NCBI GenBank assembly: GCA_963556145.1
Contig: OY744466.1
Coordinates: forward strand, 1,054,001-1,118,000
Origin: Hygrocybe punicea
Taxonomy: Eukaryota; Basidiomycota; Agaricomycetes; Agaricales; Hygrophoraceae
DNA: 64,000 bases
Direction: 5' to 3'
Of the stretch, positions 1 to 64,000 are shown one piece after another. A program made the position numbers and the translations under genes. The notes below the pieces were generated by a model. It was not told the DNA's origin, made no database searches, and worked only from the letters and a program-made list of their open reading frames with translations. Numbering within the stretch: position 1 is the first letter of the stretch; each line of letters starts with the position of its first letter.

Positions 1-3000
1 ATCAACCTCCGACTTCTGAAGGGGGATTGCCAATTTGATTCCCTTCTTTTTGTTCCGACTCGTTGCAGCCATTCGACCTTCTCGGCCTGAAAAATGGAAG
101 TTCAATGCAATGGCGGTCAGTCACAGAAGCTTTGATCACCTTTTCGTGTGGAAGCACACCGGCGATAACATTCTTTATTGGGATCCCAACGGTGGTTGCG
201 ACAGCCTCTGCGGTTGCAACGTTATCGCCAGAAATCATCCATGTGGCTATGCCTAGATCCTGGAAGCAACGTACAACGTCCTTGGCCTCTGGCCTTAGAC
301 GATCTGTGACCGCGAAAATGGCGGCGATATGAAATGATTCTTGAGTGGACTCGTCCCCGTCCCGCAAAGCTAACAAAGCGAGAGTTTTTGCCTCTGACTT
401 CCAAACGTCCATCTGGTGAGCAATGTCGCGGTTTATAGTCGCACCATGCTCTTCCATCCAAGCTTCATTCCCGATGATCGCCGTACAGTGCACCGACTCA
501 AAGTAGGCTTTTAACCCTCTCCCCGCAGTCTCTTCAAACGCAGAACCTGTTAATGGCGTTCCTTTGCCTTCGCAAAATCGGCGAATTGCGGTGGCCAAAG
601 GATGCGAACTAGCAGACTCAATCTCGGCGGCGATACCCAAAACTATCTCTCTCTTCCATTTGGTATTAGCTGGGAATTCGGTGTCAGACACGGACGGCTC
701 CACACCCTCCGTAAGGGTCCCAGTCTTGTCGAACACGATTAAATCAAGCTGTGCCATTTCCTGGAACGCTTCGCCGCCACCGCGGGCTAGAATACCAAAC
801 TTCGCAGCAAGGCCAGACCCAACGAGTAATGCGGTCGGCGCCGCAAGACCAATCCCGCAGGGACAGGCAACCACAAAAACAGCTATCGCAAACTCGAGAG
901 ACCAGACCGCTGCAAAACCGTCAACGTGCTGTTCAGTAACCGAATGAAGCTTGTCCCCGTATATTACTCACCCCAGCCACCAACTGGAATGTCGAGGTAT
1001 TCATCAGGGAGTGACCCGCTGAGTCCCAGAGATAGCCATACGACCCAAGTGGAGATTGCCAACAAGGTCACGACTGGGACGAAGTAACCTGTGATGAGAT
1101 CGGCTACTCTTTCAATAGGAGCTCTCCGAGTCTGCCCCTCTCGGACAACCTGGATAATATTGTCGAGCCTACGAACAAAACAAAAAAAGGAAATCAGGTA
1201 TACGGTCAGCGGCCTAATTTTTTGAACCACTGACATCATCCCTCCACCTACAGCGTCAACTCGGACATCCACCATCTTCGACTTATTAATCGTTCCCATA
1301 TAGACCTTGTCTCCAGTTCGCTTCTTGATGAGTCTTGATTCACCTGTTAACGAGCTCTCGTCGAAAGCACTGCCCTCCCCTGAGACTATGGTTCCATCAC
1401 AAGGAGGTGTAGAGCCATTCTGGACACGAACAATGTCACCGAGTTCTAGAAGACCGGCGTCTATTTTCTCGATAGTCGAATCCACTGGCAGTGAAAGGAC
1501 ACTATCTTCGAGATTCGGATCACCTTTCTCGATATCTCCATTCGGGAGGGCCCAAGACGGGTTGAGAGTTGATCTAGGCACGAGCAGAAGAGCCTCCGCC
1601 GGATGCAGCGAAGCGAGAGCCGTGATAGCATCGGCTGTTCGTTCTTTACTGTACGCTTCTAAAAAACGACCTACACGGTGCCAAGCGGAAATTAAGGATT
1701 TGGTGATGGATAGCGGGGAACGAACACACCAGCAAGAATGAACATGGTAAGAAATACGACCGAGTCAAAATATGTAGTATTGTCACCAAACCCTGCAGGT
1801 GACGCTGGTTGAGAAGCCGCAAGAGCAAGTAGTGCGATAGAGGAAAAATATGCCACAGAGACACCACTAGACACCTGGGTTATTGGATATCAATTTGGTT
1901 AACTTACAACTTCCCGTAATATACAACACACGCACCAAAAGGTTCATACTTCCAAAACGGATAAACCTCCTTAAAATGGGTATTGGTCTCTCTCTCCTCC
2001 ACAACGATCTGATTTCTTTGATGCTCCGCCTGTGGAAAATACCTGCGCTATAGAACATGACAGGGGTTGCCAAAAACAACAAGGCCCAGTCCATCCGTGA
2101 TACATTCCCAGCCCACATTGGTTCCATCAAGAATATTTTTATCGGGTTGTCATGTTTTACCAAGGACGCAAAGACGACGGCAATAATGAATGTAAAGATA
2201 GCGACAATGACGGCGAAGATGAGACGGCGCAAAAGACCCCTGCGCTCGATGATTTGCCTGTTGCGAGCAATTTCTTCAAGCGACGTCGGTTGGTGCACGG
2301 AGACTTTGAAAGGAGGTGATCTTGAAGAAGCAATGGCGGTTATAATGGAGCGGATTGAAAGCGAAGGCAGAGTCGGCTGGTAGGCCAATTCCAATATGGG
2401 ATCCGTGTAGGTGGTCAATGGTTTGATGATGGTCAGTTTCGACCCAAAGACGTCGAGGGCCGCCATGACCTTCTCCGCACATTGTCTGCATAAATGGATG
2501 AATAAGGTGCCACGCAACCAACAGATGTGAACCATACTGGCAAAACATCCCGTCAACGCGGAGTGAAATAGTCCGACGTGTCTCATCAAGTTGGCCTTCA
2601 TTCTTGGCGTTGAGAGACACCACGCTCAGAACTTGAGATTCAAATCCACAATCCTCAACGGTTTCAGCAATCGTATTTGCGAGCTCCTCGCGGTCAATGA
2701 TGGCTGTAGCAGATTTCTCCAGGAGACTGACGACGAGATCTGACACCCCAGAAAGCTCTGATAACCCACGAGTAACGGCGGAAGAGCACGACGAACAAGT
2801 CATACCCCCGACAAAAAGTTTTACAAGGTATGGGCCATGGTTGGACAAGATGTCCTCATTCACCCCTTGATTCGGAAATAGGGTGAGAGGATTTTTCTTC
2901 TCGGGTTCTTCTACTGAATTGGAAGAAGTTCCACTGGCAGTACTTTGTGCATCGCAACTGGGAGACAGGGCCCGAGTTGTCCGTTGAGTAACAAATTGCC

Positions 3001-3435
3001 GGAGATTGTAGACGTAGTCGTTCTCGTCCCGGTTGATATCAGAACCCTGTGTGACATGCTGTTTTCTCGTGAAGGAGGCGGCTGGCTTCAAGATAGAGAT
3101 CTGAGGCCGGACGGGATTGCTGCGAATTACAGGAGATGGATCATGACATGGTACAACGTCAAATCCAGCATCCAGAAGCGTAGACTCTACGACTTTATGT
3201 GAGTCGGATGAACCAGGGTGAAAAATAGTCACAGTCTGCGAAACGGTGGAAATGTCGACGTAAAAGAGCGGAGGGGACAACGAGGACAAAGCTTCCTGGA
3301 TTGCACGGACAGAACTGCAAAAGGATCGTTTGTGCAAATTAGAAATATGAAGCAGAAGGGATTGGAGTACCTTCCACCATGATTAGTGAAGAATATCTTA
3401 GTGCCGCCGCGGGGAGGGAGAAGGGTAGGCGGCAT
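1..3435 (-). CDS. Copper-transporting P1B-type ATPase (Ccc2/ATP7-like), 5' part
   Basis: Predicted to pump Cu+ across a Golgi or endosomal membrane, as in the Ccc2/ATP7 family. From the start at 3435 the protein shows a first ferredoxin-like metal-binding fold with no CxxC. It is followed by a domain with GMTCSSC and another with GMFCQQC, the latter split by an intron near 2486-2537. Then come several hydrophobic segments, the SLTGES actuator loop (about 1310-1350), the CPC membrane motif (about 855), the DKTGTLT phosphorylation site (about 710), an SHPLA motif (about 590) and a SGDN motif (about 225). The gene runs off the left edge, so the GDGxND hinge and last helices are absent. Exons seen include 3371-3435, 2538-3314 and one starting at 2485. 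The start gives MPPTLLPPRGG directly upstream of the first domain. Membrane, motif and order evidence make the family call strong; Golgi location is inferred from the family. Confidence 0.93.
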
Positions 3436-3809
3436 GGGTATTGAATGGAGCGTTGGTCTGTGAAGACTCTACCCCGAAAGCCACCGAAATTACAGGCTGA
3501 TAGAAGAATGTGGGCTGTCGTATCCTAGGGGCTGGGGAGCCCCTGAAATATATTACATCTGTGCAATGATGAAAATCTGGAAGGGGAAGTCCGGGGAGCG
3601 AAGAAATGAGGAATTCCGAGTCTGAGGAGTCCCGAGTCCGGAGAGGTGAGGAATCGGTCTTCTACATAGCTGACGATGTACATGCTCACTGGCAGAAGCT
3701 GAGCGTTTGCTTCCGTCGATTTACATATGAGGTCACGTGTGTCACACGGTCAGATGAGGCATTTTCCCCTTTGGGAATCTCGCAGTGCTCAGCTCCAGGC
3801 GCGACCGGC

Positions 3810-4240
3810 ATCCACCTTCGGGCCCCATCCTTCACCAGAAAGAAACGCAGGCCTGCCCGTGGTTACATCGATGGGTGTTTGAAGTTCACGTTCTTGTAAG
3901 CCTCCATTCCTTTTACACAGCGGATTGAGCTTTGATCCTTCGCGTAGTACCCAATGCGCTCGAACACTTGGAGTACACCTGAATCGTTGTGCGGGATTGA
4001 GGCTCTCCGAATATTCGTTTTGGAAGCGGACCACCACTGGGAGAGGCACCAACAAATCCACGCAACCGTCAATTTTTGCGCACGCAGAAATCAGAACGGG
4101 ATCGAGAAATTACCGGCGAAGCGAACCCTCCGTCGGAAGGTCAAGATAGACAACCCCGTTCTCATCAGTCAAAGGGATTCGGATGGCCGAGAAACTCCAT
4201 ACCTTGGGTAAGGTTTTTCTTTCCGTCGTATACGCACAAG
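3810..4240 (-). pseudogene. Possible GNAT acetyltransferase relic
   Basis: On the minus strand a short stretch near 4150-4225 reads IRIPLTDENGVVYLDLP, which resembles the N-terminus of basidiomycete GNAT-type acetyltransferases. A stretch near 3880-4000 reads NDSGVLQVFERIGYYAKD, which resembles the NxxSxRVxEKxGF element of the GNAT acetyl-CoA fold. The middle of the domain is missing and no continuous exon structure joins the two pieces. I infer a decayed gene rather than a working enzyme. The similarity is from memory of the family and is weak. Confidence 0.3.
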
Positions 4241-4249
4241 CTCCCAGAG

Positions 4250-5926
4250 TGCCGTGTAATGTCTGCGAGTATTTTTCGACTCAGGCAAGTCTCGTCTTCA
4301 TCATATCAAACCGCATAGATGATCATGACATTCCTACTAGATTTTATACGCTACTCTATCACTTCCCCTTGATGCATCGTTCCCTTGGCTTCTCTGTCTT
4401 TGGACACACCTTTTCAGCGCTCCGTGCGCACTCTCTTCTAACCGCTAAGATTGCCATCGTCATATCTAGTGTGTGTATCAATCATCAAACGGAAATGATA
4501 ATAACCTCAACAGCATTTACCATTCCGCACCAATACGATGGTATCTCACAAGCGATGAGGGATTCCATGAACCTCCCACTGACAAGGTATGGACACCCAA
4601 ATTTGATCATTGGTGTGTACTCGAACCGTCACGGTGCCAGTGGTTCAGGGATACAGATAACGCCCTAGTCATCAAAGGGAAACGCCTCACCTGCAAGCAG
4701 ACCATGGAGCCCAGTCAGCCATCGGGTTCAGTTTGGCGATTCTGACACTGACTCGGAATCCATGCCCAAGTCCACTCCCAATGCTCAAACGTAAGTCAAC
4801 TTTGCCGCTACACTGTCCTGTCTTCCAGAGTTAAATATCGTGCAGGCTCCAAAGCTTAGGCCTATCCCCTCCTATCCTTCGTAGTCTGTCGATGAGGAGA
4901 TCAATGATCATGTAGTCGAAGCTGCTTAACGTGAACGCCTGTGCAAGCTTACGAAAGCCTCATTCCCTGGTGGCAAGATGCCGATTTTACGTCTTTAGTT
5001 ACGCCCTGAAGTCCCAAGAAAGTTTTGCTTCGCTCGAGTAGGCCCCATTGATTTTCGAAGGTTGATGATTTGCATTCTGAGAAACAGCTTGCAGTCCTAC
5101 GTCGGATCGAGCAGATTTTCTCGCTGTTTGTAACCTCTGAATCAAGTCTAGGCTAGGAGTTTGTCGTCAAAGGGATTTAATGAAAATGTTCAAAAGCAGC
5201 AGTTTTGGTCTGAATGTTAGTTCCAATTCTCTCAGAAGAACTCTCCGTCATCGGTAGTAGACATGTTGAGGGTGACACGCCAAAATGAATATAAAGTAAC
5301 ACGACTGTACAATTGTTGATCGACCGTCAGAACGGCACTTGAGAATACCCTAATCGCCAAATTGTTGTCTGACACATTTAACAACGCATAGGTGCTTGCG
5401 TTAAAGTGGTTGCTGCTAGCAGCAGGCCATTGCGGTACACGTGCTTCCCACCGTTAGACTTGTTGTTCCGTTGCTTGTTTGCTAAGACTCAAATTGCGAG
5501 CGGGCACTTTGCAATTGAAGAGAGTAGTGTTGTTCAGCGATACGTGAAATCTGGTTGAAAAACATTTTATCAGGCCTCAAGCTACCGTTGTTAAAAAAAT
5601 CGGAAACAGGATTGGTCATTGGACATGGGGATTGATACTGCCGATGTGTTGCGTCGCTCGAACACTCGTGAGTTTTTCCAGAAGAATCCATGTTGACATT
5701 GTTCACAATTGTGGACATAGGCGATATACACTTGCCACTAGTCCTCGAACTATGATAATCGCCGTGGGAGAAAAGGTTCGGAGGCACTGGCAATCAAGCA
5801 GCCATCTAAAAGGGTGTCCAGATGTGATATGGTGTCCCTAACAAACACAGCCCAGCCCTGAGGTCAGAACAACCATCCTTGAGTTGATAAATATGTTCAC
5901 CTTTAGTGTATTCATCACCGTGATCA
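4250..5926. other. Stretch without a recognisable gene
   Basis: Short open frames occur on both strands, the longest 161 codons at 4183-4668 (+) and 103 codons at 5482-5793 (-). None shows a motif, a plausible exon chain or amino-acid composition that convinces me. I see no RNA gene or repeat here. Confidence 0.4.
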
Positions 5927-6822
5927 TCATCGTCTAGACATCAACCAGAGGAGAACATTGGAAATCGCTTGTGTTTCCGGATGACGCTGCGCCTCCATTT
6001 CGGGCAGCAGCGTCTCGACCATAGGCAATAGCGTATGCTCGATCAACACTGTCTCAGACAATGGATGTAACCAAAAAATAGAGTATGGGAAACTAATGCA
6101 CGCACGTATCGGCCTTTCAACTATCTTTGATATGTGTTCCTCTCTGGATATGGGAGTATTAGCGCTGTTCTAGAATCTACCGGTCGTGCGAGTTCAGGAC
6201 TCCATCCACAAGACTGCAAACTCACATGTTTTTCTGGAGCTTTGAGAAACCAAGCTCCACTTGTCTGACCATTTGGTCCAAGGCCGACATCTAGGCAGAG
6301 GATTTGAGATAAGACTCTGTGTAAGGGATACTTTGAATTTCGTACATACCTCCTGACCAGGGAGTCCGCTTCTCCACATGCTCTCTGATCTCGCCAAGCA
6401 AACTGGAGGGATTCAACGTTGAGGTATCAGTGCGAGCCTAGAATGTCGATACTGACGTAGAGCATAGTGTTGAAAATTCACTTCTTCAATCTCGTAATCT
6501 CATCCCATATACCGCAGTTGAAAAATGCCTGGAACTTGTCTTCCAAGAAGACGATGAAAATTTCAGCGATAGACCGGACCAAAGCCTCGAGTTGTGATTG
6601 CTTCGAGTGACCTTCGGCAGCCTGTAAATTTGACTTCAAGTTAACAACATGCTCTGTGTGCTGAACATTGAACGAATACCTCTCGAAAAGACATCAATGT
6701 GGATCGAATGCTACCTGGAGACTCGGAATGAGTACCTGTACGATGTTGTGCTGGTCCCCCTGGACGTCATTGAATTGACACTCGCGAGCATTATTAACAA
6801 AAAGAACGGTTGGGCTAGACAT
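5927..6822 (-). CDS. Small protein of unknown function, five exons
   Basis: Not recognised. Five exons join in frame to a 192-residue protein: 6715-6822, 6482-6621, 6350-6402, 6226-6290 and 5927-6139. Phases agree at every junction and the total is a multiple of three. The start reads MSSPTVLFVNNARECQFNDV followed by a QGDQHNIV tract. Many fungal proteins whose names are tied to STAND/NLR-like genes begin in a similar Asn/Asp-rich way, but no nucleotide-binding motif follows here. A helical, acidic/hydrophobic middle (LEALVRSIAEIFIVFLEDKF) and a C-terminal helix-rich part with repeated LLPxxETLLPE follow. Exon 5 uses the acceptor after GAGAG, which is the least certain boundary. It lies tail-to-head upstream of the Fmp46-like gene on the same strand. 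Confidence 0.55.
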
Positions 6823-7089
6823 AGTAAGGGCGTAGGGCCTGGGGAGTGCTGAGCGCCTATACCATGTTCTAGATTGCTGTATCCATACTAGATTTGGCGG
6901 TAGGCGCTCAGCTTGAATCCGCGGGACAGTGGATCTCGGTATAACGAGGCGTTGGATCGACATTGAGGGGCTGGTGATCATGCACACTGCCTAGCCCTGT
7001 ACCAGAATCAAGGTGGCATATCACACGTGTACACGTTACAACTTGAATGAGTACAGACAAAAATACAGTCTCAGAACAGCTATCGCAGA

Positions 7090-7664
7090 TCAACTGTTCC
7101 CCCTCGTTTCTCCGTCTCTCTGTCGCCTGATGGCTTCCAGAATGTTCTTGACGCCGTCGAGGTTACCCACAGATGCCCTCCCGCCAGTCCAGTCGACAAC
7201 TACCGGCCATTTGAACACATTCGGGTTCTTTGCTGCGAGTTGAATGAGTCCCGAGGGCGTGTGTGGATATTCGGACGGTTGGGGAGATGCCGGGTGCGAT
7301 GAGAGGAACGTGGACAGGGACGGGGTTGATGAGTTTGCCGAAGGAAGGTATGATAAGATCGTGGTTAGTTGGTCCGGAGTAGGGGTTGACTCGACGACTT
7401 CGAGGTCAAATTCAAGCGGTGGGGCGGATTTTTTGTGAGGAGGATAAGGGGAAAAGAGAGAAGACCGTAGAAGTGCGAGAGCGCTTGACGAGGAAGGTGA
7501 TGATGGGTGATGACTGCCAGCAACGATCAGAGGATTTGGGGGTGAATCCGAACTGAACTCACAAGATGGAGATCAGGGGCTACGAGGGCAAACGTTGTGA
7601 GACCGAGCCTGCAAATACGAAAAATAAAATAAAATACCAGTGAGCGATTGAAGGCAGAAAACAT
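7090..7664 (-). CDS. FMP46: Fmp46-like (DUF1687) thioredoxin-fold protein
   Basis: A 155-residue protein from three exons: 7638-7664, a 17-nt micro-exon at 7563-7579, and 7090-7513. The joined N-terminus reads MFSAFNRSLPLISIFHHPSS, matching the start of fungal DUF1687 proteins. The body has PLEFDLEVVE, TPDQLTTILSYL, KNPNVFKWPVVVDW and a VGNLDGVKNILE tail typical of the family. Yeast Fmp46 is a mitochondrial protein with a thioredoxin-like fold and a suggested redox role. In this copy the family's usual cysteine near the N-terminus is not visible (IFHHPSSPSS), so a redox role is uncertain. It is divergent from the glycogen phosphorylase gene, whose ATG is 127 bases away, so the two share a short promoter region. 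Confidence 0.75.
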
Positions 7665-7790
7665 TTTAGGGTGGAAACGAGGCTGGCCAGACTCGGATGC
7701 CAGTGACGTCAGGGTAACAGTCCAAGGGAAAAACAAAAGTCTGATGGACTGCTGGCAATCCAGCTCATCGCGTCTTTCTCAACGACCACC

Positions 7791-10700
7791 ATGACCTCCG
7801 TACTCGATCCAAAGACAATCGGGAGACCGGTTCGCCCTCGCCGCCATGTCAGGTCTCTCACCGGTCAGTGATCATGTTGGATCTCACCATGGACTACATC
7901 GTACACATTAACACCTTATCTCCCAGGTTATTTGCCTGAGACAGATGCAGCAGGAAAGGAAAAATGGCCAAAGGGTGACGAGAAGACATGGAAAAGTGGC
8001 ATCAGAGGTCTCGATACCGGCATGTTCACCTCTCTCCTTGCGCATATATGCTGGAATTTCACGGATTTCTTCCAGATGTCCCCTCCATTACCAAGTCCAT
8101 CATCAACCATGTCCAGACTTCTCTCGCTCGTCAGGCTTATAACATTGACGATCTTGGTGGTTATCAAGCCGCTGCTCTCTCCGTTCGAGACAATCTACTG
8201 GTCCGTTCAATAACTCAAGTCCGCATGATCCCCTTCTCACTATTGCCACGCATACACAGCTGAACTGGAATGACACCCAAACTCATTACACGCGCAACCC
8301 AAGCAAACGCGCGTACTACCTGTCGCTTGAATTCCTCATGGGAAGGACCTTGGACAATGCGGTATGTTAACTCAATACCATTTCCCATTTTTGTGCTTAT
8401 AAGAACCTTTGACAGCTGCTCAATCTTGGGCTGAAAGAAAGGTATATTGAAGGCGTTCAACGTCTTGGGTTCTCTCTCGAGGACCTCTTGGCCCAGGAAC
8501 GTGATGCCGCGCTCGGTAACGGCGGCCTCGGTCGTCTTGCCGCATGTTACCTCGATTCTTCCGCGTCTCAGGTACAAGTTTCACCTATCCTCATCTTTAC
8601 AGTCGGCTTGAACTTTGGAGACATGGATCTTATAGGAACTTCCACTCTGGGGTTATGGTTTACGTTACAAGTACGGCATATTCCAACAACTCATATCCCC
8701 AGAAGGAAATCAGCTGGAAGCTCCCGACCCGTGGTTGGAAACTCAAAATCCATGGGAATTGCCAAGGTAGTTGATTCGTCCGCCCACCAATCTCATTGGA
8801 TAACAACCTATTTGTGTGTCCTAGGCTGGATGTTACATATGACGTGCGTTTCTATGGGCAAGCGGAGCGGTTGAACGACGGTAGCGGGAGAGCTTCGTGG
8901 AGCGGGGGGCAAGAGGTCCTAGCTGTCGCTTACGATGTGATGATCCCGGGCTTTGGTAAGAATACATGGTATTTTTCCCCGTGTTTGCTCAACATTGGGG
9001 ATGCCCTTCTCTAGCTACCAAGACCACGAACAACTTGAGGCTCTGGGAAAGTAAACCCAAGAGAGGGTTTGATCTGAACAGTTTCAATGGTGCCATTTCA
9101 TTTTCCCCCTGTCAAGGCAATTTTTTTCAACAGTTCACTTTTTTTAGCTGGCAATTACGAAAAGGCGGTGGAATCGTCCAACAGCGCAGAGGCAATCACG
9201 TCCGTCTTGTACCCGAATGACCACACCACCTGTGAGTTCTCGTTGTTTTTACATTTCCTTCTAAAGGCGGTCGCTGATGGCGGCTGCGCAGTCGGTAAAG
9301 AACTGCGCCTTAAACAACAGTATTTCTGGACTGCCGCCAGTTTGGCTGATATCTTGCGACGATTCAAGAATATCGGAAAGCCTCTCAGCGAGTTTCCTGA
9401 CTGTGAGTCTGGTGCTTCTTCACTTCTGGATTCTGAACAGACCTCACCCAATCATTTTTAAGATGTCGCAATCCAGCTTAATGACGTATGAATATGGTTA
9501 CCTCAGTGTCGTTGGAAATTCGTCTTACGTTTGCATAGACGCATCCAACACTCGCGATCCCCGAGCTGATGCGCGTCTTTATCGACGAAGAGGACCTGCC
9601 GTGGGATGTTGCGTGGAATATTGTTACCAACACATTTTTCTTCACCAATCATACCGTGTTGCCCGTCAGTGCTACTCTCGTTTTTTGAAAGGTTTCCAGT
9701 TGTTTATTTTTTCTTGATGGACAGGAAGCATTGGAGAAGTGGCCTGTTCCACTCTTGCAGCATCTCCTTCCACGGTACGTCCATTGAGGCTCTGGGTTTC
9801 GGACACCTGATAGACATCTTGTCGTCGGCAGTCACATGCAACTCATCTTTGATATCGTGAGTTAAATATTTTTCATTGCCGAAATGATTTTTTTCATCTG
9901 TGTTTGTCATGGAATCTAGAATCTGTGAGTGCTAAACGTCGTCGGCAGTAATTCCTCGTCAGGTTATTGATTTATCACGCCTACTAGATTCTTCTTACAA
10001 TGTGAGTGGCAAGCATTTACTACTGCGTGACTCCCGTCTTTGTAGGAGCTCACGAATGCCAAACAGCCGTAGAGCGCAAGTTTCCGGGTGATCGAGACCG
10101 CCTTTCCAGGATGTCACTTATCGAAGGTACCGCATCTGTCATTGAATTGTGGAATCTGACAGTCAACGATATTGCACCCCACAGAAGGCCACCCGCAGCA
10201 AGTCCGTATGGCTAATTTAGCGTGCATCGGTAAGTTATCTGTAGTAGATGGACCGAATACATATGCTCACGTTGTACGACAGGAAGTAGGAAGGTGAATG
10301 GTGTGGCGGAGGTGAGGATGTTGTACTACGTGGAGTGGGGGTGGGGACTCAAAAAAAACACTCCTCTGCGGTTGTAGCTGCATAGTGAGCTCGTCAGGAC
10401 CACTATCATGAAAGATTTCGTGGACTTCTACGGGATCAGCAAGTGAGCTGTTGTATTTCGGGTTTTGGATTTTATGGGTGTACTAACGTGGTGGTGTTTG
10501 CAGGTTCGGAAATGTTACGAACGGAAGTGCGTTGGTCCGAGTATTTTTGATTTACCTTTGTAGCTCAATTTCTTTGCTTACACTGAACAGTCACTCCCCG
10601 CCGATGGCTCGACCAGGTGCATACCTTTCTATTGTAACCAAGCAGCACGTCCTCACCGAATCCGTTGTCATTTAGTGCAACCCCGATCTGAGCGCCCTGA

Positions 10701-12357
10701 TCACGAAGACACTCAAGATCGATAAGAGCGTTTGGCTTAAGGATCTCACGCGGCTCGAGGGACTCCTCGAGCACGTCGACAAGAAAGCGTTCCAGGCGGA
10801 GTGGGCGCAGGTGAAACAACGCAATAAGGAACGGCTGGCGCATCATGTCGAGGTTATTCTTGGGATCACGATAAATACCAAGGCGATGTTTGATGTCCAG
10901 ATCAAGGTGCGTTGGTCAAAAAGCGTTTGTTGGGCGGCAGTTTGAGCTGAGGTTGCTTGTAGCGTTTGCATGAATATAAGGTTTGTTTGACGTCACTTGA
11001 AGCTCGTTTTCTATGGTTGATGATGGGGGCGTAGCGTCAAACATTGAATATCCTTGGGGTGATTCATGTGAGTAGTCAGGATCGGATATAGATGTTCCTA
11101 GGTACTCACGTTTACTGCCTAGAGGTATCTCATGCTCAAGAGCATGACGCAGGCCGAAAGAAAGAAAGTCAATCCTCGCGTTGTATTCTTCGCTGGAAAA
11201 GCTGCTCCTGCATGTCAGTTGTCCATGTCGTGTCCTTGTGTGTCGTCAATGCTTAAATGGTCTTCGCTAGATTACATTGCCAAACTTGTGACATCCTTTT
11301 TCCATTGGTGGTTGTCTCAACTTAATGTCTGATATATATCTGTGTGGTAGACAATCCGTCTCATTGTAAATGTTGCTCGGGTCATCAACGCGGATCCTGG
11401 TTAGTCCTATCGCGATACTTCTTTCGATTTCAATGCAACTGACTGATGCACTTGGCCTCACCCTTAGAGACGAAAGATTACCTTTCGCTGTTTTTCCTCC
11501 CAGACTACTCTGTTTCGCTTGCAGAGATCTTAATCCCGGCTTCGGACATCAGCCAGCACATCTCCACGGCTGGCACTGAGGCTTCGGGGACGTCCAACAT
11601 GAAGTTCTGCCTGAATGGAGGACTTCTCGTGGGGACTGTTGGTTGGTCTACTGTGTCTGATTTTCAGTTTCTTGGATAATAACGCTAGGCAGATGGTGCC
11701 AACATTGAAATTGCCGAGGAGGTCGGAGAGAGTAACGTCTGTAAGTCATTCAACTGTTGAGACTCGGGACTGGCCTCGGTTGATCCGGAAGTACCCTGAT
11801 TTCTAGTCTTCTTCGGACATCTGACGCCTGCTGTCGAGGACCTGCGCTACCAACACCTTTACCATCCTCTTGATGTTCGCGATAAATGTCCCGCTCTTGC
11901 CAACGTCCTTGATAGGGTCTCGGAAGGCATATTCGGGGATGGCGGTGTCTACGAACCGTGAGTTGTAGACACATTTTATTCAGCCAGTGTTGACGATGTT
12001 CGTTTGACCGTGACAAGGCTGCTCAATACGATCAGACAAGGCGATTATTACCTGTTGACGGATGATTTTGACTCATGCAAGTGTTTTTCACTATAAATTG
12101 TGCTTCACAAGTGACTGAGACATGCTCCTTCCAGATATCGAAGCTTTACGGATGGTGGACGAAGCTTACGCTGACCGCACCGAGTGGGTCAAGAAGAGTA
12201 TCAGAACCACTGCCAAGGTATTTTCACTTTGTAGTCTGCACCGGGACTGCTGAATGTTGACGGCAATTGTTCATAGATGGGCAAGTTCAGCTCTGATCGG
12301 GCTATCCAAGACTATGCCCAGGAGTACTGGAACATTGAGAACACAAAGGTCGATTAG
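7791..12357 (+). CDS. GPH1: Glycogen phosphorylase
   Basis: Catalyses phosphorolysis of alpha-1,4-glucan to glucose-1-phosphate in the cytosol, using pyridoxal phosphate. The start reads [19 protein letters not shown]. Over roughly twenty short exons the protein shows [18 protein letters not shown] (about 8310-8360), [17 protein letters not shown] (about 8505-8570) and [20 protein letters not shown] (about 9460-9580). Further on are NVTNGITPRRWL (about 10515-10610), [15 protein letters not shown] (about 10970-11055) and the PLP-lysine motif [15 protein letters not shown] (about 11578-11620). A final [10 protein letters not shown] precedes the stop. All family landmarks are present in order, so I read it as intact despite the very fine intron structure. 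In yeast the enzyme is activated by phosphorylation near the N-terminus; no regulatory site is assigned here. Confidence 0.95.
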
Positions 12358-12695
12358 GACGATGCGTCATGATAAGGCAATGATAGGGAATGTCCCGTGT
12401 ACCAACAGATTTAGATTTGTAAATATGAAAAAAGGCTGCATGAAGGTTCCGGATCTCAGGAAGTCTGTACCTAGATCCAAGATATCAGGGCTATGATACG
12501 ACACCCAAGTATGAGTGGAGCAAGTGGAGCACCGGACGGAGCGGCAGCAAAACCCGGACCGGCTTTTATATAAAGTGGTGTGCTGCTGGTAATCTCTGGT
12601 GTTGAACAGAGACTGGTAGCTATCGATGCCGACGCCGATGCCGGACTGGATATGCGCTGACCGTTCTCATTTTCCACTTACAGATTTCGTCCGTC

Positions 12696-13669
12696 ATGGC
12701 CACCACCGTTGGCATGAACTTGTCGTGGGGCGCCTTTAACGATATCACTCCCAACAGCGACCAGATCACCACTGCATCAGGTATATCGGACCAATAAGAT
12801 GTCGGTCGAGGGTAATTAACGGATTTCCTGGTATACGTAGCTACCGCCCTCACATCTCCAAGCACGGCGGCCGACGTCAGCCCGTCTGATCACGCCCCAA
12901 TTGATCACGTCGACGCGGTCCTACTCCCACACCGCCACTCTTATGCTCCAGCAACCCAAGTCCTTACAACCAAGAAGATCGAGCGCTCTGACCCAGCGGA
13001 GCCAGGAGACAATTGGCCGAATGCAAGCAATGTTACTCCTGGAGATGATGGGATGCAATTAGACGCGCATCCTACACCGAATCAGGTAGGTAGGGGCTAT
13101 TATCCAACACGATTCATCACCCCAGCAACGTTATTCCTCCTTTGCTGGAATTATTTCTATGACTTTTGTTGTGTCAATGGCTGACGATCTTACTCAAGTC
13201 AACCTCATTACCCACGATCGACATGGAAATATTTCAACAAATTCTTGACCTCGATGAGGACGACACGTATGAATTCTCGTGGGGCATGGCGTGGGCTTAT
13301 TTTTCCCAAGCCAAGACCACGTTCGAGGAGATGAATCAAGCCTTGTGGGTGTTTTTTATATATCATATCTCTCTCTCAGCGCAAGTCTTGACTTCTCCTT
13401 ACAGGGCGAAAAAAGATTTGGCGAAACTTTCCTCCCTCGGACATTTCCTCAAAGGCTCCTCTGCAGCGCTCGGCGTGTCGAAAGTGCAAGCCTCGTGCGA
13501 GCGAATTCAGCATTACGGAGAGCGGCGAGACGAGGAGCTAGGAATGGACCTATCAGCCGAAGAAGCAACTGATAAAATAACGCGTTTACTTGTCGTGGTC
13601 AAGGACGATTACAAGATGGCAGAGCAATGGCTGCGGGATTGGTTCAATAGTCGGAGGCCGGAGACCTGA
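12696..13669 (+). CDS. YPD1: Histidine-containing phosphotransfer protein (Ypd1-like)
   Basis: Relays phosphate from a hybrid histidine kinase to response regulators (Ssk1/Skn7 in yeast), feeding the HOG stress pathway. Four exons (12696-12780, 12841-13085, 13199-13344, 13405-13669) join in frame to 246 residues. The HPt four-helix domain is in the C-terminal half: MEIFQQILDLDEDDTYEFS, then FSQAKTTFEEMNQAL, then the phospho-acceptor motif LGHFLKGSSAALG with its histidine near 13440. It ends with the helix holding KDDYKMAEQWLRDWF. The N-terminal 110 residues are Ser/Thr/Pro-rich and extend it beyond the 167-residue yeast protein. The start at 12696 is the first in-frame ATG of the leader exon; a later start at the HPt domain itself (13217) cannot be excluded. 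Confidence 0.9.
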
Positions 13670-14703
13670 AAAGAACTTGCGGCTGTGAAGGTTTACTATC
13701 AAATTGGGTAAAGACTTTGGTCACCAAATGCCTTTTTACGTTCTGTGGTCTTGGGGAAGGAAGGAGGTCGCGAAAGGGGAGCAACACAGTGCGCGCAATT
13801 CCTGGTCCCCAAAAACCCGTCCATATAAAACGAGAAAAAAAGACGCCTGTCATCCAAAATGGGTAGACAGTCTGTTGCCATTTTTCCCTTCCGCCTTTCA
13901 TCAGCTGTAAATTTCGTCCACTAGCCATGAGCACACGGCAGATAGGACAGACTAGTACTATTGACGGGGTTCTCTGTTGTTTCGCAACGTATGCAGTGCT
14001 TCTGGAAATACATGACATGAAATGAAATAAAAATTTCTTTTTCCGTTTCCAACATGAATCAGATTCTGGTACGCAAAATCGAAGACTGTTATAATAAAAC
14101 ACTCGGGGCAAAGCACCAGAGCTGCATGATAGTAATACCCTCAGAGCATCAAGGCTGGATAAATGATGCGAGGTAAGATGAAGATTTCCAAGCGAATGTG
14201 TTTGAATATTGCAGGAGGAAGAGGGGGAAAGGGTAAGAATGAGCGTTTGCTGTTGTCAAGCTTATAGCGGGCGGCGCAGGGACCCAAGAGAGAGAAAAAG
14301 ACAAGAAATACGATACCCCCGATACCATGGATCCAAAGAGAGTTGTGTGGAAACAAGCGGAAAACAAAAAATTGATCAAACAGAATGCCATGGTCTCTGC
14401 CGGGGGTATCTCCATCAGTTTGACTCCATTAACATGCGTCCACTTAGAGAGGCGTTGGTATTTCTTCCTTGTCACCGTGGGCAATCTCTACATCTGCATC
14501 TGTCTGCTGGCTGACTGGTTCAGCATCTTACGTCAGTATTCCGCTAGCTCATTGACCACAGAACATACCACGCAGAGTGGTTGGTCCTTCGAATTCCTCA
14601 GTTGTTTCCAAAGTTTGAACTGGATGGCCACTACTCGTCTCCGGTTCCAAGACCCCCTGAGCAGCGCCCTCCACATCTGGCATCGCTATATGCCAATGAA
14701 TCG
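13670..14703. other. Intergenic region between convergent genes
   Basis: It separates the 3' end of the phosphotransfer gene (+) from the 3' end of the Msb1/Mug8 gene (-). I see no coding signal, only open frames without family features; 3' UTRs and polyadenylation signals would be expected here. Confidence 0.5.
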
Positions 14704-17700
14704 TCACTCCCCCGGAACTCCACAAGTGGTGTTGCACATACCCTCAGAGATACCGTTGTCTTTTACACCGTTGCCGCCATTTGCGGCGATTACAGCGACT
14801 TCTTCCGCGGCTGGCATTGGTTCGGTCGTTGCTGACTCTTCTCCTAACCTTGCTTCTAAATCAGACGGATCTGATTTCACCTGTATGTCGATTGTCGTCG
14901 ATTCCTCTCCTGACCTCGCCTCCAATTCAGGCTTATCTGGGCTGCCATCGCCAATCACCACAACATCATCACCAGTGTGCTCGATCTCGTGCCCATTTGG
15001 CGTCGACTCTGTTTCCCCTGATTTCACCTGGATTTCGGTGGTCGCCGACTCTTCTCCTGGCCGCGCTTCCAATTCAGGCTTATCTGGGCTCTGGTCACTG
15101 ATCGTCGCATCAACAGGCAATTCCTGGCCAACAACGTGCTCATGCTCGTAGCCATTTGATGCCGGCTGCACTTCTTCCGACCTCGCCTGTATCTCGGTTG
15201 TCGCCAACTCTTCTTCTCCTAACCTCCCCTCCAATTCCGGTTGAACTAGGCTCTCTTCGCCATTCTTCACTGCAATAGGCAGGGGTACTTCCTTACCACT
15301 ACCACTTGGCGCCGTCTCTGATTCCGGCTGTACACCGATATCCGTCTCAGCTTGTGGTACCTCGACAGCGCTGCCTGGCGATACCTTTGCAGATGCAGAC
15401 TCTGGCACCGCCACATTCCCAACAACGGGCACCGTCGAAACATCCGCCAGTGTTTCAGTCGCAAGTTCAAGAGTGACAACTCGGATTTCCGGAGTAGGCT
15501 CCACAACAGAGATGGGGATGACGTCGGATGGGACAGGGTCCTGAATCGCAGCACATTCAGGTACTATTTCGACAATCGTAGTCTCGTGAACCTGGCCAGC
15601 GCCCAGCCTAGCCTGAAATTCTTCTTCCTTTGCTTTCGCTTCAGACAGGTCGGGCAACTCTTTCTCTTGGACTAACAATGCCGGGGTTGGGGAGTGATCC
15701 CGTTTTGACGATGACACGGCTGCCGGGGACGCTTTGTCTGCCACTTCGAGTTGAGCAGGAGCTTCGGGCGCAGCAGGTGTAGGCGTAACAGCTGGCTGCA
15801 CCACAAGTTCACGTTTAGCTTCTTCACCGCCTTCCACGGTAGCAGCAGCAGCAGCAGCAACAACGCCCGCGGTGACCACTGCCGCCGCCGCCGCCGCCGC
15901 CGAACCAGCAACACCATGTCCAGACTCAACATTTCCTTTCGGAGCAACTTTAGTTTCCTCTTTCACAACGGGAGCAGGCACCTTGGCGGCCGATTTTTCC
16001 TCATCCTCCTGTTCCTCCGGCAAGATCTCACCCATCTCACCAATCTTCGGAGACTTCTTACGACCTTTCGCAGACTTGGCGTTCCCGTTCCCGCCATCAC
16101 CAGAGATACTATGTCGAACGCCCGTCAAAAAACTGAAATGTTTCTTCGTCGCCGCCAACGTCGAGCTGAGCCGTGAACTCGAGAGATCGGATCTGAAAGA
16201 TGGTTTTGGGGAAGAAGGCCTCGGCCTCTTGCTAGCTTGTTGTTGTTGTTGTTGAGCAGCGGCGGAGGACGCTCCTTCGGGTTGCTCTGCGAGAGCCGGA
16301 GAAACCGGCTGTTTGTGTGCGTGCTCGATGATGACCCATTCGATTGGCTTCTGGGCAATCTCAGCGCCCGAAATGGGGTTCTTGAGTTTGCAAATGACGA
16401 AATTGGGCCAGGTGGACGAGATGGGGTCCAACAATGCGTCGCTCCAGAAGTCAATGAACGCTTCGTCAAGCTGGACCACGGTGACCAGCGTAGACCTCGA
16501 TATGGCCTTGGCATCTTCCGTTGTGGGGGAAGAGACAGCCGCAGACGCAGATGCAGATGCCGATGCCGATGTCGATGCCGCTAGTGCCACTGCCGCCGTC
16601 GCCGTCGCCTTCTCACCCTCGTGAGATCGTCTACCACGTGGGGGGGAAGTAGCCTTGCGTTTCTTGTTCGGCTTCCGCGGGGTGGCGGGTTCCGTCTTCT
16701 CCACATCCTTGTCGAGGAGCGTCCCAGCAAGGATCTGGGGGATAACAGGGGACTCGTGGAAGCCCCCAGAAACGAACTGAGTCCAGTCTGTCACCGGCAC
16801 TTCTGCCGTGGGCGAGGCGCTGGGAGTCAGCAGCGTCGATGTCGTTGTACCAGAAGCCTTGGCGTGTCCTTCGGCGGGCGAGGGCGGCGTGTTGCCATTG
16901 GCGGGTTTATCCTTGGTGGCGTCCGAGAAGGATTGTTGCTGCTGTAGGGGTTGTTGTAGTTGGGGGAGCAACGTGAATTTAGGCGTAGGCGGTCCCTTAT
17001 CAGCCAAAGAATCCGCCGGAATCAAGGACAAGAAACGAATTGTCTCGTCGGCAAATATGCGACTGGGCGTTGTATATCCACCTGGCAAATCCGGCTCTGT
17101 CTCTACCAACGCCGCCTTCTTGATCTTGTCCCATGCCGAGCCCGAGCCGTTTTCGCCGTTGTCTCTATTGGAAGTTTCAGACTTGATTGCCTTGACGATG
17201 AGATGAAGTGGGTGTAGTTTCGTTCGGTTGGCTGTGGGACTAGCAGATGTCTCCGTTTCGATGCGGACGAACAAGGCGTCATAGCGACGAGTAGAGAACT
17301 GAGGACGTGGAAGGAACTCGTCGGTTGGAGCTCCAGCAACTTTTCTGTAAGGGTAATGGTGAACCAGCTCGAGAAGACGTGTAGGCATTCGACGAGTAAC
17401 GGCTTCGTCTCTGGGAAGCAAAAAAAAAGAGACAAGTTTGAATCAGGTGGATGGATCCTTATTTGAAGAGAAGCAAAAAAGGGGGCAAACCTGATACGTG
17501 CCAAGAACAGATGCTCCAATATACGACCTGCCCGCTCCCACCGGGCATAAAATGCAGGCCAGTCGTCTTTTGGATCAGAGCGCTGTGCGGTCAACAGCCA
17601 AAAGCCAAGGAATTTTGAAAGTTTGCTCCCCGAGATACTGTTGGCTTCAGAGTGAGCTGCAAGGGATGACAGGACCTCTAGAGTAGCGGACAAGAGCTGG

Positions 17701-18632
17701 TGATGAGCTGGAGTCAGTTGGGGTACAAGGTTCTCGGAGTAGGCTTTGGGTGGGTACGAAGCCTGGCGTTCTGCCTCTGAGAATTTCGTGTACCAAGACC
17801 ATTCTGCGGCCGATGATGATTCTGTTCCGAAAGAAGTTCCATCTAGTTTGAGGTGGCGCAAGCCCCAGCGCAACACTGCCGCGACGTCGTGCGGGGACCG
17901 GGTGAAGTTGAGTTCGGATTCGAAGGCCGCGACGGCAGAAGAAGAGGGAGAAGATGGAGAAGAGAGCGTGGGTGTTGTAGGAGTGTTTGGAGCCAACGAT
18001 TGTATGAAGAGTGAAATTAGTTTGCGTTGTATGGTCGGCGAAGCAGAATACCAATGAGGGTGCATGATTCCAAGTGTTTCGAGGCCTTTGGGAGCGCAAG
18101 CAAGAGATGGATGAGACAACACGCAGATAACTGTACTCTGTTGAGGAAACGTACCTCGTGCGGTGATGATATCAGAACACGCTTTTACCAGGACGAGAGT
18201 CTCCAACGGGTTCAACCGTCTTTCCCCGATATCAGCATCCGCCAACACACTCCGAGAATCAGGATCGGCGTCAAAGACGACGCCAAGGGCACGAGCGTTA
18301 GACGATGCCTCTTTCGGAGGGATGAGGTTGAGGGTTAGATGGGGCAGGTCGTCGACTGGGCTTTGCGGAGGACTGGGGAAATTTGGACGGGGTTTGGACC
18401 TGGACCTGGACAGACCGAAGAAACCATCCCTCTCTTTTTCCTTGTCTTTTCCTAAAGATTCTGGAAAATTGATGGCGGTGGGGGACACGGTCGGGGACAC
18501 GGCTTCGAATTTCCCCTCTAACAAGGATACATCTGAAGCGCGGGGAGGATTGTCGTTGTCCTCGTGTTTCTTGCGACCAAAGACCTTGGACAAGAACGAA
18601 GGCATTTCCTTGGTCTTTTCAAACCGGGCCAT
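14704..18632 (-). CDS. Msb1/Mug8-domain protein (cell polarity, RhoGAP-like)
   Basis: Three exons: from 18632 to about 18155, then to about 17490, then 17411 to 14704. The N-terminal half carries the fungal Msb1/Mug8 domain. Its landmarks are MPSFLSKVFGRKK, HLTLNLIPPKE, ERRLNPLETLVLVKACS, GLETLGIMHPHWYSASPTIQ, KLISLFIQSL, and YTKFSEAERQASYPPKAYSE with LSKFLGFWLL. Yeast Msb1 works in bud emergence and Cdc42/Rho signalling. The C-terminal ~800 residues are low complexity: an Ala/Ser run from a GC-A repeat near 16550, poly-Gln near 16235 and 16940, and a terminal imperfect repeat built around GEESATTEIQVKS (about 14830-15220). Two starts are possible, 18652 and 18632; the second gives MARFEKTKEMPSFL. 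Fragments of this gene occur inside the S1 and S2 segments downstream. Confidence 0.85.
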
Positions 18633-18928
18633 GATTAATTCCATTTTCGACCAGAGGAGGAAAGTGGGGGTGGAGGAGGAGGGGGCAAATACCTGGCTCT
18701 TGCGATTTTGGACGCGAACAACGGGCAAAAAGGCAATTTCCACGTGGCTCAATATTGGCTTATCTTTACCTCATTGTAAATGTACAAAGATTACTGGCCC
18801 GACAGCATTGCAGAGGCAGTCATAACGGATAAATGTAGTGTAGGAGTTATTCGAAGTAACCGAGTCAATGCAATATACACCCTGGCCTATATCAAAACAT
18901 ACGAATATACCAGTCCATTCCAAGCAAG

Positions 18929-19651
18929 TCACAGAATACCTTTCTGGAGTCCCTTCATGTCTTTGATGGAAGCAGTAGTGGTGGGGGCGGAGGTGGTATC
19001 GGGGGGATTAGGGTTGGGGGCATTGGAGGGATTAGACGACGGGTCGACAGAGGAAAAAGGGATGATACCCGAATTTGAAGTAGGGAGAGGCTTGAGTGTG
19101 CTGGTGTCTGGTGCAACGCTGAAAGCGGACGTAGACGTCGATGGGTTCAATGATGTCTTTGGAGGACCCTTCCACGTGTCAAACGTAGTGGCCAAAGCGG
19201 AGGTGGTTGGGTCCGATGCCGAGGAAGTGCTATTACCGCTCACGGCGGTCTTCGACGACTTCTTCTTCTTCGATGCACCCACTGCCGCACCGACGACGAC
19301 GGCAATCAACACAACTGCGGCGACGGCAGCGATGATGATTCCTCTTTTTGTTCGCCAGAAAGGTAATGGCGCGATAGGTTTAGAGTAGTGCTCCTTTGCG
19401 AAGCCTTCTGGGTCGGTAGAGTGGTCGTTGGAAGCGGGGGCGGAGACTTGAGCGGCAGGCCGACCGCTGATGTTGTTGTCGTTGTTGTCGTTGAGCAGGT
19501 CGATATTATAGCCTTCCTGGTGAATTTATGGGACGGCGATAAGAATGGACAAATACGATGAAGTGAACGGAGAGAGTACCTGGCGTTCCAGCTGTGTAGC
19601 GACCGGGGCGTCGTCGAGCAGGTTCTGGTCGTAGAAACCTTTGGACGCCAT
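18929..19651 (-). CDS. Single-pass membrane protein, unknown function
   Basis: Not recognised by name. Two exons (19580-19651 and 18929-19516) give 219 residues. The N-terminus is MASKGFYDQNLLDDAPVA. A hydrophobic segment GIIIAAVAAVVLIAVVVGAA follows a WRTKR stop-transfer-like basic patch and is followed by SKKKKSSK. The rest is Ser/Thr/Pro-rich, as in a glycosylated extracellular or lumenal stalk. No signal peptide is seen, so a type II or III anchor is likely. Basidiomycete genomes contain many such short Ser/Thr-rich one-helix proteins. A decayed copy lies directly upstream at about 19790-20100. Confidence 0.75.
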
Positions 19652-19789
19652 TGTGGGTGGCTCACTGACAGCGGCAAATGATGAGGATGATGGTTAGAAT
19701 GAGACCTCACGCTCAGGCACAGGCTTTAGAACTCCGACGAACACGGGACAACCGTCAAAATAGACGCTCACAGCCACATATGAATATTT

Positions 19790-20100
19790 TAATGTGGAAT
19801 TCTACACTAGGCTGAACGGTAGCAGGAGAGGGAAGTATCACCTGGAAATGAGGTCGAACTGGGTCACCAGTCTGCGTGAGCCTAGAAGTTGTGGTTGCGG
19901 TAGTGGGACAATGTTGGGAATGGATGCAGAGGGGTTCAACGTTGCCTTCGAAGGTTCGATCGACGTGTCAACGGTCGGAGGTCGTTGCGCTCGACCCCGA
20001 GGTAGTATTGGAGCCGTTACCTGTCGTTGATGATTGCTTCTTTGATGCACCACCCACGATAATTGCAACGCCCTGTAGCGCTAGGACTAGCCATAGAACT
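19790..20100 (-). pseudogene. Decayed tandem copy of the single-pass membrane protein
   Basis: The stretch repeats the order of the preceding gene: a conserved SxxxLNPS block, a VDTS block, an SDPTTS-like block and a junction to the lysine-serine patch next to the membrane segment. It has internal indels and frame changes and lacks the membrane helix and first exon. Seen by direct comparison of about 19090-19290 with about 19890-20080. I infer a local duplication followed by decay. Confidence 0.6.
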
Positions 20101-20825
20101 GATGGGGCTACGGTCAGTTACGGGCCCGACACCGGGGAAGCTCGTGCGGTTCGTGCCAGTGGAACTAGGGTATGAGATTCGAATTCATGGCAGTGGCAGA
20201 GCTGAAATTCTGACTCGTGCAGCGGGCACGTTGTGGTTGTAGTATCCGCCGCGCCCTGGTGTGCAACATCTCCTGGCAATCGTGATGGTCAAGAACTGTT
20301 CAGACGCCAAATCCTTTTTTGCATGACGACGCGCCGAAGGTGTACCGAGTGGCAAGTTGTACTACCTATAAATGACACCGGTAAATAATCAGCACCGACC
20401 TGGACGTCTATCGTAACAGTGGGTTATGGGAAATAGTGTGTTCCTCATCATATATTTTCATTACTCGATTCTACGATTCTCTTTCTAGGTGTCCGCGTCC
20501 ACGATTTTGTCCAAGCTATATAACGTGAGAGAAGTTGACATTTATATATCCCCGTGGACTGTAATGCAACTAACGTTCTGAAAGTGTGAACGTATTGCTA
20601 TTTACCTCAAAATATCGATATTACGACTCAAGGGCTCCACGCATATGTGTAACGGCACTCAATCATCACCTGAAGTCGGGGGCCCATGTTGGCTGGAAAC
20701 TTGTGTTCAACAACGGTCACTCCGTACGGTGACTTCGAAATGTTTTGTACGTTTGATAACCTCAGCTTATGGTACTGTAGGATCCAGCAGCGCCCTGTGC
20801 AGGCCCACCTACGTCCTCAACAATC

Positions 20826-20900
20826 AGGAAAAGATCTCACCCACCTCACCCATCTTCGGAGACATCTTACCACCTTTCGCAGACTTCAAATCCCGATGAC
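20826..20900 (-). pseudogene. Captured fragment of the Msb1/Mug8 gene (S1 copy)
   Basis: About 70 bases match 16,018-16,090 inside the low-complexity part of the Msb1/Mug8 gene about 5 kb away, in the same orientation, with a handful of mismatches. It is non-coding here. The S2 segment holds a longer version of the same fragment. Confidence 0.7.
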
Positions 20901-21350
20901 CAGGATCTGATCTGAGGCACATGATCAGCTTACTGGCACAAGTCTAGAATCGAGCTTGCCGTCATTTGTACCATTGGGTTGGTCGCCCCCCCCCCCCCCC
21001 CCTCGATTCTCTAATACATTGCTCTTTCCAGGACGTCCAAGTTTTTCCCGACCAGCCATGGCCGGGAATACCCACCACCCGTGAGAAATGCGTTGGAAGG
21101 CAGATGAAGCATAGATCTACAATATTCACGATATTGTGTTTTCCGGCTGCAAGAAACGACAAACATCATGGGAATGGAGACCGCAAACGAGGCTAGTTTA
21201 CAAAATTTCAAAGACACATTCAACAATCATTTACATGACCTCAGATTCAGAAACTCCGACTCGCAAACATCTTGCGTTTGACCTTGCGTTTGACCTTGAA
21301 GAGAAAACAGGTGATTTCTCCGCGCAAACAGGTTCTGAAGAGAAACAAAC

Positions 21351-21954
21351 CTATTGGTACTCAAGAATTGAGATCGTGCAATCATCGTGATCCTGATCCG
21401 TAAAATCCTCGGAGATCACCTGAAGATGAGGTATTGAGAAAATATATCGTTTGGATACTACTACGCTTACAATTTGTTGATTAAAAGTCATCGGATAATC
21501 GGGCTCAGGTAGCTTTTTGATCTGGAAATCAGTTCAAATGTGAGAATTATCTTGCAGCAACGACGCTAAACGATCGACTCACAGAAAGAGGACCGACCGA
21601 CTGGGAAGGTACGAAACTACCACCAGTTTGGTGGGTTATAGTGACGACGACGATTGCATCAAAGTTGAAGGGACCGAAGGACCAGTGCTCCCTCTGGTTC
21701 AGCCTGTCTTTCATGATTACCCTACTGCCAACGCCTTCGAAAGTAACAGAGGCTATCGGTTGACCGCCCGGTTCCTTCACCTCGACCAAAGCCCTCTGGT
21801 TGGCGCTGGAATTGACGACCTGGTAATGTTGATTGTCCGATCATCAATCGGAAATACGAGAAAAAATATGGACGATGCGGGCGTTGCTTACCCCTGCGGC
21901 AAAGCCTCTGAATCCGGGGAGGAGTGGAAAAGTTTTGGGCTGAGTGGTTCCCAT
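21351..21954 (-). CDS. Small protein family 1, member A (139 aa), unknown function
   Basis: Not recognised by name. Four exons join cleanly: 21892-21954, 21583-21819, 21471-21521 and 21351-21419, giving 139 residues. Features are MGTTQPKTFPLLPGFRGF, a VEVKEPGGQPIASVTFEGVG block, a conserved HWSFGPFNF core, alternating hydrophobics (VVVTITHQ) that suggest a beta-sandwich, and an acidic DQDHDDCTISILEY tail that could bind metal. No signal peptide. A TATAAAG lies about 90 bases upstream at 22045-22051. Two relatives are in this window, at 43606-44209 (minus) and 37411-38115 (plus), with identical intron positions. Conservation of all splice sites argues that it is a functional gene. Confidence 0.75.
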
Positions 21955-22044
21955 GATGATGATCTGTTACAGGTAGGTTGAGAAATGTGTGGTAGAGGTT
22001 ATGGGCAGAGAACTTGAGACACCGTCACGGTACATCCGTGCAGG

Positions 22045-22051
22045 CTTTATA
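22045..22051 (-). promoter_or_regulatory. Probable TATA box of small-family gene A
   Basis: TATAAAG on the minus strand about 90 bases before the ATG at 21954. The same box is preserved before the S2 copy. Confidence 0.45.
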
Positions 22052-22349
22052 GGCCTGAAAGCAAGCTTCCTGTCAACCCTTTCCTGTCACTACCGGTGCA
22101 ATGTTCACACCGGCATGAGACTAATGCACACACCTGACTCCAGCCAGCAAACGTGCGATGAGCTGTACCGATCCTTTGGACCCAACAGAGGCCCTTGCGA
22201 CCTCGCGTTAACTTGAGGGTGCGTAGTTTAAGACTGGGTCATGGGGGCACTTTCTTGTCACTTCGCGTGAACAGCCATCCTGTAAATGCACACTTGAGCA
22301 CCACATAAGTGATCGGGGTGAATCTTTAAGCTTTATTATATAATAAGCT

Positions 22350-22355
22350 TAAGTT
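22350..22355. repeat. Candidate target-site duplication, left (TAAGTT)
   Basis: TAAGTT directly precedes the left terminal repeat and CAAGTT directly follows the right one. Five of six bases agree. Confidence 0.5.
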
Positions 22356-22968
22356 TATGGAAAGCAACAGTGATCAGCCCTTTTTTGTAACGCAATATTC
22401 AATGTCAGACGCGGCATGGCGTTAGGACCCAGGACACTCCACCAATGATAAGTGTTCCGCATACAAGTAATATAGTAGTGTCTTCGTAGCGTTTAACAAG
22501 TGTCCTCATAGCATCAAGTGTCTTCATGTACAAGTATCTTCATAGCAATAAATTCTGATATAAGACTGAGGCTTGATCAGATTACCACCAGACTATTGAG
22601 TAAAAGATATGTGGAATTGCTATTAGACAATCATGAATCTATACTTCGAGAGTCCTGGAACTTAGTAGGAGGCCTCAAAACCCTTCGCCGGCCACACCAG
22701 CTTCAGTTTGTTGGAGGTGTCACATATGGGCTTGCACCTCAAGACGTTGCGGGTATTCGGGTGACTTTGTCGACGCCCATTCGGTTGGTGAGACGAACGA
22801 CGTCGCCGAAGTCTAGTGACGTCGGGTCTGTTGTGTACAGAATCTATCAGATATTACTTAGATAAAGGAGAAACACTCACCTAGCAATAGCCGTAGTTCG
22901 CGCACTTTATTTGCACGTTTTGGGTCGCGGTCGCGCTTTAAACACTCACACTCCCAAACAACAATCTA

Positions 22969-23718
22969 ATGTCCCACCACTCTACCTCATCCACACTGGT
23001 GCTCGAGGCACAAAGCGACTCGCCGCCGCCGCTATCCACCCCAAACAATCCCACCCAAGCCATGGCCAACGCCAACGGCAATAACGAATCCGGCCTGTTA
23101 TCTCCCCTCGCGCTCACCCTGCTATCGTTCGACTCGCCGGGGCCTCTATCTCCCCTCGCGCTCACCCTGCTATCGTTCGACTCGCCGGGGCCTCTATCTG
23201 CCCAGGCCCAACTTGCAGGCGTTGGCTCAAACGAAGACGGCCAACTTTCTCCACTCACACTCAACCTTCGATCGTTCAACTCGTTGACGCTCCCACCCAC
23301 CTCAGCGCTATGTCTGAGCATCGAAAACGACGGTCAATTATCCCCACTCGCCCTGGCCCTCCTATCGTTCGACTCTCCGGCACTTCTATCGGCCCCAGCC
23401 CAACTTTCGGGCATGGGGAATGAGAACGACGGATTGTCGCCCCTCCCTCTCTCCCTCCGATCGTTTGACATCCAACGCAGCAGTGAAGGGTCTCCCGAAG
23501 CGTCGTTAGTTCCTGTGCAGGCCGAAGTTCGCAACGGCGGTGGAGAATCATTGTAAGCAAATGGATAATGTGAATATGGCGCGTATCCGTGAGTTTCCCC
23601 CCCCCTTGCTTGCCCCTCCGTTTCTTGCATTGAAATTATCAGGGCTAACAGTTTTGCAGGTGATGTTGATCTGGGTGATGAAATTGCCATGATGGGAGTG
23701 GTTGTTAGAGGAGAATAA
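22969..23718 (+). CDS. Ser/Pro/Leu repeat protein in left terminal repeat
   Basis: Not recognised. Two exons (22969-23552 and 23643-23718) join in frame to a protein of about 219 residues starting MSHHSTSSTLVLEAQSD. It is built from about seven copies of a motif close to LSPLALTLLSFDSP. Two neighbouring copies are identical at DNA level over 48 bases (about 23,099-23,194), so the array is changing in length. The C-terminal exon reads NSFAGDVDLGDEIAMMGVVV. No signal peptide, no known domain. It could be a short-linear-motif scaffold for the element's other proteins; that is a guess. Because it lies in the terminal repeat, every complete element carries two copies. Confidence 0.6.
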
Positions 23719-23999
23719 TGAAAATTTTTGGATACTCCCGTTTGTGAAATGTTGAATTAGATAAATGCTCTTGAAGATTCTGCTCTTGCGTAGATTCGCC
23801 CTGATGCTTTCACTTCATATGGCAAGCTCTGGTTTGGTCTTTGAGCAAAGCTGGTGATAGCGTCCGGCAGTGGGATAGCAAGTCGGTGATCTTTGCTTTA
23901 TCGTGGAATCTTGACAACAATTGCAGGCACGTGTTGTGAAACACGCCGTCTTTTCTTCTCACCCATGACCAAGGTGAACCAGAAAAACCAATACAAGCC

Positions 24000-24155
24000 A
24001 TGCCGTCAGTCGTTTTTCATTCCATCTCTTTCTTTCTGGCTGACACACTCCAAGCTCCCGAGGACGAGCTACGCGAGCTCCTGTTGTTCTACTACAATCT
24101 CGGTCTAAACGACAAGAAGGTTGCGTCGTCATGTCTTTATCATTTCGATACCGAG
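24000..24155 (+). pseudogene. Integrase gene start, cut off at the inner edge of the left repeat
   Basis: Encodes the first 52 residues of the integrase (MPSVVFHSISFFLAD to HFDTE). It then runs into unrelated sequence where the terminal repeat ends. It is the mirror image of the true gene start at 35,106 and may give a short transcript from the same promoter. Confidence 0.75.
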
Positions 24156-24285
24156 GGGTACCCATGTATTGACAGGTACGTCCGTCACCCAGTGACGAGC
24201 TTATCAACGTCAAGGTGGCCAAAGGCCAAAGGCTGTTGTCTGGATCCTTAGGGAACTTGCTGGGGATTGCCATGTTCTGACACGT

Positions 24286-24840
24286 TTGCACACCATGAAC
24301 CCCCAAGATCACCCTTCACCTGGCTCCATTGTCCAACCGAGAACGACAGTCGACCTTGCGGGCACAGCGGTTAGCCAGGGTGGCCACCTCATGTCGAACA
24401 AAAAGTGCAAACTTCCTGACGGTTCGCTCAAGCGAACACGCCAGGACCATGAGGAGATCCACTTTCCGGTCCCGAAGTGGAAACCGGTCATCGAGGGCGA
24501 ACACGTCCCCATCACGGCGCTTCCAGAGTGGGCTCGGCAGGCCTTTACTGGGCCTAGTTTGAATCGTATTCAAAGCAAGTTGTATCCTATTGCTTATGGT
24601 ACAGACAAGCCAATCTTGTTGTGTGCCCCAACCGTGGTTGGCAAGGTATGCACACGAACACACATACAGCTTATCGGGGCCTCGGTGACGCTCCCCAATT
24701 GCCAGGACGTTGCAACATTCCACCGTGTCGACCCCAACAGCGACCTCTTCTATTTTGATGCATCGTACCGCCTACAACAGCAGTTCATCGGCGTCACAGA
24801 TGAGAAAGCTATCAAGAGCTACCAAGTTCCAGAGCACTGA
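24286..24840 (+). pseudogene. Captured fragment of a Brr2-type spliceosomal RNA helicase (copy 1)
   Basis: An open frame of 184 codons. Codons 50-115 match the entry of the Brr2 helicase cassette: HFPVPKWKP, LPEWARQAF, LNRIQSKLYPIAYGTDKPIL, then LLCAPT. The Walker A lysine motif is degraded: VVGK stands where GAGKT is expected. The frame then jumps to a distant internal Brr2 piece: LPNCQDVATFHRVD, LFYFDASYRLQQQFIGVT, EKAIKSYQ. The helicase core between them is missing, so it cannot be an active helicase. Brr2 unwinds U4/U6 in the spliceosome; here the piece looks captured by the transposon. The open frame could still give a small protein. Confidence 0.75.
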
Positions 24841-25299
24841 GCGCCGGATCAGCTTCCACCGAAAATGACTTCCCTTTAGCAAGAATAAGTAGTGGAATGC
24901 CGTTTATCATATGTATTGTGTACCATACCTTCAAATGCTACTCAATTCAAAATGTATTCAACGTGTCGGCAAGTAAATGTATTACACTTTCGCAACATAT
25001 TGGCTAGGCAAGCTGATTGATCCTATGCGGACGTTTTGGGGCTGGTCAGTCTCGAGATCATGATATATATGTAAACTTTGCTTCCTTTAAAGTACGATAA
25101 CAATACACAGAGTTCAGCAGTCGAACACCAATCGGCATGGAAATCCCAATTCGGACTGAGGTTACACTTCCGTCGTTTCACACAATTTACGGCCAATAAA
25201 ATTTTATTCAGTCACATTAGTGTCCCTGCCTTCGGAATACTCGTCACTCCCAACACAACACTCCTTTGCTCCCCAACATTCCTTTTTATATTTCAATCC

Positions 25300-27763
25300 A
25301 TGCCGCAGTACGCCGCCGAATTCACATCTGAAAATGAAATTGTCATCTGCGGTGGTCCATGCAAGAAGCAGATCAAGCCGCCTGCGGGGATATTTTATCT
25401 GTTGAACCAAGATCGCTCTCGGGCTGGGCGAAAAGTGTGCTCTGACTGCCATCAGTACTACCTCAACAAAAAAACCACTCGCCGTGTTGATGGTAACCAC
25501 TTTCATCATTTTACCTCCGTTTTGCTAACCCATATGAGACACAGCTGCGGAAAGTGTTAAATCTATCCAGAGACAAGTTGCTGTTGCACAGCGCGGTGGT
25601 GAGTATGAGAATATTACCCTATGGATATGCTGACTCACATGCCGAATGTTACAGAGCGGACAGATCCGGTGCAGGCACTTGGATATCTAGCTCGACATGA
25701 TGGTTTCCGACCGTTGCCTCCCCCTCCAGCCCCGGGGCCGGTGATCATAACACCAGCCCTCTATAATCAGGCCCCGCAACTAACATTCCCTGCGGAATTC
25801 CGGAACCTACCCACTGTCAACGGCTATCAAGAAGCCCATCAGCGTTACGTGGAGTTAAAGAATCGGTTCAGTGCCCAGGCATTTGCAGTTGGGCCTGTCG
25901 CTGAGGTCATCGTTATCAAGTTTTGGGTGAAGGTGCTGCTTCCAGGTCGAAAAACAGCCGTATGGGTCGCGGTGAGTGAAGCCATGACATTTCCACAAGA
26001 GCCAATTCAACGTGGCGTTCACAGGATATTTGCGAGACCGTTGGATCCATACCTGTTCATAGCGGCGTGAATGATCTCAAGTTGACTGGAGTGACGGCTG
26101 TAGCACACAAGTACATTAAGTGGACAAAAGGCATGGGGCTCAATCCTGATGACGTCGAACTCCGATCCGCACAATGGGAAGAGCTCTTACCAAAGGGGTT
26201 AGGGAATCTCGATGTCGATGCTGTTTCGCAACGATATTTCAAAATGGTTCGAGGTAAAAGACGTTTTGAAGCTGGTGGAAAGGTTCTCGAGTTGATACTA
26301 GCAATATCACATGAACTATATGAAATTGCACATACCAACAGTATCCGAGACGACTCTGTGCCATTACAGGTATGCAAACGCACCGAAGAATGTCTGGTTG
26401 ATTGACTGTCATTCAGCTTGTCGCAGAAGTGAAAGAAATTGCAGCTCCACCCAGGCCCAAACGACAGCATGCCGAATTATCAGCCGATGACAACTCTTCC
26501 GATGTCCCTCGAACCCGTTCACTGGCATTACAATCAGTCACCAGCACAGGTACCACCAGTACTTCTCGACTGAGGCATGCGTTGCAAGCACAAAAAGCAC
26601 CAGGTCGGAAAGCTATGCAAGGGATATGTAAGTGGATCAACATGCACTAATGGCCCTGACAACTCATCTGTTTCGAAGTTGACCTCAAAATCACGGAATG
26701 CATGGTTTACCCAACGGAGTTCCCTTCCATTGATCACCTTATTGCAAAGCCGAAGGCCCCTGTTCTCCTCGTGGACAAAGGTTTCCCCATCATCCTCACG
26801 TTCAATACCAACGACCCCATTTCTGGCGCTTGCAAAGTGGCGTACTTTGGTCATACCAACAAGCCGGTCTTTCCAGGCTCGGAATCTCTTGCCGTTTGTG
26901 TCAAGCAGGCATTTTGTAACAGCCGAACGTCGGATTCTCGAATTATATTTGAAGGTCCTAAACAAGCTGAATTACTGACCACCGAAATCAACTGTTCACG
27001 CTGGGCTTCAGCTCTGATGCGCCTCGTATACGAGTTTATGGAAAAGGAAAACTGGACTCGAGGAAAGCCACCCTTTCCTGTACCGAAGATGCGTTATGTC
27101 AACGTAGCATTGGCGGTGGCTAGTAACAATAAACGAGATGCTTATTTATTGGAGGAAGTCGTTGATGGATCAGACGGAGATTTCCTCAAGTATATCAACA
27201 ACACTTCGGCAGCTCCTCTTCCGCAGCTGGACTCAAAGAGGGAATACGTTGGTCTATTCTTGTCATTTGCTCAGCACGTCCAAATGCTCGAGACTCAGCA
27301 TCATGTCTTTGTTTCTGATCAACAAGGTATACAATATTGTTTTGTCGCCAAGAATCATGCTGACATTCAACTTCTCACAGGAGGTCTCACTTTACTCTCT
27401 GATCCACAAATAATCACTTCGCCGTAAGTTTTACTTGTTCTTTATGTATTCTGATGCCTACTTTGTATCAAAAGTGACCTCGGACCTGAGCGTGTGTTCG
27501 CTGATGGGAATTTGGCGGCCTCCTTCACCTACTTCGGAGATGATCATATTTGCAACAAGTTCTGTGAATTCTATGATCTATCTCCTATCAAGCCAGCACT
27601 GAAGGCTCACTTGAAACCTGGATTGATGTTGGAAAGGCTACAGCAAGAGCAAGCGTTGGAGGTTTTAGGCCAGGAGTGCGGCAGCCTGTTCTTAGCCGAG
27701 GAAGGGGAGATAACTGAGGGTGGAGGGCCAGCTGGAAGGAAGTCGAAGAAAAAGAGGGTCTGA
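25300..27763 (+). CDS. Zinc-finger alpha-kinase protein (copy 1)
   Basis: Predicted atypical (MHCK/EF2K-family) Ser/Thr kinase. Eight exons join in frame: 25300-25492, 25545-25598, 25655-25971, 26025-26369, 26417-26627, 26679-27326, 27381-27423, 27475-27763; 699 residues. Residues 17-56 hold a putative zinc finger (CGGPC then CSDC). The alpha-kinase domain spans about 395-640: lysine in GACKVAYFG (about 426), YLLEEVVDGSDGDFLKYINN, the paired DQQGG and LLSDPQI elements (Asp about 587 and 597), FADGN, and the zinc-binding HICNKFCEFYDL. All catalytic landmarks are present, so activity is plausible. A basic KSKKKRV tail may direct it to the nucleus. Alpha-kinases are amplified in many Agaricomycetes; here the gene sits inside a transposon facing the integrase gene tail to tail, 134 bases apart. 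Confidence 0.85.
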
Positions 27764-27897
27764 TCAACGCCATAATGTTCTCCGGTTCTGCATAGATTAT
27801 TTTTTCGATCTCTTCTCTTTACTTACAATTTTTTTCATCCAACCGATACCCATAGTTATAGAAAATTTCTTGGACAATACATGGACAATAATGATAG

Positions 27898-29570
27898 TTA
27901 CTCTTCGTCAGAACTACTTTCCTGATCTGTAAAGTCAGCATATTCCAGAACAGATTCGGAAACACCAGATTCCGCTCGTGTATGATTAGGGAATCCCGGT
28001 TCTCCGTAGGGGCCAACTACATTGTCGCCATTTCGTAATTCCCGAAGTCCGGAAAGAAGGGGGACACCATCATTTGCTATCCTTTGCGTCTCCTGATGAG
28101 ATTCTAATATGGGTGTAAGTTCGGCATTGCCCAGTGCACGAAAAGCCTGCAATAGTTGGAGATAGACGACCCAGAATGAACTAGATGAGACGGGTGGCCT
28201 CCCAATGCCGGCATAGAGGCCGTGCACACGCTCCTCGAATGGTGGAGGCACGAGTTGGAAGACCGGGTCTTCAGGAGGAGCGTAGAGCCTTTCGGCTTCA
28301 TCTAGCAATGATGCCGGAACAACCACCTAGAATGGGTATGAGACGGCATTGAACGCTATACGACTACATTCATACCTTGAAGTCCAATGCACCATATTGT
28401 TCGGGATGCAGGCGAATGAGCTCTGGTATTCCATGAGGAAGGATCTTTTTCTTGTCTCGGCGTGGCGCTGTTTGGTTCCGCTGTATAACCCATCTGTCGA
28501 GTTCAGCTTGAATCCATGGTATCGCGAGCCACCTAAAGACGAAACTGACCAAAATGTTAATGCTAAGAAACCTCAAAATAGGACACACTCACTTTTCGAG
28601 TGGATCACTAGCGTCATACCACCCACTATTCACACCATGATCAAGGATATTCTCGAAGCCGGGCGTAAAATCCCGACGAAAGACGGACCAATTTGCCTCG
28701 GACTTAACATTATGCTTTTCCCTCATCCATCGGTGTTGTAGGGTGTCGCTGAGAGTGGGATCAAGCCGGTGGCGTATCAGAGTTTGTGAATTGGCGACAC
28801 CAAAGTTTTCTGAACCAGGATCGCTTTGAGTTACTAGCGGAACTCCTTGATAACATCAGGAGATGAAGTTTTGCAAACAAGGAATCATGGACACGTTACC
28901 CCCTGTTTTCCGAGCAGCTTCGATGTAGAAGCTGGTGATCAGCTTCGGATTTTTGTTGGTCCACCAGACTTTCAACCAGTTGTTGTACGACATGAATGGG
29001 TCAACACTGTTATGGAAATAAAGTCCAAAACGTAACCATTTATCGTGTTGGTCTTGACACCAGATATCATTCACTCCGGCACACCAGAAGCGTTTTCGCT
29101 TGAAGCGGTTATGGCGGCGTCCTTCAACAGCATGTCGTTCAGTTGAAATGAGAAAATTTGATATCAATGCCCTGTGGCATAAAAAATCAATATATAGCAG
29201 GATGTTTAAAACTGGTACATTACCGTGAAACACGCATGCCATACTCTTGTCGGAGGTTCTTGCGGATGTTTTCGCTACCACGCTTCGGGAACCGCCTGCG
29301 TATCTCCTCTATTGCTCCTGAGATTGAATCAAATGTATGGTTCTGTTGACGGGTGCTCTTTAAATCCCACTTCCGCCTGAGACGCTTGACCGTTGATGCA
29401 CTGTTGATTGTTGAGGTTGTAATCTGTATTACGAAGAAAGCGTAATAGGAGGTACTCAACCTGAGCCCATATTGCTCCGTATCGAAATGATAAAGACATG
29501 ACGACGCAACCTTCTTGTCGTTTAGACCGAGATTGTAGTAGAACAACAGGAGCTCGCGTAGCTCGTCCTC
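27898..29570 (-). CDS. DDE-integrase-like transposase (copy 1, start lost in the gap)
   Basis: Same gene as 33374-35106. Exons 27898-28326, 28376-28532, 28593-28845, 28900-29171, 29224-29400 and 29461 onward into the gap. The first 30 or so codons fall in the run of N. Everything that can be read agrees with copy 2, where the gene is complete and is described. Confidence 0.85.
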
Positions 29571-29670
29571 NNNNNNNNNNNNNNNNNNNNNNNNNNNNNN
29601 NNNNNNNNNNNNNNNNNNNNNNNNNNNNNNNNNNNNNNNNNNNNNNNNNNNNNNNNNNNNNNNNNNNNNN
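29571..29670. other. Assembly gap, exactly 100 N
   Basis: A round-number gap conventionally used for unknown length. It lies in the middle of the transposon at the edge of its terminal repeat, so the true distance may be negative (overlap). Confidence 0.98.
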
Positions 29671-29761
29671 ACGAGCTTATCAACGTCAAGGTGGCCAAAG
29701 GCCAAAGGCTGTTGTCTGGATCCTTAGGGAACTTGCTGGGGATTGCCATGTTCTGACACGT

Positions 29762-30316
29762 TTGCACACCATGAACCCCCAAGATCACCCTTCACCTGGC
29801 TCCATTGTCCAACCGAGAACGACAGTCGACCTTGCGGGCACAGCGGTTAGCCAGGGTGGCCACCTCATGTCGAACAAAAAGTGCAAACTTCCTGACGGTT
29901 CGCTCAAGCGAACACGCCAGGACCATGAGGAGATCCACTTTCCGGTCCCGAAGTGGAAACCGGTCATCGAGGGCGAACACGTCCCCATCACGGCGCTTCC
30001 AGAGTGGGCTCGGCAGGCCTTTACTGGGCCTAGTTTGAATCGTATTCAAAGCAAGTTGTATCCTATTGCTTATGGTACAGACAAGCCAATCTTGTTGTGT
30101 GCCCCAACCGTGGTTGGCAAGGTATGCACACGAACACACATACAGCTTATCGGGGCCTCGGTGACGCTCCCCAATTGCCAGGACGTTGCAACATTCCACC
30201 GTGTCGACCCCAACAGCGACCTCTTCTATTTTGATGCATCGTACCGCCTACAACAGCAGTTCATCGGCGTCACAGATGAGAAAGCTATCAAGAGCTACCA
30301 AGTTCCAGAGCACTGA
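29762..30316 (+). pseudogene. Captured Brr2 helicase fragment (copy 2)
   Basis: Same sequence as 24286-24840: an entry-site piece with degraded Walker A (APTVVGK) fused to an internal piece. Probably the same physical locus if the interior duplication is an assembly artefact. Confidence 0.75.
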
Positions 30317-30775
30317 GCGCCGGATCAGCTTCCACCGAAAATGACTTCCCTTTAGCAAGAATAAGTAGTGGAATGCCGTTTATCATATGTATTGTGTACC
30401 ATACCTTCAAATGCTACTCAATTCAAAATGTATTCAACGTGTCGGCAAGTAAATGTATTACACTTTCGCAACATATTGGCTAGGCAAGCTGATTGATCCT
30501 ATGCGGACGTTTTGGGGCTGGTCAGTCTCGAGATCATGATATATATGTAAACTTTGCTTCCTTTAAAGTACGATAACAATACACAGAGTTCAGCAGTCGA
30601 ACACCAATCGGCATGGAAATCCCAATTCGGACTGAGGTTACACTTCCGTCGTTTCACACAATTTACGGCCAATAAAATTTTATTCAGTCACATTAGTGTC
30701 CCTGCCTTCGGAATACTCGTCACTCCCAACACAACACTCCTTTGCTCCCCAACATTCCTTTTTATATTTCAATCC

Positions 30776-33239
30776 ATGCCGCAGTACGCCGCCGAATTCA
30801 CATCTGAAAATGAAATTGTCATCTGCGGTGGTCCATGCAAGAAGCAGATCAAGCCGCCTGCGGGGATATTTTATCTGTTGAACCAAGATCGCTCTCGGGC
30901 TGGGCGAAAAGTGTGCTCTGACTGCCATCAGTACTACCTCAACAAAAAAACCACTCGCCGTGTTGATGGTAACCACTTTCATCATTTTACCTCCGTTTTG
31001 CTAACCCATATGAGACACAGCTGCGGAAAGTGTTAAATCTATCCAGAGACAAGTTGCTGTTGCACAGCGCGGTGGTGAGTATGAGAATATTACCCTATGG
31101 ATATGCTGACTCACATGCCGAATGTTACAGAGCGGACAGATCCGGTGCAGGCACTTGGATATCTAGCTCGACATGATGGTTTCCGACCGTTGCCTCCCCC
31201 TCCAGCCCCGGGGCCGGTGATCATAACACCAGCCCTCTATAATCAGGCCCCGCAACTAACATTCCCTGCGGAATTCCGGAACCTACCCACTGTCAACGGC
31301 TATCAAGAAGCCCATCAGCGTTACGTGGAGTTAAAGAATCGGTTCAGTGCCCAGGCATTTGCAGTTGGGCCTGTCGCTGAGGTCATCGTTATCAAGTTTT
31401 GGGTGAAGGTGCTGCTTCCAGGTCGAAAAACAGCCGTATGGGTCGCGGTGAGTGAAGCCATGACATTTCCACAAGAGCCAATTCAACGTGGCGTTCACAG
31501 GATATTTGCGAGACCGTTGGATCCATACCTGTTCATAGCGGCGTGAATGATCTCAAGTTGACTGGAGTGACGGCTGTAGCACACAAGTACATTAAGTGGA
31601 CAAAAGGCATGGGGCTCAATCCTGATGACGTCGAACTCCGATCCGCACAATGGGAAGAGCTCTTACCAAAGGGGTTAGGGAATCTCGATGTCGATGCTGT
31701 TTCGCAACGATATTTCAAAATGGTTCGAGGTAAAAGACGTTTTGAAGCTGGTGGAAAGGTTCTCGAGTTGATACTAGCAATATCACATGAACTATATGAA
31801 ATTGCACATACCAACAGTATCCGAGACGACTCTGTGCCATTACAGGTATGCAAACGCACCGAAGAATGTCTGGTTGATTGACTGTCATTCAGCTTGTCGC
31901 AGAAGTGAAAGAAATTGCAGCTCCACCCAGGCCCAAACGACAGCATGCCGAATTATCAGCCGATGACAACTCTTCCGATGTCCCTCGAACCCGTTCACTG
32001 GCATTACAATCAGTCACCAGCACAGGTACCACCAGTACTTCTCGACTGAGGCATGCGTTGCAAGCACAAAAAGCACCAGGTCGGAAAGCTATGCAAGGGA
32101 TATGTAAGTGGATCAACATGCACTAATGGCCCTGACAACTCATCTGTTTCGAAGTTGACCTCAAAATCACGGAATGCATGGTTTACCCAACGGAGTTCCC
32201 TTCCATTGATCACCTTATTGCAAAGCCGAAGGCCCCTGTTCTCCTCGTGGACAAAGGTTTCCCCATCATCCTCACGTTCAATACCAACGACCCCATTTCT
32301 GGCGCTTGCAAAGTGGCGTACTTTGGTCATACCAACAAGCCGGTCTTTCCAGGCTCGGAATCTCTTGCCGTTTGTGTCAAGCAGGCATTTTGTAACAGCC
32401 GAACGTCGGATTCTCGAATTATATTTGAAGGTCCTAAACAAGCTGAATTACTGACCACCGAAATCAACTGTTCACGCTGGGCTTCAGCTCTGATGCGCCT
32501 CGTATACGAGTTTATGGAAAAGGAAAACTGGACTCGAGGAAAGCCACCCTTTCCTGTACCGAAGATGCGTTATGTCAACGTAGCATTGGCGGTGGCTAGT
32601 AACAATAAACGAGATGCTTATTTATTGGAGGAAGTCGTTGATGGATCAGACGGAGATTTCCTCAAGTATATCAACAACACTTCGGCAGCTCCTCTTCCGC
32701 AGCTGGACTCAAAGAGGGAATACGTTGGTCTATTCTTGTCATTTGCTCAGCACGTCCAAATGCTCGAGACTCAGCATCATGTCTTTGTTTCTGATCAACA
32801 AGGTATACAATATTGTTTTGTCGCCAAGAATCATGCTGACATTCAACTTCTCACAGGAGGTCTCACTTTACTCTCTGATCCACAAATAATCACTTCGCCG
32901 TAAGTTTTACTTGTTCTTTATGTATTCTGATGCCTACTTTGTATCAAAAGTGACCTCGGACCTGAGCGTGTGTTCGCTGATGGGAATTTGGCGGCCTCCT
33001 TCACCTACTTCGGAGATGATCATATTTGCAACAAGTTCTGTGAATTCTATGATCTATCTCCTATCAAGCCAGCACTGAAGGCTCACTTGAAACCTGGATT
33101 GATGTTGGAAAGGCTACAGCAAGAGCAAGCGTTGGAGGTTTTAGGCCAGGAGTGCGGCAGCCTGTTCTTAGCCGAGGAAGGGGAGATAACTGAGGGTGGA
33201 GGGCCAGCTGGAAGGAAGTCGAAGAAAAAGAGGGTCTGA
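30776..33239 (+). CDS. Zinc-finger alpha-kinase protein (copy 2)
   Basis: Identical in translation to 25300-27763, with exons shifted by 5,476 (30776-30968 to 32951-33239). It lies between the Brr2 fragment and the integrase gene, tail to tail with the latter. If there really are two tandem interiors, the element carries two kinase genes; otherwise this is the same gene seen twice. Confidence 0.85.
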
Positions 33240-33373
33240 TCAACGCCATAATGTTCTCCGGTTCTGCATAGATTATTTTTTCGATCTCTTCTCTTTACTT
33301 ACAATTTTTTTCATCCAACCGATACCCATAGTTATAGAAAATTTCTTGGACAATACATGGACAATAATGATAG

Positions 33374-35106
33374 TTACTCTTCGTCAGAACTACTTTCCTG
33401 ATCTGTAAAGTCAGCATATTCCAGAACAGATTCGGAAACACCAGATTCCGCTCGTGTATGATTAGGGAATCCCGGTTCTCCGTAGGGGCCAACTACATTG
33501 TCGCCATTTCGTAATTCCCGAAGTCCGGAAAGAAGGGGGACACCATCATTTGCTATCCTTTGCGTCTCCTGATGAGATTCTAATATGGGTGTAAGTTCGG
33601 CATTGCCCAGTGCACGAAAAGCCTGCAATAGTTGGAGATAGACGACCCAGAATGAACTAGATGAGACGGGTGGCCTCCCAATGCCGGCATAGAGGCCGTG
33701 CACACGCTCCTCGAATGGTGGAGGCACGAGTTGGAAGACCGGGTCTTCAGGAGGAGCGTAGAGCCTTTCGGCTTCATCTAGCAATGATGCCGGAACAACC
33801 ACCTAGAATGGGTATGAGACGGCATTGAACGCTATACGACTACATTCATACCTTGAAGTCCAATGCACCATATTGTTCGGGATGCAGGCGAATGAGCTCT
33901 GGTATTCCATGAGGAAGGATCTTTTTCTTGTCTCGGCGTGGCGCTGTTTGGTTCCGCTGTATAACCCATCTGTCGAGTTCAGCTTGAATCCATGGTATCG
34001 CGAGCCACCTAAAGACGAAACTGACCAAAATGTTAATGCTAAGAAACCTCAAAATAGGACACACTCACTTTTCGAGTGGATCACTAGCGTCATACCACCC
34101 ACTATTCACACCATGATCAAGGATATTCTCGAAGCCGGGCGTAAAATCCCGACGAAAGACGGACCAATTTGCCTCGGACTTAACATTATGCTTTTCCCTC
34201 ATCCATCGGTGTTGTAGGGTGTCGCTGAGAGTGGGATCAAGCCGGTGGCGTATCAGAGTTTGTGAATTGGCGACACCAAAGTTTTCTGAACCAGGATCGC
34301 TTTGAGTTACTAGCGGAACTCCTTGATAACATCAGGAGATGAAGTTTTGCAAACAAGGAATCATGGACACGTTACCCCCTGTTTTCCGAGCAGCTTCGAT
34401 GTAGAAGCTGGTGATCAGCTTCGGATTTTTGTTGGTCCACCAGACTTTCAACCAGTTGTTGTACGACATGAATGGGTCAACACTGTTATGGAAATAAAGT
34501 CCAAAACGTAACCATTTATCGTGTTGGTCTTGACACCAGATATCATTCACTCCGGCACACCAGAAGCGTTTTCGCTTGAAGCGGTTATGGCGGCGTCCTT
34601 CAACAGCATGTCGTTCAGTTGAAATGAGAAAATTTGATATCAATGCCCTGTGGCATAAAAAATCAATATATAGCAGGATGTTTAAAACTGGTACATTACC
34701 GTGAAACACGCATGCCATACTCTTGTCGGAGGTTCTTGCGGATGTTTTCGCTACCACGCTTCGGGAACCGCCTGCGTATCTCCTCTATTGCTCCTGAGAT
34801 TGAATCAAATGTATGGTTCTGTTGACGGGTGCTCTTTAAATCCCACTTCCGCCTGAGACGCTTGACCGTTGATGCACTGTTGATTGTTGAGGTTGTAATC
34901 TGTATTACGAAGAAAGCGTAATAGGAGGTACTCAACCTGAGCCCATATTGCTCCGTATCGAAATGATAAAGACATGACGACGCAACCTTCTTGTCGTTTA
35001 GACCGAGATTGTAGTAGAACAACAGGAGCTCGCGTAGCTCGTCCTCGGGAGCTTGGAGTGTGTCAGCCAGAAAGAAAGAGATGGAATGAAAAACGACTGA
35101 CGGCAT
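33374..35106 (-). CDS. DDE-integrase-like transposase (complete copy)
   Basis: Predicted to cut and join the element's ends. Six exons (34937-35106, 34700-34876, 34376-34647, 34069-34321, 33852-34008, 33374-33802) total 1,458 bases, 485 residues. Residues 50-115 form a basic helix-rich region (VKRLRRKWDLKS, AIEEIRRRFPKRG, IRKNLRQEYGMRVSR) like the DNA-binding part of fungal integrase-type transposases. The catalytic fold follows: NDIWCQDQHDKWLRFG (Asp about 155), PLVTQSDPGSEN (Asp about 215), and a final acid in REKHNVKSEANWS (Glu about 249 or 256). The block RRDFTPGFENILDHG, WIQAELDRWV, KKKILPHGIPELI and YGALDFKV is a signature of the integrase-core proteins common in Agaricomycetes. A Ser/Asp/Glu tail ends it. 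Its start lies inside the terminal repeat, so its promoter is carried at both ends of the element. Confidence 0.85.
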
Positions 35107-36750
35107 GGCTTGTATTGGTTTTTCTGGTTCACCTTGGTCATGGGTGAGAAGAAAAGACGGCGTGTTTCACAACACGTGCCTGCAATTGTTGTCAAGATTC
35201 CACGATAAAGCAAAGATCACCGACTTGCTATCCCACTGCCGGACGCTATCACCAGCTTTGCTCAAAGACCAAACCAGAGCTTGCCATATGAAGTGAAAGC
35301 ATCAGGGCGAATCTACGCAAGAGCAGAATCTTCAAGAGCATTTATCTAATTCAACATTTCACAAACGGGAGTATCCAAAAATTTTCATTATTCTCCTCTA
35401 ACAACCACTCCCATCATGGCAATTTCATCACCCAGATCAACATCACCTGCAAAACTGTTAGCCCTGATAATTTCAATGCAAGAAACGGAGGGGCAAGCAA
35501 GGGGGGGGGAAACTCACGGATACGCGCCATATTCACATTATCCATTTGCTTACAATGATTCTCCACCGCCGTTGCGAACTTCGGCCTGCACAGGAACTAA
35601 CGACGCTTCGGGAGACCCTTCACTGCTGCGTTGGATGTCAAACGATCGGAGGGAGAGAGGGAGGGGCGACAATCCGTCGTTCTCATTCCCCATGCCCGAA
35701 AGTTGGGCTGGGGCCGATAGAAGTGCCGGAGAGTCGAACGATAGGAGGGCCAGGGCGAGTGGGGATAATTGACCGTCGTTTTCGATGCTCAGACATAGCG
35801 CTGAGGTGGGTGGGAGCGTCAACGAGTTGAACGATCGAAGGTTGAGTGTGAGTGGAGAAAGTTGGCCGTCTTCGTTTGAGCCAACGCCTGCAAGTTGGGC
35901 CTGGGCAGATAGAGGCCCCGGCGAGTCGAACGATAGCAGGGTGAGCGCGAGGGGAGATAGAGGCCCCGGCGAGTCGAACGATAGCAGGGTGAGCGCGAGG
36001 GGAGATAACAGGCCGGATTCGTTATTGCCGTTGGCGTTGGCCATGGCTTGGGTGGGATTGTTTGGGGTGGATAGCGGCGGCGGCGAGTCGCTTTGTGCCT
36101 CGAGCACCAGTGTGGATGAGGTAGAGTGGTGGGACATTAGATTGTTGTTTGGGAGTGTGAGTGTTTAAAGCGCGACCGCGACCCAAAACGTGCAAATAAA
36201 GTGCGCGAACTACGGCTATTGCTAGGTGAGTGTTTCTCCTTTATCTAAGTAATATCTGATAGATTCTGTACACAACAGACCCGACGTCACTAGACTTCGG
36301 CGACGTCGTTCGTCTCACCAACCGAATGGGCGTCGACAAAGTCACCCGAATACCCGCAACGTCTTGAGGTGCAAGCCCATATGTGACACCTCCAACAAAC
36401 TGAAGCTGGTGTGGCCGGCGAAGGGTTTTGAGGCCTCCTACTAAGTTCCAGGACTCTCGAAGTATAGATTCATGATTGTCTAATAGCAATTCCACATATC
36501 TTTTACTCAATAGTCTGGTGGTAATCTGATCAAGCCTCAGTCTTATATCAGAATTTATTGCTATGAAGATACTTGTACATGAAGACACTTGATGCTATGA
36601 GGACACTTGTTAAACGCTACGAAGACACTACTATATTACTTGTATGCGGAACACTTATCATTGGTGGAGTGTCCTGGGTCCTAACGCCATGCCGCGTCTG
36701 ACATTGAATATTGCGTTACAAAAAAGGGCTGATCACTGTTGCTTTCCATA
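34951..36750 (-). repeat. Right terminal inverted repeat, 1.8 kb
   Basis: Reverse complement of the left terminal repeat. It supplies the start and probably the promoter of the complete integrase gene, plus a second copy of the repeat-protein gene. Confidence 0.9.
35388..36137 (-). CDS. Ser/Pro/Leu repeat protein in right terminal repeat
   Basis: Inverted copy of the gene at 22969-23718, with exons 35554-36137 and 35388-35463. I noticed no difference from the left copy, including the 48-base internal duplication. This implies recent copying of one arm onto the other or a young element. Confidence 0.6.
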
Positions 36751-36756
36751 CAAGTT
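36751..36756. repeat. Candidate target-site duplication, right (CAAGTT)
   Basis: Partner of TAAGTT at 22,350-22,355. CAAGTT is also present at the matching place in the S2 segment (44,607-44,612), which supports this as the original target. Confidence 0.55.
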
Positions 36757-37410
36757 CTAATGTGACTGTCACTGTGTGACAACAATTATTTTGCGCGATT
36801 GGAAAATCTGTCGTTGCTGCTGCTCAGCGCTCAGCGCTCAGCACTCAGTGCTCAGCCTTGCATATCTAACAAAGTCTTCCACCAATGTACTGAGAGGTAC
36901 ACTTACTCCGGGATGTCGAACCCCCATTTACAACCCTCGGTGAACTCTTGATGTCCGAAAAGCCTAACCATCCGGTATGCTGGTTACATTCATCCATACT
37001 CGCAATTTGAACACACCGTTTGTCTCCTCAGTGCCGTAGTGGGGTGCCGGCGTGTCTCGGGACAACAAATGACGGGGTCGTGGATTTGGAGGATTAGACT
37101 CTTGAATAAGACGTCCAAGTGGCCCCGAAGGGTCATCTGCTTTGCTCCCTGGGTTAGATTGTATCCATGATGGTCATGAATTAATTACCGCTCCTCGGGC
37201 CCCGCAGGTGGAGTTCCTGACCCTAAAGTTTCTCTCCGTAAGCAGTCGTTTGCTTTCCAAGGATTCTTCCTTGTCAATTAGAGTGGGTGCCTCGACAATT
37301 CTGCGATGTCCACTGATAGGAAGATTTCTATTAGATAAAGGACGTATGTATCAGCTTCTCAAGCCCCAGCCCCCGTTCAAGGGTTCTTTCGAATACCGGT
37401 GTATCTCATT
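36751..37410. repeat. Segmental duplication S1, right part
   Basis: Continuation of S1 after the transposon. It matches about 44,607-45,010 and then 47,141-47,295 in S2, including the 5' leader of the small-family gene at 37,411. A short tandem of TCAGCGC-like units (about 36,820-36,860) is longer here than in S2. Confidence 0.8.
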
Positions 37411-38115
37411 ATGACTGTGCCCAAATACGTTGAGCTCCTCCCTGGATACAAAGGTTTCGTTGGGGGCGTAAGTCATTCCATATTCTATAATGTATGTCGA
37501 TCGGGGTTGATAACGAATGCCTCCAGGTCGTCAATGCCGACTACAAACAGAGGGCATTCGTCGAATTGCGGGACGCTGATGGTGTCCCATTGTCCTATGT
37601 CATCTTCGAAGGACGAGGGAGGAGGGTGCCTATGAAACATGTGGGAAGCCGTAAGGAGCGCTGGTCCTTCGGTCCTTTCAACTTCGCCGCTACCGCCACC
37701 ATTATCATCACTCACCGTGATAGTGATGGTAGGTTCAGAGCTTCCAACATGGTTGGTCCACTGTCCGTGAGTCCGAGTTGATTATCGCTTTGCAATATAC
37801 TCCTCGCATTTTACTCACCTTCGAACTATATAATTTCCAGATCGACAAGAAACCTGAGCCCGATTACACCATGTCAATTTATCAATCGACGGTAAATAAT
37901 CAGTACAAATCAATAGGTATCCCGACAGCAGTTTCTCAAAATGGTTGTACATGATCTCTAGGTGATCTCCGAGGATGGAGAAGACCAATCTCACGACGAT
38001 TGCACCCTTACAGTGCTTCAGTATAGAGTAGGCATTGTCCCCTCAAGAAACGCGTTCGCAACCTGACCTGTCTCTCTCCCTTTAGGATACCAACCCATGC
38101 GAAAAGGCGTCTTGA
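37411..38115 (+). CDS. Small protein family 1, member C (147 aa), unknown function
   Basis: Five exons: 37411-37467, 37527-37766, 37841-37891, 37962-38027 and 38086-38115. The first four match the exon plan of the two minus-strand relatives at the same codons: VELLPGYKGF, then VELRDADGVPLSYVIFEG with the WSFGPFNF core, then IDKKPEPDYTMSI, then VISEDGEDQSHDDCTLTVL. An extra last exon adds DTNPCEKAS; reading through instead gives a slightly different tail. Divergence from members A and B is greater than between those two. It is in the opposite orientation to gene A in S1, so S1 originally held a divergent gene pair. S2 keeps only its leader up to the ATG (about 47,293). Confidence 0.75.
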
Positions 38116-38388
38116 ATTGCAGGATCCAGTCTCCAGTCCATACCGTTTGCGATGTTTTTTTGATCTGAGTGCAGTGATTATGGATGGAGCGGATGAGCTT
38201 GTCCCATCAGTTTTAATGTCTCCGGCAAAAAAAGTAAGAACTGAGTTACTGAGTACAGGAAGACTTGCATGATTCTTGTACTCTTAAGGATGAGCGGTTC
38301 CCACGCTCAAAAAGGGAATGTTGAACCGTGACGGAGGCACGACTCCATTGTCACTGAAAGCCTCTACAATATATCCGCAAGACAGTAC

Positions 38389-40681
38389 ATGTCTCCCGAA
38401 TACACGGCTTTCTCGTCCTCCGCAGAGGATGTTATCACTCGAGCCATCGTCGAGCCCACAGCGACAGACGACCTTCCTCCTGTGTCGTCTCTCGAATTTG
38501 ACCAATATTTCGAAATTGAGAGGACGGCGACAAAGATCGTTGTAGGGAATCACAAACGGGTACGGCTATTATCCCGTATTTGAGACCAATAGTATTCCGC
38601 CACCTCACACATTATGCTCAGATCGCACTACAATTCCCGGATGAGCTCCTCCACTACTCTGTGCCAGTGTACGACAAGCTAAGACGCGCGGTTGCGGGGC
38701 AGGGAGGGGAAGGGATTGAGATGTATGTGCTGGCTGATACAAGTTATGGCAGGCAGGCAGGCTTTCTTTTGCCCGCTTTCGGGACCTGCTTCATTGAGCT
38801 AATGCATGCTTTATTTTTCGATTCCTGATTTATTTTATTGCGCAAACGCCCGTTCTTTCGTTTGTTTCTCTGTTGCGGTATTGTGGCTTTCGGATGTAAA
38901 GCTGCTGCGTGGATGAGGTCGCGGCGCAACACGTCGATGCGGATGCCATTGTACACTACGGGCATGCTTGCATGAGCCAGTGAGTTCCAAAACCCGTACT
39001 TGTCACGTCATTCGAACACCGTAGATGCCATTTGCGTTGTTTATGTATTGCGTAACTGGTTTACCGAATGCTTGGGTTCCTAGGACATATCGCCTACCTG
39101 TCATTTTCGTGTTCGGCAGGAAAGCTGTGGATGTGGATGATTGTGTTAATCGTTTGGTTGAGGCCGTTGGTTCGGTAGAGAACGGTGGGAAGAGAGTGGT
39201 CTTCCAGCACGATGTCTGTTATACGCATAGAGCAGGTGAGATTTTCTGGCCGTTCTTTGCAGACCTTTTGTGGTGGTTTGATATTTATTTTTTCCTGCAT
39301 GAAGATGAGATTGTAGGAAAGCTTCGAGAACTATTCAAGCCGCGTAGAATGCTAGTAGCATATTCCATCATCCCGATGGATTTGTCTCCGCTTGTCGCCG
39401 AGCGTGCGACCTCCACCACGACCTTGCTCGAGAGGAACTCCGAGCACGGGACCGTGGAAGATGACACGATTTTATACGTTGGAGGGGAGAGTCTCCGGTT
39501 AACAAACCTGCTCATGACGCATTCATCTTGCCAGGCCAGTTACAATCCCATCTCTTGCTGATCATTTCCGCACAGTTGCTCTTGAATTACCTCCAACCGA
39601 GTAAAAATCTAAATGCTATATTTTCTAGGTGTATTCGTATGATCCAACAAGCAAGACATTGAGACTAGAGTCTGCGCAAACAAATAGGCTGCTCATGCGT
39701 CGGTATGTCGCGGTGCAAAAGGCCCGTGACGCAGACGTGTTTGGGATACTCGTCGGCACGTTGGGGGTCGGTACGCAATCTCTTTTATCTCCACTGCAGC
39801 CGAAATGGCTGCGTCATCATCTTTGCTGAAATTTGATTAATATCTCTTCAGCCTCGTACTTGCCTATCATTGCACATATACGCTCACTCATTTCTCGGAA
39901 GGGCAAGAAGAGCTACACGATCAGCGTGGGGAAGCTGAATCCTGCCAAACTCGCTAACTTCATGGAAATTGAGTGTTTTGTGTTCGTTGCGTGTCCTGAG
40001 AACAGTGTGGTTGATGCAAAGGTGCGCAGGTTCAAAATTTCGCTATTGCAGTTAACCTTTATTTTGTGACAGGACTTTTTGAGACCAATCATTACTCCTT
40101 TTGAGTTGGAGGTCGCTCTGCGCTCCGAACAAAATTGGATGGGACAATACATCCTTGAATTTGAGAAATTGTTGGCAGAACGTGAAGGTACCGATGGAAT
40201 TATGTTCCTCTATTGATTTACTTGACCATTATTCGTGCAAAAGTGAATCCCGAGGAGAATTGCGAAGAGAGCGATACTGACAGACCGGTATTTTCGTTGG
40301 TCACAGGGACTTACCGTCATCCAAAACGATTTTCAGGTTCGAGAAATCATTCGTTTCTTTTATACTATGTCATTTCCTCACCTTTACGTAATAATTACAT
40401 TTGACAGAACCCCGAAATTTGGAGGATCCAAGCTCCTCAGCCATCGTTTCCCGGAATCGAGAGGATGCATTAACCAGATTACCTGACAGCGCAGCCGGTA
40501 GGACCTGGCACTTGAATATATTGAAAGGTCATATGTTAAGAAGAGACGCATCGTAGGACAATTCTTGAAGTCACGCACATTCCAGGGGCTGGAAGCAAGA
40601 ATCGGAGAGGAAGCACCAGGTATTCTGGAGCAAGGGCGCAGTGGGATCGCGAGAATGTACCGGGACGACCATAAATTCTGA
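38389..40681 (+). CDS. DPH2: Diphthamide biosynthesis protein Dph2
   Basis: Partner of Dph1 in the first step of diphthamide synthesis on elongation factor 2, where an iron-sulfur radical reaction adds the 3-amino-3-carboxypropyl group; cytosolic. Eleven exons (first 38389-38559, last 40557-40681) total 1,497 bases, 498 residues, close to the 534 of yeast. Landmarks are FDQYFEIERTATKI, IALQFPDELLHYSVPVY, MYVLADTSYGSCCVDEVAAQ (across an intron), IVHYGHACMS, LPVIFVFGRKAVD, VFQHDVCYTH, FVACPENSVVDAKDF, ITPFELEVAL, and the conserved end FQGLEARIGEEAPGIL then EQGRSGIARMYRDD. Two introns appear to start with GC (after 38752 and after 39534). It begins 274 bases after the small-family gene. Confidence 0.92.
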
Positions 40682-40916
40682 CGGTATTCGGGGCTCCCTG
40701 TCACGATCTTCAATTGTCCAGTCTGAAGACATACTGTCGATGGCTTCAGTAACACTTTATTTTTGTCTTTGATTTCTATCTGCTAACAAGCCTTCAATTT
40801 TGTCAACATTCAAGAAGTAATTTTGGTCTAGTTTTCAGCCTGCAATACGTTCTTTTCTCGTGAGTAACATTTCACGTCATAGCGGCTGGCAATACTTGAA
40901 CACAACTCATAGACAC

Positions 40917-41672
40917 TCAAACCTGAAACCCTATCTCTTCCCAGTATGTGGCAGATTCAGGGAACTCTTCAATAAACTCCCCTACACGCCGTTCCGCGTC
41001 CTCTACAAACCACTTCTTCAAGCCTTTTTCCGTCCTCAGATTGACGTGATAGCGGTCGACTGCTAACCTCAACAGTTCGTCAATATCTTCCTCGTCAATG
41101 GGCATCTTATCGCGCATGCGAGCGAGGTTTGAATCGCGGTGGTCAGTCCAACCTTGCAATTTGAGGAAGAGAAGGGGGAGAAAGGGTATCACAGGTACGC
41201 CAGGGACATTGGTGTATGTGATATGGCGAGGATTGATAGGGGGAATATTGAGGACTCCCGGTTTGAGAATGTCAACCTTGCAGTACCGATTGCCGGTGAC
41301 GTTGTACCACAATACTTGATATGTATTGCGTGGATTCGCGGACGGGACGAGGTGGAACTTGGAATTGGCGGCTGATAACTCATCTTTGATATCTTCCACC
41401 TCCAATTCCGCAAGGACGATGATGTCAACGTCCTATCAGTGAGTCAACTAGGTGGTACTGCAGTAGCCCTCTCGAACGCAGAAAGGCAGATCCATAGCAG
41501 ATCAAGCATTAGTACGCACATTGGGGACTCTGTTTCTCATTCCATACATGGAGCAAGCTGCACTTCCGAAAAGACAGCTTGTGAAGCCAAGGGTGGTGAG
41601 GACCGCAACAGTTTCGCGGGCCGTCTTTCGTATTTCTTGCAAACTCAACGGGCCGCGAGCACGACGGGGCAT
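40917..41672 (-). CDS. Nucleotidyltransferase-like protein
   Basis: Two exons (41520-41672 and 40917-41432) join at VPN/DVDII to give 222 residues. The junction rebuilds the nucleotidyltransferase core, LFGSAACSMYGMRNRVPN followed by DVDIIVL (Gly-Ser then Asp-x-Asp metal ligands). It continues with FHLVPSANPRNTYQVLWY, YCKVDILKPGVLNIP, PVIPFLPLLFLKLQGW and DEEDIDELL. Family knowledge: basidiomycetes carry many such stand-alone proteins, usually annotated as uncharacterised, with a minimal MNT-like fold. The substrate is unknown. It converges with DPH2, 235 bases between stops. Confidence 0.7.
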
Positions 41673-41869
41673 TGTGTGGGGGTGCGAGTGTGATGTCTTG
41701 ATGCGAAAACAAAGCGCTTTAGGAAGTGGATTTCCTGGACACGCCGTGTTACTCGGTCAAGGCCCTGAGGGTCAAAGGACGTCTTTGGTCTTTTGGCTAG
41801 CAATCGCTCCTTCGATTTATGCAATGAAAATTGCCATCGGTTATTTCAAGTGTTTTACGACCTGAGCAC

Positions 41870-42020
41870 AGGCTTAGGCTACAACCTACGGAATCGCGGA
41901 CCAATTTATGATAATTTCAAAGAGCTGGTGGAGACTCAAAGTCTCGGAAGTTCTCTGGATGTATATGCCAGCTGAATCTTCTCTCAAGGGTTGACGGAGA
42001 GCATGGTGACCCCGTGTGCC
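41870..42020 (+). repeat. 150-bp direct repeat shared with 48,718-48,865
   Basis: About 140 bases match the end of the DUF6589-like pseudogene region, including the frame RGPIYDNFKELVETQ and SLGSSLDVYAS, with few substitutions. It lies immediately before S2, so S2 and the DUF6589-like region share a boundary sequence. Confidence 0.75.
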
Positions 42021-43069
42021 AAACGAGTTGCGACCGAGCGCTGCCGACGACGGCCAAGAACATCATGCATCATGGCCTCCCTATTGTCAAATCATGGTGA
42101 AACTAGGGTATGACATTCGAATTCATGGCAGTGGCAGCGGGAGTACCTGGAGCTGAAATTCTGACTCGTGCAGCGAGCACGTTTTGGTTGTAGAATCCAC
42201 AAGCCGCCCTGGTGTGCAACATCTCCTAGCAATCGGGATGGTCAAGAACCGTTGAGGTTGAGCTGGGCAGTCTTATGTAAATAGGCGCCCACCAAATCCT
42301 TTTTTGCACGACGACGCGCCGAAGGTGTACCCGCTACTACCTATAAATTAAATGATTCCGGTAAATAATCAGCTCCCTAGCGCCGACCCCGACGTCTTTC
42401 GTGACAGTGGATTAGGGGGAACAGTGCGTTCCCCGTCATATATTTTTCCTCACTCCTCGGGATCACATCAGGTTGCAGCACCCTCCCCATCGCGATTCTC
42501 TTTCCAGGTGTCCGCGTCCAAGATTTTGTCCAGGCTATATAACGTGAGAGAAGTTGACATTTATATATCCCCGTGTACTGTGCTCTTTACCTCAAATTGA
42601 TATTATGACTCAAGGGCTCCACGCATATGCGTAACGGCACTCAATTATCACCTGAAGTCGGGGGCCCATGTTGGCTGGAAACTTTTCTTCGGCAACGGTC
42701 ACTCTGTACGATGACTTCGAAATGCTTTGTACGCTTTATAACCTCAGCTGATGGTAATGTAGGATCCAGCAGCGCCGTTGTGCAGGCCCAACTACTTCCT
42801 CAACAATCCGTCGGAATAATACAATCGTTTCCGCCCGTTTTGTTAACAAGTTGCAGGTAACTCAGATGCCTGGAACAGGCTCCGCCATAGAGGTCGGACG
42901 GATCTTGTACCTTTTACCTTTTCGACGGCTGTATCGAGGAGCTCCGGGCATCGTAAGTGTGACAACGGCAGACTTCATCGCATATTTGGCTCCTTCATTG
43001 TCTTCAACAAGAGCAACAGCAACCCCAACGATGTGCTACTGCGGTTCGCCGAACCAACAATGTCATGTC

Positions 43070-43195
43070 CATGCTACCTTGGCGGCCCGTTTTTCCTCCT
43101 CCTATTTCTCAGGCAAGATCTCATCCATCCCACCCATGAACGGAGACATCTTACTACCTTTCACAAACTTCAAGTTGCCCCCATCACCAGGATTT
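43070..43195 (-). pseudogene. Captured fragment of the Msb1/Mug8 gene (S2 copy)
   Basis: About 125 bases align to 15,980-16,110 of the Msb1/Mug8 gene (TTGGCGGCC, then TTTTTCCTC, then CAAGATCTCA, then CATCACCAG) in the same orientation with about 20 differences. No open frame is retained. Confidence 0.7.
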
Positions 43196-43605
43196 GATTA
43201 GAAGCACAAGTCTAGCCCCGAGCTTATCGTCTTTAATAACATTGGGTTGCTCGCCCCTCCCTCGTTTCCCCTCGATTTTCTAATACATTCCTCATTCCAG
43301 GCCGTCCCAGTTTTTCGCGACCAGCCATGCCGACAACCCATGTGAGAGATGCATTGGAAGCCAGATGAAGTATAGATTTCCGCTATCCACGATATAGATT
43401 TTTTTCCGGCTGCAAGAAACGACAAACATCATGTGGAATTGGAGACCGCGAACGAGGCTAGTTTACAAAATTTCAAAGACACATATTCAACAATCATTTA
43501 CACGACCTCAGATTCAGCAACTCCGACTCGGAAACATCTTGCGTTTGACCTTGAAGAGAAAACAGGTGATTTCTCCGCGCAAACATGTTCTGAAGAGAAA
43601 TAAAC

Positions 43606-44209
43606 CTATTTGTACTCAAGAATGGTGATCGTGCAATCATCGTGATCCTGATCCGTATAATCCTCAGAGATCACCTGAAGATTAGGTATTGAGAAAATAT
43701 ATCGTTCAGAAACTACTAATACCACGACTTACAATTTGTTGATTAAAAGTCATCGGATAGTCGGGCTCAGGTAGCTTTTTGACCTGGAAATCAGTTCAAA
43801 TGTGAGAATTATCTTGCACAGAAACAATTCTAAACCCGACTCACAGAAAGAGGACCGACCGACTGGGAAGGTACGAAACTACCACCACTTTGGTGGGTTA
43901 TAGTGACGGTGACGACTGCATCAAAGTTGAAGGGACCGAAGGACCAGTGCTCCCTCTGGTTAAGCCTGTCTCTCATAAGTACCCTACTGCCAACGCCTTC
44001 GAAAGTAACAGAGGCTATCGGTTGACCGCTCGTTTCCTTCACCTCGATCAAAGCCCTCTGATTGGCGCTGGAATTGACGACCTAGTAATGTTGATTGTCG
44101 GATTGTCAATCGGAAATAAGAGAATTCAAAGAAATATGTTGCTTGCCCCAGCGACGAAGCCTCTGTATCCAGGGAGGAGGGGAAAAGTTTTGGGCTCAAT
44201 AGTTCCCAT
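43606..44209 (-). CDS. Small protein family 1, member B (139 aa), unknown function
   Basis: S2 counterpart of the gene at 21351-21954. Exons 44147-44209, 43845-44081, 43733-43783 and 43606-43674 have exactly the same lengths as in the S1 copy. Differences are mostly conservative (VLMRDRL for VIMKDRL, TISIL to TITIL). The first intron begins GC (GCAAGC) instead of GT. The core HWSFGPFNF and the acidic DQDHDDC tail are kept. TATAAAG is conserved at 44296-44302. Preservation of all four exons in both segment copies suggests selection on the protein. Confidence 0.75.
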
Positions 44210-44295
44210 GATAAAATCTTTTTCAGGTAGCTTGAGAAATGTGTGTTGGAGGTTATGGGCAAGAGAACTTGACCGTCACGGTACATCTATGCACG

Positions 44296-44302
44296 CTTTA
44301 TA
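44296..44302 (-). promoter_or_regulatory. Probable TATA box of small-family gene B
   Basis: TATAAAG at the same distance (about 90 bases) before the ATG as in the S1 copy. Confidence 0.45.
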
Positions 44303-45015
44303 GGCCTGAAAGCAAGGTTCCTGTCAACCCCTTCCTGTCACTACCGGTGCAATGTTCACTCCGGCATGAGAATAATGCACACACCTGACCTAGCTAGCAA
44401 ACGTGCGATGTACTGTATCGATCCTTTGGACCCAACCGAGGCCCTTGCGACCTAGCGTCAACTTCAGGGTGTGTGGTGCAAGACTAGGTCAGGAGGAGGC
44501 ACTTTCTTGTCACTTCATGTGAACATTCTTGAGGCACCACTATGATAAGTGATCGGGATGAGTGGCGTAGTTCCACACTGGCAGGACATCGAGGCTCATG
44601 CCGCCTCAAGTTCAAGTGTGACTGTCACAGTGTCACAACAATCATTAGCGAAACCAACGAGTCAACGACTGCACTGCTCAGCGCTCTGACAGCACTCAAC
44701 TCTAATATCTTCCACCAAGCCCTGAGAGGTACTTACTCCAGGATGTCGAACCCATTTATCTCGAACTCTCGGTGATGTCCGAAAAGCCTAACCATCCGGT
44801 ATGCTGGTTACATTCATCCATACTCCACATTTGTGTGATCAGACTCTTCTGAGACGTCTAAATGGCCCCGAAGGGTCATCTGCTTTGCCTCCCTGGGTCA
44901 GGTTGTATCCATGATGGTGATGAATTGATTACCGCTCCTCGGGCCCAGGCAGGTGGGGTTCCTGATCATAATCTGTCTTTCCATAAGGAGTCGTTTGCTT
45001 TCCATTGATTCTTCC

Positions 45016-47140
45016 GCTCGATACTGATGTCTGTTGCGGATACTGAGACTGATACTGACTAAGTGATGACTAAGCAACTCAGGTGCTGCTTTTGGTGATG
45101 CTGACATTGTTTTCATTGTTTTGCTGCAATGCCCAACTAAATACCAGAAAAATTCTCAGGTGCTGTTGGCATGTTACACTACAAATGACACTGCAATGTC
45201 AAGGCTTTTCAGGCAGAAATAGAGTCAATATTAATAGAATCATTTAAATCTGCACTTTCTTTGGCACTTAGAGCCTTGTGAATTGTTATTCTACTTATTC
45301 CTTAGCTAAGTGTTGTAAAATGTCTGATTTTAAGTATATAACAATGGGGACCGGCAATGCCACTACCAAAAGTGTCCAGCATGTGACCTCTGGATAGAAA
45401 AGCTTATAACTCTTCAGGAAGCTCAGATTTTGGTTTGAAGTAAGAGAAGAACTGGTAGATAAAAACAAGATGCAAAAATTGTTCGGAACAAATTTTTTTT
45501 TAGTGTCCTTAGTCTTGTGTATCTGGGGAAAGTGCCAAATACACAGTCTGCAACACAAAAACACATTATTGTAAAATCAATGTATTGCAAGCAATACACA
45601 GTCAAAATTTTCAAAAAAATTATGGATACAGTTTAAAGCATGTCTAGCCTCACATAAAATATTCTGGTATTTTTTACTCAACAAATCCACTTGAAAATGC
45701 AATTCTAATGAAAAGTGGAGCCCTCACAAAATGCCTCATAGTGAAAAGTTGGGAGGGTTTAAAAAAATTCAGTTCCGAACAATTTTCATACATCACTTAT
45801 ATCTACAAGTTCTCTTCACAATGCTAGCTGAAATTTGAACTGTACAAAGAGTTATTAGCTGTGGCGTTTTCATGGGTGATTTCACTGTACAGCCACTGGA
45901 CACTTTTGGTAGTGGCGTTGCCAGTCCCCAATAACAAGTTTTCAGTACTTTATTTAATGAAGAAAACTGAAGTTTCTGGTCATTTGGAGAAAAATGCCTC
46001 ATAAAAATATGCTTTTTTAACTTACCCATTCCAAAATTAACCATTTATGACTCTTCTTCACCTTCCAGTTGTGCTGCTGTATTTTAACTTCTGTATCCTG
46101 CCTTGCCAGCACTGTGAATTACTTCAAGCAGAATACTAAGTTTGGGTATTTGATTTTTCTTGTGCAGTAGAGAAAACATTAAATATTTTCAAAATATGAA
46201 ATATGAAGCTGCCCTTATGTTAAAGTCAATAGACTACAGCTTGCTCATCAGCCTTTACTATGTGGCATGTTAACTACATAGATGCCAAGCAACCTCACCA
46301 TTTCCTTGCCAAATTACAAGGAACTTGAAAAGCAATCCTGCCTGTTCACAATCTGGAGGAGCCGGCACTGTCTTGTCAGCTGATGTTCACCAATCTCACC
46401 TTCAACTCCACTGCCCAGCCAAACTGGAGTGAAGCAGTATGGGTATGGAATCATCAGCATATATCATATAAGGTGTGTCTGCATTTCTGCATTCATAACC
46501 TCATTGTATGATACTGACACTGCCTATCAGCTGACAGAACAGTGCAACACCTCTATGAAGCGTGGAAGACAAGCATTAATATTTGACAATCCCTCTCAAT
46601 GTCCTCATATGCCTGTGCATCACTTCACACTGCAATTCTTGATCCATGTCATGTTCTGGAGGTTCCAAATGCCCCACAGCAACCACTCAGACAGCATTTT
46701 GTTGGAAAAGGACTTCTGGAAATTTCTGCTGATAGTGCAACTGGAAACTCATCCTCTCACTCAGTGTTGCCACAACACCAAGCCATGTCTGTCTCCCAAC
46801 AAATTCACAGCCAACTCAACTCCCTATCACACAAGCAGACATTGGCTTCCCTCCCTACCCCAGCACAGCCAAATCCCAAAAAATGAAGATCCAAACATGC
46901 AAAAAATGTGGAAAAGAATCATGTAATGGAAGAAAGGAGGTAAGGTTGTGTTTGGATCAGTATAGGGATTGTGACAAGAGTGGTAGGGACTTAAAGAGAC
47001 CCAATAAGCCTTGCTGGGATGTTGACTGGCTAATGTTATTTACTGATGTACAGATACTGATTTTATCCAATTCAATTTTATTTTATTTTATTTATTTATT
47101 TATTTATTATTATTTCCTCAACAGACATCAGTATCGAGCC
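45016..47140. mobile_element. 2.1-kb non-autonomous DNA transposon with 8-bp target duplication
   Basis: Terminal inverted repeats start GCTCGATACTGATGTCTGT and end with the reverse complement. ATTCTTCC stands on both sides (45008-45015 and 47141-47148) and once in the intact S1 site (about 37,264). Eight-base duplications fit the hAT superfamily. A roughly 40-base inverted pair inside (45,341-45,380 against 45,897-45,936) could form a large hairpin. No transposase is seen. A frame at 46,599-47,030 holds a CKKCGKESCNGRKEVRLC zinc-ribbon-like piece that may be residual coding sequence. A TATTT/TTAT microsatellite lies near the right end. Confidence 0.8.
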
Positions 47141-47514
47141 ATTCTTCCTTGTCAATTCAAGTGGGTGCCTTGACAATTCTGTTATGTCCATTGATAGGAA
47201 GCTTCCTATTAGATAAAGGACGTATGTATCAGCTTCTCAAGCCCAGCCCCCGGTCCAAGTGCTCTTTCGAATACCTGCGTATCTCATCATGACTGGGTGT
47301 AAACCAGGCTCCTGCCAAGCTGCTTTCGAGAGGGTGAGAGGAAGCATACCATAGTATATGGGTTTGTCTGGGATATTGAGTCTCCGCCCTGTGTAAATTC
47401 AAAGTCAGAACTCTTATTCCTCTCTATGATGGCTTGAAGAAAATGTTAGTAAACAAAGTGCCACAGGCTTATCCATCCCAATTGGGACATAGCTAGTAGC
47501 AGTACACTTCGTCA

Positions 47515-48812
47515 ATGCTCAATACTCAGTCTGTGCAGGCCATTCTCCATTGCTTCTCTGAGAATCACACCACCCTCAGTGACTTCCTGGAATTTATCAT
47601 ACAAGAACCTGCCATACGACACAACACCATTGTTCTTGATGTCCTCAACTACCCCACTAAGCTACTGTCTACTCTTTCCGAGCACTCCACCTTGCACCAA
47701 CCTGTATTCCAATGGGCCCTCAATCTCATACATAGAAAGCATGTAAAATCCATACAAAGTCTCACTAGCATGCGTAATGGATGGCACTTTAATGCCCTAC
47801 ACATGTCCATCGAGCAACTCAATGACTTTCATCTTGAAGACATGGTTCAAAGTGTGCAGACGACTGCCCCAGATCTCTGGACCACCATTACAAGCCTACT
47901 TTCTGCAGATCCCAAGGAGAATAAGCCAAGATGTCCCTGCCATTTTGGATCATGGTGATGATGACACTCAGGCTGATGAAGAAGACGAAGCTCAATACTG
48001 GGGCAGACTAAATGAAGACAACATACAACCAGCTGATACAGGTTCCAATGGTCCGTGGCATGGGCTGAGTAAGGGACAGCAATGTCATGCTATTATCTCT
48101 TTGGTCTGTGAGTATTGCGCTTTGCTGTAACAATACTGACCCGAATTATAGAAGGCTGTGTGCATAATCTGCATTATTATGCACAGCACAAATCAAAAGT
48201 GCAATTTATTGCAAAGTGTTTTCAGTATGTTCTTGCATTCGTGCAACACACCGCAGAAAGTGATATAGGCACTTGCCTGCATGGGCTGCTCAACCTCAAT
48301 CGACACTACACATAAAGCTATCAAATCACTGTCTGCAGAGACTCACGAGAGACTACACCAGATGGGGCAGACTCTTCTCATTGGATATACATACAACAAC
48401 TTCGACATCGATTTCAAGACAGGTCTTCCCACTGTCGAAAAATCCAGCAATACACTCACTCACTCACATGATGTCCAGGACATTGACATATCTAGAGCAT
48501 GGAGTCACCATGGACCACCTTCGCTGTTCACAAGAACTGTGGGCCAAATAAATTCTCAATCCCCAGCTTGATGTGCAAGCTATCACCCCACCTGGCACAT
48601 ATTTCAATTTCCTGGAAATACACCCCGAAACAGATGATGGCTCTGGCCTCACATGGCATGAGCATTTCAATGCTTGGAAATTCTACCACGACCTGTGCAT
48701 GCATGGTCCCAAATGCTACAACCTACGGAATCGTGGACCAATTTATGATAATTTCAAAGAGCTGGTGGAGACTCAAAGTCTCGGAAGTTCTCTGGATGTA
48801 TATGCCAGCTGA
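47515..48812 (+). pseudogene. DUF6589-like transposon-associated gene, frameshifted
   Basis: Frames at 47515-47958, 47920-48110 and 48160-48570 join into a protein resembling DUF6589 proteins of Agaricomycetes. It begins with an N-terminal helical region and then ISQDVPAILDHGDDDTQ. The motif ICIIMHSTNQKCNLLQS follows an intron at about 48,109-48,150. Next come IKSLSAETHERLHQMG, TLLIGYTYNNFDIDFKTG and the tail FYHDLCMHGPKCYN. At least one frame change is needed near 48,230-48,270 and the C-terminal part is missing, so it appears broken. The function of the family is unknown; it is regularly linked to mobile DNA. Confidence 0.55.
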
Positions 48813-49742
48813 ATCTTCTTCCAAGGGTTGATGGAGAGCATGGTGACCCTGTGTATCAGGAAAACCTGATATTACTTATTCTTACTTAAATTATCTTGAA
48901 ATTTAAATCAAGACAATTCAAGTATAACTGAATTAAGACGTGCTGTCTTGGCCTAAGTAGGTACAGTTTATTGATCCTACCTTAATTTCACTTAGTTTCT
49001 GATCAAGACAAATTAAGACGACAAATCAATTGACAAAGATCCTGCACGGCTGGATTAAGAATGGCTAAATCAAGACAGTAAAATTCACTAAGAGAAATCA
49101 AGACGTGAAAAATCAAGTGGCATAAAATGAATAAAATAGTACTGGCATAACACAGAGACTCGGTATTGCGAAAAGGACAGCAATGGGTGGAAACTTGAAT
49201 GAGGAAAGGGCCTAGGTATACTAGTAGGGCCCCATAGCAACCGTGACTGTGATGCAGGCAGCTACTAGTACCAATGTAACTGTTTTGATGGAGAAGGGAA
49301 TGTCTGCGGCTGTGGACCTGTCAACTTTTGAAAGCCAGGGCGAAGATGATGCGAGCTCACATGTTTTTTGGGGCCTTGCCTTGTTTTCAGGCACAGTAGG
49401 AATTGCAAAGCACATACTAGTAGTAGCTGGATGGAAGGTGTAGACAGGGCATAGTGGCATAGATTTTTCTCTTCCTCCAGAGGAAAGGCATGGGCGGTGG
49501 TGAGGGTTATAAAAAATGGTAATTGATGGTGGATAACATGAGAGCAGTGGCGGTGGAGATAACATTGCGCACAAAAAAAACTGTACATTATTGATCAAGA
49601 AATTACAACTTGAATTAAACGAAGCACTTATGTTCACCTATTCGACGTCTGAAGTATCTGAGATATCCATCAAATTAGCCCAAATATCACCTTCGTCATT
49701 CTCATTATTGGTGGTCGTCACAGTGGTCGGGGCGGTGTTGCG
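48813..49742. other. AT-rich intergenic stretch with repeated AATCAAGAC motifs
   Basis: At 48,880-49,130 the words ATCAAGAC and AATTAAGAC recur in both orientations, which looks like a degraded small inverted-repeat element. The rest has only frames without family features on both strands. Confidence 0.35.
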
Positions 49743-52256
49743 TCAGCTGCCCAACTTGGTGTAATGCTGCACCTTCGTTATGATTTTCTCCATGGATCCC
49801 TCACGCAGGTTGCCATTAATCAAAATCAGGTATCTACGTGTTGCTGGTCCCCAGTTCATTTTGCAGAATGCAAGAGTCTTGTTCGATTCCTTTCTGGATT
49901 CCTTGTTGAGCGCCTTGGTGATTCCAGTTGCCAGTCCCTTGCCTTTTTTGATTACCTTCTCTTGTGCAAGTTGTTCAATTGTAATGTAACCATCTGCCCA
50001 CAACCTCAGGGCACGTTCAAACTGCAAATGTGGTTATCCCAAGACATGCATCAAATCATATGAAAATGCTTACCGCAGAGCAAGAAAGTGATAGAGCAAT
50101 TTTTGGGTCTGTGGGATAACCCTTATCAAATGAAGGGATGTTGGTGCTACCCTCAGTCACCGCGAAATGGGTGGCAAACGTCTGTAAAATAAATGCGGAG
50201 TGGAATAAACCTCTGTATATCTGTTCAAAAAGAAAAAGTGGCTGGTGCCGTCATGTCTTAATTTTGATGTAGATAAACTTACTGAGGGGTCGTCACCATC
50301 TGCGGTGGAATAAATAAATTGACAGTTCTCAAGCATTGATTCCACAAATTCGACCTGGCTGTCATCAGTGTTGAAGTTGTCACCAGCTTCCTCCGACTTG
50401 AAGAATGCATTGAGGATGGCGACGGCAGTGGAGCCGAAGCCCCCATGCCACTCATAAACCCTTTGGAATGCCTTGAATAAAAAAAAGATATGTAAGTCCA
50501 AATGGATACAATGGAACGAATAGGTCACCGTGACAAAAACTGCATCATTAATCTGTATAATATGCAGTATTTTGTTTCCATAAACTATTTTCCAGATCTT
50601 TTGTAATGCCGCAGCTGCCTCAGAGTCAATGATGGTCCAGGGGTCTCGAGAGCTTGCCATGAATTCAATAAAAGTCAGCATGAAGCAGCATCGCCAACAA
50701 TTTCCTTCTTGGCACCCTTCGGGAAGGTCCTTATTACGAAATTTCTGAAGTGCACGATTAGCTGCATCTGGCTTGTTTCACTTGGAAGGGTGTTCATTGG
50801 GCTCATTGTGGGTTTTTACCATCCCCTGGAACGACTTGAGCTATCAGATACAGCAATTAAATTCATACTTACTGCACTTGTCAGCCATTTATTACCCTTG
50901 ATTGGACTGGATAGGACCGCCTCACGCTCGTTCTCTTCATCTGAATCATTCAATCCACCAAGTACATCGCCTTTGTTATCTTGGGCATCAAAAGTCACGA
51001 CTTGAGGCTGGTTACTGACAGATTTAGCCTTGCTGGTGCCTGCATCATTACCTAATGATGTGGAGGAATGCAGGGAAACTGGACTATTTGAAGAGAAGGT
51101 TTTTGATACAGTAGCTGAACGAGTGCTCTTAGTAGACTTAGAATGATTAGGGTGCGACTGAGCAATGACTCCTTTTGCCCAGTTCTTGACACCAGTAAGC
51201 TTGCTCTTAGAAGCCTGAGTAGTCTCACTGAGGGTGAAGTAGAAAATGGTTGTTTGATCAAGCTTGAGCATGAAAGATGATGGTACACATACACCGTGAC
51301 ATTTTTGTCCATCAGTGACTCATCACTATCAGCCTGACCTTGCACACATGCGAGGACTCCTTCTTCAACCCCCTTCTCATGTTGCTGGTCTCCTCAACTG
51401 GCTGGCTCCTTGCGCGCTGTATTGATCATTGCCCTAACGTACACCTTGGGTTTCTTGCAAGGCGGCATTGGCTCAGTTTCCTCCCCGCTTTCACCACCAG
51501 CCCCTGGCCTTTGCTCAGGCTTGAAGTTTGACAGACTAGCAGCAGGCTTGTCTGCATCTGGTTCGGAGTCACCATTGAAGTAGGGTATTTTCATGTGGGT
51601 ACTGGTGTGCTGGAGAGTTCTTTTTCCAAGCTGGACAGCTGCCTCCCCGTCAGCAGCTAACCTGTCTTCAAGTGCAGTGATATGATCAAGCCCTTGCTGT
51701 TTTCGTGGTTCTTTTTCCTCCTTGGCAGCTTTCTGCAGTGCTGCATTATGCTTAGTGTTGCCACAGCTAAGCTAGCCTAGCCGCAGCTAAATTAGCTGCA
51801 GCTAAAGCTAAGCTAATTCATGAAAAATGTCTTAGCCTTAGCCACTAGCCAAGTACTAGCTGCAGCTATGGCTAAGCTAAAGTCAGCTAAGCTAATGACT
51901 ATTAGTCAGGTATGATATCCTTTTTAGGTATTTCTAGGCTGTTCTGAGATGATATTATTTTTATCTTCCCTTAGCTTCAGCTACAGCTAAGCTAACTTTC
52001 TGAAATACTTTAGCCTTAGCCATTAGCTGGAGATTAGCCATTAGCTTAGCTGGCATCAGCTAAGCTAAAATCAGCTAAGCTAATGGCTAGTAGCCAGCTA
52101 TTAGCCTTAGCTGTGGCAACACTAATTATGCTGCACCTCCTCTTTGGTACATTGCTTGCACTGTCCTTGAGTTTGAATAGCGCCTGGGTGCTTATCAGCA
52201 TTTTCAGCGCAAGTCGGCATACGCACTGAGTCTGGTGCTTTTTTTTTCAGTGCCAT
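49743..52256 (-). pseudogene. TE-associated gene of unknown function, split by a hAT-type MITE
   Basis: From the start at 52256 the protein begins MALKKKAPDSVRMPT and a small Cys motif (CKQCTKEE). The reading frame is then interrupted by a 382-base MITE and resumes in frame after it (NAALQKAAKEEKEPRKQQGL). Later exons encode KKPKVYVRAMINTARK, a Ser-rich linker (about 50,900-51,230), DPWTIIDSEAAAALQKIW, QRVYEWHGGFGSTAVAILNAFF, FIYSTADGDD, ALRLWADGYI and CKMNWGPATRRYLILI. The order matches a widespread but unnamed Agaricomycete family. The rest of the frame is open, so the MITE appears to be the main lesion. Not identified further. Confidence 0.55.
51753..52134. mobile_element. hAT-type MITE, 382 bp, with ATTATGCT target duplication
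   Basis: Terminal inverted repeats TAGTGTTGCCACAGCTAAG. The 8-bp duplication ATTATGCT lies at 51745-51752 and 52135-52142. The interior is almost entirely AGCTAAGCTAA-type palindromic words, so the whole element could fold. TAGxGTTGCC-like ends with 8-bp duplications are typical of hAT elements. Confidence 0.9.
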
Positions 52257-53262
52257 TGTGGTTGGGACTTGGATGTGGTACATTCTTTTGTTTTTTTGTG
52301 TGACAAGGTGGAATAGAGTTCAACTTTGAGTGCCACGCACCCATACCCATCCCACTGGCAGACACCTTGTGAATGATGTCCACATGTCAATTGATGCAGT
52401 CTGTATGTGTTTGTAAGGTGGAAATGGAAACAGGGAGCCAGGGACTTATCACCTGCATTCTCTGTTGTCCTTGTTGCAAGCTTTCGACCATCAACACCCC
52501 ACCTGATAAGCTCAACCTCATTGACAAGTGCATCTGACAAGCTCAGCTGAAGAACTATGGACCCTCTCAACAGCCTGTTGCAGTCAGTTCTCAGGTTTCC
52601 CATCCCCCTCCCAGGTCCTGGATGCAGGCAATGATGGTGATGAATATGATGATACCATGACAATCACTCTCATCGGCACTCTTCTCAAGATGACTTGTCC
52701 CCTCCTCCACTCCAAATGACACCGCTGGCTCCAAAGCGATCTGCTCAAAACTGTCACCTTAGGCAGCACTCTAGGGATGTTCCCACGGCCTCAAAGGGGG
52801 GGTTCTTATGTGAGGGAGAAGTGGCCTTCGAGGCCGGGTCTCGGGAGGATCCTTCGCCATAATTTTTGCTGACCTCCCAGAGCATTTTCTGGGGTCCTAT
52901 AAATATGTTTTCTGAGCATTTGATGAGCATCCACATATGTCTTATAAGTGAATGTTTTTTCTTCGAGCCTCCTAGACATTTTTTGAACCTCCTAGAACTT
53001 CCTAGGCATTACATAGCTACTATAATAGTACTAATTCCACTCCCATGCCCCTGTCAATCGGTAGTATCCCAAGAGCAGGCGCTGTTGCTGAGTGGCGGTC
53101 ACAAGCAGATGACCATCGGCCCCAACGTCGCCCTCCACCTCCCGGATTCCACCTGAGCTGCTCTGGCCCTCGGTGAGGCAATTGAACCTCTCAGACACTA
53201 GAGGACCTCCCAGTACTCCAGGGCCACCGTCCAGCGGAAATGCTGTGTGCACCTAAATTAAT

Positions 53263-53960
53263 GAGGGAGAGGGAGAGGAGAGAGCAGGGAGGGAGCAGGG
53301 AGGGAATGGGGAGGGAGCAGGGAGGGAACGGGGAGGGAGCAGGGAGGGAGCAGGGAGGGAGCAGGGAGGGAACGGGGAGGGAGCAGGGAGGGAGCAGGGA
53401 GGGAACGGGGAGGGAGCAGGGAGGGAGCAGGGAGGGAACGGGGAGGGAGCAGGGAGGGAGCAGGGAGGGAACGGGGAGGGAGCAGGGAGGGAGCAGGGAG
53501 GGAACGGGGAGGGAGCAGGGAGGGAGCAGGGAGGGAGCAGGGAGGGAACAGGGAGGGAGCAGGGAGGGAACGGGGAGGGAGCAGGGAGGGAGCAGGGAGG
53601 GAACGGGGAGGGAGCAGGGAGGGAGCAGGGAGGGAGCAGGGAGGGAACAGGGAGGGAGCAGGGAGGGAACGGGGAGGGAGCAGGGAGGGAGCAGGGAGGG
53701 AACGGGGAGGGAGCAGGGAGGGAGCAGGGAGGGAGCAGGGAGGGAACAGGGAGGGAGCAGGGAGGGAACGGGGAGGGAGCAGGAGGGAGCGGGGAGGGAG
53801 CAGGAGGGAGCGGGGAGGGAGCAGGAGGGAGCGGGGACAGAGAGAATGAGGAGAGGGAGGAAACCAGGAGGGAGCGGGGACAGAGAGAACGAGGAGATGG
53901 AGGAAACCGGCAGCCTGAGGGAGCGGGAGGGAGCAGGGACAGAGCGGGGGAAGGAGGGAG
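53263..53960 (+). repeat. G-rich 11-bp minisatellite
   Basis: Tandem units of GGGAGGGAGCA alternating with GGGAGGGAACG, about 50 copies, arranged in a higher-order pattern of about 33 bases. The four or more closely spaced GGG runs would favour G-quadruplex DNA on the plus strand. Because 11 is not a multiple of 3 but 33 is, all frames stay open on both strands; the 375- and 418-codon frames are artefacts of this. Confidence 0.95.
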
Positions 53961-55269
53961 AGGGAGAGAGCATGGAGAGAGCGTGTGGGGAGGAGAGGGA
54001 GAGAGAGGGAACAGGGAGGAGAGGGAGAGCGCGAGTGGAGGAGCAGGGAGAGAGGGAATGGGGGAGGGAGAGAGCGCGCATGGAGGTGGAGGAGAGAGGG
54101 AATGGAGAGGGAAGAGAGAGAGCAGAGCAGGGAGAGAAATACAGCGGGGGAGAGAGGGACTGGGGGACGGAGAGCGGAGAGGGAGGGAACGGGAAGCAGA
54201 GAGGGAGCGAGGGATCGGGGAGCGGGAGGGAGAGAGAGAGCAGGGAGAAGAGGGAGAGGGAGAGAACTGACCTTGTCATCTGTCGTCGTCGTCCCCCTCC
54301 CCCTCCCCCTCGTCCTTGTCCTCATCGTTGTCTTCTTCGTCGTTGTCCTCGGTGTCTCCCTCATTAATATTGTCCTCGTCCTCGGCCTTGGCCTCTTCAT
54401 CTGTGGTATCCTCACCATATTCCCTCTTCTACCCTCCCTGAACCTTTCTGGCCTCTCTTTTCGGTCATTAGTTTTGGCAGAATGATTGGAAGGTGAAAGG
54501 GACTTACAGGACACGTGGGTGAAAGAGAGAGGTGCGACAAGAAGAAAACGCGACGCGTTTGTTGGTTGATTGATTGTTGATTGACATTGATCACCTGACC
54601 ACCTGCAACATGGAAGGTATAGGTGGGGAGAGGTGCGGGGTTTTGGGAGAGGTTCGAGAGAGGTTCGAGAGAGGTCCGGGAGAGGTGCGGAGAGGTGTCG
54701 GAGATCGACAACAATTGATCAACCAATGAGAAATCGTTTAACGGTGCACTGAATGTAAAAATACACATATTCGACAACCACTGCGTCAAAAATCAAGAAA
54801 AAAAATACCAAGCACTTCAACAGTCACTGCCGCTCATGCATGTGCTCATGCTCCATCCTGGATATTACTTGGAGCCGCGACTTTGGTACGTTAGTGCATC
54901 CGATGACCCCTGCTAACCAAACCCGTGACTAAACATCAAGTATTCCTATTAGTACTACTACTACGTATACTAGTACATGTTTGCTCGGTGAGTTTCTCCA
55001 CTCTCGTGTTCTGCCTCTCACATCTTTGCGGCTCATTGCACCCATTTCAGAGCCGTTTGCACCCTCATCCGACCACAACTTCACTTGTTTTTTGCTGAGA
55101 ACACAACCAGTGGAAGCAAGGACGACAAGGCGATGAAGACGACGAGGACAAAGAGGATGACACCGATGGGCACGGTGACAGAGACGACAAGGAGGGAAAG
55201 GATGACGACAAGAACGCAGACGACAATGAGGAGGGGAACAGCAGGAACGATGGGAACACAACGGTATCC

Positions 55270-55570
55270 GCCCACTCTTCCTCTACCCGCTCACTCTCCC
55301 CGTCCCCACTCTCGCCTTGGTCCCACACTCTCTCCCTACTCCCCCGCCCTCCTCCCACTCTCTCTTTTCCCTCCCCGCACCTCTCCCGCACTCTCCCTCT
55401 CTCCATCCCCTCTCCTCCCCATTTCCACTCCCCACTGTCTCGTTCTCTCTCCATTCCCTCTCCCCGCTCTCACTTCCTCCCTGCCATTTCTTCTTCCCTC
55501 AGCCCCCTCTCTCTCCTCCCCACACTGTCCTCCCTCCACTCTGGCTCCCTCTCCGCTCTCCAATCAACAA
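55270..55570. repeat. Pyrimidine-rich tract (CTCTC/CCTCC)
   Basis: Nearly 300 bases of C/T with few purines on the plus strand, inside the 4.0-kb element. It could form triplex DNA. Open frames here are compositional. Confidence 0.8.
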
Positions 55571-55794
55571 ACCGCGACAATGACGACACCGACAACGACA
55601 ACGGGGAGCATGGAAAGCCGGGTCGGAGGTGTGGTGCGCCCACACTCCGGCCCAGGTATGTTTTTTTCTATCTACTTTCGTCATCCACTTACCCCCTCCC
55701 CCTCATAGGTTATCTCGTGAACCCAAGCGCACGTTGAATGACGTGCATCTTGTGCCTTCGAGGTGACGGCGATGAGGGTAACAAAGAGGGGCCA

Positions 55795-56060
55795 GCACCA
55801 GTACCAGCACCAGCACCAGCACCAATGCCAGCACCGGCACCACCCCCGAGTACCTCGCGAGGGCCGAGCCCACGTCAATTGACGTCTATGGCCAACCTCG
55901 CGAGGTTAGGAAGGCAAAACATAGCACTGGCACTAGCACCAGCACCAACAGTGCCAACGCCAGCACCGGCACCGGCACCACCCCCAAGTACCTCGCGAGG
56001 GCCGGGCCCCCATCAATTGACGTCGGCGGCCAACCTCGCAAGGTTGGGAAGGCAAAACAT
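55795..56060. repeat. CACCAG microsatellite with a duplicated flank
   Basis: (CCAGCA)n at about 55,795-55,840 and again at about 55,930-55,980. Each is followed by a TACCTCGCGAGGG block and a GTCAATTGACGTC palindrome, giving a 130-base direct duplication. Confidence 0.75.
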
Positions 56061-56949
56061 ACCTCATGAGGGCGAGGCCCATGTCAATTGACGTGGCCGG
56101 CTACCCTCACGAGGTAACAGAACGCCTGATCGGTGGTGAAACCATGGGTGTGCCCCCACTCACGGTTTGGCCATGAAACCATTCCCAAAATGCGTCGGGT
56201 TGCCCAAGACCCGTTCCGGGTATGGTTTACGAGGGTTCGGGTATGGTGTCATGCCACTCTAACCCTTACCCGACCCATTAATGCACCCTGGTAGCCGCTC
56301 CACGGGCCCCAGTCCCACCCTCTCTCCCTCCACTCTCTCTCACCCCTCCCTGTTCCCTCCCTCTCTCCCTGATCTCTCCTGCCCCATTCTCACCCTCCCC
56401 TAGTGTCTAAGAGGTTTGAAAATTTATTTATGATTCAGAATGAGTACTCTTATAGTAGCTAATGTAGTGTCTAGGAGGCTCAAAAAATGTCTAGGAGGTT
56501 CGAAAAAGTGAAATAAAATAAAATATGTAGCTTAAAAGACATGTGGATGCTCATTGAATGCTTGGAAAACATATCTATATGCTTCCAGAATATGGAACAT
56601 CACCCGAGCCTCTAGCGGAGCAACCTGGAGGTGCAAAGATGACCCGGCATGCCCAGGACAATATGGTAATTAGTACTGATCGGGAAATGTATTGCAGAAG
56701 CTCTCGAGAGCCAGGCCTCTAAGGCCACTTTCCCATCACATAAGAACCCCCCCTTGAAGGCCGTGGGAACCTCCCCGAAGTCCTGCCTAAGGTGAAAACT
56801 GTGATGGCACCATTGACTACTACCCTGATTTGAAACCATGGCTTGAAGCACTTGATGGCCATCCAGTTCACAACAAACATGGCAAAGCTTTCTCACACTA
56901 TGCTGGCACACTTGTTGATACCCACAAGCTTTACACCATTGAGGACATT

Positions 56950-57963
56950 TAGGCAATGGCACGGGTACAGGTAACCCACATGGGTTGCAGGTATGGGTCT
57001 GTGTTGCCTTTTTTGGTCCTGAGCAAAACCCATACCCATGGGCGTGGGTCTTCATGGGTTTGGGACACTCCCAAGTACTTGTAAGTGTAGACCTGTTTTA
57101 ACACTCCTACTAACGTATCTATGCTATGACTAGGCACCCTTTGCCCTGCAAGCATCATCACTTGATGAATACTGTGGCATCAGGTCACCATGTGACCCAA
57201 GTCACTCACAATCAACAGAACAACAACAACAACAACAACAAAAATGAACAATGGACAATGAGGGACAACGGACAATGATAGACAACGGACAACAATGGAC
57301 AACGGACAATGATGGACAATGGACAACAATGGACAATGGACAACATTCAAGATGATGAGTGATGGGAAATGGCTGGGCTGGTGGTGCTCCCACCACCTGG
57401 CCTGCAGGTGCGTATTCACCAGACCCTGCTTGTTTCACAGCTAATATTCTGTTCTAATCTTAGGGACAAAAAAGTTGTCTCAACAATGTTCATTCATGAA
57501 GGTGACAACTTAGGAGAACAAGAATGAGACTCACCCATGCATTCTCGATGCCAGTGAGAACAGGCCCAGGAATGACGCAGAGACCGAGCCCTGCCGCTTC
57601 ATTCCCAAACACTGCCTCACCCTTGACCCGCTGGATGCCGAGTCAGACACCCATCCCCATCCTCAAGGACAAGATTAGCATTGCTGTGCCACCCACCCAC
57701 AAGAACCAAACCCACCATGTGGTTCCCCTCACTCCTCGCGTTTGCACAGCGCCATGTCAATTGATGTGCATGTCAGCAATGCGAGGTAGATATGGGCTGG
57801 AACCCACCAGGTTTCCTGTGTGGGTCAATACCCGCACCTGACCCACCACTACCCACCATCTACCCACTGAAAAAAGACCCATGGGTAGACAGGTATGGGT
57901 TGGAGTGGGTCCAGGTCCAGGTCGGCCTTGGGACACCTGCGGGTATACCCATGGTGTTGCCTA
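56950..57963. mobile_element. 1.0-kb hAT-type non-autonomous element
   Basis: Terminal repeats TAGGCAATGGCACGGGTA and, on the other strand, TAGGCAACACCATGGGTA. AGGACATT is duplicated at 56942-56949 and 57964-57971. Inside are many ACCCATGGGT-type palindromic words and a GGACAAC/GGACAAT tandem (about 57,240-57,350). It interrupts the gene described at 52555-58100. Confidence 0.85.
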
Positions 57964-58415
57964 AGGACATTGCCTTTTTGAATGGAATGGAGTTGGCAGC
58001 TATTGGGGAGATGGAATCTGGGTTGGAAACTTGGATTCTTTGTTTTGCAAAGGAGGATATGGCTTTATTGGAGAGGAAGAAATGGGTGTGGCATCAATAA
58101 TTAGAAATTTCTTTCATCCCATGGACCACTTCTCAAATTGTTGTTGTAGTAGTTTTAGAATCAAATTTGTTTTTGACGTGACTACATTGAAGTGTTTGCA
58201 TTTGCACTGATCTCTCCCTCTGCTTACATGCAACAGTGCCACCTTACTGATAACAACCAATACTGGTGTCCCATGTTTGCCCATGATATTCACCTGTCAT
58301 CAGCTGAAATTTCTGTTCCTACATTCCAGTAAGGTTCTGATGGTGTGGAGAAGGAGTTGGCAGAGGACATACAGATGGGTGAGCCAGAGACCACTAAAAA
58401 TCCCAATGGTGATGC

Positions 58416-60044
58416 TAGTGAATAGCACGGGTACAGGTAACCCATGTGGGTTTGTACCCCAGGTCCCACGGGTACGGGTATGGGTTATAAAAATCTAACC
58501 CGCAGCTAACCTGTACTCACCACTGCGGGTTGGCGGGTATGTTATTTTGTAATACAATATTATTATTATTATTATTATTAATACTATTGTAAATTAACTG
58601 CTATGAAATAAGATTTTTGAGGGATTCTGAGCCATCTTATATAGGATTGAAATGGCGCATGGACCATGCATAGACCATGTGACCTATTTGGTCACTAGGT
58701 CATGCCTCAACAAACGCGATGATATGCTATATGTAGCTACAAGAAGGGAAATCCTACAACTACTAAAGGTGAAAAGGTGCAAGGAAGCTTTGGAAAGCCT
58801 ACACTAGTATAGGAAATGGAAGAGAAGTAATAGAAGTGGATGAGAAACTCAAGAGAAGTGCTGCGATCAAAACTGGAGTGGTGCGATTAAAATCGAAGAG
58901 TTGCGATAAAATCAAAAGTTGCAGTGAGATCGAAGGGTTGGACAGTGAGAGAACGTGATAGAATATGAAGAGAATGGAACTAGGATGAAGGGGAAGCTCT
59001 GAGACGAAGGGGGAATGATGGTCTGTCTTGATTCTCTGGGGGTTCTCTGTCTAGTGGCTTATACAGGCAGGTATATAAGCTGTCAGGACAAAGGAAGAGA
59101 GATGAAAGGATGATACTAAAAGGAGATATGTGAGATAAAGGGCATATAGAAGAAAGGATAGGTAGAGCGAATGATAAATGAATATAGAGAACAAAGAGAA
59201 CAAAGGAAATACTTTGAAGTGCGATAACTAAATATCTCCGAAGTCGCAGAAGATCGCAATAGTCGCGATGTGATTGGAAGGTCAAAGAGTGGTAAGTTGC
59301 ATCAAATCACAAGGAATCGCAAAATATATATAATTGGAGCTCAGGATAGCTGAGTGCATATCAGCGATCACACATCTCCAACAACCCATGGTCACCAGCA
59401 CCACCAACAACAGTACATGCACCAACAAGCACAACAAGGACAATAATGACAGGCAGTGAGACTGTCACCCCCTTCACGGACGATATGAAGATGACGACGA
59501 CAGTCAATGAGGACAGCCAGTACCACAAGATGAGGACGACAATGACAAGGACTACGGGGGCGACAAGGATGGGGACAATGATGAGGACAGGGGCGAGGAC
59601 GGGGACAACAATGGGGATAGGGACAACGATGAGGATGACGAGGACGAGGATGACAAAGACAAAGACAATGAAGACAATGAAGACAAAGACGACAATGAAG
59701 ACAAAGATGATGAAGACAATGAAGACAAGGACAAGGATGGGGACAACAATAATGACAATGACAATGACAAGGACAAGGACGACAGGGACGAGGACAACGA
59801 GGACAACAACCATGGCCGCCACCACCCTGTCCCCCTCCCCCCCTCTCCCTCCATCCCCCCCATCTCCGTCTCCCCCCCCTCTCCATCTCCCCCTCATCTC
59901 CCTCTCCCAATCTCCCCAACCCCCTCCCCATCTCTCCACCCCCACCTATTAATTAATTAATTTAAATTTTGTATTTTGTTATATATTAATTTATATTAAT
60001 CCATATGTAGGTTATAACCCGTGGGTTACCCATGCTATTCACTA
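58416..60044. mobile_element. 1.6-kb hAT-type non-autonomous element
   Basis: Terminal repeats TAGTGAATAGCACGGGTA (left) and TAGTGAATAGCATGGGTA (right, other strand). GGTGATGC is duplicated at 58408-58415 and 60045-60052. The insertion is inside the bromodomain-gene reading frame, and removing it restores NPNGDAGPMD. The interior holds a (TTA)n run at about 58,560 and a GAC/GATGAG simple-repeat tract. Confidence 0.9.
59490..59950. repeat. GAC/GAT/AAG trinucleotide-rich tract followed by pyrimidine tract
   Basis: Degenerate triplets (GAC AAT GAG GAC) for about 320 bases, then a CTCCCC tract. On the minus strand this gives a long hydrophobic open frame of Val/Ile/Leu, which is compositional and not a membrane protein. 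Confidence 0.85.
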
Positions 60045-60615
60045 GGTGATGCTGGACCAATGGACATTCAGACTCTCATAACTATGCCTGCTTCTTCCTC
60101 TGTTCCTGCTGCTGTGTTGAGTACAACCATTGAATCAATTCCTGTTTCTACTTCATATACTACTCTAAACAACTGTTGTCCAATCAATGACTTGGATGAC
60201 CTGAAACCTCCCCATGCAAAGAGAGCCAGGGGACATTCTGATGTTGATCAAGCATCATTTACCAAAGTAAGCTCACCTTGTTTTGTGTGCTGCTGCAATT
60301 TTAGATTCTAAGGTCTGTCACTCCACCTCCAGCATCTATCTCTTCAGAGCCCAATAATGACACTGCACCCATTAACAGCATTACATGCCCCCTCCCTTCT
60401 GGCACCTGTTGATGCTCAGTATAGCCAAATTCCACTTCTGTCAGTCAACCATCCACAGTCTGAAAAAGCTGAAGGATGCTGGTCCTTTCCTTCATCCAGT
60501 TGATCTGATCACTCTCAACATTCCACATCACCCTTCCATTATCAAGACACCAATGAACTTTTCAACAATTGAGCAGAAACTCATTTCTTCCAATCCAACC
60601 AAGCCTGACCCCAAT

Positions 60616-60900
60616 TAGTGAATTGCACGGGTATGGGTAAACCCATAGGTTTTGTCGTGGGTAAGCCACGGGTTCAGGTCCGGTGTAGTAGTGGTGCCTG
60701 GGCTGTCACGTGACCCAGGTCCCATGGTTGGATCCCTTATGTAGCACATTCCAGTCTTAGTTGATCCATCTATCCCATCCATCCAGACCTTTCCATGTGA
60801 TTCCGTCCTCGATTCCATGAGGTCCCTTGGACCCACTCCACCGGGTCACACTTTTGTGACCCATGGCTATACCCATACCCACGATGGGTTACCCATTACT
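60616..60900. mobile_element. Degenerate relative of the TAGTGAAT elements
   Basis: Begins TAGTGAATTGCACGGGTA, close to the element at 58,416, and ends in a GGGTTACCCAT stretch. No matching flanking duplication was found, so one end is truncated or decayed. It cuts the bromodomain fragment after KPDPN. Confidence 0.6.
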
Positions 60901-61153
60901 TTTAAGTCATGCTGTTGATGCGAGCTTCAACGCATCGCTCAACCAACACCAGCAGAGGTAAGTTTCTCCTTGACATTGAGTTTTTTATATTATTCTAATG
61001 AATCTGACAGGTAAAACATAACTACACGAATGAAAACGAGGACAAAAACAAGGATGGTGGCAGGTGAATGACAATGGCAACAGCCACAACAATGGTGATG
61101 ATGATAACAACCATGGCCACGGCCATGACCACGACCATTACCACGACCACCGA

Positions 61154-61309
61154 TGGAGTGGTACCGAGGTACCACTCCGGGGGCTCACACAGGACTCGAG
61201 GGAAAGGTCGACTGGATAGGAAGGATGGACTGACTACTACATCGGGAAGGCTACTAACTAGGTCAACCGTGGGAGCCTGGTCACGTGACTGGCAGGTCCC
61301 ACTACTCCA
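61154..61309 (-). repeat. Terminal direct repeat 1 (LTR-like)
   Basis: Starts with a palindrome GGAGTGGTACC-GA-GGTACCACTCC that can form an 11-bp hairpin stem. The rest matches 62,999-63,154. Confidence 0.8.
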
Positions 61310-62998
61310 AGTGCCCCTTTTCCTCATGGCGACGCCCTCGTCGCCAACTGCTACAGAAAAGAACACGAAACAAACAAAACTGACCAAAAAACTCTCAAGC
61401 CACAACTCCCAGTCCCTCAGAATGCCTCGAATCAAGGCCGGGGCCTTATATCGTGAAGCGGGAAGTCGTCCTCGCGCAGGGGGCGGTAGATGACCAGACT
61501 ATACAAGACTCTCCTCAAACTCAATACTCTTCGAATGCCTCCCTCGCAAGGGTTCGGGCTCACAACACAAGGCCAAAGATCCCTCGAATCGTCCTAGCAA
61601 GTACTTAGCGCAGTGTGAAGGTTCAGGTGGTCCAAAATATAACTGTATTGGCGGAGATCGGGTAAACGGGTGCATGAACGTAGTGTAGTGACGGCGTGTA
61701 GGTAGACTGTGATTGACATCCAGTATCGGGGGAACGGGGGACGAGGCTATAATAAAAGCTATAATACTGACGGGGCATAGGGTTGTACTTAACAAGGGCA
61801 TGGTATCCCGACGCGGAGGGGGTTGGCGTATCACGCGAAGAGATCGGGGTGGCTCGTCCAGGTCGAGAACGATGCCGCAGGGAGCTGAATGAGGGTTCGC
61901 GGGGCCAGGTAGGGTGTTAGGAACTGGCCAGGGGGTGGTGACGTGGCGCGCGGCGCGGGTGTCTGAAAACGACGGCGGGGGCTCGTTTGGCGCAATGGAG
62001 ATGAACGGGGGGTCCTGGCCGGTGGAACGAGGGCACGGGTGGTCGAATGGGTCCGTGTGGGGCTGGGGTACACGAAAGAACGGGAGTCCAACGGGTGGGC
62101 GCGACGGATCCGTGGTGCGACCAAAACGGCGGTGGGGGCTCGTTCGGGGCGTTAACGAGACGCAGGGTGTTCTGGGGGGTGGGCCGCGAGTTTGGTGAGT
62201 TGGTCTGGGCCGGTTGTGCTGGCAGAACGGGGCCGCGCGATGGTGACGTGGCGCGTGGCTTGGGTGTCCGAGAACGACGGTGGGGGCTCGTCTGGGGCAA
62301 ACGGGGGGCAACGGGGGGCCCTGGTGGATGGAACGAGGGCGCGGGGGATTGAACGAACGTGGGTTGGGAACGGGACATACGAAAAGCGGGGGGTTGAGGG
62401 TGATGACGTGGCAGGCGCTTGGGCATCCAAAATGGATGGCGACGGGTTCGTTTGGGGCAGAACGGGGTGTTGGGTCGTCGAGCGTGCGTCCTGGGGCTTG
62501 GATGGATACGCGTGGGTTGGGGTACACGAAGAAGCGGGGGTCCAACGTTGGTGACGTGGCGGATCCGTGTGTAACCAAAAAGGTCTGCGACCGTGGATTC
62601 GGGGTGGCGTAGGGGAGCGCGCGGCTCCGGTACGTCAAACGGGGGTCCGTGGGGTCGGATGAGCCTGCCTGGGGCTAGGAATGACGAAAGAAAACAACAA
62701 TGAAATGAAAAAACGGGGGGGTCGCAAATGTGACGTGGCCTGCCGCTTGGGTGTTGAGAAGGGTCGCGGGCGCGTTTTTGGGTCAACGGGGGGCGACGCG
62801 GGGCCCTATTGGGCTGAACACGAGTGCCGGGGGGTAACTGGAGTGTTGTACGGCCGTGAATAAAGTAAAAATCCGCGGTTGCGCAGCGGTGGGTGGTGAG
62901 GCCGAAAAAAGGTCGCCTCGCGAGAAAGAAAAACGTCAGGAGTGAGAGACCGAGAGAAAAAGAGGTGCGTGGGTCGAAAAACACTCTCATCACCACGT

Positions 62999-63154
62999 TG
63001 GAGTGGTACCGAGGTACCACTCCAGGGGCTCACGCAGGACTCGAGGGAAAGGTCGACTGGATAGGAAGGATGGACTGACTACTACATCGGGAAGGCTACT
63101 AACTAGGTCAACCGTGGGAGCCTGGTCACGTGACTGGCAGGTCCCACTACTCCA
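62999..63154 (-). repeat. Terminal direct repeat 2 (LTR-like)
   Basis: Same 156 bases as 61,154-61,309 with about three substitutions, including the hairpin at its start. Confidence 0.8.
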
Positions 63155-63573
63155 CCGAGAACACCAACGTGATTGGGGCACAAGGTGGACAACCGCGAAC
63201 GAGGGCAGTGGCTGGGTGGGTGGTGCACCCACTGCCCGGCCTCTCGGTATGTGTCCCCGTCCCGTAAACCAAGCTAATGCTTGAATGAACAGGCTGCCAC
63301 AATACCTCACGAATACACCATGACGCATCGACTGATGCATAGATGTCGTTCACGAGGTAGGCACCAAGAAGGACTGGCACCAAGAAGAACAATGGCACCA
63401 TGAAGGACAACGGGAGCATGGGCTATACCCATGCTCCCATTTCCGGGGCTCAAGACTCATCCCAGGCCCACCGTATTCCAGTCTGTGATGGGCCAGAGTG
63501 CCTGAAGACCACCCCCTTCACCTCGCGTCCACCGGCATTGCGTCAATTGATCCACATCTGTTGTCGCGAGTAG

Positions 63574-64000
63574 TGCTGCCAAAGTTCGGTTCAGAACCGA
63601 TCTGAACCCAGTTCGAACTCCGAACCGAACCGGAAGTTCGGTTCAGTCCAGCACCTTGGGCTGAACTGAACCCTGGGTCCAGTTCGGGGTTCAGGCAACC
63701 CCCTCGTTGTTTAAACGGTTCACGAGCAGTTCAGAACTGCTGAACTGATGTCTGCAGGCATGTATATTTTGCTCACACGAAAGTTGTACTCACATGCCGA
63801 TTTCGGCAAATTTCCGTTTTTAGTCACCAAAATTTAGTCTCACACTCTCAGCCACGACAACACCCCGACAAATCACCCTCGAACGCAAGTCAGTTTTTTA
63901 CTTTTATTATCATTTGTTTTATTAATAAGGCAATGACAGTTTACTCTCAACCACCAACAGCAACGGCGACAACAACAATGAGAACGGCAACAACAACAAT
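63574..64000. mobile_element. Left end of another hAT-like element rich in GTTCGGTTC words
   Basis: Begins TAGTGCTGCCAAAGTTCGG, close to the TAGTGTTGCC end of the MITE at 51,753. It is followed by inverted GTTCGGTTC / GAACCGAAC words up to 63,740. The other end lies outside the window, so the call rests on the terminal word and the palindromic composition. Confidence 0.45.
63945..64000. repeat. CAA-type microsatellite
   Basis: Interrupted (CAA)n run that continues past the window edge. Confidence 0.8.

Follow-up and report, generated by a model that had tools for sequence, protein, structure and literature searches.

An IS3EU-like transposon of Hygrocybe punicea with a predicted alpha-kinase gene that has largely co-descended with its transposase gene

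Transposons of the IS3EU superfamily are flanked by 6-bp target-site duplications (TSDs) and have TA..TA ends with the terminal sequence TAYGG..CCRTA (PMC12730594, PMC10045372); the TSDs of Ginger1 are 4 bp long, and those of Ginger2 4 or 5 bp (PMC10045372). IS3EU elements harboring an alpha-kinase gene have already been published, in a brief account of families from rusts and truffles in which TET/JBP is present as well (PMC12730594); according to that account, all TET+ IS3EU families carry an alpha-kinase gene, oriented opposite to the transposase gene (Kojima 2025, PMC12730594). Alpha-kinases have also been reported as a gene family ‘highly expanded in the rusts’ (PMC4469406). In the open-licence PMC literature searched, PMC12730594 is the only source found whose text ties alpha-kinases to transposons, and the word ‘kinase’ is absent from the main text of the IS3EU/GingerRoot paper (PMC10045372). 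TET-free Agaricomycete families, co-descent of kinase and transposase, ends containing exon 1 of the transposase gene, and capture of a BRR2 fragment by such an element were not found in this literature.

The element described here lies in a 64,000-nucleotide stretch of the Hygrocybe punicea genome (contig OY744466.1, positions 1,054,001 to 1,118,000; hereafter ‘the window’), and has termini TATGG..CCATA. Its arms, reported as 1.8-kb inverted ends in the first-pass annotation of this DNA, measure 1,800 bp at 99.94% identity, the outermost 1,796 bp matching exactly. That annotation gave the element a span of 14.4 kb; this span includes a gap of exactly 100 N, bordered on both sides by the same 5,376 bp. 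The doubled interior is likely to represent two overlapping contig ends left unmerged, and the element is therefore likely 8,919 bp long, with a single kinase and a single transposase gene, the second copy of each being a probable product of assembly.

Table. Features of the window element (positions in the window; TIR, terminal inverted repeat)
Feature	Position	Strand	Remarks
Left TSD, TAAGTT	22350..22355	.	5/6 positions equal right-hand copy
Left TIR	22356..24155	+	begins TATGGAAAGC
Open frame over 48-bp minisatellite, left TIR	22942..23556	+	coding status not supported
Most of transposase exon 1, copy in left TIR	24000..24151	+	without own splice donor; mirrored from exon 1 (34937-35106) and TIR edge
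Captured BRR2 (U5 snRNP helicase) gene fragment	24194..24827	+	internally deleted, Walker A altered
Alpha-kinase gene, first assembled copy	25300..27763	+	identical to 30776-33239
Transposase gene, first assembled copy	27898..29570	-	truncated in exon 1 by gap
Scaffold gap	29571..29670	.	100 N
Repeated interior, 5,376 bp	29671..35046	.	base-for-base equal to 24195-29570; likely one DNA assembled twice across gap
Alpha-kinase gene	30776..33239	+	8 exons, 699 aa
Alpha-kinase exons	30776-30968, 31021-31074, 31131-31447, 31501-31845, 31893-32103, 32155-32802, 32857-32899, 32951-33239	+	
DDE transposase gene	33374..35106	-	6 exons, 485 aa
Transposase exons	35106-34937, 34876-34700, 34647-34376, 34321-34069, 34008-33852, 33802-33374	-	
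Right TIR	34951..36750	-	terminates in GCTTTCCATA; holds most of transposase exon 1
Right TSD, CAAGTT	36751..36756	.	

Could the inverted ends, as well as the doubled genes, result from misassembly of one kinase locus? A gap with duplicated interior is also present in the C34:829996 copy, and the palindromic locus L138 contains a gap as well, but we consider this explanation very improbable: it fits the interior doubling only, and TIR pairs recur elsewhere in the genome, some of them sharing 90-97% identity with the window arms and flanked by TSDs of their own (C36, C34:658546, C1).

Although the first-pass annotation knew of no described class with this gene set, IS3EU as presented in PMC12730594 matches the ends, the TSD length, and the pairing of kinase with transposase. 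The IS3EU termini (TAYGG..CCRTA, with TA..TA) and TIRs of more than 30 bp are represented here by TATGG..CCATA and 1,800 bp, and the TSDs have the 6 bp of IS3EU rather than the 4-5 bp of Ginger1 and Ginger2; assigned by termini, TSD and gene pair, the element thus fits IS3EU. That it belongs to another DDE superfamily (Ginger, GingerRoot or Polinton-like) is improbable: Pfam names the transposase as rva_4 only, and IS481EU is poorly separated from IS3EU/GingerRoot in the tree of PMC10045372, but TSD length and TAYGG..CCRTA termini both agree with the published description of IS3EU (PMC12730594, PMC10045372), and the shorter TSDs of Ginger1 (4 bp) and Ginger2 (4 or 5 bp) do not correspond (PMC10045372).

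Kinase and transposase are uninterrupted predicted genes in the window element. The kinase matches the Pfam Alpha_kinase profile (PF02816) at 46.9 bits (cut-off 21.3), covering positions 3-185 of 185, and retains what we take to be the catalytic Lys, the Asp of DxQG and DPQ, and the H/C/C zinc end, in agreement with its initial description as a complete alpha-kinase keeping the Lys, both Asp motifs and the zinc end. Across families with a residue at the position, the Lys is kept in 18/19 and the Asp of DxQG in 18/18. A sequence match to residues 497-643 of eEF2 kinase, a member of the alpha-kinase family (PDB 7shq; E 2e-4), was also obtained; by comparison, the N-terminal half of the window kinase, containing the CGGPC/CSDC cysteines, has no significant match in a Pfam search. 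Protein searches retrieved one relative of the whole kinase and two of its catalytic region, too few to assess taxonomic spread, and the AlphaFold model of a Pleurotus relative, with three aligned sequences as input, has a mean pLDDT of 33.7.

The transposase gene model was made by hand and contains no stop codon, the acceptor of intron 1 being picked among several that keep the frame open. Its product, noted earlier as DDE-integrase-like, scores 28.2 bits against Pfam rva_4 (cut-off 26). The putative catalytic residues (D156/D159, D215, E256) are all invariant across 19 aligned transposase proteins; when the set is widened to 36, the first two Asp remain nearly but not fully invariant, and within this genome the residues are not universally kept (D159 20/22, D215 21/22, E256 18/21). 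Profile, residues and predicted fold agree in identifying the protein as a predicted rve-type DDE transposase.

Interior and arms match seven more places in the genome. Exact 6-bp TSDs flank six of nine related insertions inspected, and two of four in a second family, which has a TATGG.. terminus and TIRs of ~930 bp. In the window, 5/6 TSD bases agree; TSDs at C34:5651460 do not match, those at C35:4739851 and C39:1072857 require offsets of 3 bp and 1 bp, respectively, and C35:3013880 (L138) lies within a larger palindrome containing the gap, making its TSD uninformative. The left end of C36:3632120 is GATGG; that of the L118 family (C7:6843500) is TATGGAAACCGAGAGTGATC, its right end lying beyond the stretches examined. 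At least one gene is broken (by stops, deletions or inserted DNA) in five of eight family copies, and the C36 copy was not counted as having both genes uninterrupted, since 2.8 kb of DNA is inserted at the edge of its kinase exon 3. Within the family, Ka/Ks is 0.56-0.93 for the transposase in four decayed copies and 1.38 for the kinase in one copy with few changes; the value to the sister family is 0.11, at a kinase Ks of 1.8, which is near saturation, and with stops in the sister copy itself.

Following the suggestion in the first-pass annotation that relatives of the integrase be checked for a kinase within 5 kb, an alpha-kinase was found within this distance in 37 of 40 elements with this transposase, among the matches listed in this genome; the remaining three retain a remnant or represent a kinase-deletion copy. 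These 40 derive from 44 loci merged by hand (gap doublets on C8 and C34, halves of C34:658546-681570, and halves on C2 at 6005-6007 and 6024-6027 kb), whereby 39/44 becomes 37/40; scoring covered 88 of 170 candidates, and all transposase counts apply to the matches listed. The 44 loci, and 76 rva_4 integrase loci of another lineage, were hand-copied as one hit each among the matches listed; tested against 64 kinase loci, none of the 76 has an alpha-kinase within 10 kb. The trees of the kinase and of the transposase, built from 34 of 36 pairs (two with fewer than 100 residues were dropped) collapsed at 90% identity into 20 families, agree with a Mantel r of 0.84. The trees largely agree; nearest neighbors match in just 13 of the 20 families. 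Relative orientation varies: the window family, like the larger clade, has the two genes opposed, and one clade has both on a single strand.

Given this linkage and the largely matching trees, the kinase is not a capture unique to the window element, and the outcome that the first-pass annotation had named as refuting its proposal, integrase relatives mostly without a linked kinase, did not occur among the matches listed. That the kinases are instead host genes in IS3EU-rich regions, with incidental adjacency, might be argued from the 24 of 64 kinase loci without such a transposase within 10 kb, among the matches listed; we give this very little credence. As originally proposed, the kinase sits beside the transposase inside a TIR transposon, between TIRs and within TSDs in several insertions at distinct sites; the C34:829996, C36 and C40 copies have long matches at least 99.7% identical to the window, with unlike flanks; and the listed rva_4 loci of another lineage lack the linkage (0/76). 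The host-gene reading is refuted for the linked group, as distinct from 17 kinase loci detected solely by the Pfam profile.

The element contains further sequences. A ‘repeat protein’ once proposed in the ends corresponds to an open reading frame that spans a 48-bp minisatellite and whose divergence is no slower than that of the entire TIR; third-position changes are in excess, mostly explained by CpG placement, with a weaker excess remaining, and its status as a gene is not supported. Two features had gone unremarked: a BRR2 helicase gene fragment, and transposase exon 1, which crosses the inner TIR edge, such that both TIRs contain its start. Compared with the genome's own BRR2 gene, 462 bp and 9 bp are missing from the fragment, which has VVGKV at the GAGKT of human BRR2, ruling out functional cargo; the sister-family copy yielded no DNA match to it.

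We consider it quite probable that this IS3EU-like transposon, likely ~8.9 kb, has a predicted transposase and alpha-kinase that co-descended, and that the kinase acts in the life cycle of the element: joint descent of the two genes makes it likely that the kinase serves the transposon. It is possible, if rather doubtful, that an ancestral IS3EU captured a host alpha-kinase once and that the gene rides along without helping. The kinase-deleted C1:3119181, with both arms and an exact TSD, and the gene-less relative L137, with TIRs, suggest that an element can probably do without the kinase in cis, and the unrelated BRR2 fragment is carried as well. Against a passenger role, the kinase has been retained over ~20 families with largely matching trees, its catalytic residues are kept, and Ka/Ks to the sister family is 0.11; BRR2, by contrast, is internally deleted, altered in Walker A, and unmatched in the sister copy.

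In the predicted mechanism, the DDE transposase would cut at the TATGG..CCATA ends and join the element to a staggered target, producing 6-bp duplications, and the kinase gene would travel along; transposition bursts would therefore multiply alpha-kinase genes. With the beginning of the transposase gene present in both TIRs, each of them probably has an inward-facing promoter; judging by position, the one on the right would serve the transposase, and the one on the left would point at the BRR2 fragment and the kinase. The most probable role of the kinase would be to phosphorylate the transposase, host chromatin or repair proteins, allowing escape from silencing or completion of transposition, comparable to the anti-silencing role suggested for TET/JBP enzymes that other transposons of fungi carry.

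For a broader proposal we see an even chance: that such alpha-kinases are the standing second gene of an IS3EU clade rather than host signalling genes, each a selfish kinase phosphorylating transposase or silencing machinery, and that what has been counted as expansion of the family in mushroom-forming fungi and rusts is their transposition. Transposon spread would explain much of the alpha-kinase multiplication in this genome and, if such kinases ride IS3EU, much of the expansion in rusts would come down to how many transposon copies there are; kinome annotations of these fungi would have to be revised, and a second kind of long-retained transposon accessory enzyme would stand beside TET/JBP. 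Kinase-transposase linkage can be tested in any fungal genome.

Among known systems, IS3EU/GingerRoot elements at large share the TA..TA termini, 6-bp TSDs and rve-type DDE transposase (PMC10045372). The transposase of Styx from Zymoseptoria is said to share an IS3EU origin, and Styx has a 36-bp TIR, was searched for with a 6-bp TSD setting and has extra coding sequences; it differs in its four coding sequences, the ancestral element being said to encode two proteins (PMC10853768). KDZ transposons with TET/JBP, described in PMC12730594, likewise bear a lineage-specifically expanded enzyme gene; transposase and enzyme both differ from those here. Unlike the TET+ IS3EU of rusts and Tuber, the families described here occur in an Agaricomycete, have TIRs of 1.8 kb and ~0.93 kb, include one clade in which the kinase gene shares a strand with the transposase gene and, in the window element, a BRR2 fragment, and are without TET/JBP between transposase and alpha-kinase (0/42 listed transposase loci lie within 10 kb of the 96 over-cut-off Tet_JBP loci). 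With those same TET+ elements, the window family shares 6-bp TSDs, TAYGG..CCRTA ends, and opposed transposase and alpha-kinase genes, as described in PMC12730594.

In the Hygrocybe punicea genome, an alpha-kinase gene and a DDE transposase gene (rva_4) lie together between the terminal inverted repeats (TIRs) of one transposon, are linked from element to element, and have descended together. The arms of the window element agree exactly over 1,796 bp from the outer end, with TATGGAAAGC at the start and GCTTTCCATA at the end. Within the window, the 5,376 bp from 29671 to 35046 are identical, with zero differences, to 24195-29570, and the same pattern recurs at C34:829996-844672 (C numbers denote contigs of this assembly), where 100 N separate two interiors and the gap is bordered by arm stretches of 190 and 149 bp. 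A genuine tandem duplication would have to stop exactly at a standard-size scaffold gap, which is improbable; because the exact doubling ends at such a gap, and does so again in the C34:829996 copy, the true element is likely 8,919 bp long, in the order TIR, BRR2 fragment, kinase, transposase, TIR. The first-pass annotation had described a TIR transposon with an alpha-kinase beside its integrase; the arms, kinase and transposase stand, whereas the assembled span is inflated, its interior being doubled round the gap.

The inner edge of the TIR in this family falls inside transposase exon 1, so that a copy of exon 1 is also present in the left arm, there lacking its own splice donor; this arm presumably also holds the transposase promoter, directed at the BRR2 fragment and the kinase. 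The BRR2 stretch is a captured host fragment, with no DNA match in the sister-family copy at C6:7608303, and was rejected as a working gene since 462 bp and 9 bp of the genome's own gene are missing from it. The element lies directly beside the first copy of a direct repeat.

Features of the window and matches to its element
Feature	Position	Size	Remarks
Inverted arms	22356-24155 / 34951-36750	1,800 bp	99.94% identity
BRR2 fragment	24194-24827	0.63 kb	70-81% identity with BRR2 of this genome, C40:467 kb
100-N gap	29571-29670		between the arms
Direct repeat, in pieces	20159-22273 and 42097-44525		78-96% identical, ~22 kb apart
Tandem array	53264-54266	~1 kb	units diverged
Matches to window element	C34:829996, C40:4827638, C36:3632120, C34:658546, C1:3119181, C34:5651460, C34:5311264		
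More distant match	C6:7608303		sister family

The interior and arms have seven further matches in the 92.2-Mb assembly. Target-site duplications (TSDs) were judged by eye around all seven, around C35:4739851 and C35:3013880, and around the window element itself, where five of six positions agree (TAAGTT / CAAGTT). Exact 6-bp TSDs flank six of the nine other insertions (GTTTTC, CATATT, GTACTT, CACAAT, GATCTG, GGCCTG); C35:4739851 agrees only with a 3-bp offset, the flanks of C34:5651460 hold no matching TSD, and C35:3013880 gave no usable comparison. The C36:3632120 copy has GATGG as its left end, and C1:3119181 has lost nearly all of the kinase and part of the transposase while retaining both arms and the TSD. 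At C40:4827638-4841939 (loci L013 and L015), a whole element adjoins a partial, inverted second one, with a single outer TSD pair around both and an 8-bp deletion common to both outer arms and missing from the inner arm. The locus has the appearance of a copy inserted into a copy, the stretch between arms then being lost, as nested insertion and subsequent inter-arm recombination would produce. The element at C34:658546-681570 is broken twice, once in each gene, by ~7 kb of other DNA, likely LTR retrotransposons, with 5-bp query overlaps at each break. A 3.9-kb relative (L137, C35:4739750-4743850) has 519-bp arms, the same ends as the kinase elements, three extra bases between its left TSD and TATGG, and no match to kinase or transposase within its stretch; it was probably mobilised in trans.

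A second family, ~7.3 kb long at C39:1072857-1080152, has arms of ~930 bp containing part of a 100-bp tandem repeat, and ends of the same kind (TATGGCAACAGGGACTGGTCAGCCC). Exact 6-bp TSDs were found in two of four insertions read (C7:5804354-5813102 and C36:2981144-2994343), both longer than ~7.3 kb and with kinase and transposase between their ends; of the remaining two, one has a TSD with a 1-bp offset and the other a rearranged left end.

With the transposase protein as query, the genome matches listed fall into 44 loci, with an alpha-kinase within 5 kb of 39 and within 10 kb of 40. Merging by hand the doublets at gaps, and the elements that inserted DNA had split, left 40 listed elements, and the proposal that integrase relatives would have an alpha-kinase within 5 kb held for 37 of them (fraction expected by chance, 0.0073). 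The three exceptions are a kinase deletion (the C1 copy) and two elements retaining remnants of the kinase N-terminus (C41:1980622, E 4e-6) or middle (C40:4576811, E 5e-18). As an internal control, 76 other integrase loci were taken from the listed matches of a Pfam rva_4 search, with zero overlap with the transposase list; none has a kinase within 10 kb. At least 76 other rva_4 integrase loci are without a linked kinase, including L139 and L140, the two stretches examined for a long TIR, where none was found. The converse is weaker: 24/64 kinase loci are without such a transposase within 10 kb. Querying with the window kinase retrieved 47 kinase loci, of which 40 are linked; the 17 found with the Pfam profile only are not, and may form a separate group. 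A second kind of alpha-kinase locus (L005, C7:1307430; L007, C1:2423771; L008, C39:370034; 98.6-99.0% identical over 2.8-3.2 kb) shows no significant match to the window transposase in its three stretches, and may be carried by another mobile element. In Pleurotus pulmonarius, AB1N83_001842 (transposase) and AB1N83_001843 (kinase) have adjacent locus tags, both from a 109,125-bp contig.

Trees were built from the catalytic kinase exon and transposase core of linked pairs, 34/36 of which were kept and grouped into 20 families at 90% identity. The suggested co-descent is borne out by the correlation of kinase and transposase distances (r 0.836; none of 9,999 permutations as high, best 0.49) and by 11 clades that the two trees share at a support of 0.8 or more (out of 15 kinase and 13 transposase clades listed at that level); the nearest neighbour is the same in only 13 of 20 families, so the trees are not identical. 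Kinase and transposase are in opposite orientation in the window clade and a large convergent clade and on one strand in the C7:2119168 clade; the kinase is the upstream gene in C3:7433253 and C35:1841416.

Three of the eight family copies (the window, C34:829996 and C40) show no stop, indel or inserted DNA in either gene; the C36 copy has both frames without stop or indel, but its kinase exon 3 is bordered at one edge by 2.8 kb of other DNA. Besides the twice-broken C34:658546, the other three carry stops or deletions. In four decayed copies, 236/289, 286/417, 168/210 and 90/116 transitions fall on positions occupied by a CpG in at least one of the two sequences, a bias that cytosine methylation would be expected to leave. 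Comparison with the sister copy C6:7608303, which itself has stops, gives a Ka/Ks of 0.11 for the kinase over 600 codons, with Ks close to saturation at 1.8, and of 0.16 for the transposase over 441 codons. In the decayed copies the kinase ratios are 0.38, 0.40 and 1.38 and those of the transposase span 0.56-0.93, in line with dead copies. Among families of the 20-family set with a residue at the site, the kinase Lys is kept in 18/19 and the Asp of DxQG in 18/18. The transposase keeps D156 in 22/22, D159 in 20/22, D215 in 21/22 and E256 in 18/21. Because the kinase has been long retained, we infer that it works for the element.

We assign the element to the IS3EU superfamily on its ends, TSDs and fold rather than on a tree with reference transposases. 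Relatives of the transposase point to an Agaricomycete host. IS3EU at large is described as having TA..TA ends and usually 6-bp TSDs (IS481EU paper, 2023; PMC10045372), and the word “kinase” was not found in its main text; two others (PMC8955403, PMC12411881) count IS3EU in Agaricomycetes, with the kinase unmentioned in the relevant passages. According to Kojima 2025 (PMC12730594), fungal TET+ IS3EU families have 6-bp TSDs and TAYGG..CCRTA ends, and all carry a TET/JBP gene between a transposase and an alpha-kinase in opposite orientation. Whereas those families carry TET/JBP, the Hygrocybe punicea kinase elements are without it: a TET/JBP locus lies within 10 kb of 0/42 listed transposase loci, though the genome has 96 over the cut-off, so that TET likely rides other transposons here. 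For families also carrying TET, the element class and its kinase association are already in print.
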